Below are positions 1 through 64,000 of a DNA stretch of 64,000 bases, one piece after another. The stretch's first letter is position 1; every line of letters starts with the position of its first letter. The stretch is from Pseudoxanthomonas dokdonensis (GTDB lineage: Bacteria > Pseudomonadota > Gammaproteobacteria > Xanthomonadales > Xanthomonadaceae): NCBI RefSeq assembly GCF_001431405.1, contig NZ_LDJL01000009.1:124001-188000 (forward strand), written 5' to 3'. The position numbers and the translations under genes are program-made. Under the pieces are notes generated by a model. It was not told the origin of the DNA. It did not search any database and worked only from the letters and a program-made list of their open reading frames with translations.

Positions 1-786
1 GCCAATCAGCTGCGCGTAGCGCGGATCGTCCGGGTGGACCGCAACCGCGGCGTCGCCGAGCAGGGTTTCCGGGCGGGTGGTGGCGACGATGAGGTAATTG
101 CGATTCTCACGCAGCACTTCGTTGCCGTCGCCATCGTGTTCGACGTGTTCGTAGCCGCTGCCATCGGCCAACGGATAGGCGATCGACCACAGGAAACCAT
201 CCTGCTCGACATTTTCCACTTCCAGATCGGAAATGGCGGTTTTCAGCACCGGATCCCAGTTGACCAGGCGCTGGCCGCGATAGATCAGGCCTTCCTCATG
301 CAGGCGCACGAACGCTTCGATGACCGCTTCGGCGGCCATCGGATCCATGGTGAACACACTGCGTGACCAGTCACCGGAGGTACCGAGGCGGCGCATCTGC
401 TTTTCGATGGTGTCGCCGGATTTTTCTTTCCACGCCCAGACTTTCTCGATGAAGCCGTCGCGGCCCAGCGAGTCGCGGGTTTCACCGTTGCCTTCCAGCG
501 CCAGGTTGCGGCTGACCACCATCTCGGTGGCGATGCCGGCGTGGTCGCTACCCATCTGCCACAACGTGTCGTAACCGAGCATGCGGTGATAGCGCACCAG
601 TGCGTCCATCAGCGTGTGCTGGAATGCATGGCCCATGTGCAGGGTGCCGGTCACATTCGGCGGCGGCAACAGCACGGTATACGGCTGGCCGCTGCCGCTC
701 GGCTTGAAGTAGCCGGCCTGCTCCCACTGCGCGTAGAGCCGGGTTTCGAAGGATTTGGGTTCGTAACTGGGGGCGAGATCGGTCAT
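1..786 (-). CDS. valS: Valyl-tRNA synthetase, N-terminal part (cut by window edge)
   Basis: Class I aminoacyl-tRNA synthetase that charges tRNA-Val in the cytoplasm. The reading frame starts at an ATG (complement of 784-786) and runs open off the left edge, so only the first 262 residues are present. The class I HIGH signature appears as HMGH at residues 50-53, inside [15 protein letters not shown], which is typical of ValRS. It is followed by the start of the editing-domain region, with [11 protein letters not shown] near the window edge. The KMSKS loop and C-terminal coiled coil would lie outside the window. holC ends 129 bp upstream in the same direction; the holC-valS order is common in gammaproteobacteria and suggests co-transcription. 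Confidence 0.95.
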
Positions 787-915
787 GTGCCAGGTGTAAA
801 TCGAAAGAGGGAATCGCGGAATCTTCCGACGCCGGAAGACGTGCCGAAACGGGGTCCGGGCGCCGCTGCCGCGACGCTCGTCGCCATGGCTCCCGTTGCA
901 GGGAGCGCAACAACG

Positions 916-1341
916 CTACATGTCGTGCTTGTTTACTTCAAAACCACTGGCCTTGTACTGCTTCCAGCGCTCGCGCAGTGGACCGCGCGCCGACTCGTCG
1001 GCCGGCACCACTTCCAGTACCCGCTCGCAGGCGCCGGCAAAGGCTTCGTCGCGCAGGTTGATGACCAGCGCCCGTGCAGGCACGTCGACCTGCGGCGGCG
1101 CGATCAGCACCGGGGTCAACTCGTCTTCCTCGTCGGTACCGGCGACCTGGTGCGGCACGTAGGCGTCGTCATCGAACGCCCACAACAGCTCGTCCAGCTC
1201 CTCGGCCTGGGCGTCGTCGCGGACCAGGATCAGCGTCCACAGGCCGGCGTCGTAGGACTTGCGCGCCAGCTCGCAGACCAGGCGCAAGGGTTCGCCGAGG
1301 AAGCGCGGCTTGGCAATCAGGTAGAAATCAGCTCTGGGCAT
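916..1341 (-). CDS. holC: DNA polymerase III subunit chi
   Basis: Chi subunit of the clamp-loader complex, which links the replicative polymerase to single-strand-binding protein. The product is 141 residues from the ATG at 1339-1341, close to the usual chi length. It begins MPRADFYLI and contains a conserved core (ARKSYDAGLWTLILVRDDAQAEELDELLWAFDDDAYVPHQV region) followed by a C-terminal RWKQYKASGFEV tail. A TTG three codons upstream (1350) is also open, but the ATG matches the usual MxRxDFYLI start better. The gene sits between pepA and valS, the standard neighbourhood for holC, and all three are read leftward. Confidence 0.9.
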   Translation of the reverse strand: MPRADFYLIAKPRFLGEPLRLVCELARKSYDAGLWTLILVRDDAQAEELDELLWAFDDDAYVPHQVAGTDEEDELTPVLIAPPQVDVPARALVINLRDEAFAGACERVLEVVPADESARGPLRERWKQYKASGFEVNKHDM

Positions 1342-1420
1342 CGGATTCAACCTGCACCGGCGCAGCGGGCGCGGAAGCGGAAAAAAGCCACCCGACCGCT
1401 GCGTCCCGGCATGTCGTGGA

Positions 1421-2893
1421 TCATGCTGCGGCGCGATCCAGCAGCCACTGGGTCAGCAGGCCGACCGGCCGGCCAGTGGCCATGCCCATCTTGCCGTCGC
1501 CATTGGCCACGCCGGCGATGTCCAGGTGCGCCCAGCGCTGGTCTTCGGTGAACCGCGACAGGAAGCAGCCAGCGGTGATCGCGCCACCCCAGCGGCCGCC
1601 GATGTTGTAGACGTCGGCAAACGCCGAATCCAGCTGCGGCTGGTATTCGTCCCACAACGGCAGGCGCCAGGCGCGATCGAAGACATGCTCGCCGGCCTGC
1701 AGCAGTTCGTTGGCCAGATCGTCGTGCTTGCTCATCAGGCCGGTGGCATGCTTGCCCAGTGCGACCATGCAGGCACCGGTCAGGGTGGCCACGTCGAGCA
1801 ATGCCTGTGGTTCGAAACGCTGGGCGTAGGTCAATGCGTCGCACAGGATCAGGCGGCCTTCGGCGTCGGTGTTGCCGACTTCGATGGTCTTGCCGGACAT
1901 GCTGGTGATGACGTCGCTGGGACGATAGGCATTGCCGTCGATGGCGTTCTCGACCGCCGGCACCACCACCACCAGGTTGATCGGCAGCTGCATCTTGACC
2001 GCGGCGACGAAGGTGCCGATGACATTGGCCGCGCCGCACATGTCGAACTTCATGTCCTCGATGCCGCCCTGGACCTTGAGGTTGACGCCACCGGTATCGA
2101 AGGTGATGCCCTTGCCGACCAGCACATACGGCTTGGCGTCGCCGCCGCCGTTGTGCTTGAGCACGACCAGGTGCGGACGGTTGGCCGAGCCGCGGGCGAC
2201 CGCCAGCAGCGAGCCCATGCCGAGTGCTTCCATCTGCGCTTCGTCGAGGATTTCGCTTTCCGCGCCGTGTTCGGCGGCGAAATTGCGGCAGTGCTCGGCC
2301 ACATAGGCCGGGTTGCAGATGTTCGGCGGCAGGTTGCCCAGTTCGCGGGCAAAGGCCACGCCGGCGGCAATGCCGACACCCTGCGCCAGTGCCTGTTCGT
2401 CGCTGCCGCTGACCAGCAGGTGCTTGAGGCCGGCCTCGGCGGGCTTCTTCTTGCCCAGGGTGGCGGTGTAGCGGTAGCAGGCATGGTCGCTGGCGATGAC
2501 CGCTTGGCGGATCTTCCAGCCGTCGTCGCGCTGGGCGACCGGCGCATCGGTCAGGGTGAACAGCGCTTTGGCCGAGGGGCCGGTCTTCAGCGCACGGGCC
2601 GCGTCGGCGACCGCCTTCAGGTACTGCGGCACGCCGAACTTGCCGGCGTCGCCCAGCCCGACCACCATCACCCGCAACGCGGCGATGCCGCCGATGTCAT
2701 GCAACACGGTGACCTTGCCGGTCTTGCCGCTGATGTCGCCGCGCGACAGCAATGCCGACAGCCTGCCATCGCTGGCCTTGTCGATGGCCATGGCCGCTGG
2801 CGTGAGTGAGTGATCGGCATAGGCGCCTACCACGACGCAGTCCACGTCGACCGAGGCCGGCGACTGGTGGTTCAGGGAGAATTCCAGGGTCAT
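1421..2893 (-). CDS. pepA: Leucyl aminopeptidase (M17 family)
   Basis: Cytosolic, hexameric M17 metallo-aminopeptidase that removes N-terminal residues from peptides; PepA homologues can also act as DNA-binding accessory proteins in Xer recombination. The product is 490 residues from the ATG at 2891-2893 ([10 protein letters not shown]). An upstream in-frame ATG at 2923 would add ten residues that do not resemble the family. The M17 signature NTDAEGRL is at residues 341-348. The metal-binding K and D of [10 protein letters not shown] are near residues 260-269. The gene is divergent from lptF; the 102 bp between the two start codons must hold both promoters. A TACAAT at 2919-2924 is a possible -10 for lptF, but no good -35 is visible. 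Confidence 0.94.
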
Positions 2894-2995
2894 TGAGCAG
2901 ATTCCGTGTTCAGTTCCGTACAATCGCAGGTCGTGCCGGAGTGCGAGCCACTCCGGAAACCCAGCGAACGAACCCCGGATTGTAAATCAAGCTCG

Positions 2996-4078
2996 ATGCC
3001 CAAGCTGGATCGCTACCTTCTTCGTGAATTCACCCAGAGCTTTCTGGCGACCCTGATCATCCTGCTGATGGTCAGTGTCAGTGGCGTGGTCGCCGATATC
3101 CTGGGCCGCATCGCCGATGGCAAGGTGCCGGCGCGCCTGCTGCTGTCGCAGCTGGGGCTGCAGTTCGTAAGTTATTTGCCATACATCCTGCCGCTGGCGT
3201 TGATGCTGGGCCTGTTGCTGGCGTTCTCGCGGTTGTACCGGGACTCGGAAATGGCCGTGTTCACCGGCACCGGGGTCGGCCCGCGGCGGCTGCTGCGGCC
3301 GTTGCTGATGCTGGTGGTGCCGGTGGTGGTGCTGGTGGCGCTGTGCTCGCTGTGGCTGGGGCCGTGGGCGCAACGGACCGCGCAGGACATGCTGGAGCGG
3401 GCCAACCGCAGCCTGGTGGTGTCTGGGCTGGAAGCGGGCAAGTTCACCGTGCTCTCCAACGGCGGGGTGGTCTATGTCAGCGGCATCTCCGACGACGGCA
3501 CCGGCCTGAGCCGGGTATTCATGCACCGCCAGCAGGATGACCGCGTCGACGTGGTCAGTGCCCAGACCGGCAAGATGTTCTTCGAGGGCGAACGCGGGCG
3601 TTTCCTGAGCCTGGACAAGGGCTTCCGGGTGGAAGGCCCGGTTGGCGATGACCTCGATTACCGGATGATGCGCTTTGCCCGCAACGAGATTGCGCTGCCC
3701 GACAGCAGCGAAACGATGGAAAAGGACGCCCCGGAAATCCTGCCGACGCGGGCCCTGCTCAGCGACCAGCGGCCGGCCGCCAATGCCCAGTTGCATGCGC
3801 GTCTGACCCCGCCGTTGCTGGCGCTGGCATTCGCCCTGCTGACCCTGCCATTGGCGCGCAGCGCGCCGCGGCAGCAGCGCTATGGCCGGGTGATGATGGG
3901 TTTTCTGGGGTATGTCATTGCCGTCAGTGTGATGTTCAACGGCATCCAGTGGCTGGGCGAGGGCAGGATTCCGGCGCTGCTGGGCATGTGGTGGCTGAGC
4001 CTGCCGCTGCTGGCCGCGGGTGTCTGGTTCTATCTGCGTGATGGCCAACTGAGCCGGCCGCGGCGGGTGCGCGCATGA
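2996..4078 (+). CDS. lptF: LPS export ABC transporter permease LptF
   Basis: Inner-membrane permease of the LptB2FGC complex, which extracts lipopolysaccharide from the inner membrane and passes it to the LptA bridge. The product is 360 residues from the ATG at 2996 (MPKLDRYLLREF). Translation further upstream has no family likeness. Three hydrophobic segments lie in the first about 120 residues and three in the last about 90, flanking a large periplasmic beta-rich domain, the YjgP/YjgQ plan. The stop overlaps the lptG start (ATGA at 4075-4078), so the two permeases are translationally coupled. The pepA/lptF/lptG arrangement is the usual one in this group. Confidence 0.93.
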   Translation: MPKLDRYLLREFTQSFLATLIILLMVSVSGVVADILGRIADGKVPARLLLSQLGLQFVSYLPYILPLALMLGLLLAFSRLYRDSEMAVFTGTGVGPRRLLRPLLMLVVPVVVLVALCSLWLGPWAQRTAQDMLERANRSLVVSGLEAGKFTVLSNGGVVYVSGISDDGTGLSRVFMHRQQDDRVDVVSAQTGKMFFEGERGRFLSLDKGFRVEGPVGDDLDYRMMRFARNEIALPDSSETMEKDAPEILPTRALLSDQRPAANAQLHARLTPPLLALAFALLTLPLARSAPRQQRYGRVMMGFLGYVIAVSVMFNGIQWLGEGRIPALLGMWWLSLPLLAAGVWFYLRDGQLSRPRRVRA

Positions 4079-5175
4079 GGTTGCGTCCGTCGCTGCATGA
4101 TCTGTACGTCGGCCGCATGGTGCTGGGCACGGTGTTGCTGACCTGGGCGGTGCTGGTCGGGCTGGACGTGATCATGGCGCTGGCCGACCAGGTCGGTGAC
4201 GTCAAGGGCAATTACACCTTTGGCCACGCGGTTGCCTATGTGATGTACACGGTGCCGCGCCGGGCCTACACCATGTTCCCCACCGCGGCGGTGATTGGTT
4301 CGCTGATGGGGCTGGGGCAACTGGCGGCCAGCTCGGAACTGACCGCCTTGCGTGCGTTGGGGCTGTCGCGCCGGCGCCTGAGCATTTCGGTCGCCGCGGC
4401 CATCACCCTGTTGACCGGGTTGATGGTGGTCAGCGGCGAAACCATTGCTCCGTGGGGCCAGCGCCAGGCCGACAGCATGAAGATCGCCGCGCGCACCGGC
4501 GACGCGGTGGCGATCGACAAGTTCTATGGCATCTGGGCGCGCGAGGGCAACACCTTCCTGTACGCGCAAAGCGGTGAGGACGGAACCGGTGCGGCCGGCG
4601 ATTCGCTGCTGCTGAAGGACGTGCGGCTGTATGAAATGGCCGATGACGGTCGCCTGGCCGCGATCGCCCGGGTCAAGCAGGCCGAACATCACCCTGGTTA
4701 CTGGCTGCTCAAGGACGTGCACCGGGTCGCCTTCAACGAGCGTTCGGTCAGCGAGACCCGCCTGCCCGAGCAGCGCTGGGATTCCAAACTCGACAGTTCG
4801 GTGCTGGCGGCCGGCATGACCAAAGTCCGCAATCTGCCGACCCGCGAGCTGGGGCAGAACATCCAGTACCGCAAGCGCAACGGCCTGGACGCGCGCGAAT
4901 ACGAAGACCTGTACTGGAGCCGCTGGTTCTATCCGCTCAGCGTGCTGGCCTTGTGCCTGGCCGCGATCCCGTTCGCGTTCGGCAGCCTGCGCAGCGGCGG
5001 CATGGGCAAGCGCTTGTTCATGGGCATCCTGTTCGCGGTCGGCTTCTGGGCGCTGCAGCTGCAGTTCGTTCGCCTGGCCGGTGCCTTCCATCTGGACTTC
5101 CGCTTTGCCTACGCGATGCCGCCGATCGTGCTGCTGGCAGCATCGATGTGGTTCTTCAGGCGGCGCAGCAACTAG
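4075..5175 (+). CDS. lptG: LPS export ABC transporter permease LptG
   Basis: Partner of LptF in the LptB2FGC lipopolysaccharide extractor. The product is 366 residues, beginning MRLRPSLHDLYVGRMVLGTVLLTW. Hydrophobic segments are grouped near residues 15-120 and 285-360, around a periplasmic domain of about 165 residues, as expected of the YjgP/YjgQ family. The ATG overlaps the lptF stop by four bases. After the TAG, a single palindromic GTAG element (5195-5283) separates it from the convergent RDD gene and could help stop transcription; no T-tract terminator is seen. Confidence 0.93.
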   Translation: MRLRPSLHDLYVGRMVLGTVLLTWAVLVGLDVIMALADQVGDVKGNYTFGHAVAYVMYTVPRRAYTMFPTAAVIGSLMGLGQLAASSELTALRALGLSRRRLSISVAAAITLLTGLMVVSGETIAPWGQRQADSMKIAARTGDAVAIDKFYGIWAREGNTFLYAQSGEDGTGAAGDSLLLKDVRLYEMADDGRLAAIARVKQAEHHPGYWLLKDVHRVAFNERSVSETRLPEQRWDSKLDSSVLAAGMTKVRNLPTRELGQNIQYRKRNGLDAREYEDLYWSRWFYPLSVLALCLAAIPFAFGSLRSGGMGKRLFMGILFAVGFWALQLQFVRLAGAFHLDFRFAYAMPPIVLLAASMWFFRRRSN

Positions 5176-5194
5176 CGCAGGTCATACGCTGGCT

Positions 5195-5283
5195 GTAGAG
5201 CGGAGCTTGCTCCGCTGCTTCGGGCGCAATGTCCGGTGCTTTGCCGAATGCTGGATGTTTCAGCGGAGCAGGCTTCGCTCTAC
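5195..5283. repeat. Single GTAG palindromic element (REP doublet, REPIN-like)
   Basis: Two inverted arms of about 23 bases, beginning GTAGAGCGGAGCTTGCTCCG and ending in CTCTAC, flank about 43 bases of spacer. The right arm is slightly decayed (AGCAGGCTTCGCT). Each arm is itself a short palindrome. The element matches the five-unit array at 13814-14456 in arm and spacer sequence. It sits between the convergent lptG and RDD genes, a typical location for REP elements. The GTAG head is the hallmark I recall for SMAG repeats of Stenotrophomonas. Confidence 0.85.
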
Positions 5284-5313
5284 AAGGACAAGGCTGACCG
5301 GCAGATGCCGGAA

Positions 5314-5793
5314 TCAGCGCTTCGGCAGGCGGATCATGCGGGTGCCGCTGAAACGGTCATGCAGGGTCAGTTTGTCCTTGTCCAGCCACGCCCACCAGAA
5401 CCCCAGCCCGGCGGCCAGTGTCGACAGCGTGGCGATGGCATAGCGTTTCCACAGGGCGCTGGCGCTGGGCCGGCCACCGTCAGCGGCGACCACCTTCAGC
5501 CGCCACGGACGCATGCCCAGGGTCTGGCCGCCACGATGCCAGCTCACCACCGCGTAGAGGCCAGCGACCAGCCAGCAGCAGGCCCACAGCAGCCATTGCA
5601 GCGGGCTGAAGGGGGCGATGTTCTGGTGCGTGTCGTGATGTCCAAGAAAGGTGTATCCGACGGTGAAAGCGGTGCCAATCAGCATCCACAGCGCCAGCAC
5701 CGGCCACACGTCGTACAGCAGCGCCAGCAGGCGCCAGCCGATCAGGGCGCGCGAACGGGAAGGCGAGGATGGAGCGGAAGTGATGGTCGTCAT
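5314..5793 (-). CDS. RDD family integral membrane protein
   Basis: 159-residue membrane protein of the RDD family, whose biochemical role is generally unknown; some members are proposed ion transporters. The family pattern is visible: an R..D-containing first helix (RLLALLYDVWPVLALWMLIG, about residues 21-40), a second helix (LLWACCWLVAGLYAVV), the conserved GGQTLGMRPWRLKV loop, and a final DRFSGTRMI segment carrying the last conserved D. The N-terminal 15 residues are Ser/Thr/Pro-rich and probably cytoplasmic. It is convergent with lptG across a palindromic element and divergent from xerD. No function beyond family membership can be read. Confidence 0.82.
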   Translation of the reverse strand: MTTITSAPSSPSRSRALIGWRLLALLYDVWPVLALWMLIGTAFTVGYTFLGHHDTHQNIAPFSPLQWLLWACCWLVAGLYAVVSWHRGGQTLGMRPWRLKVVAADGGRPSASALWKRYAIATLSTLAAGLGFWWAWLDKDKLTLHDRFSGTRMIRLPKR

Positions 5794-5971
5794 CGGATCA
5801 GGATAGCGCGCGGCGCAAGTGGGGGCAGCCTGTCATCGCCCGCGCTGACAGCTGTGCCGCGGTGGCTGAAGCGCTGGCTGCAGCGTTGGCTGGACCTTCG
5901 ATCGGCGTGCCCCGGGTCGCGGCGCAGGCTTTGCGCTACGAAAATTGCCGAAGCCGTTCTATGCTGCGCCG

Positions 5972-6925
5972 ATGAGTTCGACCACGCCCGCGCAACGCCG
6001 CGAACTGATGATGGCGCTGCCGCCGGTACCGGCCGCTGACGAGATGGCCATCGCCGCGTTCCTCGATGCGATCTGGGCCGAAAGTGGCCTGGCGCAGCCG
6101 TCGCTGGACAGCTATCGACGTGATCTGGAAGGGTTTGCACGCTGGCGCAATGGCCGCGAAGGTGGCCTGTGCGGCACCGACCGCGCCGGTCTGTTCGACT
6201 ATCTCTCCTGGCGCATGGGCCACGGCTACTCGCCACGCAGCAACGCCCGCCTGTTGTCGTCGTTGCGGGCATTCTTCGCCCATCGCCTGCGCCGCCGCGA
6301 CCGCCAGGATGACCCGACCGCTTTACTGGAGCCGCCGCGGCTGCCGCGCAGTCTGCCCAAGGCGCTGGCCGAGTCGCAGATTGATGGCCTGCTGGCGGCG
6401 CCGGATGTGGAGACTGCCAGCGGCCTGCGTGACCGGGCGATGCTGGAACTGATGTATGCCGCCGGCTTGCGGGTCAGCGAACTGGTCAACCTGCCGGCCA
6501 CCGCGCTGAACCTGCGCCAGGGTGTGCTGCGGGTGACCGGCAAGGGCAGCAAGGAGCGGCTGGTGCCATTGGGCGAGGAGGCCCAGCACTGGCTGCAGCG
6601 TTATCTGGACAGCGCCCGCCCGTTGCTGGCGGCGCGGCAGCCGGCGAGTGCGTTGTTCCTGACCGAAGCCGGCCAGGCGCCGACCCGGCAGCAGTTCTGG
6701 GTACTGGTCAAACGCCATGCCGCCGTGGCCGGCATCGACCCGGCCCGGATCAGTCCACACGGCCTGCGCCACAGCTTCGCCACCCACCTGCTCAACCATG
6801 GCGCCGATTTGCGCGCTTTGCAGCTGTTGCTGGGACACGCTTCACTTTCCACCACGCAGATCTACACGCTGGTGGCACGCGAACACCTCAAGCAACTGCA
6901 CCTGAAGCACCATCCGCGCGGCTGA
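5972..6925 (+). CDS. xerD: Site-specific tyrosine recombinase XerD
   Basis: Tyrosine recombinase that acts with XerC at dif to resolve chromosome dimers. The product is 317 residues from the ATG at 5972; an in-frame ATG at 5945 would add nine residues and cannot be excluded. The N-terminal SAM-like domain spans about residues 22-115 and the catalytic domain about 130-310. All active-site residues are present: R167 (GLRVSEL), K191 (TGKGSKER), H263 and R266 ([12 protein letters not shown]), H289 ([11 protein letters not shown]) and Y298. It is divergent from the RDD gene and followed by dsbC. The xerD-dsbC pairing is widespread in gammaproteobacteria and argues for XerD rather than XerC. Confidence 0.93.
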
Positions 6926-7059
6926 TCCCCGGCCGCCGCCGCCGTGGTGCCAGGCAAAAGCTGAACAGACGGCGATTCCGCTGGCGTGCCATCGTGCAAC
7001 AATTCCCGGCCTGGCGTCCGGCTTCGCTGGCGCTCATCCCCGTGATCTGAGGATTTGTC

Positions 7060-7881
7060 ATGAGTCGTTTCATCCTGGCCGCACTGTCCTGTGCGCTGAG
7101 TGTTTCCGCCTGTGCGCAGGCCCCGCAGGCCCCCGGCAGCGATGCCACTGCCGCCAAGTCCACCACCGAGGCCAAGCCCGCCACCGCCGGCAGCGCCGAG
7201 AGCAACGTGCGCAACGCGCTGAAGGGGCTGGAACCCAATCTGTCGGTAGATTACGTCGGCAAGGCGCCGTTGCCGGGCTTCCAGGAAGTCATTGCCGGTG
7301 GCCAGTTGCTGTACATCAGTGACGACGGTCGTTATCTGGTCCAGGGCGGCATCGTCGACCTCAAGGAAAAGAAGGACCTGACCGGCGAAAGCCGCGCGCT
7401 GTCCAGTTTCCGCGTCAACCTGCTGAAGTCGGTGCCGACCAGCGAGCGCATCGTGTTCGCCCCGCCGAACCCCAAATACACGGTCAGCGTCTTCACCGAC
7501 GTCGAATGTGGCTATTGCCGCAAGCTGCACAGTGAAATCGGCGAGCTCAACAAGCAGGGCATCGCGGTCGAGTACCTGGCGTTCCCGCGGATGGGCCTGG
7601 GCAGCAAGGACCACAAGGAAATGATCTCGGTGTGGTGCGCCGATGACCGCAAGCAGGCCCTGACCGACTCCAAGAACGGCAAGCCGGTCCCGACCAGGGA
7701 CTGCACCAATCCGGTCAGCAAGGAATACGCCCTGGGCCAGCGCATCGGGGTCAGTGGCACCCCGGCCATCTATGCCCCGGACGGTACCCAGATTGGCGGC
7801 TACCTGTCGCCGACGGCCATGCGCGCGCGCCTGGATGACCTGGCCAAGGCCGACGCCGGCACCCCGGCCGGCATGAAGTAA
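7060..7881 (+). CDS. dsbC: Thiol:disulfide isomerase DsbC-like protein (possible lipoprotein)
   Basis: Periplasmic disulfide isomerase that reshuffles wrong disulfides, normally a V-shaped dimer kept reduced by DsbD. The product is 273 residues. The start ATG has a TGAGGA ribosome-binding site about 7 bases upstream. The N-terminal dimerisation domain is about residues 48-115; the thioredoxin-fold domain has the active site CGYC at 150-153 and a cis-Pro loop (SGTPAIY). Two further cysteines (VWCADD and RDCTNP) match the structural disulfide of E. coli DsbC. The signal region ends SVSAC at residue 18, which fits a lipobox; cleavage there would give a lipid-anchored form, followed by a Pro/Ala/Thr-rich linker. 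A hairpin with a T-run follows the stop. Confidence 0.9.
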   Translation: MSRFILAALSCALSVSACAQAPQAPGSDATAAKSTTEAKPATAGSAESNVRNALKGLEPNLSVDYVGKAPLPGFQEVIAGGQLLYISDDGRYLVQGGIVDLKEKKDLTGESRALSSFRVNLLKSVPTSERIVFAPPNPKYTVSVFTDVECGYCRKLHSEIGELNKQGIAVEYLAFPRMGLGSKDHKEMISVWCADDRKQALTDSKNGKPVPTRDCTNPVSKEYALGQRIGVSGTPAIYAPDGTQIGGYLSPTAMRARLDDLAKADAGTPAGMK

Positions 7882-7891
7882 CCGCCGGCTG

Positions 7892-7911
7892 ACCTGTCGC
7901 GGCAGGTTTTT
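7892..7911 (+). terminator. Intrinsic terminator after dsbC
   Basis: Stem ACCTGT / GCAGGT (one G-U pair) with loop CGCG, followed directly by five T (7907-7911), ten bases after the dsbC stop. A second perfect hairpin, GAAGCCGGC / GCCGGCTTC with a five-base loop, lies at 7921-7943 without a T-run. Together they isolate dsbC from purL. A TACAAT at 7946-7951, about 40 bases before the purL ATG, could be the purL -10. Confidence 0.65.
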
Positions 7912-7992
7912 GCTCGGGAAGAAGCCGGCCATGCGCCGGCTTCGTTACAATAGCCGGCCCCGTCCTGACGGCACGCTTCCACGGTTTCGGAC

Positions 7993-11913
<3,921 letters not shown>

Positions 11914-12050
11914 CAGGCAAGCGCATGGTCGGCCACCGGCCGGCCATCGCCTTCGCAGTGAAGGCGTGCGCGTGATGCTAGGGCCCGGCAGCTGGTGGTT
12001 GTCGCCCGTGATTGGTGACGTTGCCGGGCCAACCGGAGTAAAGTCCGTCG

Positions 12051-13802
12051 ATGAGTCTGGAGACGGCAATGAACGGCAACGTGGCGAGGGACATGTCAGC
12101 GGGTGAGGACGCGCAGCTCAGCGTCGAAGAACGCATCGTCGCGGCGTTGATCGCCAAGGGCCGGCTCAAGGAAATCGATCTGGCGCGCACCCGCCGACTG
12201 CAGGAAGAAACCGGCGGCGACGTGCTCAGCCTGTTGTCGCGGCTGGGCCTGGTGTCCGAGCGCGATCATGCCGAAGTGGCTTCCGAGGTGATGCAGCTGC
12301 CGTTGCTGGCGATGCGCGATTTTCCGGATGCGGCGCCTGAATCGGTCAGCTTGCCGGTGCGTTTTCTCAAGCAGTTCCATGTCTGCCCGATCGGTGAAAG
12401 CGAGGACGGGGTGGAATTGCTGGCCGCCGATCCACAGGATGGCTATGCCCTGCAGGCGGCGCAACTGGCATTGGCAAAACCTGTCCGGCTGAGTGTTGGC
12501 CTGCGTTCGGAAGTCGACGGCCTGATCGAACGCTATTACGGCCAGGGCCGCAGCGCGATGGGCACCATCATCGAGAATGCCGACGGCGAGAGCAGTGGCG
12601 ATCTGGATGATGTCGAACACCTGCGCGATCTGGCCTCCGAGGCACCGGTGATCAGGCTGGTCAATCTGGTCATCCAGCGTGCGGTCGAACTGCGTGCATC
12701 CGATGTGCATATCGAACCGTTCGAGAATCGCCTGAAAGTACGCTATCGCGTCGATGGCGTGCTGGAAGAGGGCGAAAGCCCACCGGTCAACCTGACCGCG
12801 GCGGTGATCAGCCGCATCAAGATCATGGCCAAGCTCAACATCGCCGAGCGCCGCTTGCCGCAGGATGGCCGGATCATGTTGCGGGTCCAGGGCAAGGAAC
12901 TCGATCTGCGTGTCTCGACCGTACCGACCGCGCACGGCGAATCGGTGGTGATGCGCCTGCTGGACCGCGAAACCGTGGTCTTCGATTTCGAGCGGCTGGG
13001 ATTCACCGATGCGTTCCTGCCGCAATTCTTCCAGGTGCTGGATCAACCGCATGGCATCCTGCTGGTGACCGGTCCGACCGGTTCCGGCAAGACCACCACG
13101 CTGTATACGGCGTTGAGCCAGCTCAACACCAGCGACGTCAAGATCATCACCGTTGAAGATCCGGTCGAATACCAGATCGAAGGCATCAACCAGATCCAGG
13201 TCAAGCCGCAGATCGGGCTGGATTTCGCCAATGCGCTGCGCAGCATCGTGCGTCAGGATCCGGACATCATCATGATCGGCGAAATGCGTGATCTGGAAAC
13301 CGCGCGCATCGCCATCCAGTCCGCGCTCACCGGCCACCTGGTGCTGTCGACCCTGCATACCAACAACGCAGCCGGTGGCATCACCCGCATGCTCGACATG
13401 GGCGTCGAGGATTACCTGTTGACCTCGACCGTCAATGGCATCCTCGCCCAGCGCCTGGTTCGCCGCCTGGAACCGACCCATGCGCAACGTTACGAGGCGT
13501 CACCGGAAGAGATCGAGAAGTTCGGCCTGCGCCGGTTGCAGCCAGAAGGCACCATCCATCTGTACCGGCCGCAGCCGTCGGCGATTGCCCCGACCGGTTA
13601 TCTGGGCCGCACCACCATCGTCGAGTTCCTGGTCATGAATGACAGCCTGCGCCGCGCCGTGATGCGCCACGCCGGCATGGGCGAGCTGGAAGAACTGGCC
13701 CGCGAGGCCGGCATGCGCACCATGTACGAGGACGGCATCCTCAAGGCCCTGAATGGCCAGACCACGATCGAAGAAGTGCTGCGGGTAACCGAAGACGCCT
13801 GA
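12051..13802 (+). CDS. gspE: Type II secretion ATPase GspE (XpsE-like)
   Basis: Cytoplasmic hexameric ATPase that powers pseudopilus assembly, docked to the membrane through GspL. The product is 583 residues. The N-terminal GspL-binding domains span about residues 25-170. The ATPase core has Walker A GPTGSGKTT near 341-349, an Asp box, Walker B IIMIGEMRDLETA, and a His box (LSTLHTNNAAG). The four-cysteine zinc subdomain of most GspE/PilB-type ATPases should sit around 468-523; here the stretch contains no cysteine (LEPTHAQRYEA... PTGYLGRTTIVEF), although the surrounding sequence is intact. Orthologues normally abut gspF; here gspF is 11 kb away. Confidence 0.95.
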   Translation: MSLETAMNGNVARDMSAGEDAQLSVEERIVAALIAKGRLKEIDLARTRRLQEETGGDVLSLLSRLGLVSERDHAEVASEVMQLPLLAMRDFPDAAPESVSLPVRFLKQFHVCPIGESEDGVELLAADPQDGYALQAAQLALAKPVRLSVGLRSEVDGLIERYYGQGRSAMGTIIENADGESSGDLDDVEHLRDLASEAPVIRLVNLVIQRAVELRASDVHIEPFENRLKVRYRVDGVLEEGESPPVNLTAAVISRIKIMAKLNIAERRLPQDGRIMLRVQGKELDLRVSTVPTAHGESVVMRLLDRETVVFDFERLGFTDAFLPQFFQVLDQPHGILLVTGPTGSGKTTTLYTALSQLNTSDVKIITVEDPVEYQIEGINQIQVKPQIGLDFANALRSIVRQDPDIIMIGEMRDLETARIAIQSALTGHLVLSTLHTNNAAGGITRMLDMGVEDYLLTSTVNGILAQRLVRRLEPTHAQRYEASPEEIEKFGLRRLQPEGTIHLYRPQPSAIAPTGYLGRTTIVEFLVMNDSLRRAVMRHAGMGELEELAREAGMRTMYEDGILKALNGQTTIEEVLRVTEDA

Positions 13803-13813
13803 TTCTGATTTTG

Positions 13814-14456
13814 GTAGAGCGGAGCTTGCTCCGCTGTGTTTGGCGCAACGTCCGATTTGTTCGTCGAATGTTGGATGCTTCAGCGGAGCAAGCCCCGCTG
13901 TACAAGGGGCGTATCAGCTGTCACCGTTGGCGTTGATTGCAAGTAGAGCCGTAGAGCGGAGCTCGCTCCGCTGCGTTTGGCGCAACGTCCGATTTTTGCC
14001 GAATGCCTGGATGCTTCAGCGGAGCAAGCTCCGCTCTACAAGAGCGTGTGTCAGTCGACGCAGCGTTGGCGTTGGTTGCAAGCAGACCTGTAGAGCGGAG
14101 CTTGCTCCGCTGCGTTTGCTGCAACGTCCTATTGTTTGTCGAATGTTGGATGCTTCAGCGGAGCAAGCTCCGCTCTACGAGGAGCGTGTCAGTCGACGCA
14201 GCGTTGGCGTTGGCTGCAAGCAGAGCTGTAGAGCGGAGCTCGCTCCGCTGCGTTTGGCACAACGTCCGATTGTTTGTCGAATGACTGGATGTTTTAGCGG
14301 AGCAAGCTCCGCTCTACGAGGAGCGTGTCCGCCGACGCAGCGTTGGCGTTGGTTGCAAGCAGACCTGTAGAGCGGAGCTTGCTCCGCTGCGTTTGCTGCA
14401 ACGTCCGATTGTTTGTCGAATGCCTGGATGCTCCAGCGGAGCAAGCTCCGCTCTAC
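13814..14456. repeat. Tandem array of five GTAG REP doublets (about 138-bp period)
   Basis: Units start at 13814, 13951, 14090, 14228 and 14367. Each has a left arm GTAGAGCGGAGCTTGCTCCG (or ...CTCGCTCCG), a spacer built on TTTGGCGCAACGTCCGATT and GAATGTTGGATGCTT, and an inverted right arm CGGAGCAAGCTCCGCTCTAC. Units are separated by about 48 bp of conserved linker containing CAGCGTTGGCGTTGG and TTGCAAGCAGA, so the linker is part of the repeated unit. The right arm of the first unit is mutated (AGCCCCGCTGTAC). The array fills the gap between the convergent gspE and adhesin genes. No gene is present; the short reading frames across it are by-products of the repeats. Confidence 0.93.
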
Positions 14457-14469
14457 CGGAGGGGCAGGC

Positions 14470-14497
14470 AAAAACAAACCCGGCCGAAGCCGGGTTT
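14470..14497 (-). terminator. Intrinsic terminator of the adhesin gene
   Basis: Read on the minus strand: stem AAACCCGGC / GCCGGGTTT closed by a TTCG tetraloop, then GTTTTTG. It lies 50 bases after the adhesin stop codon. This is a textbook Rho-independent terminator. Confidence 0.88.
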
Positions 14498-14547
14498 GCC
14501 TTGTTGCGGTACTGCGTTGTTACTGACTATGGGTGCAGCAGCTTTGC

Positions 14548-17500
14548 TTACCAGCCAAAGCCCAGGCCGATACCGGCGGACTGGTCATCGTTGGTGAACG
14601 CACCGCCGACCGTCAACGTTGCACGGTCGGAGAAGGCACGCTGGTAGCCCACCGACAGAGCCTGCTCGCTGCCCTGGAAGCCGACACCGACGGCGACGCG
14701 ATTGTCAGTGCGGATGCCGGCTGCACTGGCGGCCATGGTGGTCATGGCCGAGGTCATCGCGCCCAGGCCGTCAATCCGGCGGTCCTGGTCGTGGAAGCGG
14801 CGGTCAACATCACCCTGGAACTGGGTGAAGTCATCCTGCAGGGCATTGACCCGACCGTCGGTATACGCGTTGGCACTGGCCACGGCCTGTGCGGAAGCGT
14901 TGTCGGTGTAGGTCCTTTGCGCTGCACTCAGGGTGGCGGCATTGCCGGCCACTGGCGCCGCAGCCGCTACTTCAGGCTGATGCTCCGAAGCCAGCTGGCC
15001 CGGTGCCGCGGCGGTGCTGCGGCTGGCGCTGGTCTCCTCGGCAGCAATCGCCGGGCTGCTGGAAGACACCCGCGGGTTGTCACCGACGCTGTCGATGCGG
15101 TTGTCATTTTCGAACAGCTGCGTCAGCTTGGCATCGACCGCGGTGAAGGCGGCTCCCACGTTGCTGTAGCTGCGGCCCTGGATGACATAGCGCGGGGCGG
15201 TGAAGACACCGTTGGCGTAGCTGGCACCACCACCCAGTGCACTGGTCAGACGGCTCAGCTGCGACAGGTTGACGGCGTCAGTCAGCTGGGTGGCACCGGC
15301 CACGTTGGTGATCTGACGTTCGCTACCCAGGCTGCCGACCGAGACCGTGTTGGCCCGATCCGACAGGCTGCCCGCACCCAGGGCGACGCTGTTCTGCGCC
15401 TGGGCGTTGGCCTGGCTGCCGATGGCCACGGCATCGCTGCCGTCACCGAAGGCACCGCTGCCGATGGCGACCGTGTTGGCACCTGAGGCCTCGGTAATCG
15501 CGGCACCAGCCGCGGCGCCACCGATGGCGACACTGCCATCACCGCTGGCAACGGCATTGGCACCGCTGGCCACCGAGGCATCACCGCTGGCGACCGCGTC
15601 ATCGGTCCCGTCTTCCAGACCGGAGGCCTTGAAGTAGCGGGTGGCCTTGTCGACGTTGTCGCCACCTTCCTCGATCGCGGCCTGCAACTGACCGACATTG
15701 ACTGCATCGGTGTTTTCAGTACCCGCTGCGACATTGGTGATCTGCCGTTCGCTGCCGGTATCGCCCACCGAAACGGTGTTGTCACGCAAGGCGACCGAGT
15801 TGTTGCCCAGCGCCACCGAGTTGTCGGCCCGGGCGATGGCAAACGAACCCAGGGCCAGGCTGCTTTCGCCGTAGGCGCCACTGAGATAACCCAGCGCACT
15901 GCTTTCGGTACCGATTGCGCCAGCCAGATGGCCGACGGCAGTGGCGTTGTCCGCGGTGGCCTGGGCCGCGCCGCCGACAGCGGTGGCGAATGCACCGCTG
16001 GCGGTAGTCGACAGACCGCCGTCGTAGGAACCACCGACGGCTACCGCATTGAGGCCGCTGGCGGTGGCCTTGGTCCCGACAGCGGTAGCGCCTTCGAGGA
16101 ACGCTTTGGCATCACTGCCGACTACAGTGCTACCCGCGCCAGCAGCATTCGCAAGGTAACCGACCGCCAGGCTGTCACCACCGACGGCACGGCTGAGGCC
16201 ACCCAGGGCGGTGTCGCCGTTATTTCTCGCAGTGCTGAGGAAACCCAATGCCGAGCTTGCATTACCGGAGCTGGTTGTACCGCTGCCAACCGCAACCGAA
16301 GCAACGCCGCTTGCCGTGGAGGTTACCAAGCCACCCAGGGCGGCACCGCCGATGACGACGCTCTCGTTGCCGTTGGCGGTGGCGTTTTGACCGATCGCGA
16401 TGGCCTTGTTGCCGTTGGCCTGGGCATTGGCGCCATTGGCCACGCTGTGATTGCCAGCAGCGACCGAACCAGCGCCGGTAGCGGTGCTCATTTCACCCAG
16501 GGCAAAGGCATTGGCACCGGTGGCGGTGGCCTGGCTGCCGTCGGCCAGTGCACCGGAGCCGGAGGCGGTGGCCAGTTCGCCGGTCGCCTGCGCGTCATCG
16601 CTACCGTCATTGGCACCATCGGCGGCGAAGTAGGGGTTGGCTCCACCCGCGTCGATGCCTTCTACCGCTGCGGTCAGCTGATCGACGTTGACTGCGTCGG
16701 TACCCTCGGTGCCGGCGGCGACGTTGGTGATCTGGCGTTCATTGCCTATCGAACCCACCGACACCGTGTTGTCGCGGAGCGCCCGCGAACCTTCGCCCAG
16801 TGCCACGCTGTTGAAGCCGAGGACGGTGGCGAGTGAACCCAACGCGATGCTTCCGTTGGTCTGCACGAAGGTGCCACCACCAATGGCGATGGCGTCATTG
16901 GCAAACGACACGGCGTTGCCACCCACGGCGATGGAGTTGGTGCCACTTGCGCGGCTGAGACCACCGACGGCCACGCCCAGATCGCCGATGGCGCCTGCGC
17001 TGGTGCCAACGGCCACCGACGAGTGACCAAAGGTCGCGGCACCGTGGCCCAGTGCGGTGCTTTGCACGCCCGACGCTGCTGCACCATTGCCGAATGCCGA
17101 ACTGCTGGTACCGGTGGCCCGGGTCTGCAACGAGCCCAGGGTTGGCGTGGTCAGAGTACCGCCGACAGCGACACTTTCATCGCCGGTGGCCAGCGCCGCT
17201 TCACCCAGTGCGGTCGAGCTGGCACCGGAGGCTGAAGCGCCGTAGCCCAATGCAGAGGACAGTACGCCGGCGGCCGAACTGAATCCACCCACTGCCAGGG
17301 TACCGTTGTGCGCACTGTTGCTCCTGAAGCCCAGCGCCACACTCTGATCGCCCGAGGCCGAGGCCTGCGGACCGGTGGCGACACTGCGGTCACCGCTGGC
17401 GACCGAATTGAAGCCGGTGGCGACACTGGCATTGCCCAGCGCGAATGCACCGGAACCGGTGGCGGTGGAGTCATTGCCATCGGCCAGCGCGCCGGCACCG

Positions 17501-20500
17501 GAAGCGGTTGCCCGATCACCATTGGCAATCGCGTCATCGCTGCCGTCTTCCAGACCGGTGGCCTCGAAATAGCGGCTGGCGTCGTCAACATCGGCGGCGA
17601 CCGCATTCAACTGGTCGAGGTTGACCGCATCGGTGCCTTCGGTACCTGCGGCGACGTTGATGACCTGGCGTTCGCCGCCAATGCGACCGACCGAGACAGT
17701 GCGTTCACGGGTGGCGAGGGCGTCACCACCGAGCGCCACACTGTCATTGGCCTCGGCCACGGCGGCATTGCCCAGCGCGACCGAATTGAAACCGGTGGCG
17801 TTGGCAGCACCACCGACCGCGGTCGAGAAGTCACCGGAGGCAATCGTGTTGAGGCGGCCGACCAGCGCGCCACCGAGAGCGACACTGTTGCTGCCGCTGG
17901 CTTCGGAGAAGCTGCCGACCGAGGTCGAATCGCTGGCGATAGCGGTCGCGCCAAAGCCGACGGCAGTTGTCCGGTCGCTGTTGGCGGTGGCGCCGTAGCC
18001 CAGAGCCGAGCCGCCGAAGCCGGTGGCCTCGGTGTAGCTGCCGACGCTGGTCGAACCATCACCTTCGGCATTGCTGCGCCAGCCATTAGCTACCGATTGC
18101 ACGCCGGAGGCAGTGGCTTCCGGACCGGTAGCGGTGCTGAAGGCGCCGCTGGCAACCGCACCCGCGCCCGCAGCCACGGCCAGCTCACCACTGGCCACCG
18201 CATCATCGGAGCCGTCTTCCAGGCCGTTGGCCTTGAAGTAGCGGGTGGCGTTGTCGATCGCGTCCTGGCCATCGCTGATCGCGGTGTTCAACTGATCAAC
18301 ATTGACTGCGTCGGTGCCCTCGGTACCGGCGGCGACGTTGGCAATCTGCCGCTGGTTGTCGGCACTGCCGACCGAGACCGTGTTTTCGCGATCAGCGACC
18401 GAACCCGTGCCCAGCGCCACGCTGTTTTCGGCGCTGGCGGTGGAGCCGTAACCGATTGCCGAAGCGCCAATGGCGTTGGCCGTGCTCAGACCACCGACGG
18501 CCATCGAACCGGCGCTGTCGGCGTAGCTGTTGTAGCCCACTGCAGTGCTGTCCTGGCCATAGGCGGAAGCGCGATGACCGAAGGCCGAGCTGTTCTCGCC
18601 TTCGGCAATCGAGTAATAGCCGACCGAGGTGCTGCCGGTGCCGGTGGCAAATGCCTGGGCACCGTTGGCAGTGGACTGATCACCACTGGCCAGTGCGCCG
18701 GCACCTGATGCGGTGGCTACTTCGCCACTGGCGACCGCGTCGTCGCTGCCATCTTCCAGACCGCTGGCATCGAAATACGGGTTGGCTACAGCGGTATCGA
18801 TACCTTCGACGGCGGCGGTCAGCTGATCCAGATTGACCGCATCGGTACCTTCGGTGGCCGCGGCGACGTTGGTGATCTGGCGTTCGCTGCCGACATCACC
18901 GACCGACACGCTGTTGGCGCGTTCGGCGACCGAATCACTGCCCAGTGCCACCGAGTTGTCGGCATAGGCACTGGCCAGGTGGCCGAGCGCGGTGCTGTTC
19001 TCACCGCCGGCAAACGCACCACCACCGATCGCGACCGAATACTGTCCGGCGGCCTCGGTGGCAATCACGCCATCAAAGGCGCCACCCAGCGCGATCGAGT
19101 TGTCACCAGCGGCCAAGGCACCGGTACCTACGGCGGTGCTGTCGACCGCCGAGGCGTAGGCGTCAGCACCGACGGCCAGTGCATTTTCCTTGTCGGCCTT
19201 GCTGTTGCTGCCAAGGGCGTGGCTCTTGACCCCGTAGGCCTTGGCGTTCCTGCCCAGTGCGGTTGAGAGTTCTGCCGTAGCATCGGTGAAATGACCCAGT
19301 GCAGTGGCGTATTCGCCGGTGGCCCAGGCACCGTTGCCGACCGCGACGGTACCGAATTCAGTTGCCCGGGTGTTGACGATGCCATTGACCGAAGTGCCAC
19401 CGATGGAGGTGCTTTGCTCACCACTGGCCTGGGCATATTCACCGACCGCGGTAGCGGCTTCGGCCCCGGCGACCGCCGAGTTGCCGACCGCTGTGCTGTA
19501 GTCAGCATCGGCCTGGCTGTTATAGCCAAGGGCGGTACTGGCTTTGCCACTGGCGTTGGAATAGCCGCCGTAGCCGGCGGAGGCAATACCGGAAGCGCTG
19601 CTGCGGAAGCCGCTGGCAGTGGCTTGTTCGCCGAACGCACGGGAGTCACTGCCGATGGCGCTGGACCCCGAACCACCGGCAATCGCGCCGGCACCCATGG
19701 CGGTATCGGCGCGTTCACGGGCTACGGCATTGCTGCCGAAGGCGCTGGCGTCCTGTGCCTGGGCCTGCGCACCGGCACCGGTGGCGACGCTGTTGAGGCC
19801 GCTGGCAAGGGCATTGAAACCGGTCGCGGTGCTGGTTTCACCCAGTGCGAAGGCACCGGAACCATTGGCGGTGGCGCCGTAACCATCGGCCAGCGCGCTG
19901 GCGCCGGAGGCGGTCGCCAGTTCGCCGGTGGCGATGGCATCGTCGCTACCGTCTTCCAGCCCATTGGCCTTGAAGTAACGGGTGGCGTTGTCGACGTAGT
20001 CCTGGCCGTCGCTGACGGCGGTGTTCAGCTGGTCAACGTTGACCGCGTCGGTGCCTTCGCTACCGGCGGCGACATTGGTGATCTGGCGCTGATTGGATTC
20101 CGAACCCACCGAAACGGTGTTGTCGCGGAAGTTGCGCGAGCCATAACCCAGTGACACCGAGCCGATACCCTCGGCCTGTGCTTGGGCACCCAGTGCGGTG
20201 CTGTAGTCGCCATAGCCCGAGCTGAAGAAACCGATGCTGGTGCCATAGTCGCCAAAGCCGCTTGCGGAAGCGCCGACGGCGGTGCCACCAAAGCCTTCGG
20301 AACGGGCGCCGCCAAAATAGTTGCCGCCGATCGCGGTGCTGTAGTCGCCGACTGCGCTGGCTAATATGCCCATCGCCACGCCGCCCTCGCCACCGGCATA
20401 GGCCAGGGTACCGAACGCGCTGCTATCGACACCTTGGGCTTCGCTGTAATAGCCGACTGCGGTGCCGGAATCACCGCTGGCGACCGCACGCGGGCCAACC

Positions 20501-22446
20501 GCGGTGGAAATGAAGCCGGTGGCGCGGCTTTCAAAGCCGACCGCGACCGCCGAATTGTGCAGTGCCTGTGCATCCATGCCGATGGCTACCGCGGCATTGC
20601 CGTCGGACTGGGCGCCAGCGCCCATCGCAACACCGCCCAGATAGTTGACGTTGGCGCTGGAGCCAATGGCGATGCTGTCGGTGGCCTGCGCATGGGTGGC
20701 GACCGGCGGCAGCGGCTCGCCGTAGGCATCGTTGTCGCGGATGCCGCCAATGGCAATCGAACCATCGCCGCTGGCCTGCGCGCCGGCACCGGTGGCAACA
20801 CTGTGGTTGCCGGCGGCGACCGAGCCGAACCCGCTGGCGGTGCTGGTATCACCCAGTGCGAACGCACCGGAACCGGTGGCGGTGGCCGCGTAGCCATCGG
20901 CCAGCGAACCCGAGCCCGCAGCGGTCGCCAGTTCGCCACTGGCGATGGCGTCATCGCTGCCGTCTTCCAGACCGTCGGCCTTGAAGTAGCGGGTGGCGTT
21001 GTCGACGTAGTCCTGGCCGTCGCTGACGGCAGTGTTCAGTTGATCGACATTGACCGCGTCGGTGCCTTCGCTACCGGCGGCGACATTGGTGATTTGACGC
21101 TGGTTGAGTTCCGAGCCCACCGATACGCTGTTGGCGCGATCGGCCAATGAGTCGTTGCCGAGGGCGACGCTGCTTTCGGCTTCGGCGGCGGCGCCGTTAC
21201 CTACGGCGACCGTGCCGTAAGCGCTGGCCAGCGCGCCACCGCCAACGGCGGTGGAGTAGTCACCGGAGGCTTCGGTGGCAACCACGCCGAACAGGGCACC
21301 GCCAACGGCCACGCTGTTTTCGCCACTGGCATTGGCCTGGCTGCCGAGGGCAGTAGCATCGTTGTTGCTGGCGCTGGCGCCGTAGCCAACCGCGGTGCCG
21401 GCAAAACCGGATGCGTCGCTGTAACCGCCGACGCTGGTGGCGGCATCACCGGAGGCATTGGCGCCGGCACCGGAGGCCACCGATGCCAGACCGCTGGCGA
21501 CGGCATCGTCGCTATCGTCTTCCAGTCCTTCAGCCTTGAAGTAACGGGTGGCGTTGTCGACGTAGTCCTGGCCATCGCTGATGGCGGTGTTCAGTTGATC
21601 CACATTGACCGCGTCGGTGCCTTCGCTACCGGCGGCAACGTTGGTCAGCTGGCGTTCGTTGCCGGCACTGCCGACACTGACCGTGTTGGCGCGATTGGCC
21701 ACCGAACCGCTGCCCAGCGCCACGGCGTTATCGGCACTGGCGTTGCTGTTGTAGCCAATCGCGGTGGCGGCGGCGCCATCGGCGATGGCATCGTTGCCGA
21801 ACGCGGCGGCCTGGTCACCGGCAGCGGCGCTGTTGGCGCCGACGGCCAGTGCTTCCTCACCCGAGGCTTCGCTGCGGGCACCGATGGCAGTGCTGTCATC
21901 ACCGGCGGCGGTGGCTTCATGGCCGAATGCGGCGGCGCGTTCGCCGCTGGCCTGGCTGTAGCTGCCGACGGCGCTGGCGTCTTCGTTGCTGGCTTCGCTC
22001 TGGTAACCGACGGCGGTGGCCTGCTCGCCACTGGCCTGCGCGTAAGCGCCGATCGCGCTGGCGCCATTCTCACTGGCTTCGGCGCGATAGCCGGCGGCGA
22101 CGGCGTTGCGACCCGAGGCACTGGCCGAACGGCCGCAGGTCACGCTGTTGGTGCCCTGTTCGGCATCAATGATGGGGTTGCCTTCGGCGTCAACGCAGAA
22201 GGTACCGCTGGCATTGGTGGTGGCCTTGGTCACTGTCGCCGCGGCCAGGCTGAAATCATGTGCCGCTGCCGGCATGGCCAGGGTAAAGCCAAGGATGGCG
22301 GTGGCCAGCGCGCTCATCACCAGGCCACCGCGACGGCCGACGTTGCCATTGCCGCTGGCCAGGCCATGCGATTGCTTGGCGAATTCGGAAGCTACCACCA
22401 GCATGCCCAGTGATTGGTTCCAAACCTTGCTGTAGATCTTGTTCAT
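14548..22446 (-). CDS. Giant trimeric autotransporter adhesin (YadA-like, type Vc)
   Basis: 2632-residue surface adhesin expected to form a trimer in the outer membrane. The N-terminus MNKIYSKVWNQSLGMLVVASE is an extended signal peptide region, and a hydrophobic core ends near AMPAAAHDF (about residue 62). The passenger is made of YadA-head-type 14-residue repeats (patterns such as AxGxxSxAxG) interrupted by eight neck modules of the form RQITNVAAGTEGTDAVNVDQL, each followed by a connector YFKAxGLEDGSDDA. Ninth-neck DNA lies near 15.3 kb; the others lie near 15.7, 16.7, 17.7, 18.3, 18.9, 20.1, 21.1 and 21.6 kb. A coiled-coil stalk leads to the C-terminal YadA anchor, which ends in GIGLGFGW. 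Two cysteines near the mature N-terminus (FCVDAEG, VTCGRS) could pair. The ribosome-binding site AAGGAA precedes the ATG. Ligand unknown. Confidence 0.95.
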   Translation of the reverse strand: MNKIYSKVWNQSLGMLVVASEFAKQSHGLASGNGNVGRRGGLVMSALATAILGFTLAMPAAAHDFSLAAATVTKATTNASGTFCVDAEGNPIIDAEQGTNSVTCGRSASASGRNAVAAGYRAEASENGASAIGAYAQASGEQATAVGYQSEASNEDASAVGSYSQASGERAAAFGHEATAAGDDSTAIGARSEASGEEALAVGANSAAAGDQAAAFGNDAIADGAAATAIGYNSNASADNAVALGSGSVANRANTVSVGSAGNERQLTNVAAGSEGTDAVNVDQLNTAISDGQDYVDNATRYFKAEGLEDDSDDAVASGLASVASGAGANASGDAATSVGGYSDASGFAGTAVGYGASASNNDATALGSQANASGENSVAVGGALFGVVATEASGDYSTAVGGGALASAYGTVAVGNGAAAEAESSVALGNDSLADRANSVSVGSELNQRQITNVAAGSEGTDAVNVDQLNTAVSDGQDYVDNATRYFKADGLEDGSDDAIASGELATAAGSGSLADGYAATATGSGAFALGDTSTASGFGSVAAGNHSVATGAGAQASGDGSIAIGGIRDNDAYGEPLPPVATHAQATDSIAIGSSANVNYLGGVAMGAGAQSDGNAAVAIGMDAQALHNSAVAVGFESRATGFISTAVGPRAVASGDSGTAVGYYSEAQGVDSSAFGTLAYAGGEGGVAMGILASAVGDYSTAIGGNYFGGARSEGFGGTAVGASASGFGDYGTSIGFFSSGYGDYSTALGAQAQAEGIGSVSLGYGSRNFRDNTVSVGSESNQRQITNVAAGSEGTDAVNVDQLNTAVSDGQDYVDNATRYFKANGLEDGSDDAIATGELATASGASALADGYGATANGSGAFALGETSTATGFNALASGLNSVATGAGAQAQAQDASAFGSNAVARERADTAMGAGAIAGGSGSSAIGSDSRAFGEQATASGFRSSASGIASAGYGGYSNASGKASTALGYNSQADADYSTAVGNSAVAGAEAATAVGEYAQASGEQSTSIGGTSVNGIVNTRATEFGTVAVGNGAWATGEYATALGHFTDATAELSTALGRNAKAYGVKSHALGSNSKADKENALAVGADAYASAVDSTAVGTGALAAGDNSIALGGAFDGVIATEAAGQYSVAIGGGAFAGGENSTALGHLASAYADNSVALGSDSVAERANSVSVGDVGSERQITNVAAATEGTDAVNLDQLTAAVEGIDTAVANPYFDASGLEDGSDDAVASGEVATASGAGALASGDQSTANGAQAFATGTGSTSVGYYSIAEGENSSAFGHRASAYGQDSTAVGYNSYADSAGSMAVGGLSTANAIGASAIGYGSTASAENSVALGTGSVADRENTVSVGSADNQRQIANVAAGTEGTDAVNVDQLNTAISDGQDAIDNATRYFKANGLEDGSDDAVASGELAVAAGAGAVASGAFSTATGPEATASGVQSVANGWRSNAEGDGSTSVGSYTEATGFGGSALGYGATANSDRTTAVGFGATAIASDSTSVGSFSEASGSNSVALGGALVGRLNTIASGDFSTAVGGAANATGFNSVALGNAAVAEANDSVALGGDALATRERTVSVGRIGGERQVINVAAGTEGTDAVNLDQLNAVAADVDDASRYFEATGLEDGSDDAIANGDRATASGAGALADGNDSTATGSGAFALGNASVATGFNSVASGDRSVATGPQASASGDQSVALGFRSNSAHNGTLAVGGFSSAAGVLSSALGYGASASGASSTALGEAALATGDESVAVGGTLTTPTLGSLQTRATGTSSSAFGNGAAASGVQSTALGHGAATFGHSSVAVGTSAGAIGDLGVAVGGLSRASGTNSIAVGGNAVSFANDAIAIGGGTFVQTNGSIALGSLATVLGFNSVALGEGSRALRDNTVSVGSIGNERQITNVAAGTEGTDAVNVDQLTAAVEGIDAGGANPYFAADGANDGSDDAQATGELATASGSGALADGSQATATGANAFALGEMSTATGAGSVAAGNHSVANGANAQANGNKAIAIGQNATANGNESVVIGGAALGGLVTSTASGVASVAVGSGTTSSGNASSALGFLSTARNNGDTALGGLSRAVGGDSLAVGYLANAAGAGSTVVGSDAKAFLEGATAVGTKATASGLNAVAVGGSYDGGLSTTASGAFATAVGGAAQATADNATAVGHLAGAIGTESSALGYLSGAYGESSLALGSFAIARADNSVALGNNSVALRDNTVSVGDTGSERQITNVAAGTENTDAVNVGQLQAAIEEGGDNVDKATRYFKASGLEDGTDDAVASGDASVASGANAVASGDGSVAIGGAAAGAAITEASGANTVAIGSGAFGDGSDAVAIGSQANAQAQNSVALGAGSLSDRANTVSVGSLGSERQITNVAGATQLTDAVNLSQLSRLTSALGGGASYANGVFTAPRYVIQGRSYSNVGAAFTAVDAKLTQLFENDNRIDSVGDNPRVSSSSPAIAAEETSASRSTAAAPGQLASEHQPEVAAAAPVAGNAATLSAAQRTYTDNASAQAVASANAYTDGRVNALQDDFTQFQGDVDRRFHDQDRRIDGLGAMTSAMTTMAASAAGIRTDNRVAVGVGFQGSEQALSVGYQRAFSDRATLTVGGAFTNDDQSAGIGLGFGW

Positions 22447-23054
22447 TGAGTTTCCTTACATGGGTTGATCAGAGGAATGCATTGAACGCCGGTACCGTTC
22501 GGGCCAATGCAGGTGAGGGATGGGGGAAGAAAAGTGAATGGAGAAAGAGAGACGCGCAAACAACTCTGCTGACTGAACGCTGCTGCGTTCTGGCCGGCCG
22601 TATCGGCGGTGCTGCTGGGGGTTGGCCGTCTTTTTCCGCAGGTGAGAACGACTGCTTCCTGATTATCTTGTGCGCTGCGAAAAAGGGGTTTTGTGAATAA
22701 TGGATGCCAGCCCGATGTAGCCCTGGCTGGTGGAAGAAGAAAATGGTTGTTGATGCACCGCATTCACAGTCCTCTTTCCATGAAAATGTGAACAATGAAA
22801 ATCGCGCCCCTGTTTCTGAACCTTACATGGACAGGGTGGATTTTGCGAACGGATTTGCTAGGGTGAATAAATCGACGGGCAAAAACCTTTGAAAATGAAA
22901 CGGGCCTCACATTTACTTTTAAAGGTAATCGCCCGTCGATGGCGTTCTTGTGCGGTAAAAAGCGCGCCGCAGGCATAAACACAACAAAATGCGGCAATGC
23001 GGGATCACATTAATATTCCGCGCCGCTCATCCCGTCAGACATGGAGTACGTCAA
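22447..23054. other. AT-rich divergent promoter region between adhesin and subtilase
   Basis: About 600 bp without a credible gene, visibly richer in A/T than the rest of the window, especially 22660-23050. It must contain the promoters and leaders of the adhesin (leftward) and the subtilase (rightward). The adhesin leader ends with the ribosome-binding site AAGGAA (minus strand). I see no confident -35/-10 pair on either strand. A long imperfect hairpin lies at 22871-22940 and is listed separately. Short open frames here lack ribosome-binding sites and family resemblance. Confidence 0.6.
22871..22940. promoter_or_regulatory. 70-bp imperfect hairpin upstream of the subtilase
   Basis: A perfect 10-bp outer stem (ATCGACGGGC at 22871-22880 with GCCCGTCGAT at 22931-22940) is followed by a symmetric 4/4 internal loop, an inner stem (ACCTTT at 22885-22890 with AAAGGT at 22921-22926), a one-base bulge, four A-T pairs, a mismatched pair of bases, three more A-T pairs and an 11-base loop. 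It ends 115 bp before the subtilase TTG start. No T-run follows, so it is not an intrinsic terminator on either strand. It could be a 5' leader RNA structure, a protein-binding inverted repeat or a small non-autonomous element; no flanking target duplication is visible. Confidence 0.5.
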
Positions 23055-24851
23055 TTGAATAAGTCACACTTAATCAAATCCGCTCGTATCAACCTCATGG
23101 CTACCGCCATCGCCACCGGCATCGCCTTCGTGGCGACCGGCGCCATGGCGGCCGAGCCGCTCAAAGTCATGCCGTTGCAACATTCCCAGCAGGCCGACAG
23201 CTACAACAAGTTCATCGTCAAGTACCGTGACGGCAAGGCGACTCCGCTGGCCACGGTGCAGCGTTCGTTGCGGACCGCCGCCGCCAACAGTGGCCTGCGC
23301 GCGGATTTGAACGGCAAGACCGCGATCCAGCTGGACCGCGTGCGGACCATGGGCACTGGCGCCCAGGTCATCCATAGTTCGCGCAAGCTGGACAAGGTCG
23401 AAGCCGACGCGCTGCTGCGCCAGCTGCAGCAGGATCCGAATGTGCTGTATGCCGAAATCAGCCGGGTCAAGACCATCGCCGCCGTACCCAACGACACCTA
23501 TTACGATGAGTACCAGTGGCATTACGACGATCCAGCCGGTGGCATCAACGCCCCGGCGGCCTGGGATCACTCCACCGGTGAGGGCGTGGTGGTGGCGGTG
23601 CTGGATACCGGCATCACCCCGCACAGCGATCTGGACGCCAATATGCTGCCGGGCTATGACTTCATTACCGAGCCGGTCACTTCGCGTGATGGCGATGGCC
23701 GTGACGACAACCCGCTGGACGAGGGGGACTGGGTCGCCGCCAACGAATGCCCTTACCCCAACCGTGCCCGTAACTCCAGCTGGCATGGCACCCATGTGAC
23801 CGGCACGGTTGCCGCGGTGACCAACAACGCCAAGGGCATGGCCGGTGTCGCCTACAACGCCAAGGTGGTGCCGATTCGCGTACTCGGCCGTTGCGGTGGT
23901 GATACCGATGATATTGCCGATGCGGTGATCTGGGCCGCCGGCGGTGAGATCGACGGTATCCCGGTCAACCCGAATCCGGCCGAAGTCATCAACCTCAGCC
24001 TCGGCGGCCCCGGTGCCTGCAGCGAGAGTGAAAAGGAAGCCTTCGCCTATGCCCGTTCACAGGGTGCCACGGTGGTGATCGCCGCCGGCAACGATGAACT
24101 CGATGTCAGCGACTTTTCACCGGCCAACTGCCCGGGCGTGATCACCGTTGCCGCATCGCGCAAGAATGGTGGCGCAGCTTTTTACACCAACTACGGTGAC
24201 GGCATCGACATCGCCGCGCCGGGTGGCGAGGGTAACGACGACGGCGTGCCCAATGGTTTTGTCTGGTCGACCGGCAATGCCGGTACCACCGTACCGACCG
24301 AGGAAGCCTACTTCGGTGGTGCCGGCACTTCGCAGGCCGCACCGCATGTGGCCGGCGTGGTCGCGATGATGCAGAGCGTCGCCGAAACCCCGTTGACCCC
24401 GGACGAAGTGCTGGCAACCCTGCAGGCGACGCTGCGTGAGTTCCCGGTGGCGATCGACAGCAGCCGGCCGATTGGCCCGGGCCTGGTCGATGCGGCCGCG
24501 GCGGTCAATGCGGTGCTGAACGGTGATGGTGGCGGTGAGGGCGGCGATGGCACGCCGTTGCAGAACAATGTCGCCGTACCCGACCAGCAGGGCGGTACCC
24601 TCAACTTCAAGATCGAGGTGCCGGCAGGCGCCAAGGACCTGTTGTTAATCACCTACGGTGGCAGCGGCAACGTCTCGTTGTACGTCAACCGCAATGCGCC
24701 GGCGACCGCGGACGATCATGACCAGCGCTCTGCCCGTCCGGGCAACAACGAAGCCGTGCGTATCCGTGCCCCGCTGCCAGGTACCTACTATCTGTCGCTG
24801 GTCGGTGCCGACAGTTTCCGCGGCGTGAGTGTGCGTGCCAGCTACAAGTGA
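23055..24851 (+). CDS. Secreted subtilisin-like serine protease (S8) with C-terminal PPC domain
   Basis: Extracellular S8 endopeptidase of 598 residues. I place the start at the TTG at 23055, eight bases after a GGAG, because it opens directly into a basic N-region and signal peptide (MNKSHLIKSARINLMAT..., cleavage after AMA near residue 32). The ATG at 22989 would add 22 unrelated residues. A propeptide of about 110 residues is followed by the catalytic domain: D184 (AVLDTGI), H244 (WHGTHVTG) and S426 (GTSQAAPHVAG). The last about 95 residues form a pre-peptidase C-terminal beta-domain, typical of exported proteases and removed on maturation. Its position beside gspF-gspD makes it a likely type II substrate. 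A strong hairpin follows the stop. Confidence 0.92.
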   Translation: MNKSHLIKSARINLMATAIATGIAFVATGAMAAEPLKVMPLQHSQQADSYNKFIVKYRDGKATPLATVQRSLRTAAANSGLRADLNGKTAIQLDRVRTMGTGAQVIHSSRKLDKVEADALLRQLQQDPNVLYAEISRVKTIAAVPNDTYYDEYQWHYDDPAGGINAPAAWDHSTGEGVVVAVLDTGITPHSDLDANMLPGYDFITEPVTSRDGDGRDDNPLDEGDWVAANECPYPNRARNSSWHGTHVTGTVAAVTNNAKGMAGVAYNAKVVPIRVLGRCGGDTDDIADAVIWAAGGEIDGIPVNPNPAEVINLSLGGPGACSESEKEAFAYARSQGATVVIAAGNDELDVSDFSPANCPGVITVAASRKNGGAAFYTNYGDGIDIAAPGGEGNDDGVPNGFVWSTGNAGTTVPTEEAYFGGAGTSQAAPHVAGVVAMMQSVAETPLTPDEVLATLQATLREFPVAIDSSRPIGPGLVDAAAAVNAVLNGDGGGEGGDGTPLQNNVAVPDQQGGTLNFKIEVPAGAKDLLLITYGGSGNVSLYVNRNAPATADDHDQRSARPGNNEAVRIRAPLPGTYYLSLVGADSFRGVSVRASYK

Positions 24852-24879
24852 TGCGTTGAAACATCCAGGTACGTGAAGA

Positions 24880-24909
24880 CAGACGCCCCGGCCCAGGCCG
24901 GGGCGTCTG
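24880..24909 (+). terminator. Strong GC hairpin after the subtilase gene
   Basis: A 14-bp perfect stem (CAGACGCCCCGGCC with GGCCGGGGCGTCTG) has a two-base nominal loop (CA), 28 bases after the stop codon. No T-tract follows, so it may act as a transcript-end stabiliser or weak terminator rather than a classical one. It separates the subtilase from the gspF operon. Confidence 0.6.
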
Positions 24910-24988
24910 CATTGGGACGCCGCTCTATGGCGATACCCCGGTTTATGCGGTACTTTTGCTGGCTTATGAAGTCATTGCCCGTGCCCAC

Positions 24989-26206
24989 ATGCCCGTCTAT
25001 CGCTACAAGGCGCTGAATCCGCGCGGCGAAGTCATGGACGGCCAGATGGAGGCTGCCAGCGACGCCGAAGTGGTGGCACGGTTGCAGGAACAGGGCCACC
25101 TGCCGATGGAAGCGCGACTGGCGTCCGAATCGCAGGCGATCGGTAACTGGCGCAGCCTGTTCAGGAATGACAGTTTTGCCGGTGATCGGCTGATCCAGTT
25201 CACCCAGCAACTGGCCACCCTGCTGGGTGCCGGCCAGCCACTGGATCGCTCGTTGTCGATTCTGCTGGATCTGCCCGATGACGCGCGCGCTCGCGACACC
25301 CTGGCCGATGTGCGTGATGCGGTGCGCGGTGGTGCGCCGCTGTCGACCGCGCTGGAACGCCAGCATGGCCGTTTTTCCAAGCTTTACATCAACATGGTCA
25401 GGGCCGGTGAAGCCGGTGGCAGCCTGCATGTGACGCTGCAGCGGCTGGCCGATTATCTGGAACGCAGCCGCGCGCTGAAAGGGCGGGTCGTCAACGCGCT
25501 GATCTATCCGGCGATCCTGCTGGTGGTGGTCGGTTTCGCGCTGCTGTTCCTGCTTGGCTACGTGGTGCCGCAGTTCGCCCAGATGTACGACAGCCTGGAC
25601 GTGGCATTGCCATGGTTCACCGGCGCGGTGCTGGCGGTCGGCCTGCTGGTGCGCGACTGGTGGTGGCTGCTGTTGCTGGTACCGGTGGTCGTGCTGGTCT
25701 GGTTCGAGCGCAAGCGCCGCGATCCGGCCTTCCGGCTGCGACTGGATGGCTGGCTGCTGCGGCAGAAATTCGTCGGCCCGCTGCTGGCCAAGCTGGAAAC
25801 CTCGCGGCTGGCCCGCACGCTGGGCACATTGCTCGGCAATGGCGTGCCGCTGCTGGCGGCGATGGGCATTGCCCGCAATGTCATTTTCAACCGCGTGCTG
25901 TGGCAGGACGTCGATGCCGCCGCCGAGCAGGTCAAGAATGGCCATGGACTGTCGTCGTCGCTGGCCAAGGGCAAGCGCTTTCCACGGCTGGCGCTGCAGA
26001 TGATCCAGGTCGGTGAGGAATCCGGCGAGCTCGACGGCATGTTGATGAAGACCGCCGATACCTTCGAGCGCGAAACCAGCCAGGCCATGGAGCGGATGCT
26101 GGCGGCGCTGGTGCCGCTGGTGACACTGGTCCTGGCCTCGGTGGTCGGGCTGGTGATCATTTCGGTGCTGGTACCGCTGTATGACCTGACCAACGCCATC
26201 GGCTAG
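24989..26206 (+). CDS. gspF: Type II secretion inner-membrane platform protein GspF
   Basis: Polytopic platform protein that links the GspE ATPase to the growing pseudopilus. The product is 405 residues from the ATG at 24989 (MPVYRYKALNPRGEVMDGQ), the standard GspF start; an in-frame ATG 33 bases earlier is less likely. Two T2SSF cytoplasmic helical domains (about 68-190 and 270-395) each end in a hydrophobic segment, with a TM pair around 170-240 and a final TM near 375-400 (VTLVLASVVGLVIISVLVPLY). Conserved features include GEAGG (VRAGEAGGSL) and GEESGELD. It is the first gene of the long F-D cluster, separated from gspE. Confidence 0.95.
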   Translation: MPVYRYKALNPRGEVMDGQMEAASDAEVVARLQEQGHLPMEARLASESQAIGNWRSLFRNDSFAGDRLIQFTQQLATLLGAGQPLDRSLSILLDLPDDARARDTLADVRDAVRGGAPLSTALERQHGRFSKLYINMVRAGEAGGSLHVTLQRLADYLERSRALKGRVVNALIYPAILLVVVGFALLFLLGYVVPQFAQMYDSLDVALPWFTGAVLAVGLLVRDWWWLLLLVPVVVLVWFERKRRDPAFRLRLDGWLLRQKFVGPLLAKLETSRLARTLGTLLGNGVPLLAAMGIARNVIFNRVLWQDVDAAAEQVKNGHGLSSSLAKGKRFPRLALQMIQVGEESGELDGMLMKTADTFERETSQAMERMLAALVPLVTLVLASVVGLVIISVLVPLYDLTNAIG

Positions 26207-26302
26207 GCTGTGCTGCCGGCCATTGCTCCATACCCACGCAAACGGTTTTCTTCTTCTGCAACCATTCCCCCTTCAAAGCAAACGTATTCCAGGAAGTGCC
26301 CC

Positions 26303-26743
26303 ATGCAATCGTTCCGTTCCCGTTCGATCACCCGTTCGCCGTCGCCCGCCTCGCAAAGCGGCATGAGCCTGCTGGAAATCATCATCGTCATCGTGCTGAT
26401 TGGCGCCGTGCTGACCCTGGTCGGCAGTCGCGTGCTGGGCGGCGCTGACAAGGGCAAGTTCAAGATCGCCCAGGCCCAGGTGCAGACGCTGGCCGGCAAG
26501 GTCGAAAGCTATCAGCTGGATACCGGCAGCCTGCCGGCCAAGCTCGATGATCTGGTGACCCAGCCGGGCAACGCCGCCGGTTGGCTGGGCCCATATGCCA
26601 AGCCAGCCGAACTCAAGGATCCGTGGGGCCATGCCATCGAATACCAGGCGCCGGGCGAATCGCAGCCGTTTGATCTGATCAGCCGCGGCAAGGATGGCCA
26701 GCCCGGTGGCGACAGCTACAACGCCGACATCAAGTACGAATAA
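26303..26743 (+). CDS. gspG: Major pseudopilin GspG
   Basis: Main structural subunit of the T2SS pseudopilus. The product is 146 residues from the ATG at 26303, preceded by an AGGAAG ribosome-binding site. The prepilin leader (26 residues) ends at SG, with cleavage before MSLLEIIIVIVLIGAVL; Glu5 of the mature protein is present. The N-methylated residue would be Met rather than the usual Phe. The globular domain keeps the GspG-type ending DGQPGGDSYNADIKYE, including the calcium-site Asp region. gspH starts eight bases after the stop. Confidence 0.94.
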   Translation: MQSFRSRSITRSPSPASQSGMSLLEIIIVIVLIGAVLTLVGSRVLGGADKGKFKIAQAQVQTLAGKVESYQLDTGSLPAKLDDLVTQPGNAAGWLGPYAKPAELKDPWGHAIEYQAPGESQPFDLISRGKDGQPGGDSYNADIKYE

Positions 26744-26751
26744 GCGGCAGC

Positions 26752-27243
26752 ATGCGTCGCCGCAGTCATTCCGCCCGCGCCGCGCAAGGCGTCACCCTGC
26801 TGGAAATGCTGCTGGTGATTGCGCTGATCGCATTGGTGGGCACGTTGTCGGCGGTGGTGCTGACCGGCGGCCTGTCCGGCATGCAGTTGCGTTCGCAGGC
26901 CAAACAGCTGGCGGCGCAACTGCGCTATACCCGGACCCAGGCGATGGCGCGCGGTGAGTCGCAGCAATTCGTGATCCAGCCCGATGCGCACCGCTGGCAG
27001 GCGGCGGCTGATCACCACGGCGAAATTCCCCAAGCGCTGGCGATCCGCTTCACTGGCGCGCGCCAGGCGCAGCCGGCCAAGGGCCAGGGCGCGATCGTGT
27101 TTTTCAGCGATGGCGGGTCCACGGGCGGGCGCATCGAACTGCAGGACAAACGCGCTGTCTGGCGCATCGATGTGGCCTGGTTGACCGGCGAAGTCAGCGT
27201 CTCGCGGGTAGTCGGCAACGATGCGGCGCAGGTGGCGCGATGA
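26752..27243 (+). CDS. gspH: Minor pseudopilin GspH
   Basis: Minor pseudopilin of the T2SS pseudopilus. The product is 163 residues with a short leader ending AQG, then VTLLEMLLVIALIALVGTL, with Glu5 present. The C-terminal domain has the GspH pattern FFSDGGSTGGRIEL, where a beta-hairpin and Gly-rich turn are conserved. The stop overlaps the gspI ATG by four bases (27240-27243), so translation is coupled. Assignment rests on domain pattern and on order between gspG and gspI. Confidence 0.9.
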   Translation: MRRRSHSARAAQGVTLLEMLLVIALIALVGTLSAVVLTGGLSGMQLRSQAKQLAAQLRYTRTQAMARGESQQFVIQPDAHRWQAAADHHGEIPQALAIRFTGARQAQPAKGQGAIVFFSDGGSTGGRIELQDKRAVWRIDVAWLTGEVSVSRVVGNDAAQVAR

Positions 27244-27698
27244 ATACCCGCATCGCGGCTGGATATCGTGGACTGGCACGGCAGCAGGGCTTTACCCTGA
27301 TTGAAGTGATCGTCGCGTTCGCGCTGCTGGCATTGGCGCTGACCTTGTTATTGGGCTCGCTGTCCGGCGCGGCCCGCCAGATCCAGACCGCCGACCGCAG
27401 TACCCGCGCCAGTCTGCACGCGCAGTCGTTGCTGTCGCAGCTGGGGGTGGCGCAACCACTGCAGGTCGGCACCGTGCAGGGTGAGTTCGAGGACGGCCAG
27501 TACCACTGGACGCTGGACGTGCAGCGCTACGTTGACCCGCTGGTCACCGCGCAACCTGTCGGCCCCAGCGACATCGCGCCACCGCAGCTGCTGCAGTTCA
27601 CCCTGACCACGCGCTGGGGTGAGCAGCCGGCGCAGGCAATTGTCTTCCACGGCTTGCGCCAGGTGCCGCCGCAGACCGCGGGAGTGGCGCCACCATGA
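27240..27698 (+). CDS. gspI: Minor pseudopilin GspI
   Basis: Minor pseudopilin that nucleates the tip complex with GspJ and GspK. The product is 152 residues. The leader ends QQG, with cleavage before FTLIEVIVAFALLALALTLL, a classic type IV pilin N-terminus with Glu5. The rest is a short beta-rich domain ending in a Pro-rich tail. It overlaps gspH and gspJ by four bases at each end. No abnormality seen. Confidence 0.9.
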   Translation: MNTRIAAGYRGLARQQGFTLIEVIVAFALLALALTLLLGSLSGAARQIQTADRSTRASLHAQSLLSQLGVAQPLQVGTVQGEFEDGQYHWTLDVQRYVDPLVTAQPVGPSDIAPPQLLQFTLTTRWGEQPAQAIVFHGLRQVPPQTAGVAPP

Positions 27699-28357
27699 CC
27701 GGCATTCGCAAGCGTGCCGCTGGCTTCACCCTGATCGAAGTGCTGCTGGCGACGGTGTTGCTGGCGGCCGGCCTGGCGCTGGCATTCGCGACCCTGCGCT
27801 CGGCCACGGCAATGACCCAGCGCGGCGAGATCAAGGCGCGGCAGAACGAACAGATGCGCGCGGTCGAAGGGTTCCTGCGCACCCATATCGCCGCGGCATT
27901 GCCGATGGTATTCGCCACTGACCCGTCGACGTTGCAGCAGGCGCGCTTCCTCGGCGAACCGACGCGGATGCGTTTTGTCGCCGATTTGCCCCCTTACCTG
28001 GGGCGCGGCGGTCCGCACCTGTACGACCTGCAGGTGCTGGATGCCGGCGCTGCCGACCGCAGCCGCATGAGCGTGGCTTTCTCGATGGTCCAGAGCGGAC
28101 AGGCATTGCCCCCGGCAACTGATCTGCCGCCGGAAACGCTGGCCGAGCAGCTGGGCCGGGTTCAATTTCGTTACCGGGGACTGGATCGCGAAGGCGCGCT
28201 GGGCCCATGGCAGGAACAGTGGCAGCCCGGCGAAACCCTGCCGCTGCAGGTCTCGATCCGGATCAGTGATGCGCAGGGCAATGCCTGGCCCGAGCTGGTG
28301 GTGTGGCTGCGGCAGAGTGAAGGCGGTGCCGGCAACGGTGTCGAGGGCGCGCTGTGA
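27695..28357 (+). CDS. gspJ: Minor pseudopilin GspJ
   Basis: Tip-complex minor pseudopilin. The product is 220 residues, with a short leader (MTGIRKRAAG) cleaved before FTLIEVLLATVLLAAGLALA, Glu5 present. The long C-terminal beta domain (QGAR/RPVD-like region with RFVADLPPYLGRGGPHLYDLQVLD) matches the XpsJ type. Its start overlaps the gspI stop, and its stop overlaps the gspK start region (GTGATG at 28354-28359). Confidence 0.9.
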   Translation: MTGIRKRAAGFTLIEVLLATVLLAAGLALAFATLRSATAMTQRGEIKARQNEQMRAVEGFLRTHIAAALPMVFATDPSTLQQARFLGEPTRMRFVADLPPYLGRGGPHLYDLQVLDAGAADRSRMSVAFSMVQSGQALPPATDLPPETLAEQLGRVQFRYRGLDREGALGPWQEQWQPGETLPLQVSIRISDAQGNAWPELVVWLRQSEGGAGNGVEGAL

Positions 28358-29211
28358 TGCCGCTGCGTTGCCGCGGGGCGGCGTTGCTGCTGGTGTTGTG
28401 GCTGATTGCGTTGTTGACCGCGCTGATCGCCGCATTCGCGCTCAATGCCCGCATCGAACAGTTGCAGGGCAGCGTGATCCAGAGCAACGCGGTGGCCGGG
28501 GAACTGGCTCGCGCCGGCATCGAATACGGACTGGTCCGGGTTGCCGACAATAATCCCAGGAGCCACTGGAACGCCGACGGCACCGGCTATCCGTGGCGCT
28601 TTGCCGATGCGCGACTGCGGGTGCGGATCATTGACGAGAGCGGCAAGGTCGACATCAACCAGGCCGATGCCGGGTTGCTGTCGCAGTTGATCAAGGCGGT
28701 AGGCGTGGAGGAACCGCAGGCGCTGCGCATCAGCGCGGCGATCATCGACTGGCGCGACGCCGATGATCTGAGCCAGCCGCAGGGCAGTGCTGAAGATCCC
28801 GATTACGCCGCAGCCGGCCTGCCCTACGGGGCCAAGGATGCGCCGTTTGAAACCCTGCCCGAACTGCAGCAGGTGCTGGGCATGACCCCGGAACTTTTCC
28901 AGAAATTGTTGCCGTATCTCACGATCTACACCGGCCGTTCCACCCCGGACGCCAATTTCGCCGCCGGCCCGGTGCTGACCGCCATGGGCCTGGATGCGCG
29001 CAACGTGCTGCAACAAAGGCAGCTGGCGGCCGGCTCACAGTCGCCGGATCTCGTCGCTATCGGCAGCGGCACGTATAGTATCGACAGCCGTGCGACGCTG
29101 GCCAACGGTCGTCATGCGGATGTACGGGCAGTCGTGCGCGCGGGCCAAGGGACGGTCCCGGGCTCGACTTATACGGTTTTGCGCTGGGAAGAGGGAGCAG
29201 TGCGGCAATGA
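28357..29211 (+). CDS. gspK: Tip minor pseudopilin GspK
   Basis: Largest minor pseudopilin, thought to cap the pseudopilus tip. The product is 284 residues from the ATG at 28357; a GTG one codon earlier is possible. The N-terminal helix follows RCRG (AALLLVLWLIALLTALIAAF) and lacks Glu5, which is characteristic of GspK and lets it sit at the tip. The helical SAM-like insert is visible as DINQADAGLLSQLIKAVGV, followed by IIDWRDADD, a conserved Asp-rich calcium-site stretch. It overlaps gspL by four bases (29208-29211). Confidence 0.92.
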   Translation: MPLRCRGAALLLVLWLIALLTALIAAFALNARIEQLQGSVIQSNAVAGELARAGIEYGLVRVADNNPRSHWNADGTGYPWRFADARLRVRIIDESGKVDINQADAGLLSQLIKAVGVEEPQALRISAAIIDWRDADDLSQPQGSAEDPDYAAAGLPYGAKDAPFETLPELQQVLGMTPELFQKLLPYLTIYTGRSTPDANFAAGPVLTAMGLDARNVLQQRQLAAGSQSPDLVAIGSGTYSIDSRATLANGRHADVRAVVRAGQGTVPGSTYTVLRWEEGAVRQ

Positions 29212-30347
29212 CGACCATCGCTGGGCTTGTCGAACAACTGCGGGCCCGCATTCCCGCCGGTGCTGGCGGCTTCCTGTCCTGGTGGGGCAATGCGCTGGCC
29301 AGCTGGCTGCCGTTGCGCTGGCGCAAGCTGCTGGGCCTGACCCGGGATCGGCTGCTGCTGCAGGTGCGCGGCGATCAGCTCGACGTGCAATGGCAGGACA
29401 CGCTGGGCGAGCGGCCGCTGGCGACGTTGCCGTTGCCGCTCCAGGCCAGCCAACTGGAACAGGTGCTCGACCCGCGCTTGAAGCATCTGCCGCTATGGCT
29501 GCTGCTGCCCGCCAACACGGTGCTGCGGCGCTCGCTGCTGCTGCCAGCGTCGGCCGCCGAGCGCCTGCATGACGTGATGCGTTTCGAACTGGACCGGCAA
29601 ACCCCGTTCACCGCCGACGACGCCTACTTCGATGCCTACATCAAGCAGCGCCGTGCCGATGGCCAGATCGAAGCCGAACTGGTGGTGGTGCCGCGGCAAC
29701 GCGAGCAGCAGGAGCGGCAGGCACTGGGCCAGCTTTCCGATTCACTGGCGGGCATCGGCGCAGTCACTGCCGAGGGCGAGGTGCTGGCGGTCAACCTGCT
29801 GCCAGCCGGCGCGCGCAGGCAGCGCCAGGCGTCCAACTCGTTGCTGGGCTGGGGGCTGGCCGCGTTGGCCATTGCGATGTTGCTGTTCGCCGGCTGGCAG
29901 GTGCTGGAAAACCGCCGCCAGGCCGCCAGCCAGTTCGAGGCAAGCATTCGCAGCCAGGCCGAGCAGGCACGGCTGGTGGCGCAGCAGCGCCAGCAACTGG
30001 TGGATCTGGTGCAGGGCATGGCCGCGCTGGATGGCGCCCGAGCGGCACGGCCGACCTCGGTGGAGATTCTTGATGAACTGGCCCGGCGGCTGCCGGACAA
30101 CACTTACGTCGAAAAACTGTCGATCGAAGGTGAGCGGCTGTTGATCATGGGGCTCAGCAACGAAGCTTCCGGCCTGATCGCGCGTATGCAGGATTCCAAG
30201 CTGTGGCGCTCGCCGGCCTTGAGTGGCGCGCTGCAACCGGATCCCAACAGCCAGCGTGACCGTTTCACCATGACCGCCGAACTGGTCGGTCCGACCACGC
30301 TGGATGCCACTGCGGCCAAGGGGGGCGCCGATGAACCCCAACGTTGA
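29208..30347 (+). CDS. gspL: Type II secretion inner-membrane protein GspL
   Basis: Bitopic protein that recruits GspE to the membrane and pairs with GspM. The product is 379 residues: an N-terminal cytoplasmic actin-like domain (about 1-205), a single TM (LLGWGLAALAIAMLLFAGW, about 215-233), then a periplasmic coiled-coil and ferredoxin-like domain of PilN type. Helical charge-rich segments (RRQAASQFEASIRSQAEQAR) support the coiled coil. It overlaps gspK by 4 and gspM by 17 bases. Confidence 0.9.
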   Translation: MTTIAGLVEQLRARIPAGAGGFLSWWGNALASWLPLRWRKLLGLTRDRLLLQVRGDQLDVQWQDTLGERPLATLPLPLQASQLEQVLDPRLKHLPLWLLLPANTVLRRSLLLPASAAERLHDVMRFELDRQTPFTADDAYFDAYIKQRRADGQIEAELVVVPRQREQQERQALGQLSDSLAGIGAVTAEGEVLAVNLLPAGARRQRQASNSLLGWGLAALAIAMLLFAGWQVLENRRQAASQFEASIRSQAEQARLVAQQRQQLVDLVQGMAALDGARAARPTSVEILDELARRLPDNTYVEKLSIEGERLLIMGLSNEASGLIARMQDSKLWRSPALSGALQPDPNSQRDRFTMTAELVGPTTLDATAAKGGADEPQR

Positions 30348-31014
30348 ACCGCGCGAACGCTGGCTGGCGCTGGGCCTGCTGCTGGCGGCGCTGGCGCTGG
30401 GCTACCTGCTGCTGATCCATCCGTGGTGGACGGTGCCGATGATGCAGGTCAACGAGCAGGTGCAGGATCTGCGCGAGCGCGATTTGCGCATGCGCATGCA
30501 GCTGCAGCAGGCGCCGCAGGTGCGCAGGCAACTGCAGGCCGCCAGCGCGGCGCAGTCACAGCGGCCGGGTTTCCTGCCCGAGGCCAGCGTCGAACTGGCG
30601 ACCGCCGGTCTGGTCCAGCATCTGGAAGCCGCCGTCCGCCAGGCCAGTCCGGGCAACCGCAGCTGCGCGATCCGCAACCAGTCGCCGCTGGCGGTGCCCA
30701 GTCAGGATCGCTACCCGCGCGTGGTGGTGCAGGTGCGCCTGAGCTGTGGCACGCCGGAGCTGATGAGCCTGCTGCATGCGCTGGAGAGTGGCAGCCCACG
30801 GCTGTTCGTCAACAACCTCAATATCCTCGCCCAGCGGCAGACCTACGTGGGCGCCGGCAGCGGCGGTGGTGGCCTCGACGTCAGCTTCGATCTGTATGGC
30901 TATCTGCATCCGGCCGGTGCCATGCCAGTGGCCGCGCCGGCGCCAGCGCCGACACCAGCGCCAAAGGCCACGCCAGTGCCGCCGGTGACGGAAGGAGGGG
31001 CCAGTGAGAGCTGA
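30331..31014 (+). CDS. gspM: Type II secretion protein GspM (XpsM-like, Mb subtype)
   Basis: Bitopic partner of GspL in the inner-membrane platform. The product is 227 residues from the ATG at 30331 (MNPNVEPRERWLALG). A short cytoplasmic tail precedes one TM (LALGLLLAALALGYLLLIHPWW), a coiled coil (about 40-80) and a periplasmic ferredoxin-like domain. The C-terminus is a Pro/Ala linker. Two cysteines (RSCAIRN, LSCGTPE) could form a periplasmic disulfide. It overlaps gspL by 17 bases and gspN by 11. Confidence 0.88.
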   Translation: MNPNVEPRERWLALGLLLAALALGYLLLIHPWWTVPMMQVNEQVQDLRERDLRMRMQLQQAPQVRRQLQAASAAQSQRPGFLPEASVELATAGLVQHLEAAVRQASPGNRSCAIRNQSPLAVPSQDRYPRVVVQVRLSCGTPELMSLLHALESGSPRLFVNNLNILAQRQTYVGAGSGGGGLDVSFDLYGYLHPAGAMPVAAPAPAPTPAPKATPVPPVTEGGASES

Positions 31015-31792
31015 GCATCCGCAGCCGCGTATTGGCTTGCTGGTCGCCGTGGCCGCGTGGTCGACGGTGCTGGCGCTGGCCGCGTTGCTCGGGCTGGGCG
31101 GCTTCATCCGGCCCTTGCCAGCGGATCCGTCGCTGGCACCGGCGTTGCCCAAGCCGGCGCCGGCCGGCAGCGAGCGACTGGGCCCGCCTTCGCAATACAC
31201 CGCCATGGTCCAGCGGCCGTTGTTCTATCCTTCGCGCACGCCGCAGCCATTCTTCCTGTCGGGGGAAGGCCCGCAGGCCGACCAGGGCTTCGACTATGTG
31301 CTCAGCAGCGTGTTGATCACCCCGCAGTTGCGGATGGCGATCCTGCAACCGAGCGATGGTGGCGAAGGCATCCGGGTCAAGGAAGGCGAGGCGCCGGTGC
31401 CGGCACCGCAATGGCGGCTGGTCGAGCTGGCGCCGCGCAATGCCGTATTCGAAGGTCCGGACGGCCGCCGCTCGCTGGAGCTGCGCGTGTTTGATGGCAG
31501 TGGCGAAGTGGCGCCACCGCCGGCGCTGCCGGTGCTGCCGCCAGCGACCGGTGCCGCCACCGCGCCGGCCGCGCAGCAGGGCCAGCCAACGGCGCCGGCA
31601 GCGCCCACAGCCGCGCCGCCAGCAGCCAGCCAGCCGCCGCAGAAGCAGGACGCGACCAGCCAGGAACCGACGCCGGAAGCCAGCGACGCGCAGATGGAAG
31701 CCATCCGCAAGCGCATCGAAGAACGCCGCCGGCGCCTGCGCGAAGCGCAGAAAAATCCCCCCGCAGCACCGCCCCAAGACCAGACACAGTAG
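31004..31792 (+). CDS. gspN: Type II secretion protein GspN (XpsN-like; likely GspC-role protein)
   Basis: 262-residue bitopic protein starting at a GTG inside the gspM 3' end. It has one N-terminal TM (LLVAVAAWSTVLALAALLGLGGF), a periplasmic domain of about 130 residues, then a long Pro/Ala/Gln-rich linker and a charged helix (RKRIEERRRRLREAQ). No separate gspC is visible in the cluster. In Xanthomonas XpsN is reported to contact the secretin and take part of the GspC role, and the domain order here fits that. The Pro-rich tail is unlike classical GspN. gspD starts nine bases after the stop. Confidence 0.82.
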   Translation: MRAEHPQPRIGLLVAVAAWSTVLALAALLGLGGFIRPLPADPSLAPALPKPAPAGSERLGPPSQYTAMVQRPLFYPSRTPQPFFLSGEGPQADQGFDYVLSSVLITPQLRMAILQPSDGGEGIRVKEGEAPVPAPQWRLVELAPRNAVFEGPDGRRSLELRVFDGSGEVAPPPALPVLPPATGAATAPAAQQGQPTAPAAPTAAPPAASQPPQKQDATSQEPTPEASDAQMEAIRKRIEERRRRLREAQKNPPAAPPQDQTQ

Positions 31793-31801
31793 AGTAACGA
31801 C

Positions 31802-34006
31802 ATGAAGTCACGCGTGTTCCTGATAACCCTTGTCGCCACTCTGCTGGCCGGCTGCGTCACCGCGCCGGTACCCGACGTGCAACGCAATGCGCCACAGACC
31901 AGCGTGGTCGGCGAGCCGGTTCCCGGCAGCGCCCAGACCGTGCCGCTGCAACCCGGCGAACAGCCAGTCGCCGGCCCGCAGGCCATCCTGCACCGCGGCA
32001 ACGGCCAGATGATCAACCGCAGTGCCGCCGCGGCCGCTCCGCCCTCGTTGGGAGGAGCCAGCAGCGGCTCGGCCACGTTCAATTTCGAAGGCGAATCGAT
32101 CCACGCCGTGGTCAAGGCGATCCTTGGCGACATGCTCGGCCAGAACTACGTGATCGCCCCCGGTGTGCAGGGCACGGTGACCCTGGGCACGCCGCGCGCG
32201 GTATCGCCGGCGCAGGCGATGACCCTGCTGGAGCAGGTGCTGGCCGAGAACAACGCGCGCATGGTCTACAGCGATGGCCGCTACAACATCATGCCGGCCG
32301 AACGCGGCATCGCCGGTACGGTCGCGCCGCGGAGTGGCGGTGCTGAAAATGCACGCGGCTACGAAGTGCGGGTGGTGCCGCTGCGCTTCATCAGCGCCAG
32401 CGAAATGAAGAAGGTGCTTGAGCCGTATGCGCGGCCCAATGCCATCGTCAATGTCGACAGCACCCGCAACCTGATCACGCTGGCCGGCACCCGCAGCGAA
32501 CTGGAAAACTATCTGCGCACCGTCGAAATCTTCGACGTCGACTGGCTGTCCAACATGTCGGTCGGTGTGTTCCCGCTGCAGTCCGGGCGTCCCAGCCAGG
32601 TGGTCGCGGATCTGGAAAAAGTGTTCGGCGAATCCAGCAAGTCGCCAAGCGCCGGGATGTTCCGGTTCCTGCCGCTGGATGGCGCCAACGCGGTGCTGGT
32701 GATCACCCCGCAGCCGGCGTACCTGGATCAGATCCAGCAATGGCTGGACCGCATCGACGGCGCCAGCCAGGGCAGCCAGTTGTTTTCCTACGAACTGAAG
32801 TACATCAAGGCCAAGGATCTGGCCCAGCAGCTGGGGCAAGTGTTCGGCGCCGGCAGTGGTGATCAGGATCAGGGCGGCAACGGCGGGGCGTCACTGCTGC
32901 CGGGCACCGACCCGGTCCAGATCAACGACAGCGGCGTGGATGGCCGCGACAGCAGCGTTGACTTCGGCAATGCCGGTGGCGGCAGTGATGGCAGCAGCGG
33001 TGACCTCGGTGAAGGCTCGATGTCGCTCAACCGCAACAGCGGCGGCAATGCCAGCGTCAGCCTGAAAGTCGACGGCGACACCGTTGGCGTCTCGGCTGTC
33101 GAGGAAACCAACACCCTGCTGGTCCGTTCCAGCGCCAATGCCTGGCGTTCGATCAAGCAGGTGGTCGAGAAGCTCGACGTGATGCCGCTGCAGGTGCACA
33201 TCGAGGCGCAGATCGCCGAGGTGAACCTCAAGGGCGAAATGAGCTACGGCGTCAACTGGTACTTCGAGAATGCGGTGACTACACCTTTCAATGCCGACGG
33301 CAGTGGCGGTCCTGCGCTTCCATCAGCGCTAGGCCGGGACATCTGGGGCGACATTGCGGGCAGTATTACTGGCAGTGCTGGGTTGGGCTGGACCTTTCTG
33401 GGTAAAAATGCGGCTGCCATCATCAGTGCCCTCGATCAGGTAACAGACGTAAGACTTCTGCAGACACCTTCAATCTTTGTTCGTAATAACGCGGAAGCGA
33501 CGCTCAACGTAGGTAGCCGGATACCGATCTCGTCCGTTACCGTGCAGCCCGGCCTCAATGTCGACAGCACCTATAGTCAAGTGCAATACATCGATACCGG
33601 CGTGATCCTGAAAGTACGCCCCCGCGTGACGAGGGACGGCACGGTATTCATGGATATCGTGCAGGAAGTCAGCAGCCCTGGTGACAAACCTGATCGGAAT
33701 GGCAATGTCACGATCAACACGCGAAGGATGAAGACCGAAGCCGCGGTACAAGCGGGCGACACCGTAATGCTCGCCGGCCTGATCAGTGATTCCGCGACGA
33801 ACGGTTCCAGTGGCGTGCCTTACTTGAGTCGCCTCCCGATCATCGGTGGCTTGTTCGGTACCAAGACTGCCAACAGCAATCGCACCGAAACCATCATCCT
33901 GCTGACGCCCACCATCGTCCGCAATCCGCAGGAAGCACGTGACCTGACCGACGAGTACAGCCGTCGTTTCCGCGCCATGGAGCCGTTGAACCAGCCGAAG
34001 AAATGA
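31802..34006 (+). CDS. gspD: Type II secretion secretin GspD (outer-membrane channel lipoprotein)
   Basis: Outer-membrane secretin that forms the exit channel. The product is 734 residues, with lipoprotein signal LLAGC (Cys18). N0-N3 domains span about residues 90-440, with a Gly/Ser/Asp-rich insert near 355-420 (loop of N3). The secretin C-domain follows from about 450, including VRNNAEATLNVGSRIP, QYIDTGVILKVRPRV and GGLFGTKTANSNRTETIILLTPTIV. From about 33280 to 33870 codon choice shifts towards GTA, CTT, ACA, TCA, AGA, CGT and AAT, codons that are rare in the rest of the gene. The stop overlaps the next gene (ATGA at 34003-34006). Confidence 0.96.
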   Translation: MKSRVFLITLVATLLAGCVTAPVPDVQRNAPQTSVVGEPVPGSAQTVPLQPGEQPVAGPQAILHRGNGQMINRSAAAAAPPSLGGASSGSATFNFEGESIHAVVKAILGDMLGQNYVIAPGVQGTVTLGTPRAVSPAQAMTLLEQVLAENNARMVYSDGRYNIMPAERGIAGTVAPRSGGAENARGYEVRVVPLRFISASEMKKVLEPYARPNAIVNVDSTRNLITLAGTRSELENYLRTVEIFDVDWLSNMSVGVFPLQSGRPSQVVADLEKVFGESSKSPSAGMFRFLPLDGANAVLVITPQPAYLDQIQQWLDRIDGASQGSQLFSYELKYIKAKDLAQQLGQVFGAGSGDQDQGGNGGASLLPGTDPVQINDSGVDGRDSSVDFGNAGGGSDGSSGDLGEGSMSLNRNSGGNASVSLKVDGDTVGVSAVEETNTLLVRSSANAWRSIKQVVEKLDVMPLQVHIEAQIAEVNLKGEMSYGVNWYFENAVTTPFNADGSGGPALPSALGRDIWGDIAGSITGSAGLGWTFLGKNAAAIISALDQVTDVRLLQTPSIFVRNNAEATLNVGSRIPISSVTVQPGLNVDSTYSQVQYIDTGVILKVRPRVTRDGTVFMDIVQEVSSPGDKPDRNGNVTINTRRMKTEAAVQAGDTVMLAGLISDSATNGSSGVPYLSRLPIIGGLFGTKTANSNRTETIILLTPTIVRNPQEARDLTDEYSRRFRAMEPLNQPKK

Positions 34007-34851
34007 GCGAGGCGCCCGGCATCCACCTTCCGATCATCCTGCTGCCGGTCGGCAGCGATGACGACGCACTGGATGCCTGCCTCGGCGCGCTGGATGCGGG
34101 CACCCCTGCGGGCACCCGCATCTGGTTGGCCGACGATGCCCAGGCTGGCCCGCGCGGTCTGGCGATCATCGAGCGTTGGCTGACACGCACCCATTTGCAG
34201 GCCGACTACACCCGGCGCAAGCACATGCTCGGCGAGGTGGCTCATATGGATGAAATGTTCAAGGCCTGCGGTGACATGGACGTGGTGGTACTGGCCGCCG
34301 ACGCGCAACCGCTACCGGGTTGGCTGCAGCAACTGGCCAGTTGCTTCGCCCGTGATGCATCAATCGCCACCGCCACACCCTGGTGCAATGCCGGCGAAGC
34401 AGCGGCCTGGCCACGACTGGGTGAAGTACAGCCGCCGCCTACTGATTTCGAGCGCACCGCCGCCGCCTGTGCAGCGATGCCGCCAACGCATCACGAACTA
34501 CCGGCCGCGGTTGCCCATGCGGTGGCGATACGCGGCCACGCCCGGCGCAAGGTCGGTGACCTGGACACCAGCAGCTATGCCACCTGGTATGCCGCGTTGA
34601 TCGATCTTTCGTTGCGGTTCTCCGGGCTTGGCTGGCGAAATGCTTTGTGCGAAACCGCATTTGTCGCCCGTGGTGGTGAAGGCCTGTCGACCAGCGAGGA
34701 CATGGACACGCTCAACGCGCGCTGGCCGGCCTGGCATCCGCGCTTGGCCAATTTCCTGATGCGCGATCCGCTGCACGCGGCGCGTGAGAAACTGCGGCAT
34801 CTCTACAGCGATGTCGGCTTGCCGGAACGACAACGTGAACTGTTCAAGTGA
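34003..34851 (+). CDS. Glycosyltransferase family 2-like protein A
   Basis: 282-residue soluble protein with a GT-A-like N-terminus: ILLPVGSDDDALDACLGALDAG, then IWLADDAQAGPRGLAIIERW and a DMDVVVLAADAQPLPGWLQQL stretch resembling the nucleotide-sugar site of family 2 glycosyltransferases. The canonical DxD is not clear; AADAQPLP sits at that position. No TM or signal peptide, so it is probably cytoplasmic. Its ATG overlaps the gspD stop by four bases, tying it to the T2SS operon. Substrate unknown. It could be a degenerate transferase. Confidence 0.7.
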   Translation: MSEAPGIHLPIILLPVGSDDDALDACLGALDAGTPAGTRIWLADDAQAGPRGLAIIERWLTRTHLQADYTRRKHMLGEVAHMDEMFKACGDMDVVVLAADAQPLPGWLQQLASCFARDASIATATPWCNAGEAAAWPRLGEVQPPPTDFERTAAACAAMPPTHHELPAAVAHAVAIRGHARRKVGDLDTSSYATWYAALIDLSLRFSGLGWRNALCETAFVARGGEGLSTSEDMDTLNARWPAWHPRLANFLMRDPLHAAREKLRHLYSDVGLPERQRELFK

Positions 34852-35677
34852 AAGCGAGGCGATAGCCGCGGTCGTCGTGACCTTCGAAAGCGCTTCGACC
34901 ATCGATGCCTGTCTGGAGCGTCTGCGGGCCGCACACGATGTGGCTGAGATTCGCGTGGTCGACAACCATTCCAGCGACGACACCGTCGAACGGATACGCA
35001 GGCACGCATTGGCCGATCCGCGCATCCACTACATCGCCAATCCCGGCAATCCCGGCTTCGCGGCGGCCTGCAATCAGGGCGCGGCCGACAGCACTGCGTC
35101 GTGGCTGGCCTTCATCAATCCTGACTTGATGGTGCAGCCGGACACTTTGCAGCGCTTGCGCGCGCTGGCCGTCGTCAACGACCCGGCATTGCTCGGGGTG
35201 GAATTGCTGGATGAGGCCGGCCAGCCGGATCCGGCTGCACGCCGGCGCGACCCTGATTTCGCCGCCATGCTGCGTGCACCGGGGCGTGCCAGCAAGCTGG
35301 CAATCGCGCGTGATCCAGACCTGCAACTGCAACCGGTGCCGGCGATTTCCGGCGCCTTGATGCTGCTGCCACGCACGTTGTTCCAGCGCCTGCATGGGCT
35401 GGACGAAGGCTACCGCCTGCACGCCGAAGACCTGGATTTCTGTCGCCGTGCCCGTGCTGCCGGTGCCTGTGTTGCCGTCGCCAACGCGTTGTCGGTGCTG
35501 CATATACGTGGTGTGTCCAGCCGTTCGAACCCGCTGTTCGTCGAATGGCACAAGCATCGTGGCCTGTGGCGCTATTTCCGCAAGTTCGAAGCCAAGCGAC
35601 GTGGTTGGGCCACGCGCATCGCGGTGTTCGCGATGATCTGGGCGCGGTTTCCGGTTGCAGTGTTGAAGCGGTTTTGA
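34835..35677 (+). CDS. Glycosyltransferase family 2, rhamnosyltransferase-like protein B
   Basis: GT-A transferase of about 280 residues: IAAVVVTFESASTIDACLERL, then VVDNHSSDDTVERI and ANPGNPGFAAACNQGA, all typical of WbbL/RfbF-type rhamnosyltransferases. INPDLMV carries the conserved Asp, and a GLDEGYRLHAEDLDFCRRARAAG block contains the ED acceptor-side motif. The start is uncertain: ATG at 34784 or 34811, or the GTG at 34835 with GGAA seven bases upstream, which I prefer because it begins just before the domain. It overlaps gene A. The last about 50 bases of the coding region recur twice downstream in degenerate form. Confidence 0.82.
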   Translation: MNCSSESEAIAAVVVTFESASTIDACLERLRAAHDVAEIRVVDNHSSDDTVERIRRHALADPRIHYIANPGNPGFAAACNQGAADSTASWLAFINPDLMVQPDTLQRLRALAVVNDPALLGVELLDEAGQPDPAARRRDPDFAAMLRAPGRASKLAIARDPDLQLQPVPAISGALMLLPRTLFQRLHGLDEGYRLHAEDLDFCRRARAAGACVAVANALSVLHIRGVSSRSNPLFVEWHKHRGLWRYFRKFEAKRRGWATRIAVFAMIWARFPVAVLKRF

Positions 35678-36666
35678 GGAATTGCATCACCGCATGGCGT
35701 CGTTGTCATCGAGTGCAACCCATCGCTGTCCCCTTCACCGTTGCGCCGAAAGTCGGGTTCTCAACCAATGAATGTCGGGGCATCCAGCCTTCTTCTATTG
35801 GGCTGACGATAGAGGCTGGATCCCGGCGTTCGCCGGGATGACGAGGATGCGGAAAGACGAGGGCGGGGCTGACGCTGGGGTCCGACACGGCTTGCCGTAT
35901 TCGCGATGATCTGGGGCGATTTCCGGTTTCCCGTTGCAGCGTTGAAGCCGCTTTTAGGGAACGATCTCAAAGAGGTTTTGAGGAAAAAGCTGCTGAAGAA
36001 TCTTTCAGGAATCAGTGTTGAAGAGGCCTTGAAGCGTCCGCTAACCCTCGTCATCCCGGCGCAAGCCGGGATCCAGCCTTTGCCAGGTTGCTGATAGCAA
36101 GACCGGTTCCAGGCTTCCAGGCTGCGGGCAACAAGATCTGGATGACCCTATATTCGTTGGTTGAAAGCCGGTGTTCGCCGGGAAGACGAGGATGCGGGAA
36201 GACGAGGGCGGGGTTGACGCTGGGGTCCGACACGGCTTGCCGTATTCGCGATGATCTGGGGCGATTTCCGATTTCCGATTTCCGATTTCCGATTTCCGGT
36301 TTCTTGTTTCTTGTTTCTTGTTTCTTGTTTCCGGTTGCAGCGTTGAAGCGGTTTTGAGGGAGCGATCTCAAAGATTTTTTGAGAAAAGGGCTGCTGAAGA
36401 ATCTTTCAGGAATCAGTGTTGAAAAGACCTTGAAGCGTCCACTAAGCCTCGTCATCCCGGCGCAAGCCGGGATCCAGCCTTTGCCAGGTTGCTGATAGCA
36501 AGACCGGTTCCAGACTTCCAGGCTGCGTGCGATTTGGATGGCCCGACCTTCGCTAGTTGAAAGTCCGGCTTGCGCCGGGATGCGATGGCGAGGAATGATG
36601 GCGTTGCCGGGCAGCGGTGCTGGTAGATGATGGTCGTATCGGATGCTGCTCCCGTTTGAAATACCG
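35678..36666. repeat. Repeat-filled gap: two direct copies of a 300-350 bp segment with palindromes
   Basis: No gene. Two direct copies run from about 35829 to 36132 and from about 36174 to 36526, sharing near-identical blocks (GACGCTGGGGTCCGACACGG, CAGGAATCAGTGTTGAA, TGCCAGGTTGCTGATAGCAA). Each copy contains a degenerate duplicate of the 3' end of glycosyltransferase B (TTCGCGATGATCTGG to TTGAAGC.G.TTTT; original 35628-35680, copies at about 35901 and 36246). Each also carries a palindrome ATCCCGGC-GCAA-GCCGGGAT (36053-36072, 36454-36473); a related palindrome, ATCCCGGCG-TT-CGCCGGGAT, lies at 35820-35839. An inverted repeat ATCCAGCCT/AGGCTGGAT spans 35782-35821. Confidence 0.85.
36263..36327. 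repeat. Two adjoining heptanucleotide microsatellites
   Basis: Five exact copies of GATTTCC (36263-36297), two G, then four exact copies of TTTCTTG (36300-36327). The insertion is present only in the second large direct repeat; the first copy has a single GATTTCC followed by GGTTTCC. Perfect tandem copies imply recent slippage and probable variation in copy number between strains. Confidence 0.95.
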
Positions 36667-37638
36667 TTACAAGCGCATCAGATCCCTGCCGATGATCAGT
36701 TCGCCATCGAAATGCGGGCGTACCGCGTCGCGCCAGATGGCGTCGGTGAGGCTGGGGTCGCCGCCGGGGACGAAATGGCTGAGGACCAGGGTCTTGACCC
36801 CTGCGCGCTGTGCGATCTGTCCGACCTGGGCGGTGGTGGTGTGGCTGTCGATCAGGTGTTGGCGCAGGCGGTCGGCATCCGGTTCGCTGGCAATCAGTTT
36901 GTCCAGCGCCGGCAGATACATCACCTCGTGGACCAGCATGTCGGCGTCCTTCGCCAGTTCCACCAGCGCGTCCGAAGGCGCGGTGTCACCGGAGAACACG
37001 ATGCTGCGGTCCGGGCAGTCGAAGCGATAGGCGTAGGCGTCGGTGATCGGCGGATGGCGCACGCGGGCGGCAGTGACGCGGACCCGTTCGTCTTCCATCA
37101 CCAGTCCCGGTCCCGCCAGTTCATTGGTCCGGAACAGATCGGCCAGCGGCGGGCGGCCTTCATCGTGGATACGGGTCTGGATGTCGAAGTCGTTGAGGGC
37201 CAGGAAGTGATGGCGCATCCGGGCCAGCGGCGGCGGCCCCCAGCAATCGACCGGGGTGGACAGGTTGGCCGACCAGGCCAGCAGCAGCACGTTGCCGAGG
37301 TCGGCGTTGTGGTCCGAATGATGGTGGGTGACAAACACGTGCCGCAGCGCGCTTGGTGACAACCCGGCCAATGCCATCTGCCGTGCCACGCCATTGCCGC
37401 AGTCGATCAGATAGATGACATCGTCCACCACCAGCGCCTGGGCCGGTGCGGCGCGCAGTGCCTTGGGAGTTGGCCCGCCAGCGGTGCCGAGCAGGATCAG
37501 CTGCGACCGCCGGTCTTTGTTTTTCGCGACCGTGAGCGGCGCTGCCCAGGCTGGCACGCAGGCGGCGGCAGCGATGCCAAGGCCGCCGCGCAGCAGTTGT
37601 CTGCGGCTGGCCGAATGCGGATGGCGGCCGTGATTCAT
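36667..37638 (-). CDS. Metallo-beta-lactamase-fold hydrolase with Tat-type signal
   Basis: 323-residue periplasmic MBL-fold protein. The N-terminus carries a twin-arginine motif SRRQLLRGG (residues 11-19) and a hydrophobic run ending PAWAAP (about residue 33). The metal site THHHSDHNAD (104-113) supplies the HxHxDH ligands, with further ligands at SGDTAPSD and the late LSHFVPGG histidine. This layout is that of the RNase Z/arylsulfatase-like branch rather than beta-lactamases. Export by Tat fits a prefolded metalloenzyme. Substrate unknown. It is divergent from pncB. Confidence 0.85.
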   Translation of the reverse strand: MNHGRHPHSASRRQLLRGGLGIAAAACVPAWAAPLTVAKNKDRRSQLILLGTAGGPTPKALRAAPAQALVVDDVIYLIDCGNGVARQMALAGLSPSALRHVFVTHHHSDHNADLGNVLLLAWSANLSTPVDCWGPPPLARMRHHFLALNDFDIQTRIHDEGRPPLADLFRTNELAGPGLVMEDERVRVTAARVRHPPITDAYAYRFDCPDRSIVFSGDTAPSDALVELAKDADMLVHEVMYLPALDKLIASEPDADRLRQHLIDSHTTTAQVGQIAQRAGVKTLVLSHFVPGGDPSLTDAIWRDAVRPHFDGELIIGRDLMRL

Positions 37639-37722
37639 GCGGATACTCCCTGTGACAAGACATTCCAGACCATAGCCGAAGCCTTGTTCACATTGGCAAC
37701 GGCCGCCACGTCAGTGAGGATT

Positions 37723-37752
37723 TTGCCGCCGGCGGCATCGCTGGCCGATAAT
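37723..37752 (+). promoter_or_regulatory. Candidate pncB promoter, implying a very short leader
   Basis: TTGCCG (37723-37728), 18 bp, GATAAT (37747-37752). Transcription would begin within a few bases of the pncB ATG at 37758, and no ribosome-binding site lies upstream of that ATG, which fits a leaderless message. Not tested; it could be chance. Confidence 0.35.
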
Positions 37753-37757
37753 GGCCC

Positions 37758-38939
37758 ATGATCATTTCATCACTGCTTGATACCGACCTGTACAAGTTCA
37801 CCATGATGCAGGCGGTGCTGCACCAGTACCCGGCGGCCACGGTGCAGTACCGGTTCAAGTGCCGGACAGCGGGTATTGATCTGGCACGCTTTGTCGATGA
37901 GATATCCGAGCAGATCGACGGGTTGTGCCGGCTGCGGTTCACTCCCCAGGAGCTGGACTATCTGCGCGGGCTGCGCTTCATCCGTGCCGATTTCGTCGAC
38001 TTCCTCGGTCTGTTCCACTTGGACCGCAAGTACCTGCGGCTGCAGCCAGCGGCATCCGGTGAGCTGGAGCTGGTGATCGAAGGGCCGTGGCTGCATACCA
38101 TCCTGTTCGAAGTACCGCTGCTGGCCATCATCAACGAAGTCTGGTTCCGCAACACCAGCCAGCCGGACTGGGAGGAAGGCGAGCGGCGCCTGCAGCACAA
38201 GATCCAGCGCCTGCGTGCCTTGCCTGATGCCGAGGCCTGCGCGATCGCCGACTACGGCACCCGCCGGCGCTATTCCGCCGACTGGCATGCACGCCTGCTG
38301 CCGCAGTTGCGCGACAGACTGGGCGCGCAGTTCGTCGGCACCAGCAACGTGCTATGGGCGATGCGGTATGGCCTGACCCCGATGGGCACGATGGCGCACG
38401 AGTGGTTGCAGGCGTTCCAGGCATTGGGGCCGCGATTGCGCGACTCGCAGGCGGCGGCTTTCGAAGGCTGGGCCAGGGAATACCGGGGTGACCTCGGCAT
38501 TGCGCTGTCCGATGTGGTCGGGCTGGATGCCTTCCTGCGCGATTTCGACATGTATTTCTGCAAACTGTTTGATGGCATGCGCCAGGACTCTGGTGATCCG
38601 GTCGGCTGGGGCGAGCGGGTCATCGCCCATCTGGCCGCCAACCGCACCGACCCGCGTAGCAAGACGCTGGTGTTCAGCGATGGCCTGGACGTGGACAAGG
38701 TCGAGCAGCTGTACCGGCATTTCCGCGGTCGCTGCCGCCTGGCCTTCGGCATCGGTACTCATTTGACCAACGACCTGGGCCCGACACCGCTGCAGATCGT
38801 GATCAAGATGACCCGGTGTAACGGCCAGCCGGTGGCCAAGCTCAGCGATTCGCCGGGCAAGAGCATGTGCGACGACCCCGGTTATGTCCGTTACCTGCGG
38901 CAGGTGTTCGAGCTGCCGCCCGAGCCGGCTGACAGCTGA
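37758..38939 (+). CDS. pncB: Nicotinate phosphoribosyltransferase
   Basis: NAD salvage (Preiss-Handler) enzyme joining nicotinate and PRPP with ATP. The product is 393 residues, close to the E. coli enzyme length. It starts [25 protein letters not shown], the near-invariant PncB N-terminus. Also seen: [22 protein letters not shown], with the His that is phosphorylated in this family near residue 214, the [18 protein letters not shown] block, and FSDGLDV...[10 protein letters not shown], the phosphate-binding loop. Monocistronic, divergent from the MBL gene. Confidence 0.95.
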
Positions 38940-39252
38940 TTATCCGACGACACCGGTGGACATTTTGTCCTGGCTGGACGATTATCGAATCGCACGCCGA
39001 GCAAGCCTGTTGCACCCAACTAATCGGCATCGGAAAACAGCGCTCGCAGCCTGCGCGGTAGTGTCGCTGAACAGGGCTTTCTGTCAGCCGAATTGACAGC
39101 GCCGTCATTTTTTTTTTGCGGATTTTTAACTGCCGCCTGGCGCATGCGTCAAATGCGCAAATCACTGATTAAGCAAGCATTGTCGTGATTGCTCTGACAC
39201 CGCTGCCGGGCGGGAACCGTCAACATCCGCGGCCGTGTTGCTGCGCTGCACA

Positions 39253-39280
39253 GTGACAGTCACAAATGCCCGTGATAACT
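39253..39280 (+). promoter_or_regulatory. Candidate promoter of the TonB receptor gene
   Basis: GTGACA (39253-39258) is followed after about 15 bases by GATAACT (39274-39280). The spacing is one or two bases shorter than ideal and the -35 overlaps the palindrome GTGACAGTCAC. The operator at 39296-39309 would cover roughly +8 to +21, a repressing position. The call depends mainly on this arrangement. Confidence 0.3.
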
Positions 39281-39295
39281 CTTCGCGGCACTGAA

Positions 39296-39309
39296 TGTTA
39301 GCGCTACCA
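39296..39309. promoter_or_regulatory. LacI-family operator, xyl-box type
   Basis: TGTTAGCGCTACCA on the plus strand; its reverse complement is TGGTAGCGCTAACA, identical to the xyl-box consensus I recall for the XylR (LacI-family) xylan regulon of Xanthomonas. The core AGCGCT is a perfect palindrome. It lies just downstream of the candidate -10 (GATAACT, about 39274-39280), where a bound repressor would block transcription of the receptor. The matching regulator is not in this window. Confidence 0.6.
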
Positions 39310-39335
39310 AAATGACGCCGGAATGGCATCGAAGG

Positions 39336-39347
39336 TTGCAATTGCAA
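39336..39347. promoter_or_regulatory. 12-bp perfect palindrome TTGCAATTGCAA in the receptor leader
   Basis: Perfect dyad 27 bp downstream of the xyl-box-like operator and 282 bp upstream of the receptor ATG. It could be a second regulator site. A chance occurrence is possible, though an A/T-rich dyad stands out in this high-GC sequence. Confidence 0.3.
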
Positions 39348-39629
39348 GCAGGTCCGACGCTGTTTTTTTGCAGCGGCGTCGGCACGGCAGCAGCGCTCGG
39401 GCGGGAACCGCGGATACGGCCATCGTATCCACCCGCGCTGATCGCCGTGGTCCGTCGGGGGCCCCTTGGGGAGGGGTGATCAATCAATCGAGCAAGGGGT
39501 GGGATCGATGACAGGCTGCAACGCCAGAAGCGGGACAGGTTTGAAGATCGAAGTGCGGGAGGGTGTCGCTCGGCATGACCGGGCCGGCATGACTTTGGCT
39601 GTTCAAATTCCAGGGCAAAGGACACGTTC

Positions 39630-42600
39630 ATGAATCACAAGTTGAAGCGTTTCAAGTCAAAAGCGATGTTCACCATCGTCGGTGGTGTGATCATCATCAA
39701 TCCCGCCTTCGCCCAGGATGCGCAGCCGCAGCAGGTGCCGCAGGCGCAGCAGACGCAGGCCCAATCGACCGATGACGCGACCACGCTGGATACGGTCACG
39801 GTGACCGGCCTGCGCAGCAGTCTGGATCAGGCCATGAACATCAAGCGCGATGCCGCCGGCGTGGTCGATGCGATCAGCGCCGAGGACATCGGCAAGTTCC
39901 CGGATACCAACCTGGCCGAGTCGCTGCAGCGCATCACCGGTATCTCGATCGAACGCCGCGACGGCGAAGGCGCGCAGGTCACCGCGCGTGGCTTCGGTCC
40001 GCAGTTCAACATGGTCACCCTCAACGGGCGGCAGATTCCGGGTGCGGATGCCTTTGGCGCGGCCGGCCAGGTCGCCATCGGCGGCGTCGATGGTGGTACG
40101 CGCGCGTTCAACTTCCAACAGCTCGCGTCCGAAGCCATCAGCGGACTGGAGGTCTACAAGACCAGCCAGGCCAACGTGCCCAGCGGCGGCATCGGCGCCA
40201 CCATCAACGTGTTGACCGACCGTCCGTTCAACCACAGCGGCGTGGTCGCCAGTGCCGGTGCCAAGGTGGTGTCGGATCAGTCGGAGCTGTTCGACAACGA
40301 TCTGACCCCGGAAGTGTCGGGCATTTTCAGCTACACCAACCCTGACAAGACCTTTGGCGTGGGCTTGAGTGCCAGCTACCAGAAGCGCCACGGCGGCTCG
40401 GTGCAGGCCACCGAGAACTACTGGAACGTGCAGCCGTGGACCGGGACCATGCCCGGCAACCCGAACGTGGTCAATGCGCCGGGTGTCGGTGATCTGTACG
40501 CGCGACCGAACGATCTGCGTTACGCATTCGCTGATTTCGAGCGCGAGCGCATCAATGGCCAGGCGGTGCTGCAGTTCGCGCCGATCGACAGCCTGACCCT
40601 GACCCTGGACTACACCTACTCGACCAACGAGATCGAAGAGAACCGTGGCGAACAGGCCATGTGGTTGCAGAACAGCAACTACACCGATGTCGAGTTCGAC
40701 ACCAGCGGTGCCGTGGCAACCCCGATCTACATCCGCGAAATCGCCGGCACCAAGGACTTCGGTCTTGAGCAGCAGCGCAGCATGCAGAAGTACAAGCTGG
40801 GCTCGCTGGGCTTCAATGCGCAGTGGGCGGTCAGCGACAACTTCAACCTGAGCTTCGATGCGCACAACTCCAAGAACGAGAGCCTGCCGAACGATCCGCT
40901 GACCGGTGGTGGCTCGATCTTCATGAGCATCGCCGGCACCAACAACTGCACCGTTGGCCCGCACTGTGGCGGCTCCTGGGTGCAGGAAATGTGGTTCAAC
41001 AACAGCCTGCCAGTGGGTTCGCAGACCTGGTACCCGAGCACCGCCGATGCGGCGGCCGGCACCAATGGCGTGACCAACCCGGGCTTTGTCGAAGGCGAAA
41101 TCGGCTCGCAGGTGCTGCGTGTCAATGCGCAGACCCAGATCAGCGAGGTCAAGGAAGCACGCGTGGACGGCGAATGGCTGTTCGATGCCGGCCGTTTCCA
41201 GTTCGGTGCCGACACCAGCAAGTCGACCACCCATCGCACCCAGGCCGCCGAAGCCTACTCGACGCTGGGTGACTGGGGCGTGGCCAACGTCGATTCGGAC
41301 ACCGCCAACGGCTTGATGGACCTGCTGCATCCGATCGATATCGTCGGCCTGTTCGACGACTACAGCCTGGCCAGCAACAACGGTGCCTGGACCGGCGATA
41401 CCGGCGCCCTGACCCAATGGGCGGCCGACAACTACGGCGTTGGCATCGGGGTTAGCCCGCAGCGCTCGGCCGACAACCGGGTCGAGGAGAAGACCAACTC
41501 GGTGTACATGCAACTGCAACTGGAAGGCGAGTGGGGCAGCATGATGACCCACACCCGGGTCGGCCTGCGTTACGAAACCACTGACGTGGTCTCGACCTCG
41601 GTCATCGCCGTTCCCGAGGCGATCGAATGGCAGGCCAACAACGACTTCCGCATCGTGTTGTCCGATGAGCAGCAGCCCTTCAGCGAGAAGGCCAGCTACA
41701 GCTATATCCTGCCCAACATCGACTTCGACATCGACCTGACCGAGTCGTTGAAGGCACGCGCCTCGTTGGGCAAGTCCATCGCCCGTGCGCCGTTTGGCAA
41801 CCTGTATGCCGGCCCCGGCGCGCAGCAGCCATTCGGTTCGGTGCTGATCGACCCGTCCAGCCGCGCCAGCGGCAGCGCCCAGAACCCGGCGTTGAAGCCG
41901 CTGGAATCGGACAACTTCGACATGGCGCTGGAGTGGTACTTCGCCGATGCCAGCTATATCTCGGTGACGTTCTGGGACAAGAAGGTCAACAACTTCATCG
42001 GCAACACCGTCGGCCAGGAATCGCTGTATGGCCTGACCGATCCGACCTCCGGACCGGACGCGCAGGCGGCACTGGACTTCCTCACCAGTGCAGCCTGTAC
42101 CGCCCAGGTCGCGGCGGCCGATGCGGCGGCGTGTTCGGCCAACGACACCTCGTTGTTCACCGCGCTGGCGCTGTTGCGCAACGACCCAGCCGGCCTGGCG
42201 GCGTTCGATGGCACCGGCGCCCAGCAACTGGCGACCGAAGCCGCGTACAACGTCTATGGCGAAGCCGATGACCCGCTGTACATGTTCAACGTCAACCGGC
42301 CGGTCAACCAGAACGACGCCAAGCTGCATGGCTGGGAACTGGGTGGCCAGTACTTCTTCGGCAGCAGCGGCTTTGGCATCTACGCCAACTACACCATCGT
42401 CGATGGCGACATCGGCTATGACAACGGCGGCGATCCGAACCTGGACCAGTTCGCCCTGCAGGGCCTGAGCGATACCGCCAACTTCATGCTGATGTACGAA
42501 AACTACGGCTGGTCGGCCCGCCTGGCCTGGAACTGGCGTGACGAGTACCTGATCCTGGCCAACCAGGGTTCCAGCCGCAATCCGTACTACGTCGAGGACT

Positions 42601-42776
42601 ACGACCAGTTCGACCTCAGCGTCAGCTACACCTGGGATGACCGCTGGTCGGTGGGCCTGGAAGCCATCAACCTGACCGGTGAGGACGTGCGCTGGCACGC
42701 CCGTACCTCCGAGCAGATGATGAAGCTGGTGGATCAGAGCCCGCGCTACATGCTGGGGGTCCGTTACAAGTTCTGA
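39630..42776 (+). CDS. TonB-dependent receptor, Xanthomonas/Caulobacter class
   Basis: Outer-membrane active transporter of 1048 residues. The signal peptide ends NPAFAQ (about residue 29), a Gln-rich stretch follows, then the TonB box DTVTVTG (54-60). The plug is recognisable from ISAEDIGKFPDTNLAESLQRITGISIERR and TARGFGPQFNMVTLNGRQIPG. The large beta-barrel ends in GVRYKF with a terminal aromatic residue, as required for Bam insertion. This subclass is associated with uptake of plant- or algal-derived sugars and related compounds in Xanthomonas and Caulobacter. The upstream operator supports carbohydrate-linked control. A strong terminator follows, before the SapC gene. Confidence 0.93.
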   Translation: MNHKLKRFKSKAMFTIVGGVIIINPAFAQDAQPQQVPQAQQTQAQSTDDATTLDTVTVTGLRSSLDQAMNIKRDAAGVVDAISAEDIGKFPDTNLAESLQRITGISIERRDGEGAQVTARGFGPQFNMVTLNGRQIPGADAFGAAGQVAIGGVDGGTRAFNFQQLASEAISGLEVYKTSQANVPSGGIGATINVLTDRPFNHSGVVASAGAKVVSDQSELFDNDLTPEVSGIFSYTNPDKTFGVGLSASYQKRHGGSVQATENYWNVQPWTGTMPGNPNVVNAPGVGDLYARPNDLRYAFADFERERINGQAVLQFAPIDSLTLTLDYTYSTNEIEENRGEQAMWLQNSNYTDVEFDTSGAVATPIYIREIAGTKDFGLEQQRSMQKYKLGSLGFNAQWAVSDNFNLSFDAHNSKNESLPNDPLTGGGSIFMSIAGTNNCTVGPHCGGSWVQEMWFNNSLPVGSQTWYPSTADAAAGTNGVTNPGFVEGEIGSQVLRVNAQTQISEVKEARVDGEWLFDAGRFQFGADTSKSTTHRTQAAEAYSTLGDWGVANVDSDTANGLMDLLHPIDIVGLFDDYSLASNNGAWTGDTGALTQWAADNYGVGIGVSPQRSADNRVEEKTNSVYMQLQLEGEWGSMMTHTRVGLRYETTDVVSTSVIAVPEAIEWQANNDFRIVLSDEQQPFSEKASYSYILPNIDFDIDLTESLKARASLGKSIARAPFGNLYAGPGAQQPFGSVLIDPSSRASGSAQNPALKPLESDNFDMALEWYFADASYISVTFWDKKVNNFIGNTVGQESLYGLTDPTSGPDAQAALDFLTSAACTAQVAAADAAACSANDTSLFTALALLRNDPAGLAAFDGTGAQQLATEAAYNVYGEADDPLYMFNVNRPVNQNDAKLHGWELGGQYFFGSSGFGIYANYTIVDGDIGYDNGGDPNLDQFALQGLSDTANFMLMYENYGWSARLAWNWRDEYLILANQGSSRNPYYVEDYDQFDLSVSYTWDDRWSVGLEAINLTGEDVRWHARTSEQMMKLVDQSPRYMLGVRYKF

Positions 42777-42813
42777 ACCCTGCGATGTTCCTCCCCGGAA
42801 GTCGCTTCAGGGC

Positions 42814-42845
42814 GGGACCGCTGCGCAAGCAGCGGTCCCTTTCTT
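42814..42845 (+). terminator. Intrinsic terminator between TonB receptor and SapC gene
   Basis: An 11-bp perfect stem GGGACCGCTGC / GCAGCGGTCCC with a GCAA tetraloop, then TTTCTT, 37 bases after the receptor stop. It should end most receptor transcripts. The downstream operon therefore depends on read-through or its own promoter; a TATAGA at 42952-42957 is a weak -10 candidate. Confidence 0.85.
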
Positions 42846-42983
42846 CATCTGCCGGTCGCTATTGCGGGAACGCTTGCCGGCCGCGGGTTTTTCTGCAAAT
42901 GTCACTTTGTTGCCGAAACATGGCGCTGCCGTGCGCCGCTGCCGGTGACGGTATAGACACCCTCGAATTTACTGACGCTGCCC

Positions 42984-43748
42984 ATGGCCCGATACGAACT
43001 CCTCAACAACGTCGCGCACAAGGATCTGCGCGTCATCACCCGGTTTGGACACGAGCTGGGCGACCAGTTGGCGGTACTGCCGGCGTTTCCCAGCGAATAC
43101 GCGGAACTGCAGCGCGAATACCCGATCTTCCTGCGCAGGCATCGCGACAGCGGTGAATGGCAGTCGGTGGCCCTGCTGGGTTTCGAACGCGACGAGAACC
43201 TGTTCCTGCAGGGAGACCGCTGGAATGCCAGCTACTTGCCCGGCGCGGTGGCCAAGGGGCCGTTCCTGATTGGCTTCCAGGAGCAGCAGGTCGATGGCGA
43301 GCTGCGCCAGGAGCCCGTGATCCATGTCGATCTGGATCATCCGCGGGCCAGTTTCAGTGAAGGCGAAGCGGTGTTCACCGCGCAGGGCGGCCACAGCGCC
43401 TACCTGCAACATGTGATCAGCGTGCTGCGCGGCATCCGCGACGGCACCGAGATGACCCAGCCGATGCTGGCGGCACTGGATGCGTGCGGGCTGATCCAGC
43501 CATTCGCGATTGACGTGCAGTTGGATGAAACCCATCGGGTCAACGTCGGCGGGCTGTATGGCATCGACCGTGACAAGCTGGCGGCCCTGGATGCGCAGGC
43601 ATTGCACCAGCTGCACCAGGCCGGCTATCTGGAAGGTGTGTACCTGATGCTGGCCTCGATGCACAACGTGCGCCGGTTGATGGCGGAAAAGCAACGCAGG
43701 TTGCGACAGCAACAGGCGATCGCCGACACCGCGGAGCAGGCGCCCTGA
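42984..43748 (+). CDS. SapC family protein
   Basis: 254-residue soluble protein of the SapC family, named after a Campylobacter S-layer-locus protein; its biochemical role is not established. The family pattern is visible: YPIFLRRHRDSGEWQSVALLGFERDENLFL, RWNASYLPGAVAKGPFLIGF, and a C-terminal LDETHRVNVGGLYGIDRDKLAALD. No signal peptide or TM, so it is probably cytoplasmic. In Xanthomonas, Caulobacter and Alteromonadales SapC genes recur beside TonB receptors and halogenase-like genes, as here. The next gene begins within about 30 bases. Confidence 0.85.
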   Translation: MARYELLNNVAHKDLRVITRFGHELGDQLAVLPAFPSEYAELQREYPIFLRRHRDSGEWQSVALLGFERDENLFLQGDRWNASYLPGAVAKGPFLIGFQEQQVDGELRQEPVIHVDLDHPRASFSEGEAVFTAQGGHSAYLQHVISVLRGIRDGTEMTQPMLAALDACGLIQPFAIDVQLDETHRVNVGGLYGIDRDKLAALDAQALHQLHQAGYLEGVYLMLASMHNVRRLMAEKQRRLRQQQAIADTAEQAP

Positions 43749-43774
43749 ATCCGGCCCTGCCGACGCCGGCAGCG

Positions 43775-44776
43775 GTGCGCGAGCTGCCAGGCTGCCAGCC
43801 CGGCGTGCTGCCTTGGTCCCAGTTGCAGACGGCCACGCAGCCGTTGCTGTTGAAGGGCGTGGCCCGGCAGTGGGGGCTGGTCGAGGCCGGCCTGCGCGGC
43901 AGCGACGACGCCATGGCCTATCTGCGTGGGCATGATGCAGGCCGGCCGGTGCTGTATTCGCACGGCCCTGCCGCCATCAATGGCCGGCCGTTCTACAACG
44001 ATGACTTCACCGCGCTCAACTGCCAGGTGGAGCGCAGCAGCCTGGACCGGCTGTTGGAGCGGATCCACGCGCACATGCAGGATGCGTCGCCGCCGACGTT
44101 CTATCTGGCCTCGATGCTGGTCGAGCCCAATCTGCGTGGATTTGTCGAGGACAATCCGCTCGACTTCGCCAGCGCCGGGGTCAACGCACCGCCGAGCATC
44201 TGGATTGGCAACCGGGTGACCGCGTCCTGTCATTACGACGCACCCAACAACATCGCCGTGTGCGCGGTCGGGCAGCGCCGCTTCACCCTGTTTCCGCCGG
44301 ATCAGATCAGTCATCTGTACCCGGGACCGCTGGCCCCGACACCGGGCGGGCAGGTGGTCAGCGTGGTCGATTTCGAACATCCGGACCTGCAGCGCTATCC
44401 GCGCTTCGCCCAGGCCTGGGCGCAGGCACAGAGCGTGGTGCTGGAACCGGGCGACGCGATCTACATCCCCAGCATGTGGTGGCATCACGTGCAGGGCCTG
44501 GCGCCGTTCAACGTGCTGGTCAATTACTGGTGGAACAGCATGCCGGCATACGTGCCGACGCCAATGCACGCGCTGTACCACGCGCTGTGGAGCATCCGTG
44601 ATCGGCCCGAGCCCGAGAAGCAGGCCTGGCGCGAGGTTTTCGAGCACTACGTGTTCGGTCCGGCCGAACGCGCCGGCGAGCATCTGCCGGAGGCCGCACG
44701 TCATGTACTGGGACCGATCGATGAAACCCTGGCACGCCAGCTTCGATCGATGCTGATCGACAAACTCAACCGCTGA
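43775..44776 (+). CDS. JmjC/cupin-8-type putative Fe(II)/2-oxoglutarate oxygenase
   Basis: 333-residue cupin-like protein. The JmjC metal site is visible as H153-x-D155 (SCHYDAPNNIAVCAVGQRRF) and a distal His at 237 or 238 (SMWWHHVQGL), on the double-stranded beta-helix ordered as in FIH/JMJD5-type hydroxylases. The start is a GTG at 43775, the first conventional initiator in the frame; the frame also stays open upstream to overlap the SapC stop, so a non-standard start there is possible. Such enzymes hydroxylate proteins or small molecules. Substrate unknown. Confidence 0.82.
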   Translation: MRELPGCQPGVLPWSQLQTATQPLLLKGVARQWGLVEAGLRGSDDAMAYLRGHDAGRPVLYSHGPAAINGRPFYNDDFTALNCQVERSSLDRLLERIHAHMQDASPPTFYLASMLVEPNLRGFVEDNPLDFASAGVNAPPSIWIGNRVTASCHYDAPNNIAVCAVGQRRFTLFPPDQISHLYPGPLAPTPGGQVVSVVDFEHPDLQRYPRFAQAWAQAQSVVLEPGDAIYIPSMWWHHVQGLAPFNVLVNYWWNSMPAYVPTPMHALYHALWSIRDRPEPEKQAWREVFEHYVFGPAERAGEHLPEAARHVLGPIDETLARQLRSMLIDKLNR

Positions 44777-44802
44777 CAACACGCAGAACGGGGAACACAG
44801 AC

Positions 44803-46335
44803 GTGGCCAATGGTCGGATACGCAAAGTAGTGATTGCCGGTGGCGGTACCGCCGGGTGGCTGGCCGCCACCGCGTTGTCGCACCAGTTCCGTGACCTGCT
44901 CGAGATCACCCTGGTCGAGTCCGAGCAGATCGGCACGGTCGGCGTCGGTGAATCGACGGTGCCGCCGATCCGGACCTTCCATCGCTTCCTGCAGATCGAT
45001 GAGCAGGAGTTCCTGCGTGCGGTCGCCGGCACCTTCAAGCTGTCGATTTCGTTCGAGAACTGGCGCCGCCCCGGCGAGCGCTACATCCATCCGTTCGGCA
45101 TCACCGGGCAAAGCACGCGCGCCTGCGGCTTCCATCATTTCTGGCTCGACAGCGTGCGCCGCGGGATGGCCTCGGAACTGGGCGATTTCTGCCTGGAAAC
45201 CCTGGCTTCGCGCGAGGACCGGTTCACCCTGTCCAGCCAGCCGCAGGTCAACTACGCCTATCATTTCGATGCCGGCCTGTACGCGCGGTTCCTGCGCGGC
45301 ATCGCCGAAGGTTATGGATTGAAGCGGGTGGAGGGCAAAATCCGCGAAGTCCGCCAGGATCCGCAGGATGGTTTCGTGCAGGCGCTGGTGCTGGAAGACG
45401 GCCAGGTGCTGGAAGGAGATCTGTTCATCGACTGCACCGGCTTCCGCGGCCTGCTGATCGAGCAGACCCTGCAAAGCGGTTACGAGGACTGGCATCAGTG
45501 GCTGCCCAGTGACCGCGCGGTCGCGGTGCAGACCGAGTCGGTCGGCCCGCCGGTGCCGTACACGCGCGCCATCGCCCACGAAGCCGGCTGGCGCTGGCAC
45601 ATCGCATTGCAGGACCGGGTCGGCTGCGGCTGGGTTTATTCCAGCCGTCACATGTCCGATGACGAAGCGACCCAGAAGCTGCTGGACGCGGTCGGTGCGC
45701 GCCCGATCCGGGAACCATGGCGGGTACCGTTCCGCAGCGGCCGTCGATTGAAGGCCTGGAACAAGAATGTGGTCTCGCTGGGTCTGGCCAGTGGTTTCAT
45801 CGAGCCGCTGGAATCGACCAGCATCCATCTCAGCATGTCGGCGGTGATGCGCCTGGTGCAGTTGTTCCCGTTAGATGGCATTCCGCAGTCACTGGTCGGC
45901 GTCTACAACGAGGTTGGCCGCGCCGAGATGGAACACGTACGCGATTTCATCATCCTGCATTACCACGCCAACCAGCGCGACGAACCGATGTGGCGTGAAT
46001 GCCGCGACATGCAGCTGCCGCCATCGCTGCAGATACGCCTGGACGCGTGGCGTGAGCGCGCGCACGCCTGGCAGGGCGCGGACGAACTGTTCCGGGTAGA
46101 CTCCTGGACCCACGTGATGCTGGGGCAGGGCATCATGCCCAGCCAGCATCACCCGTTGGCGCGTGCTCTGTCGGATCAGGACATGCAGCGGCTGCTGCAC
46201 TCGATCCAGCAACCGATGCGCCAGGCGGTGCAGCAGATGCCGACGCAGCAGGCCTTCATCGACAGTTACTGCAGATCTGATCCGCGGGTCTGGGCAACGC
46301 TGTCGCCGGTCACGCCGCAGGCAACGCCTGCCTGA
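44803..46335 (+). CDS. Flavin-dependent tryptophan halogenase family protein
   Basis: 510-residue FAD-dependent halogenase homologue starting at GTG 44803. The FAD fingerprint GGGTAGW is at 13-19 and VGVGESTVPP at 47-56. Lys79 (TFKLSISFENW) aligns with the catalytic lysine of PrnA, and Glu337 (FIEPLESTSIHL) with its catalytic glutamate. The WxWxIP motif reads WRWHIA at 263-268: the final Pro is Ala, a change from the signature that blocks monooxygenase-type turnover. No flavin reductase is encoded nearby. The name reflects family only; the true substrate may be another aromatic molecule or a peptide. Confidence 0.88.
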   Translation: MANGRIRKVVIAGGGTAGWLAATALSHQFRDLLEITLVESEQIGTVGVGESTVPPIRTFHRFLQIDEQEFLRAVAGTFKLSISFENWRRPGERYIHPFGITGQSTRACGFHHFWLDSVRRGMASELGDFCLETLASREDRFTLSSQPQVNYAYHFDAGLYARFLRGIAEGYGLKRVEGKIREVRQDPQDGFVQALVLEDGQVLEGDLFIDCTGFRGLLIEQTLQSGYEDWHQWLPSDRAVAVQTESVGPPVPYTRAIAHEAGWRWHIALQDRVGCGWVYSSRHMSDDEATQKLLDAVGARPIREPWRVPFRSGRRLKAWNKNVVSLGLASGFIEPLESTSIHLSMSAVMRLVQLFPLDGIPQSLVGVYNEVGRAEMEHVRDFIILHYHANQRDEPMWRECRDMQLPPSLQIRLDAWRERAHAWQGADELFRVDSWTHVMLGQGIMPSQHHPLARALSDQDMQRLLHSIQQPMRQAVQQMPTQQAFIDSYCRSDPRVWATLSPVTPQATPA

Positions 46336-46369
46336 TTGGCATCGTTAATTTCCAAGGTAGTTCGCGTCC

Positions 46370-47062
46370 ATGCTGGTCACCCATCCCGACATCCAGATCC
46401 GCGCCCAGCTGTTGGGCGCCGAACGCGCGCCGCTGCTGATCATCGACAACGTGGTCGCCGACCCCGGGCGGCTGGTACGCAAGGCCTCGCACCATGGTTT
46501 CAGCAGGCAGGGGGCGATGTTTCCCGGGGTCCGCGCGCAGGCGCCGTTTTCCTATCGGGAGTTCCTGCAGACCCTGCTGCAGCCATTGCTGCAGCCGTAT
46601 TTCGGGCTGGAGGCCGGACGCTTCGAGTTCCCGATGTGTCATTACTCGCTGGTGACGACGCCGCCGTCGCAGTTGAAGTTCCTGCAGAAGGTGCCGCACA
46701 TAGATTCGACCGACGGCAGCGGCCTGGCCACCGTCCATTATCTGTTCGATGGCTGGGGCGGTACCGCGTTCTACCGGCATCGGCAGACCGGTTTCGAATA
46801 CATCGATGAAGCGCGCGGACGTCCGTACTTCCAGTGCCTGGAGCAGCAGAGCCATCAGCCCGATGCCACCGGCGAAGGCTACATCAACGGTGACAGCGCC
46901 CTGTTCGAGCAGATCGCGCGGGTCGATGGCGTGTTCAACCGGATGCTGGTGTACCGGCGCAATTCACTGCATTCGGGCTGCATCGACAACCGCCAGGTGC
47001 CGACAGCCGACCCGCTGGCGGGCCGGCTGTCGATCAACAGCTTCATCGATGTAGTGCGCTGA
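46370..47062 (+). CDS. DUF6445-like protein with 2OG-oxygenase residue pattern
   Basis: 230-residue protein, last of the receptor-associated group. It resembles the DUF6445 family found beside halogenase-like genes. Residues H110 and D112 (VPHIDSTDGSG), H201 (NSLHSG) and R219 (GRLSINSF) follow the HxD...H...R order of Fe(II)/2-oxoglutarate dioxygenases, with Gly-rich LFDGWGGTAFY in the expected intervening strand. By this reading it is a second putative oxygenase. No signal peptide. It starts 34 bases after the halogenase stop with AAGGTAG upstream. Convergent with ettA. Confidence 0.75.
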   Translation: MLVTHPDIQIRAQLLGAERAPLLIIDNVVADPGRLVRKASHHGFSRQGAMFPGVRAQAPFSYREFLQTLLQPLLQPYFGLEAGRFEFPMCHYSLVTTPPSQLKFLQKVPHIDSTDGSGLATVHYLFDGWGGTAFYRHRQTGFEYIDEARGRPYFQCLEQQSHQPDATGEGYINGDSALFEQIARVDGVFNRMLVYRRNSLHSGCIDNRQVPTADPLAGRLSINSFIDVVR

Positions 47063-47086
47063 CCGCCACCGCGTATAGCTGATGCA

Positions 47087-47106
47087 AGCGGCGGTTGGCC
47101 GCCGCT
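47087..47106. terminator. Bidirectional hairpin between convergent DUF6445 and ettA genes
   Basis: Perfect 8-bp stem AGCGGCGG / CCGCCGCT with loop TTGG, in the 56-bp gap between two converging stop codons. There is no clear T-run on either side, so its strength is uncertain. Confidence 0.5.
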
Positions 47107-47118
47107 GTGGCGGATAGG

Positions 47119-48780
<1,662 letters not shown>

Positions 48781-49185
48781 GGGGCTGGAACTCCGCGTGC
48801 GGACGGCGACGGCCTGCCAAGGGCAGGGTCGCGGAAGAGGTTGGGTAGCCGCCGATTATCGCGGATCAGCAGGGCTGCCGCCAATCAACGGTCACCCGCC
48901 GTTTAGAGCGGGTTGCGCCCGGTTCGCCACGCGCGCGCTGGCTTGCCACCTGCCGCAGGCATGGATTGAGGGCACGGGCTTGACCGATGCGGCGCGTGCA
49001 GCCCGGATGCCGGGCGGACAGGGTGGTCCGCCGGACCGGCGTCGACGGCGGTTGGCCAGCACCTGGCCCGGCTGAACGCCGCTGGCGCGGGGCGTGCGCA
49101 AGCACCCGGCCAAGCGCCGGAATCGCCCACCTAGCGGGCAAACCGTTACAATTTGCAGCCCACACGCCCTAGCCCCGGAGTAGCG
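48781..49185. other. Divergent gap between ettA and glyA
   Basis: About 400 bp, high GC, no convincing gene. It must carry the leftward ettA and rightward glyA promoters. TACAAT at 49147-49152 is a plausible glyA -10, giving a leader of about 27 bases; no good -35 is seen. GGAG at 49177-49180 is the glyA ribosome-binding site. I see no riboswitch signature ahead of glyA. Confidence 0.5.
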
Positions 49186-50439
49186 ATGTTCCCGCGAGCC
49201 GTCCGTATCGAAGCCTATGACCCCGAACTGGCTGCCGCCATCGCCGCCGAGTGCCAGCGCCAAGAGGATCATGTCGAGCTGATCGCCAGCGAAAACTATG
49301 CCAGCCCGTGCGTGATGGAAGCCCAGGGTACCCAGCTGACCAACAAGTACGCCGAGGGCTATCCGCACAAGCGCTATTATGGCGGTTGCGAATACGTCGA
49401 CATCGCCGAGCAGCTGGCGATCGACCGCCTCAAGCAGTTGTTCGGTGTCGACTACGCCAACGTGCAGCCGCACTCGGGCAGCCAGGCCAACCAGGCCGTC
49501 TATCTGGCGCTGCTGAATCCGGGCGACACCATCCTGGGCATGAGCCTGGCCCACGGTGGCCACCTGACCCACGGCGCCAAGGTCAACGTCAGCGGCAAGC
49601 TGTTCAACGCGGTCCAGTACGGGGTCAACGACCAGGGCCTGATTGATTACGACGAAGTCGAGAAGCTGGCGCTGGAGCACAAGCCGAAAATGGTGGTGGC
49701 CGGTTTTTCCGCCTATTCGCAGAAGATTGACTGGGCGCGCTTCCGTGCCATCGCCGACAAGGTCGGTGCCTACCTGTTCGTCGACATGGCGCACGTCGCC
49801 GGCCTGGTCGCCGCCGGTGTCTATCCGAGCCCGGTCGATCACGCGCACGTGGTCACCTCGACCACCCACAAGACCCTGCGCGGTCCGCGTGGCGGCATCA
49901 TCATCGCCAAGGGCGCAGGCGAAGAGATCGAGAAGAAGCTGCAGTCGATCGTGTTCCCCGGCATCCAGGGCGGCCCGCTGATGCACGTCATCGCGGCCAA
50001 GGCGGTGGCGTTCAAGGAAGCGCTGGAGCCAGCCTTCACCGCCTACCAGCAGCAAGTGGTCAGGAACGCGCAGGCGATGGCCAAGGTCATCATCGAGCGT
50101 GGCTACAAGATTGTGTCCGGCGGCACCGAAAACCACCTGATGCTGGTCGACATGATCGGCAAGGACGTCAGCGGCAAGGACGCGGAGGAAGCGCTGGGCA
50201 AGGCCCACATCACCGTCAACAAGAACTCGGTGCCCAACGACCCGCGCAAGCCGTTCGTGACCTCGGGCCTGCGCATCGGCACCCCGGCGGTGACCACCCG
50301 CGGTTACCAGGAAGCCGACTGCATCGAGCTGGCCAACCTGATGTGCGACGTGCTGGATGCGCCCAAGGACGAAGCGGTGATTGCCCGGGTCCGCGATGCG
50401 GTCACCGCGCAATGCCGCAAGTATCCGGTGTATGGTTGA
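49186..50439 (+). CDS. glyA: Serine hydroxymethyltransferase
   Basis: PLP enzyme that interconverts serine and glycine and loads one-carbon units on tetrahydrofolate. The product is 417 residues, the usual bacterial length, from the ATG at 49186 preceded by GGAG. The PLP lysine lies in [16 protein letters not shown]. Also present: [19 protein letters not shown] and [18 protein letters not shown] (substrate loop) and [14 protein letters not shown] (PLP phosphate). It leads the glyA-nrdR-GNAT-ribD run; nrdR starts 108 bp later. Confidence 0.97.
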
Positions 50440-50547
50440 TATGACCGGACTGGCGGCGAGCAGCCGGGGACCAGGTCACAGCCCGGGCCGCCGGCGGATG
50501 ACGTCGAAGCTCCGGTACCTGCTTCACCTTCCTCGAACCGGCCACTG

Positions 50548-51072
50548 ATGCATTGTCCCTTCTGCCAGCACAGCGACACCCGGGTAATTGATTCACGTGT
50601 GTCCGAAGACGGCGCGACCATCCGTCGCCGTCGTGAGTGCGAGGCATGCGGCGACCGTTTCTCGACCCTGGAGACGGTGGAACTGAAATTGCCGGCGATC
50701 ATCAAGAGCGATGGCCGTCGTGATGTCTTCGATGCACGCAAGCTGCGGGCCGGGTTTGATCGCGCACTGCAGAAGCGGCCGGTATCCGAAGAGCAGATCG
50801 AGGCAGCGGTTCGCGCCGTCATCCAGCAGATGCGGATGAGCGGTGAGCGCGAGCTGGCTTCGCGCCGACTGGGCGAATTCGTGATGGCCGAACTGCGCAA
50901 GCTCGACCATGTCGGCTACGTGCGTTTTGCCTCGGTCTACCGCAGTTTCGAGGACGTCGCCGACTTCCGCGAGGAAATCGAGAAGCTCGAACGCGACATT
51001 CCCGCCAGCAGCGAACAGCTGTCGCTGCTCAGTGGCGAAGTGGTGCCGATAGACAAGAACAAGAAGCGCTGA
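50548..51072 (+). CDS. nrdR: Transcriptional repressor NrdR
   Basis: Nucleotide-sensing repressor of ribonucleotide reductase genes. The product is 174 residues. The zinc ribbon uses C3, C6, C31 and C34 (MHCPFCQH ... CEACGDRF). The ATP-cone domain spans about residues 49-139 ([29 protein letters not shown]-type sequence, read here as [12 protein letters not shown]). The C-terminal about 20 residues are a variable tail ending DKNKKR. The glyA-nrdR-ribD order is the common gammaproteobacterial one. It would act on NrdR boxes elsewhere; I see none in this window. Confidence 0.95.
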
Positions 51073-51081
51073 GGCCGAGCC

Positions 51082-51567
51082 ATGCCGGTGCGGCTGGATT
51101 ATCTGTGTCAGCGGCCGGACCTGATTGCTGGCCTGGCCCAGGCCCACGTTGACGCATTCGGTGCGCTGTTGCCCGGCTGGACCGTCGAAGCCGCGGCCGC
51201 CGAACTGGCCACCCATCGCCAGGCGGAGGCGATCCCGACCACACTGGTGGCGTTGCAGGACGGACGGTGGCTGGGCTCGGTCAGCCTGCTGCAGAACGAT
51301 CACGAAGACATCCGCCAGTACTCGCCCTGGCTGGCCAGCCTGGTAGTCACGCCGGAGGCGCGCGGACAGGGAATCGGCCAGCAACTGGTACATGCCTGCG
51401 TGGCCCTGGCCGGACGGCTGCAGGTGCCACGCCTGTATCTGTACTGCACGGATGCGGTGGCGTTCTATCAACGTCTGGGCTGGCAGGTGCACGACCACAT
51501 TGCGTTGGCATCGTTGCAGGTGACGGTGATGAGCATCCAGCCGCCGGCGGCACCCCCGCAGCCGTAG
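51082..51567 (+). CDS. GNAT family N-acetyltransferase
   Basis: 161-residue acetyltransferase fold. Acetyl-CoA motif A is LASLVVTPEARGQGIGQQLV (about residues 89-108), with the R/QxxGxG/A pattern intact, followed by YLYCTDAVAFYQRLGW, the motif B helix with its conserved Tyr. Substrate unknown. It starts ten bases after nrdR and precedes ribD by 131 bp, so it is probably in the same transcript. Confidence 0.85.
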   Translation: MPVRLDYLCQRPDLIAGLAQAHVDAFGALLPGWTVEAAAAELATHRQAEAIPTTLVALQDGRWLGSVSLLQNDHEDIRQYSPWLASLVVTPEARGQGIGQQLVHACVALAGRLQVPRLYLYCTDAVAFYQRLGWQVHDHIALASLQVTVMSIQPPAAPPQP

Positions 51568-51698
51568 AGGTTCCTGCTGCGCTGCATGCGCTGCAATGTC
51601 GTGTGCATCATCCGCTCCGGGCAACGCGATCGTCGCCGGCCTTTGCCGCCCCGCCGCGCTGGCTTGGCTAACGGGCAGAAGCAGGCGATCATGGCCGC

Positions 51699-52796
51699 AT
51701 GAGCGAATTCTCCGCGTGGGATCACCAAATGATGGCGCGCGCGCTGCGGCTGGCCGAGCGCGGCGCCTACACCTGCAAGCCGAATCCGATGGTCGGCTGC
51801 GTGCTCAGCCATGACGGGCAGATCGTCGGCGAAGGCTTCCACCAGCGGGCCGGCGAGGCGCATGCCGAGGTGCACGCGCTGCGTGCGGCCGGTGGCCGTG
51901 CCTTCGGCGCTACCGCCTACGTGACGCTGGAGCCGTGCGCGCATACCGGCCGCACCGGCCCCTGTGCCGACGCGCTGATTGCCGCAGGCGTCAGCGAGGT
52001 CGTCGCGGCGATGCAGGACCCGTTCGCGGAGGTCGCCGGCAAAGGCTTCGACAAATTGCGCGCGGCCGGCATCCGGGTCCGGGTCGGCTTGATGGAAGCG
52101 CAGGCGCGCCAGCTCAACCATGGCTTCCTGTCGCGGATCGAACGTGGCCGGCCGTGGCTGCGGGTCAAGCTGGCCTGCAGCCTGGACGGGCGGACCGCGA
52201 TGGCCAATGGCGATTCCAAATGGATCAGTGGCGAAGCCTCGCGGCTGGACGTGCAGCACTGGCGGGCCCGCGCTGGCGCCATCCTGACCGGCGCCGGCAC
52301 GGTATTGGCCGATGACCCGTCATTGACGGTGCGGCTGGGCGACGACACTGCGTTCGTGCCGCCGCTGCGGGTGGTGCTGGATGCCGGCCTGGCGACGGTC
52401 GCCCGCGGCAAGGTCCGAGAGGGCGATGCGCCGACCTTGTACGTGCACGTCGCCGATGCCAAACCACCACGGCAGATGCAGGCGCAGACAGCGGTGGCCG
52501 CCGCCGAGGGTGGCCGCTTCGATCTCCTGGCCGTGCTGCGCTTGTTGGCCGCGCGCGGTGTCAACGAAGTCCAGGTCGAGGCCGGTTCGACCCTGGCCGG
52601 TGCGTTTGTCGAGGCCGGCCTGGCCGACGAAATCCTGCTGTATGTGGCGCCGGTACTGCTCGGCGACAGCGCCCGACCGTTGTTCTCCGGCCTGGATATC
52701 CAGCAGATGATGCAGCGCAGGCATTTCCGGATCGTCGATTCACGTGTCATTGGAACCGATCAACGGATATTGTTACGCCCTTCTCATTCAAGCTAG
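51699..52796 (+). CDS. ribD: Riboflavin biosynthesis deaminase/reductase RibD
   Basis: Bifunctional enzyme for steps 2 and 3 of the riboflavin pathway. The product is 365 residues. The N-terminal deaminase has the zinc motif H55-x-E57 (GEAHAEVHA) and C80/C89 (LEPCAHTGRTGPC); the C-terminal NADPH-dependent reductase domain spans about 150-360 (VKLACSLDGRTAMANGDSKWISG, GAGTVLADDPSLTVR). The gene lies upstream of the FMN riboswitch, with a methyltransferase between, so it is not under the control of that switch if transcribed from upstream. Confidence 0.95.
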   Translation: MSEFSAWDHQMMARALRLAERGAYTCKPNPMVGCVLSHDGQIVGEGFHQRAGEAHAEVHALRAAGGRAFGATAYVTLEPCAHTGRTGPCADALIAAGVSEVVAAMQDPFAEVAGKGFDKLRAAGIRVRVGLMEAQARQLNHGFLSRIERGRPWLRVKLACSLDGRTAMANGDSKWISGEASRLDVQHWRARAGAILTGAGTVLADDPSLTVRLGDDTAFVPPLRVVLDAGLATVARGKVREGDAPTLYVHVADAKPPRQMQAQTAVAAAEGGRFDLLAVLRLLAARGVNEVQVEAGSTLAGAFVEAGLADEILLYVAPVLLGDSARPLFSGLDIQQMMQRRHFRIVDSRVIGTDQRILLRPSHSS

Positions 52797-52815
52797 TCGC
52801 ACAGCGGAGTCCCTG

Positions 52816-53631
52816 ATGTCGTTCCACGATCATTTTTCGGCGTTGGCCAAGGCCTATGCAGCCTCGCGCCCGACGTATCCGGAGGTGATGTATGAGGCGA
52901 TATCACGGGTGGTTCCGGCCAGCGCAAGGGTCTGGGAGCCAGGCTGCGGCAGTGGCCAGGCCACGCTCGGGCTGGCCGAGCGCTTCGCCCACGTCTATGC
53001 CACCGATCCCAGCGCGGCGTTGATCGAGCGTCATGCGGCGGTGCTGGCCCCGCGCGCCAACGTCAGCGTCGCGGTCGAGCAGGCCGAAACACCGTCGCTG
53101 GCCGACAACAGCGTCGGCCTGATTGCGGTGGCCCAGGCCCTGCACTGGTTCAACCGGCCGCGGTTTTTTGCCGAGTGCGAACGGGTGCTGCAGCCGGGAG
53201 GCATCCTCGCCGCCTGGACCTACCAGGACATTGTGTTTTCCGATGACCTGGCCGATGTCGCCGAGGCGGTGCGCGATGACATCGACCCGTACTGGCCGCC
53301 ACAGCGCAACGACGTCGATGTCGGCTATGTCGGATATGCGTGGCCGTTCGAACCACTGCCGGTGCCGGCGATGTGGATGTCGGCCGAATGGAACCTGCCG
53401 CAGCTGGTCGAATACTTCGCCAGCCTGTCGGCCTCGGCCTGCTTCCTGGCCGCCACCGGCCGCGACCCGGTCGAAATCCACGGCCCGGAACTGGCCGCCG
53501 CCTGGGGCGACCCGCAGCGCGTGCGGACCATGCGCTGGCCGCTGGTACTGCACCTGCGGCGCAAACCGGAGCAATCCGACGCCGCGGAAGAAGCCGGAGC
53601 ATCGAACGATGCACCGCCAGCCAGCGGCTGA
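52816..53631 (+). CDS. Class I SAM-dependent methyltransferase
   Basis: 271-residue soluble methyltransferase from the ATG at 52816 (MSFHDHFSALAKAYAASRPTYP), preceded by GCGGAG; an in-frame ATG inside ribD would add 24 residues without family likeness. SAM motif I is VWEPGCGSGQATLGL (about 39-53), motif II VYATDPS, and motif post-II/III includes VGLIAVAQALHWF and a PGG turn (LQPGGILAAW). This type resembles the yeast trans-aconitate/Crg1-like branch. Substrate unknown. It ends 72 bp before the riboswitch. Confidence 0.85.
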   Translation: MSFHDHFSALAKAYAASRPTYPEVMYEAISRVVPASARVWEPGCGSGQATLGLAERFAHVYATDPSAALIERHAAVLAPRANVSVAVEQAETPSLADNSVGLIAVAQALHWFNRPRFFAECERVLQPGGILAAWTYQDIVFSDDLADVAEAVRDDIDPYWPPQRNDVDVGYVGYAWPFEPLPVPAMWMSAEWNLPQLVEYFASLSASACFLAATGRDPVEIHGPELAAAWGDPQRVRTMRWPLVLHLRRKPEQSDAAEEAGASNDAPPASG

Positions 53632-53702
53632 ACACTCCGTTGCGGGCCCGGGACAGCGCCCGGTGCTAGAATGCGCGCGCCGGTTCGCCGGCATCACGTA
53701 AC

Positions 53703-53885
53703 GTCTTCAGGGCGGGGTGGAATTCCCCACCGGCGGTAGGTTTCCGGCAGCAAACGTTGCCAGTTACAAGCCCGCGAGCGCTTTCGGGAATCTTCCCGGA
53801 AGGTCAGCAGATCCGGTCCGATGCCGGAGCCGACGGTCCGGCTTTGCTGCCTGCAGCAGAGCCCATAGTCCGGATGAAAGAAGAC
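53703..53885 (+). ncRNA. FMN riboswitch (RFN element)
   Basis: Cis-regulatory aptamer that binds flavin mononucleotide. Conserved blocks in order are TCTTCAGGGCGGGGTG, ATTCCCCACCGGCGGT, AGCCCGCGAGCG, GGTCAGCAGATCCGGT, GCCGACGGT and ATAGTCCGGATGAAAGAAGA. The closing helix P1 pairs GTCTTC (53703-53708) with GAAGAC (53880-53885). A variable arm (GGGAATCTTCCC region near 53790) and a second (GGCTTTGCTGCCTGCAGCAG) fit the six-helix fold. It precedes ribE-ribBA-ribH and is followed by an intrinsic terminator, indicating control by premature termination. Confidence 0.95.
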
Positions 53886-53922
53886 AGAATCGCCGCCTGC
53901 GCGTTACCGCGCCGGTGCGTCT

Positions 53923-53945
53923 GCCTCATGCCTTGAGGCGTTTTT
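53923..53945 (+). terminator. Expression-platform terminator of the FMN riboswitch
   Basis: Stem GCCTCA / TGAGGC, loop of five, G, then five T (53941-53945), 38 bases after the aptamer. FMN binding would favour this hairpin and stop transcription before ribE. Confidence 0.8.
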
Positions 53946-53970
53946 CGCTCACTCTTGCGGGAAACGTTTC

Positions 53971-54084
53971 ATGTCCAATCAATCAGCCACTTCAGCGCCC
54001 GTCGCGCTTACCGTCGTATCTCCTGGTCGAGGCAACTGCCCTCGAGCCAGCGGCCATCGCGTGTTTGCCCGGGGAGGGTGCTGA
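53971..54084 (+). CDS. Possible 37-residue leader peptide between riboswitch and ribE
   Basis: Short frame MSNQSATSAPVALTVVSPGR... ending GGC, with a weak GCGGGA about 8 bases before its ATG. Its TGA (54082-54084) ends one base before the ribE ATG (54086), so ribosomes finishing it could re-start on ribE. The ribE ribosome-binding site (GGGGAGGG, 54071-54078) lies inside this frame. The peptide has no recognisable domain. It may be a real coupling leader or a chance frame; only conservation would tell. Confidence 0.35.
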   Translation: MSNQSATSAPVALTVVSPGRGNCPRASGHRVFARGGC

Positions 54085-54085
54085 C

Positions 54086-54697
54086 ATGTTCACCGGCATC
54101 ATCGAAGGCGTCGGCAGCCTGGCCCACGCAGAAACCCGCGGCGGCGATGCCCGCTTCGTGATCAACGTCGGCAGCCTGCCGTTCGACAACGTGCAACTGG
54201 GCGAAAGCATTGCGGTCAATGGCGTCTGCCTGACCGTGGTCGAATTCGACGCCAGCAGCTTTGCGGTCGACGCCTCCACCGAAACCCTGTCACTGACCAC
54301 CCTGGGACGCCTGCAGCCTGCGGCGCTGGTCAACCTGGAGCGGGCAATGCGACCGACCGATCGGCTGGGCGGACATCTGGTCAGCGGCCACGTCGATGGC
54401 CTGGGCCAGGTCGCCGGCATTGAAGAAGATGCGCGCGCACAGCGCTGGCGTTTCAGTGCGCCGGCTGCGTTGCTGCGCTATATCGCCAAAAAGGGTTCGA
54501 TCTGCGTGGATGGGGTCAGCCTGACCGTCAACGCGGTCGATGAGCGGGGCTTCGAAGTGGCCTTGATTCCACACACCGTCAGCCACACCGCATTTGCGCA
54601 GACCCGGGTTGGCGATGCGGTCAATCTGGAAATTGATCTGGTCGCCCGCTACGTCGAACGTTTGCTCGGCGAACGTGGCCAGGGAGCAGGCGCATGA
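54086..54697 (+). CDS. ribE: Riboflavin synthase (alpha subunit)
   Basis: Final step of riboflavin synthesis: dismutation of two lumazines. The product is 203 residues from the ATG at 54086 with GGGGAGGG eight bases upstream; the frame is also open far upstream through the riboswitch, which is not coding. Two tandem lumazine-binding barrels are seen: MFTGIIEGVG...ESIAVNGVCLTVVE (1-97) and RMRPTDR-like GGHLVSGHVDG...KGSICVDGVSLTVNAV (98-185). It overlaps ribBA by four bases. Known as ribC or ribE depending on nomenclature. Confidence 0.95.
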   Translation: MFTGIIEGVGSLAHAETRGGDARFVINVGSLPFDNVQLGESIAVNGVCLTVVEFDASSFAVDASTETLSLTTLGRLQPAALVNLERAMRPTDRLGGHLVSGHVDGLGQVAGIEEDARAQRWRFSAPAALLRYIAKKGSICVDGVSLTVNAVDERGFEVALIPHTVSHTAFAQTRVGDAVNLEIDLVARYVERLLGERGQGAGA

Positions 54698-55788
54698 ACT
54701 TCGCTCCGATTCCCGAACTGCTGGAAGAAATCCGCCAGGGCCGGATGGTGGTCATCGTCGATGATGAGGACCGCGAGAACGAAGGCGACCTGATCATGGC
54801 CGCCGAACTGGTCAAGCCGTCGGACATCAACTTCATGGTCACCCACGCCCGCGGCCTGGTCTGCCTGTCGCTGACCCGCGAACGCTGCCAGCAACTGGGC
54901 CTGGCGCCGATGGTGCAGACCAATACCGCCCAGTTCCACACCAATTTCACCGTCAGCATCGAAGCCGCCGAGGGCGTCACCACCGGCATCTCCGCCTATG
55001 ACCGTGCCCATACCGTGCGCACCGCGGTGCGGCCCGATGCCAGCGCCAGCGATCTCAGCCAGCCCGGCCACATCTTTCCGCTGATTGCCCAGCCCGGTGG
55101 CGTGCTGACCCGCGCCGGCCATACCGAGGCCGCCAGCGACCTGCCGATGCTGGCCGGACTGGAGCCGGCGGGGGTGCTGGTCGAGGTGCTCAACCCCGAT
55201 GGCAGCATGGCGCGCCGGCCGCAACTGGAAGTGTTCGCCCGCGAACATGGTCTGAAGATGGGCTCGATTGCCGATCTGATCGCCTATCGGCTGGCCACCG
55301 AACACACCGTCGAGCGCATCGACGAGCGCGATATCGAAACCGAATTCGGTCCGTTCCAGCTGGTGACCTATCGCGACCGCATCGCCCACGACCTGCATTT
55401 CGCCCTGGTCCGCGGCCAGCCGCAGGCACAGACGCCGACCCTGGTGCGGGTGCAGGTCGAAAACCCGTTGGCCGATCTGCTGCATTGGCGGCGCGAGGAT
55501 TTCGGCGTCGCCGGCACCGATGCGCTGCGTGCGATTGCCGCGCAGGGGCAGGGGGTGATGGTGGTGCTGTCGGCACCGCGCGACACCGCGGCGCTGCTGG
55601 CACGGCTGCGCAAGCAGCCCGAGGCCAGCGGCAACAGCAAGGATGTCGGCCAGTGGCGGCGCAATGGCGCCGGCGCGCAGATCCTGGCGGATCTGGGACT
55701 GGGCAAGTTGCGGGTGCTGGGCCCGGCACGGCGTCAGGTCGGCCTGGCCGGCTTCGGCCTGGACGTGGTCGAATACGTCCAGCCCTGA
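54694..55788 (+). CDS. ribBA: RibB (DHBP synthase) fused to a degenerate GTP cyclohydrolase II domain
   Basis: 364 residues. The N-terminal RibB domain (about 1-205) makes 3,4-dihydroxy-2-butanone 4-phosphate from ribulose 5-phosphate; its metal/acid motif DDEDRENEGDLIMAAE (23-38) is intact, as are THARGLVC and RAGHTEAA. The C-terminal half follows the RibA fold, but the three zinc cysteines expected after RVxxEC are absent (RVQVENPLADLLHWRR), so GTP cyclohydrolase activity is very unlikely. A true ribA must be elsewhere. It lies in the riboswitch operon, overlapping ribE and 61 bp before ribH. Confidence 0.93.
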   Translation: MNFAPIPELLEEIRQGRMVVIVDDEDRENEGDLIMAAELVKPSDINFMVTHARGLVCLSLTRERCQQLGLAPMVQTNTAQFHTNFTVSIEAAEGVTTGISAYDRAHTVRTAVRPDASASDLSQPGHIFPLIAQPGGVLTRAGHTEAASDLPMLAGLEPAGVLVEVLNPDGSMARRPQLEVFAREHGLKMGSIADLIAYRLATEHTVERIDERDIETEFGPFQLVTYRDRIAHDLHFALVRGQPQAQTPTLVRVQVENPLADLLHWRREDFGVAGTDALRAIAAQGQGVMVVLSAPRDTAALLARLRKQPEASGNSKDVGQWRRNGAGAQILADLGLGKLRVLGPARRQVGLAGFGLDVVEYVQP

Positions 55789-55849
55789 TGCCCGGCGCCG
55801 CCAGCTGCGCTGACTGTTAAACTGCACGGCCTCGAGGAGTCCACCACCC

Positions 55850-56317
55850 ATGTCCCATTACGAAGGCGATCTGCGAGCTCCGGAAAGCGGGCGTTTCGCG
55901 ATCATTGCCAGCCGCTGGAACCTGCGCATCACCGATACCCTGGTAGCCGGTGCGCGGCAGGCGTTGGCCGCCAATGGCGTGGCCGAAGACGCCATCGACG
56001 TCATCCGCGTGCCCGGCGCCTGGGAAATTCCGTTGGCTGCTGCCCGTGTCGCCGCTGCTGGCGGCCATGTCGCGGTGATGGCGCTGGGTTGCGTGATCCG
56101 TGGCGATACCCGCCACTACGAACACGTCGCCGATGGCTGTGCCGAAGGCCTGATGCGGGTGCAGCTGGATTTCGGCGTGCCGGTGCTGAACGGCGTGCTG
56201 GCGGTGGAACGGGTCGAGGATGCCGACGCCCGTGCCGGTGGCAGCCACGGCAACAAGGGCGAGGAAGTCGCATTGGCGGCGATCGAAATGGCGCAACTGC
56301 TGGAGCAGTTGTCATGA
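55850..56317 (+). CDS. ribH: 6,7-dimethyl-8-ribityllumazine synthase
   Basis: Penultimate riboflavin enzyme, condensing the RibD product with the RibB product. The product is 155 residues, a normal length for the family. Signatures: [18 protein letters not shown] (substrate loop), [16 protein letters not shown], and [24 protein letters not shown] with the catalytic His. It usually assembles as a pentamer or 60-mer capsid. nusB begins 22 bases after the stop. Confidence 0.95.
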
Positions 56318-56339
56318 ACCACAGCAAGCAGGTGCAACC

Positions 56340-56810
56340 GTGAACCGACCGCATCACCCCCCGCGCAAAGACGGCGTTGACCCGGTAACCCGCGCGCGTG
56401 CGCGCCGGCGTGCACTGCAGGCGGTCTACGCCTGGCAGCTGTCCGGTGGCGACGCCGGACAGATCATCGCCCAGTTCGCGCACGAGCAGGCGCATGAAAT
56501 CGCCGACCTCGAATACTTCGAGGATCTGGTGCGCGGCGTGATCAAGCACGCGCCGAGCCTGGACGAAGCGCTGCTGCCTTACCTGGACCGCAGCGTCGAC
56601 GAGGTCGATCCCATCGAGCGTGCGGTGCTGCGCATCGCCGCCTACGAACTGCTGCATCGCATCGACGTGCCGTACCGGGTGGTGCTCAACGAAGCCATCG
56701 AAACCGCCAAGCGGTTTGGGTCCGAACACGGCCATACCTATGTCAACGGCGTGCTCGACAAGGCGGCGGTGGAATGGCGGCCGGCCGAACTCAACAGTCG
56801 CGCGCGCTGA
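56340..56810 (+). CDS. nusB: Transcription antitermination protein NusB
   Basis: Partner of NusE/S10 in rRNA antitermination. The product is 156 residues from a GTG at 56340, with AGGTG eight bases upstream; no closer ATG exists in frame. The all-helical NusB core is visible: ARRRALQAVYAWQLSGGDA, YFEDLVRGVIKHAPSLDEALLPYLDRSVDEVDPIERAVLRIAAYEL (family signature region), and NEAIETAKRFGSEHGHTYVNGVLDK. The ribH-nusB-thiL order is highly conserved in proteobacteria. Confidence 0.94.
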   Translation: MNRPHHPPRKDGVDPVTRARARRRALQAVYAWQLSGGDAGQIIAQFAHEQAHEIADLEYFEDLVRGVIKHAPSLDEALLPYLDRSVDEVDPIERAVLRIAAYELLHRIDVPYRVVLNEAIETAKRFGSEHGHTYVNGVLDKAAVEWRPAELNSRAR

Positions 56811-56840
56811 GCGCGGCGACCTGCCGTTGCCGCCGGCCGC

Positions 56841-57812
56841 ATGAACACCGGTGAATTCGATCTGATCCAACAGATCCGCCGCCACATCGTGGCGCGCGAT
56901 GACGTGGTGCTGGGCATCGGTGACGATGCCGCATTGCTGCAGCTGCCGGCCAACCGGCAACTGGTCGTGGCGATGGACACGCTGAACATCGGCGTGCATT
57001 TCCCGCGCAACACCACGGCCGCCGACATTGGCTGGAAAGCGCTGGCGGTCAATCTCTCCGACCTGGCCGCGATGGGCGCCGAGCCGGCGTGGTGCACGCT
57101 GTCGTTGTCGCTGCCCGAGGCCGATGGCGATTGGCTGGATGGCTTCCTGCACGGGTTCACGGCCCTGGCCAGGCAACACCAGATCGCGCTGGTCGGCGGC
57201 GATACCACCCGCGGGCCATTGTCGGTCTGCGTCACCGTACATGGTCTGGTGGCAAGCGGAGAGGCCCTGCGTCGCGATGGCGCCCGGCTCGGTGACGACA
57301 TCTGGGTCAGCGGCAGCCTCGGCGATGCCGCCGCGGCATTGGCGCTGATGCTGGACGAAGATGGCCATCTGCAGGACGGCGACGAAGCACTGCGCCAGCG
57401 CCTGAACCGACCGACGCCACGCGTGCCACTGGGCCGGGCATTGCGCGGTGTCGCCCATGCGGCCATCGACGTGTCCGATGGCCTGCTCGCCGATCTGCAG
57501 CACATCTGCACTGCCAGCGACGTCGGCGCGCGGGTGCAACTGGCGGCGTTGCCGGCATCGGATGCCTTGCTGCGGGCGGTTGATCCCGAGCGCAGGCAGC
57601 AGTTGCAGGCCACCGGCGGCGATGATTACGAACTGTTGTTCAGTGCCCCGGTCAGCGCTCGCCAGGCCATCGAAGGCATCGCACTGGCAACGTTGACCCC
57701 GCTGCAGCGTATCGGCGGAATCGTCAATGGAGAGCGGGTGGTTGCACTGGCCGCAGATGGCCACGAATGGCAGCCATCAGAGCCGGGCTATCAGCATTTC
57801 TCGTGCAGATAA
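56841..57812 (+). CDS. thiL: Thiamine-monophosphate kinase
   Basis: Makes thiamine diphosphate from thiamine phosphate with ATP. The product is 323 residues, an AIRS/PurM-like fold. Conserved motifs: GEFDLIQQI (N-terminus), VLGIGDDAALL (metal site), VVAMDTLNIGVHF, VNLSDLAAMGAEPAW, ALVGGDTTRGPLSV, and ATGGDDYELLFSAP. It is the last gene of the riboswitch transcript; a palindromic repeat array starts 16 bp after the stop and may serve as the transcript end. Confidence 0.95.
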   Translation: MNTGEFDLIQQIRRHIVARDDVVLGIGDDAALLQLPANRQLVVAMDTLNIGVHFPRNTTAADIGWKALAVNLSDLAAMGAEPAWCTLSLSLPEADGDWLDGFLHGFTALARQHQIALVGGDTTRGPLSVCVTVHGLVASGEALRRDGARLGDDIWVSGSLGDAAAALALMLDEDGHLQDGDEALRQRLNRPTPRVPLGRALRGVAHAAIDVSDGLLADLQHICTASDVGARVQLAALPASDALLRAVDPERRQQLQATGGDDYELLFSAPVSARQAIEGIALATLTPLQRIGGIVNGERVVALAADGHEWQPSEPGYQHFSCR

Positions 57813-57827
57813 GCTGATACCTCACCC

Positions 57828-59305
57828 GTAGAGCGCAGCTTGCTGTGCTGAATTACCCGATGCGGGACATATCGCAGACGCTGCGTGGAAGGCAGCGGAG
57901 CAAGCTCCGCTCTACGCATTGCGGCGGGCGCGTGGTCCAGCCGTAGAGCGCAGCTTGCTGCGCTGAACTACCCGGCGCGGGACATATCGCAGACGTTGCG
58001 TGGAAAGCAGCGGAGCAAGCTCCGCTCTACGCATTGCGGCGGGCGCACGATCCCAAACGTAGAGCGCAGCTTGCTGCGCTGAACTACCCGACCCAAGACA
58101 TATTGCAGACGCTGCGTGGAACGCAGCGGAGCAAGCTCCGCTCTACAGATTGCGGAGGGCGCGCGGTCCCAGCCGTAGGGCGCAGCTTGCTGCGCTGAAC
58201 TACCCGACGCGGGACATATTGCAGACGTTGCATGCAAAGCAGCGGAGTAAGCTCCGCTCTACGCATTGCGGCGGGCGCGTGGTCCAGCCGTAGAGCGCAG
58301 CTTGCAGCACTGAACTACCCAACCCAAGACATATTGCAGACGTTGCATGGAAAGCAGCGGAGCGAGCTCCGCTCTACGGATTGCGGAGGGCGCACGATCC
58401 TACCCGTAGAGCGCAGCTTGCTGCGCTGAACTACCCGGCGCAGGACATATTGCAGACGTTGCATGGAACGCAGCGGAGCAAGCTCCGCTCTACAGATTGC
58501 GGAGGGCGCACGGTCCCACCGGTAGAGCGCAGCTTGCTGCGCTGAATTACCCGACGCAGGACATGTTGCAGACGTTGCGTGGAAGGCAGCGGAGCAAGCT
58601 CCGTGCTACGCATTGCGGCGGGCGCGTGGTCCCAGACGTAGAGCGCAGCTTGCTGCGCTGAACTACCCGACGCGGGACATATTGCAGACGTTGCGTGGAA
58701 AGCAGCGGAGCAAGCTCCGCTCTACAGATTGCGGAGGGCGCGCGGTCCCAGCCGTAGGGCGCAGCTTGCTGCGCTGAACTACCCGGCGCAGGACATATTG
58801 CAGACGTTGCATGGAACGCAGCGGAGCAAGCTCCGCTCTACAGATTGCGGAGGGCGCACGGTCCCACCGGTAGAGCGCAGCTTGCTGCGCTGAATTACCC
58901 GACGCAGGACATGTTGCAGACGTTGCGTGGAAGGCAGCGGAGCAAGCTCCGTTCTACGCATTGCGGCGGGCGCGTGGTCCCAGACGTAGAGCGCAGCTTG
59001 CTGCGCTGAACTACCCGACGCGGGACATATTGCAGACGTTGCGTGGAAAGCAGCGGAGCAAGCTCCGCTCTACGCATTGCGGAGGGCGCACGATCCCACC
59101 CGTAGAGCGCAGCTTGCTGCGCTGAATTGCCCGACCCAGGACATATTACAGACGTTGCATTTGAGGCAGCGGAGCAAGCTCCGCTCTACACATTGCGACG
59201 GGTGCACGATCCCAGCCGTAGAGCGCAGCTTGCTGCGCTGAACTAATCGGCGCGGGACATATTGCAGACGTTGCGTGGAAAGCAGCGCAGCAAGCTGCGC
59301 TCTAC
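57828..59305. repeat. Tandem array of 13 GTAG REP doublets (115-116 bp period)
   Basis: Units start at 57828, 57943, 58059, 58175, 58290, 58406, 58522, 58638, 58754, 58870, 58986, 59102 and 59218. Each has a left arm GTAGAGCGCAGCTTGCTGCG, a 42-43 bp middle (ACTACCCGACGCGGGACAT, TTGCAGACGTTGC), a right arm CGGAGCAAGCTCCGCTCTAC, then a 28-bp linker (GCATTGCGGCGGGCGCGTGG type). The arms differ at the mirrored stem base (GCGCAGC left, GCGGAGC right), except in the last unit, where the right arm is GCGCAGCAAGCTGCGC. Units 6-8 (58406-58753) and 9-11 (58754-59101) are near-identical triplets, showing a 348-bp higher-order duplication. No gene lies within. Confidence 0.95.
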
Positions 59306-59327
59306 CTGATGTTTGAAGCCGCCAGCG

Positions 59328-59915
59328 CTAATGCGCCTGCAGCAGTCCGGCGACCCGCTTGCGCAGCCACGGCAGCACGTCATCGGCGAACCACGGATTG
59401 CTCTTGAACCAGCGCACATTGCGCGGGCTCGGGTGCGGTAGCGGCAAATGAGTCGGCGCGTATTCACGCCAGGCGGCGACCGTGTCGGTCAGGCTGGCTT
59501 TGCGTCGGTCGCCGAGGTGATACGCCTGCGCGTACTGGCCGATCAGCAAGGTCAGGCCGACCTTGGGCAGCAGGGGCAGCAGACGCGGATGCCAATTTTC
59601 GCGGCACTCGCTGCGCGGTGGCGCGTCACCTGAACCCAGTTTGCCGGGATAGCAGAAACCCATCGGCACGATCGCGACCGCGCGCTGATCATAGAACGTG
59701 TCCGCTTCGATACCCAGCCACTCGCGCAATCGTTTGCCACTGGCATCATCGAACGGGACGCCGGAGGCGTGTACACGTGCACCCGGTGCCTGTCCGGCGA
59801 TCATCAGCCGGGCAGTGCTGGAGGCCTGCAATACCGGGCGTGGGCCGAGCGGCAGATGTGCAGCGCAGATCCGGCAAGCGCGGATTTCGGTCAATAGAGG
59901 ACGCAAAGTCTTCAT
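59328..59915 (-). CDS. Uracil-DNA glycosylase family protein (family 4-like)
   Basis: 195-residue DNA-repair glycosylase that should remove uracil from DNA. Cysteines at 14, 17, 88 and 104 (CRIC, GFCYPG, SEC) have the spacing of the 4Fe-4S cluster of family 4 enzymes. Catalytic motif 1 is GQAPGARVHASGVPFDD and motif 2 is HPSPRN near residue 159. The N-terminus MKTLRPLLTEIRACRIC matches the small Xanthomonadaceae type. The ATG overlaps the stop of the upstream oxidase gene by four bases, so the two are co-translated. Confidence 0.87.
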   Translation of the reverse strand: MKTLRPLLTEIRACRICAAHLPLGPRPVLQASSTARLMIAGQAPGARVHASGVPFDDASGKRLREWLGIEADTFYDQRAVAIVPMGFCYPGKLGSGDAPPRSECRENWHPRLLPLLPKVGLTLLIGQYAQAYHLGDRRKASLTDTVAAWREYAPTHLPLPHPSPRNVRWFKSNPWFADDVLPWLRKRVAGLLQAH

Positions 59916-61297
59916 GCTGGCAATACCTTCCCTGGATTGAGAATGCCGTCCGGATCGAGCGCCTGTTTGATGGCGCGCATGCTGTCGAGGGTGGCGGCGC
60001 TGAAGGCGTCGGCCATGAACTCGCGCTTGGCCACGCCGATGCCGTGTTCGCCCGACAGCGTGCCATGCAGCGACAATGTCAGCGCGAACAGTCTTGGCAA
60101 CGCCGCCTGCGCGCGTGCGGTCTGCGCGGCGTCTTCGGGGTCGAACAGGATGTTGACGTGCAGGTTGCCGTTGCCTGCATGGCCGAAGGCGACGATGGGC
60201 AGGTCGAACTCCGCCGCCAGTGCTTCGACCCCGGCCACCAGCGCCGGGATCCGCGATACCGGCACCACCACGTCTTCATTGATCTTGCCGTTGGCAATCG
60301 TGCGCAGCGCCGGCGATAGTTGCCGGCGCGCGGCCCACAGCTGCTCGCGGCTGGCCTCGTCGGGCGCGGTCTCAAGCGACAGCAGGCCATCGCCGCGCAC
60401 TGCCTGGCTGACTGCCTGCAGACTGTGCGCCAGGGTCGCCTGATCGCCATCGACTTCGACCATCAACAGCGCACCGGCATCGGCGATATCGGCACCACCG
60501 ACTTCGCGGGCCAGGCGGATGCAGGCACGGTCCATGAATTCCAGCATCGACGGCGGCACCGGCTGCGCCATCAGCCGAGCGACCGCGGCGGCAGCGCTGC
60601 CGACGTCGACGAACAGCGCGCGCAGGCTGGCGCGATGGGGCGCGACTGGCAGCAGCTTCAGGGTGGCCTCGACGATCAGCGCCAGGGTGCCTTCACTGCC
60701 GACCAGCAGATGGGTCAGGTCATAACCGGTGGCGTCCTTGCTGGTCAGGCTGCCGCAGCGGATGACCTCGCCGCTGCCGGTCACCGCGGTCAGCCCCAGC
60801 ACGTTGTCGCGGCTGGTGCCGTATTTGACCGCACGTGGTCCGCCTGCGTTGCAGGCCAGGTTGCCGCCGATGGTGGAGACGTCGGCGCTGGCCGGGTCCG
60901 GTGCCCAGAACAAGCCATGCTCGCCGGCGGCCTGCTGCAACTGCGCGTTGATGAGCCCGGCCTCGACGATGGCGTAGCGATCGGCCGCTGCCAGTGCCAC
61001 GATGCGGGTCATCCGTTCGAACGACAGCACGATGCCGCCCTGGTAGGGAATCGCCGCGCCGGTGCTGCTGGTGCCGCTGCCGCGGGCGACAATCGCCACA
61101 CGATGCTGGCGACAGGCGCGGACGATGGCCTGGACCTGTTCGATGTTGCGCGGCAGCGCCACCGCATCGGCCAGCGCGTACCGGCGTGAATTGTCCTGGC
61201 CGTACTGGCGGCGCGCGGCGTCGTCGCTCAGCCAGCCATCACCGAGTAGTTCGGCCATCTGCTGTTGGAGGGGGGCAGGGAGCTGGCTGTTCATCAT
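59912..61297 (-). CDS. FAD-linked oxidase (D-2-hydroxyacid/D-lactate dehydrogenase, GlcD-like)
   Basis: 461-residue flavoprotein of the FAD_binding_4 plus GlcD C-terminal family. The PP-loop region reads VAIVARGSGTSSTGAAIPYQGG; the FAD domain continues through ADVSTIGGNLACNAGGPRAVKYG. The C-terminal cap has FGHAGNGNLHVNILFDP, with metal/substrate histidines, and SGEHGIGVAKREFM. The closest functional classes are D-lactate dehydrogenase (cytochrome) and D-2-hydroxyglutarate dehydrogenase; sequence alone does not choose. No TM segment. It overlaps the glycosylase gene downstream. Confidence 0.85.
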   Translation of the reverse strand: MMNSQLPAPLQQQMAELLGDGWLSDDAARRQYGQDNSRRYALADAVALPRNIEQVQAIVRACRQHRVAIVARGSGTSSTGAAIPYQGGIVLSFERMTRIVALAAADRYAIVEAGLINAQLQQAAGEHGLFWAPDPASADVSTIGGNLACNAGGPRAVKYGTSRDNVLGLTAVTGSGEVIRCGSLTSKDATGYDLTHLLVGSEGTLALIVEATLKLLPVAPHRASLRALFVDVGSAAAAVARLMAQPVPPSMLEFMDRACIRLAREVGGADIADAGALLMVEVDGDQATLAHSLQAVSQAVRGDGLLSLETAPDEASREQLWAARRQLSPALRTIANGKINEDVVVPVSRIPALVAGVEALAAEFDLPIVAFGHAGNGNLHVNILFDPEDAAQTARAQAALPRLFALTLSLHGTLSGEHGIGVAKREFMADAFSAATLDSMRAIKQALDPDGILNPGKVLPA

Positions 61298-61324
61298 TCC
61301 ATTGTAGGCCGCCGCAAGTGCCGC

Positions 61325-61714
61325 TCAGCTGCCGTCGGCGCGAAACGCGTCCTTGATCCAGCGCAGGGCAGGGTCATCGGCCGGACCGCTGGCTTCGATC
61401 ACGTCAAAGCGACACGGTTGCTGGGCCAGTGCCGGGGTGTTGCCGAGAAACATCTGCGCGGCCAGCAGCAACTTTCGTTGCTTGCGCGCATCTACCGAAG
61501 CGGCGCCGCCGCCAAAGGCCGGCGACTGCCGATAGCGCACTTCCACGAACACCACGCTGGCGCCGTCACGCATCACCAGATCCAGCTCGCCGCCACGAAA
61601 GCGCGCATTGCGTGCCAGCAGGGTCAGGCCGGCGCGCTGCAGATGCTCGCAGGCCGCACGCTCGGCGGCCTCACCGCGGTCACGCCGTTGAACCGCATCA
61701 ACCGTCATTCGCAA
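61325..61714 (-). CDS. yraN: YraN family protein (UPF0102), putative endonuclease fold
   Basis: 129-residue small protein of the UPF0102 family. The restriction-endonuclease-like core is visible: [47 protein letters not shown], giving E...D...E-x-R in place of the more common ExK. Function is not established. The start is either ATG 61714 or ATG 61708; both fall in the end of the upstream lipoprotein gene, an overlap seen in many proteobacteria (lpoA-yraN). It is divergent from nothing and precedes a 27-bp gap to the oxidase gene. Confidence 0.88.
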
Positions 61715-63083
61715 CCGGGGTGGTATAGCCGCCCATGAAGGTCGACCACGACGGGCTGCGCACCACGTTGCCGAATCCGTCCAGTTGCAGGGTACCGGTG
61801 GCGCCGGGCAGGCGGGTGTTGGCCGCCGTCACCAGCTTGTCCATGTAGCCGGTCAGCAACCAGGCATCGTGGCCGAACGCAAACAGGCGTGCGGCCGGGC
61901 CGCGTGCGGTCGGCAGTTGTTCGGCGGCGACGCTGGCGGCGGGCAGTCCAGCCACCCCGCGCGAGGTCCAGGTCTCGGTCGGGAAGATGATCCCGTCCAG
62001 TGCGGTGTCGTCTTCGGCCTTGCCGGTGCCGGAGCTGAGCTGCGAGGTCGCCACCCGGGTCTTGGCGCCGAGTCCGGCGAATGCCAGTTGCGGAGTAAGC
62101 GCCCGTGCGGTCGAGCCCTTGACCGACAGGAATACCGCATCGACGCCGGCCTGCGCGGCACTGGTCAGTGCCGCCGAGATGTCGCCGGGTTCATCGGCGA
62201 CACTGATGGTCGAGACCACGCTGCCGCCGCGCTGCTTCATGCGCTCTTCGAAACTGCCGGCGGCACGCCGACCGTTGTCGTCCAGGCCATGGATCACCAG
62301 GGCCTTGCCGCGCTCGCGCGCCAGCAGGTATTCGGCCGCGGCCACGCCATCATCTTCCGGCGCCAGCGAAAAGCCGGCGCTGCCGGGCGGCGGCGGATTG
62401 TTGCCACGGTTCAGGACCAGCAGCGGCACCGGCAGCTGTGCCTGCTGGAACAGCGCGCTGACCTGGTCCTGGCCAAGCGGGCCGACCACGTAATCGGCAC
62501 CCTCGGCCACTGCACGCTGGTAGGCCGACAGGGCACCGGTGGCGTTGCCGCTGGTGTCGTAGAACTGGACTTGTGGACGGCGCCGGGTCTCGCCGTAGTA
62601 ACCGGCCATCAAGCCGTCGCGGACCGGCGCAGCGGCTTTGGCCAGCGAACCGGTCAGCGGCAGCAGCACCGCCAGCTTCACCGGCGGCCGATAGCCGTCG
62701 CTGTCGGCAGCTGGACGCGCGGCGGTCTGGCTGGTCCAGGCCTGGGCATTGTCGAATGGTCGAGGCAGCGGCAGGCCACGGCGCAACAGTGCGCGGCCGG
62801 CATAGTTGTAGAGTGGGTCACCGGCCGGCAGCGCGGCGGCGCCACTGCTCAGGCTGGCGTTGTCCATGCCCGACAGCAGTGCTTCGATCTGGGCGTCATT
62901 GGCGGTGCGCGCCGCGCCGCTCAGCTGCGCGCCTTGCGCGGCCAGCGTGCGCGCCGACTCGAAGTCAGCCGAAAACGCGTGGCTCTTCGGTGTCTTCTCG
63001 ACGGTCGGAGTGCTCACGCAGCCGGCGCCAGCCAGCGCGGTCGCCAGTGCCAGGGTCAAGATCCGTGCAAATCGCATTTCCAT
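61698..63083 (-). CDS. Penicillin-binding protein activator, LpoA/LppC-type lipoprotein
   Basis: 461-residue lipoprotein with lipobox ALAGAGC (Cys22). The family is an outer-membrane lipoprotein that stimulates PBP1A. Only the C-terminal periplasmic-binding-protein-like domain (about 125-455) is well preserved: [61 protein letters not shown] and a late [17 protein letters not shown]. The N-terminal TPR-like half of E. coli LpoA (about 680 residues) is much reduced here, so the name is by family rather than proven role. It is divergent from rsmI and overlaps yraN, the standard neighbourhood. Confidence 0.85.
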
Positions 63084-63148
63084 AAGCTCATCAGCGGCCA
63101 GACAGGGGAACCGCTACGATTCTACCCCTGCCGAAGGAAAGCCACCCA

Positions 63149-63976
63149 ATGTCCGCTGCCACCCTGTTCATCGTCGCCACTCCGATCGGCAACCTCGGCG
63201 ACCTGTCGCCGCGCGCGCTGGAGACCCTGCGCGAGGTCGCGCTGGTCTGCGCCGAGGACACCCGCCATACCCGCCAGTTGCTGGCCCATTTCGGTATCGA
63301 GCGGCCGCTGCTGGCGCTGCACCAGCACAATGAGGACGACCAGGCCGCACTGCTGGTCGAACGGATGCGCGGAGGTGACTCGATTGCCCTGGTCTCCGAT
63401 GCCGGCACGCCACTGGTCAGCGATCCTGGTTTCCGGCTGGTCCGTGCAGCACGCGCGGCCGGCATCAAGGTCTCGCCGGTACCGGGCGCGTGCGCGGCGA
63501 TTGCCGCCCTCAGCGTGGCCGGCCTGCCCAGTGATCGCTTCGTTTTCGAGGGCTTCATGCCGGCCAAGGCCAGCGGTCGCCGCGAACGCCTGGCCAAACT
63601 GGCGCTGGAGCCGCGTACCTTGATTTTCTACGAGTCGGCGCATCGCATCGTCGAGTCGCTGCAGGATATGGTCAGCGCATTCGGCGAACAACGCCCGGCG
63701 GTGCTGGCACGCGAGTTGACCAAACTGTTCGAGACTGTGCTCGACGGCACGCTTGGCGAGCTGTTGCGGCAGGTCAGCGACGACGGCAACCAGCGCAAGG
63801 GCGAGTTCGTCTTGATGGTCGAAGGCGCCGGCGACGATGCCGACGGCAAGATCATCGAGGGCCGCCGGCTGTACGCCAAACTGGCCGAACACCTGCCGCC
63901 ATCGACCGCCGCCAAACTGGCCGCTGAACTGAGCGGCGCACCGCGCAAGGCGTTATATGGCGGCGTCGGTGAATGA
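63149..63976 (+). CDS. rsmI: 16S rRNA (cytidine(1402)-2'-O)-methyltransferase RsmI
   Basis: Methylates the ribose of C1402 in the ribosomal P site with SAM. The product is 275 residues, of tetrapyrrole-methylase fold. Motifs: LFIVATPIGNLGDLSPRAL (N-terminus), VCAEDTRHTRQLL, VSDAGTPLVSDPGFRLV, VSPVPGACAAIAAL, and FYESAHRIVESL; the C-terminus ends in a helical RsmI-type HTH (SAAKLAAELSGAPRKALY-like). It is divergent from the lipoprotein gene across 65 bp. The 24 bases to the right window edge show no further feature. Confidence 0.96.
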   Translation: MSAATLFIVATPIGNLGDLSPRALETLREVALVCAEDTRHTRQLLAHFGIERPLLALHQHNEDDQAALLVERMRGGDSIALVSDAGTPLVSDPGFRLVRAARAAGIKVSPVPGACAAIAALSVAGLPSDRFVFEGFMPAKASGRRERLAKLALEPRTLIFYESAHRIVESLQDMVSAFGEQRPAVLARELTKLFETVLDGTLGELLRQVSDDGNQRKGEFVLMVEGAGDDADGKIIEGRRLYAKLAEHLPPSTAAKLAAELSGAPRKALYGGVGE

Positions 63977-64000
63977 GCCGATGCGTGCTGCCATCGCGGG

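Follow-up and report, generated by a model that had tools for sequence, protein, structure and literature searches.

Flavin-dependent halogenases of the tryptophan-halogenase type carry the motif WxWxIP. Xcc4156 (6y1w) and BrvH (6frl) belong to the same Pfam family as the halogenase homologue described here and are its closest named solved relatives. Both were purified, crystallised and studied as isolated enzymes, BrvH halogenating free indole and Xcc4156 being active on indole and its derivatives, and the two papers leave the natural substrate open (PMC5945002, PMC7336383). The open active site of Xcc4156 might accept larger substrates, possibly peptides (PMC7336383). The present homologue, in contrast, sits beside a receptor; the words TonB and receptor do not occur in the text of either paper, nor does SapC in that of PMC5945002. 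FIH, to which the oxygenase of the present set is related, is described as sensing oxygen and acting upon a regulator (PMC6488082).

The TonB carbohydrate utilisation loci of Xanthomonas (PMC1790865) likewise have genes for glycoside hydrolases, LacI regulators and sugar transporters close to the receptor, but in the set described here a single clade of receptors comes with as many as four additional genes. Halogenase, SapC and cupin are not mentioned in the text of that paper, and these three and PASS1 are not mentioned in that of PMC2996990. A literature search, with most subscription papers outside its reach and the set possibly described there, returned no paper with both 'SapC' and 'tryptophan halogenase' and none with 'DUF6445'. 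In comparative-genomics notes, such genes are reportedly placed beside sugar receptors in Shewanella.

Results

A receptor gene followed by four partners

The window, that is, the whole stretch of 64,000 nucleotides analysed, contains five open reading frames at 39630-47062, all on the + strand. Their families and order (receptor, SapC, JmjC/cupin protein, halogenase, DUF6445) are borne out by profile scores as the first-pass annotation had read them, except that the set had been drawn from 39296, while the receptor gene begins at 39630. The features are as follows.

39630..42776, + strand: TonB-dependent receptor of the TIGR01782 (TonB-Xanth-Caul) class, 1048 aa (profile match, 763 bits)
41607..41669, + strand: receptor residues 660-680, hairpin tip, predicted to face outside (alignment and AF2 model)
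42039..42275, + strand: receptor residues 804-882, insert predicted to be helical, in a loop that probably faces outside and typical of full-set receptors (alignment and AF2 model)
42814..42839, + strand: 11-bp stem-loop with a T-rich tail, 3' of the receptor stop codon (hairpin scan, covariation)
42984..43748, + strand: SapC (PF07277), 254 aa, possible adaptor (227.5 bits)
43775..44776, + strand: Cupin_8 (PF13621) / JmjC-type Fe(II)/2OG oxygenase, FIH-like, 333 aa (224.9 bits)
44803..46335, + strand: flavin-dependent halogenase homologue (HalB type), 510 aa (Trp_halogenase PF04820, 636.6 bits)
46370..47062, + strand: DUF6445 (PF20043), optional member of the set, 230 aa; probably a second Fe(II)/2OG oxygenase (256.3 bits)

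The receptor score lies above the TIGR01782 cut-off of 310 bits, and the protein also matches the Plug and barrel domain profiles; its AF2 model (pLDDT 83.6, pTM 0.81) has only TonB-type receptors among all 50 fold matches listed. Judged by their sequences, three of the four downstream proteins look like oxidising or halogenating enzymes, and all four probably stay inside the cell. The nearest scanned neighbours of the set are genes for a nicotinate phosphoribosyltransferase, an RNase Z-like protein and EttA, and a second set lies on contig C12 of the same genome. A promoter scan gave one site, against 1.0 expected, and there were eight terminator-like sites in total, against 5.5 expected (sd 2.3).

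Recurrence of the set and its tie to one clade of receptors

The arrangement receptor-(HalA)-SapC-Cupin_8-Hal-(DUF6445) is seen repeatedly in both gamma- and alphaproteobacteria. HalA here denotes a halogenase encoded immediately behind the receptor or in front of SapC, and HalB one downstream of Cupin_8. In the receptor tree, a single clade (SH-aLRT 100) contains every one of the 47 representatives of full-set receptors. Across 119 host-family genomes, SapC was found directly downstream and on the same strand in 51 of 52 close receptor relatives, defined as those with a receptor search E<=1e-150 among at most six first-look candidates scored per genome; the one relative without it is G060:C4. 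Pairwise distances of receptor, SapC, Cupin_8 and HalB correlate across 96 loci (r 0.81-0.875). The earlier expectation that the downstream genes occur mostly with a receptor held for set-type Cupin_8, which is preceded by a receptor gene in 78 of the 80 loci listed (the other two begin near a contig edge), and for SapC of the host family (59/69), but not for the SapC family phylum-wide, where SapC had no receptor in 31 of the 40 loci first picked. The host-family figure covers 69 of 71 SapC places, two in G064 being left out, and adds nine places read individually from the locus listing to the 50/69 of a strict script, which gave only this number because stop-to-stop frames overlap. Six of 12 later phylum picks enter the orphan-SapC list of the hairpin survey. 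For the comparisons below, a 90% cut-off on receptor identity left 103 of the 139 full-set loci, and of 46 orphan-SapC loci 43 were kept, three being left out since they hold a receptor. Overall, there is support for reading the five genes as a single unit linked to the receptor, with active sites that are conserved.

A stem of at least nine follows the receptor gene in 91 of 103 full-set loci, and 6 of its 11 base pairs are changed on both sides among relatives, so that the hairpin is, by this covariation, kept by compensatory changes. It is also common after receptors without the set (20/31). Its position between receptor and SapC would fit the making of many receptors and few catalytic helpers; in some loci the receptor-SapC gap is only 11-13 bp.

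Conserved active sites

The closest solved relatives of the Cupin_8 protein are FIH and JMJD5, both protein hydroxylases, the latter an arginyl-hydroxylase by its PDB name. The HxD...H site read earlier from the window alone is present as H153xD155...H237 in 150/150 Cupin_8 proteins, as are Q193 and R168. In a profile alignment the triad matches His199, Asp201 and His279 of FIH, Gln193 aligns with Gln239, which binds the target Asn, and Tyr110 (149/150) is the equivalent of Tyr145; the FIH residues are those defined in PMC6488082. Unlike FIH, Cupin_8 has Gly at the position of Arg238 and Arg at that of Lys214 (each 150/150), and it has no equivalent of Thr196, which falls in an insertion of the alignment, the ungapped position being Ala, Ile or Val in 149/150. 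Cupin_8 therefore has fewer than two of the three 2OG residues (Tyr145, Thr196, Lys214) by which FIH is recognised, and its profile match of about 100 bits falls under the 200-bit rule of PMC6488082. Judged by these residues, the protein is FIH-like, not FIH.

The halogenase homologue scores far above the Trp_halogenase cut-off of 21 bits, and its closest solved relatives are 6y1w (4.8e-163), 9luq (1.6e-157) and 6frl (5.1e-135). Lys79 and Glu337, which we take to be the catalytic residues, Glu337 presumably being Glu346 in PrnA numbering, had been picked out in the first-pass annotation and recur in 142/142 HalB and 25/25 HalA proteins; each is found in 16 of 18 other halogenase homologues in the loci. 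The FAD motif GGGxxG has its glycines in 138/142 HalB proteins, the other four being gapped, and WxWxI is present in all 142, with Pro at the final position in 110 and Ala in 27, the window's protein among them. There is also weak NCBIfam similarity to the flavoprotein maturases QhpG (flavin-dependent monooxygenase) and LodB (lysine-epsilon-oxidase maturase), far below both cut-offs (24.5 of 240 bits and 21.6 of 400 bits).

In DUF6445, the previously noted H110xD112...H201...R219 was recovered in 36/36 proteins from loci with a Cupin_8 gene, and HxD...H...R is likewise invariant in a 19/19 count; in proteins from other loci the three metal ligands are kept in 13/14 and the Arg in 14/14. The protein is a probable second Fe(II)/2OG oxygenase on this pattern. 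Loss of the metal-binding and Lys/Glu residues across orthologues, which had been raised as a reason to doubt a joint system, was thus tested in the Cupin_8, halogenase and DUF6445 counts, and the residues are conserved. SapC has no signal peptide by eye and no enzyme signature was seen in it. Its AF2 model (pLDDT 96.6) gave no Foldseek PDB match at E<=1e-3, which is not proof of a new fold, and VIA-align 2 on Foldseek's own top chains reached a best Z of 2.1, so that SapC is assigned to no fold.

Signatures of the receptor

The receptor alignment comprised 137 set and 31 other receptors, after removal of nine whose gene calls were incomplete or uncertain and of two short ones from sets. One surface loop measures 71-112 residues in full-set receptors against 19-46 in set-less ones outside the clade; in the AF2 model of the window receptor there are helices at 809-872, in blocks of pLDDT 79-93. 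Trp667 (codon 41628-41630) is present in 137/137 full-set receptors and in 0/22 receptors without set genes downstream, and Asn671 (codon 41640-41642) in 134/137, the other three having Thr in loci that all have Cupin_8. Residues 660-680 form the tip of a long hairpin in the model, with Trp667 on the surface hairpin; this hairpin and the loop at 804-882 would face outside. Several other residues distinguish set receptors as strongly, and the signatures in loop and residues are confounded with the common ancestry of the clade.

Trp667 does not track the halogenase, so that it was not accepted as a proven target of this enzyme and is kept as a candidate. Four full-set receptors (L213, L234, L240, L257) retain it with no halogenase gene downstream of them; it is absent from two of three halogenase-only receptors (L161 and L078; the third, L246_391, has an aligned Trp), and L102, with HalA and SapC present, has Phe at this position. 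Both Trp667 and Asn671 could simply bind sugar.

Sugar context

At least one of six probed glycoside hydrolase types was found in 50/103 full-set loci and in 0/43 orphan-SapC loci (p 2.8e-10), and LacI in 27/103 and 0/43, respectively. Altogether, glycoside hydrolase, LacI or sugar transporter genes lie near the receptor in 56/103 full-set loci, while in the stretch read of the other 47, the window included, none of 13 main sugar probes had a match. In the window itself no glycoside hydrolase, sugar transporter or sugar regulator gene adjoins the receptor. The first-pass statement that no hydrolase, peptide synthetase, flavin reductase or exporter is present thus stands for the genes adjoining the window's set, but its relatives often have hydrolases and sugar transporters nearby. 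All 15 listed relatives of the window's type lie in sugar gene clusters, 11 of the 15 looked at having xylulokinase and xylose isomerase. Xylose and xylan genes mark the window's subclade; glucokinase and GH3 mark another, whose sets have HalA. Most likely the module serves oligosaccharide uptake, with xylo-oligosaccharides as the sugar in the window's subclade.

Discussion

The mechanism that we prefer is modification of the receptor itself. It appears a serious, though tentative, possibility that the five genes encode a receptor and a dedicated tailoring module that modifies the receptor chain in the cytoplasm before Sec export. The four downstream proteins would act there on the chain: the FIH-like Cupin_8 protein would hydroxylate it, most simply on an Asn; the flavin halogenase would brominate, chlorinate or oxidise an aromatic residue, with Trp as the simplest choice; DUF6445 would contribute an optional second hydroxylation; and SapC would hold or present the receptor while it is unfolded. 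Surface loops that bind the sugar or keep the receptor stable would then carry the modified residues. If the enzymes are cytosolic, the receptor can be reached by them before export only, and we know of no precedent for pre-export modification with TonB receptors. The sugar varies while the module stays constant, which points to the receptor as the substrate of the enzymes. Also in favour of the proposal are the steady partnership with one receptor clade, the kinship of Cupin_8 with protein hydroxylases, the open site of Xcc4156, the large loop and Trp667 of full-set receptors, and the hairpin; on the other side stand the features of Trp667, Asn671 and Cupin_8 given above, the SapC genes that lack a receptor, the 47 loci in which no sugar probe matched, G060:C4, and the hairpins behind set-less receptors. 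Extended to the family, the proposal is that SapC, Cupin_8 and the halogenase, with or without DUF6445, hydroxylate and halogenate the receptors of a large sugar-importing TonB clade while these are still in the cytoplasm, and that the modified residues are displayed in their surface loops, Trp667 and Asn671 being the candidates; we regard this wider claim as doubtful.

Flavin halogenases classically work on small aromatic compounds, and the enzymes might instead attach halogen or hydroxyl groups to the ligand, on a peptide or aromatic portion of it, as had been suggested from the window alone, or to a siderophore-like small molecule. The activity of BrvH on free indole and of Xcc4156 on indole and derivatives (PMC5945002, PMC7336383) is consistent with this, as are the 47/103 loci whose neighbours do not allow a ligand to be assigned. 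The neighbours that can be read are, however, sugar-utilisation genes (56/103), and the sugar changes while the set is constant, which goes against the original suggestion. In the named clusters the set includes no biosynthetic or export gene, and its sugar context is not constant. For these reasons a biosynthetic cluster that tailors the ligand was rejected as the best reading, and we consider ligand tailoring improbable. The enzyme mix also resembles that of RiPP tailoring, and QhpG and LodB, matched weakly below cut-off, are maturation flavoproteins of other enzymes, so that a RiPP-like small peptide encoded near the set might be the substrate, which the receptor re-imports or signals with. 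Yet no precursor gene was identified among the part of the small ORFs covered, the receptor-SapC gap goes down to 11-13 bp in some loci and in most contains a hairpin, and the set has no peptidase or exporter; we give this little credence.

The enzymes might also be sensors that read oxygen, 2-oxoglutarate, halide or reduced flavin and alter expression, for example by modifying a LacI-type regulator; FIH is itself an oxygen sensor on a regulator (PMC6488082). LacI regulators occur in 27/103 loci, but the single LacI probe had no match in the other 76, and the tight partner of the set is the receptor, not a regulator, which leaves the sensor role hardly probable, and equally so its consequence that receptor synthesis would follow the metabolic state. 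Finally, the confidently modelled SapC without a Foldseek PDB match or an enzyme signature, together with the large insertions of full-set receptors, would suit a chaperone complex devoted to a receptor that is long and rich in loops, with catalysis being secondary. Against it, the metal, 2OG, Lys79 and Glu337 residues are essentially invariant, and such near-invariance argues for selection on catalysis; we consider a chaperone role of this kind unlikely.

The tie of the enzymes to one receptor clade provides a concrete and testable candidate for their substrate. Should receptor modification prove right, a protein of the outer membrane would be halogenated, protein hydroxylation of the FIH type would have a counterpart in prokaryotes, and SapC and DUF6445 would acquire their first role. 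Even if it proves wrong, the genomic link still indicates the phenotype to test, namely sugar uptake. If the proposal is true, oxidative and halogen chemistry would take part in making the outer-membrane transporters with which bacteria feed on plant and algal polysaccharides.

Organization of the gene set

Five genes on one strand, each an open reading frame with a strong family match, make up the set in the window, and a hairpin lies behind the first of them:

39630-42776, +, TonB receptor (TIGR01782)
42814-42839, perfect 11-bp stem with a T-rich tail, in the receptor-SapC gap
42984-43748, +, SapC
43775-44776, +, Cupin_8
44803-46335, +, halogenase homologue
46370-47062, +, DUF6445

The four downstream genes are separated by 26, 26 and 34 bp, and SapC starts 207 bp after the receptor. 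No signal peptide was seen by eye in SapC, Cupin_8, the halogenase homologue or DUF6445, and for this reason the four proteins are taken to be cytosolic. The scanned neighbours encode nicotinate phosphoribosyltransferase, an RNase Z-like protein and EttA, with no sugar gene among them; the single xylose isomerase gene of the genome lies on another contig (C5). A second set, on contig C12, has the order receptor-HalA-SapC-Cupin_8-HalB, HalA being the halogenase directly after the receptor and HalB the one downstream of Cupin_8. The window also holds a 2632-codon open reading frame (14548-22446, minus strand).

The set accompanies one receptor clade

The host's family is probably Lysobacteraceae, judging by the nearest named loci, which come from Pseudoxanthomonas and Lysobacter. 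When 119 genomes of this family were searched from the receptor (E<=1e-150, hence near relatives only, with up to six candidates scored per genome), SapC lay at most 2.6 kb downstream, on the same strand, in 51 of 52 cases, the exception being G060:C4. A tree of 78 receptors placed all 47 full-set representatives in one fork (53 rows, SH-aLRT 100). Four more of its rows have a partial set downstream as called (L101, L102_12163, L241 and L202); the other two are L029_14384, where the stretch stops after SapC, and the tandem receptor L102_15241. The host genome has nine other full-length TIGR01782 receptors, of which eight were placed in the tree, all outside the fork, and the one on C21 was left out. 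The receptor, SapC, Cupin_8 and HalB diverge in parallel (pairwise distances correlate at r 0.81-0.875, 96 loci), as expected for a jointly inherited unit.

SapC is present in 44/119 family genomes and in 104/299 across the phylum. Among the 69 of 71 family SapC places that were read, 59 follow a receptor encoded on the same strand (50 found by script, nine by reading locus layouts), and no receptor precedes the remaining 10. Of the best 80 among 585 loci confirmed in a Cupin_8 alignment search, a sample biased to near relatives, 78 have a receptor upstream; the two exceptions, L202 and L221, both begin near contig edges. Hosts of set loci include Xanthomonas, Stenotrophomonas, Luteimonas, Steroidobacter, Microbulbifer, Rheinheimera, Sphingomonas, Caulobacter, Asticcacaulis and Hyphomonas. 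Counting against a unit, SapC lacked a receptor in 31 of the 40 first-picked loci of the phylum search, where mainly the best-scoring SapC per family was taken, a choice that favours the orphan type. Such orphan genes, without an adjacent receptor, were seen at L024, L038, L040, L044, L047, L048, L053, L078-L080 and 31 of L084-L123; their commonest neighbour cluster occurs in only 7/43 compared loci.

DUF6445 is present in 56/119 family genomes, a count that takes in low-scoring proteins at about 50 bits, apparently a distinct group. In a second DUF6445 group (L064-L075, L082, L083), several loci contain a halogenase, GH97 or alpha-amylase genes together with another TonB receptor, with SapC absent, and are probably maltodextrin loci. 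His123/His137 are Leu/Pro in 13 of the 14 DUF6445 proteins outside Cupin_8 loci.

Two loops set full-set receptors apart from other TIGR01782 receptors in the alignment; both would be surface-placed, because the model predicts a long-loop versus short-turn topology. Between residues 789 and 892 of the window's receptor, where 809-872 form a predicted helical insert, full-set receptors have 71-112 residues. The same stretch measures 19-46 residues in 21 receptors that lie outside the clade and have no set genes, 26-27 in three with a halogenase only, 41-58 in three that have Hal and SapC but lack Cupin_8, and 55 in the L102 tandem receptor inside the clade. The long hairpin 638-702 carries at its tip Trp667, invariant in full-set receptors (137/137), and Asn671, nearly so (134/137); Trp667 occurs in 0/22 receptors without set genes downstream. 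Both are conspicuous in a variable loop, as equally are A814, P461, E620, W345 and D376.

A hairpin behind the receptor gene

A stem of at least nine pairs lies within the first 100 nt past the receptor in 91/103 full-set loci, against 71/268 tandem gaps, 124/275 gene ends, 20/31 receptors without set genes downstream and 12/55 places after Hal; a T-rich tail follows in 34 of the 91. Across 12 aligned loci, both sides have changed in 6 of 11 stem pairs, and 99.2% of stem cells are paired, versus 91.1% when shuffled and at most 71.0% when slid. We interpret it as either a leaky terminator or a 3' stabiliser, through which transcript levels stay high for the receptor and low for the enzymes. Stems are common after set-less receptors too; the hairpin is therefore not special to the set, and is possibly a general means of keeping receptor mRNA high in the TIGR01782 class, with or without the set.

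Sugar genes around the loci

After clustering of the neighbour genes, Pfam and NCBIfam searches identified the representatives as GH3, GH43, GH67, LacI regulators, sugar porters, MFS_2 transporters, glucokinase and, both above cut-off, xylose isomerase (TIGR02630) and xylulokinase (TIGR01312). After deduplication of 139 full-set loci at 90% receptor identity, 103 remained. At least one of six probed glycoside hydrolase types occurs in 50/103 of these versus 0/43 orphan-SapC loci (p 2.8e-10), and any of 13 sugar probes in 56/103 versus 1/43; the 13 probes had no match in the stretch read for the other 47, the window among them. In 11 of 15 window-type relatives (L018, L019, L031, L035, L039, L043, L081, L180, L197, L206, L208), xylulokinase and xylose isomerase clusters, named with NCBIfam on L018 only, adjoin the set; the other four (L016, L032, L058, L062) have other sugar genes. 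Three HalA sets (L045, L049, L055) have glucokinase and GH3, two of them also LacI; none of these genes was found at the host genome's own HalA set, L003. The neighbouring sugar genes thus differ between loci: the sugar changes and the module is constant.

Sugar loci that lack the set can carry halogenase genes too. L161 of the host genome (C30:128000-147900; 8401-19892, minus strand), a mannoside-type locus, holds the genome's top-scoring TIGR01782 receptor (809 bits), two GH92 genes, a LacI regulator, a PfkB kinase, as well as one more full-length halogenase homologue; SapC, Cupin_8 and DUF6445 are absent from the stretch.

Discussion

Cupin_8 is FIH-like, its closest solved relatives being FIH and JMJD5. 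Its iron ligands H153, D155 and H237, Q193 (FIH Gln239) and a basic R168 at the Lys214 position are each kept in 150/150 proteins. The FIH Arg238 position is Gly in all 150 and the Thr196 equivalent is absent, so that by the membership rule in PMC6488082 it is not FIH, though its mode of action may be similar. Lys79 and Glu337 of the halogenase are kept in 142/142 HalB and 25/25 HalA. Its closest solved relative is Xcc4156, whose open site, according to PMC7336383, might accept larger substrates, possibly peptides. In DUF6445, HxD...H...R is invariant in set proteins, as a putative 2OG oxygenase would need. The predicted SapC structure is confident (pLDDT 96.6) and had no Foldseek match in the PDB at E<=1e-3.

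The simplest reading would have the receptor chain modified in the cytoplasm ahead of export. It is favoured by an oxygenase of a protein-acting type, a halogenase possibly capable of acting on peptides, the receptor as constant partner and a ligand that varies. We hold modification of the receptor by the module before export as a tentative proposal, with a chance somewhat short of even. What speaks most strongly against Trp667 as halogenase target is its mismatch with the enzyme: four loci that have no downstream halogenase retain this Trp, and two of three halogenase-only receptors lack it.

In our literature search, SapC and tryptophan halogenase appeared together in no paper found, and DUF6445 in none. 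The component families are known; neither the set nor its receptor clade seems to have been described in the literature searched. The narrower statement, that the set is an accessory module dedicated to the receptor and serving sugar uptake, is very probably correct. Its frame, that of sugar TonB loci, is a known one, within which the mechanism is possibly of a categorically new kind.
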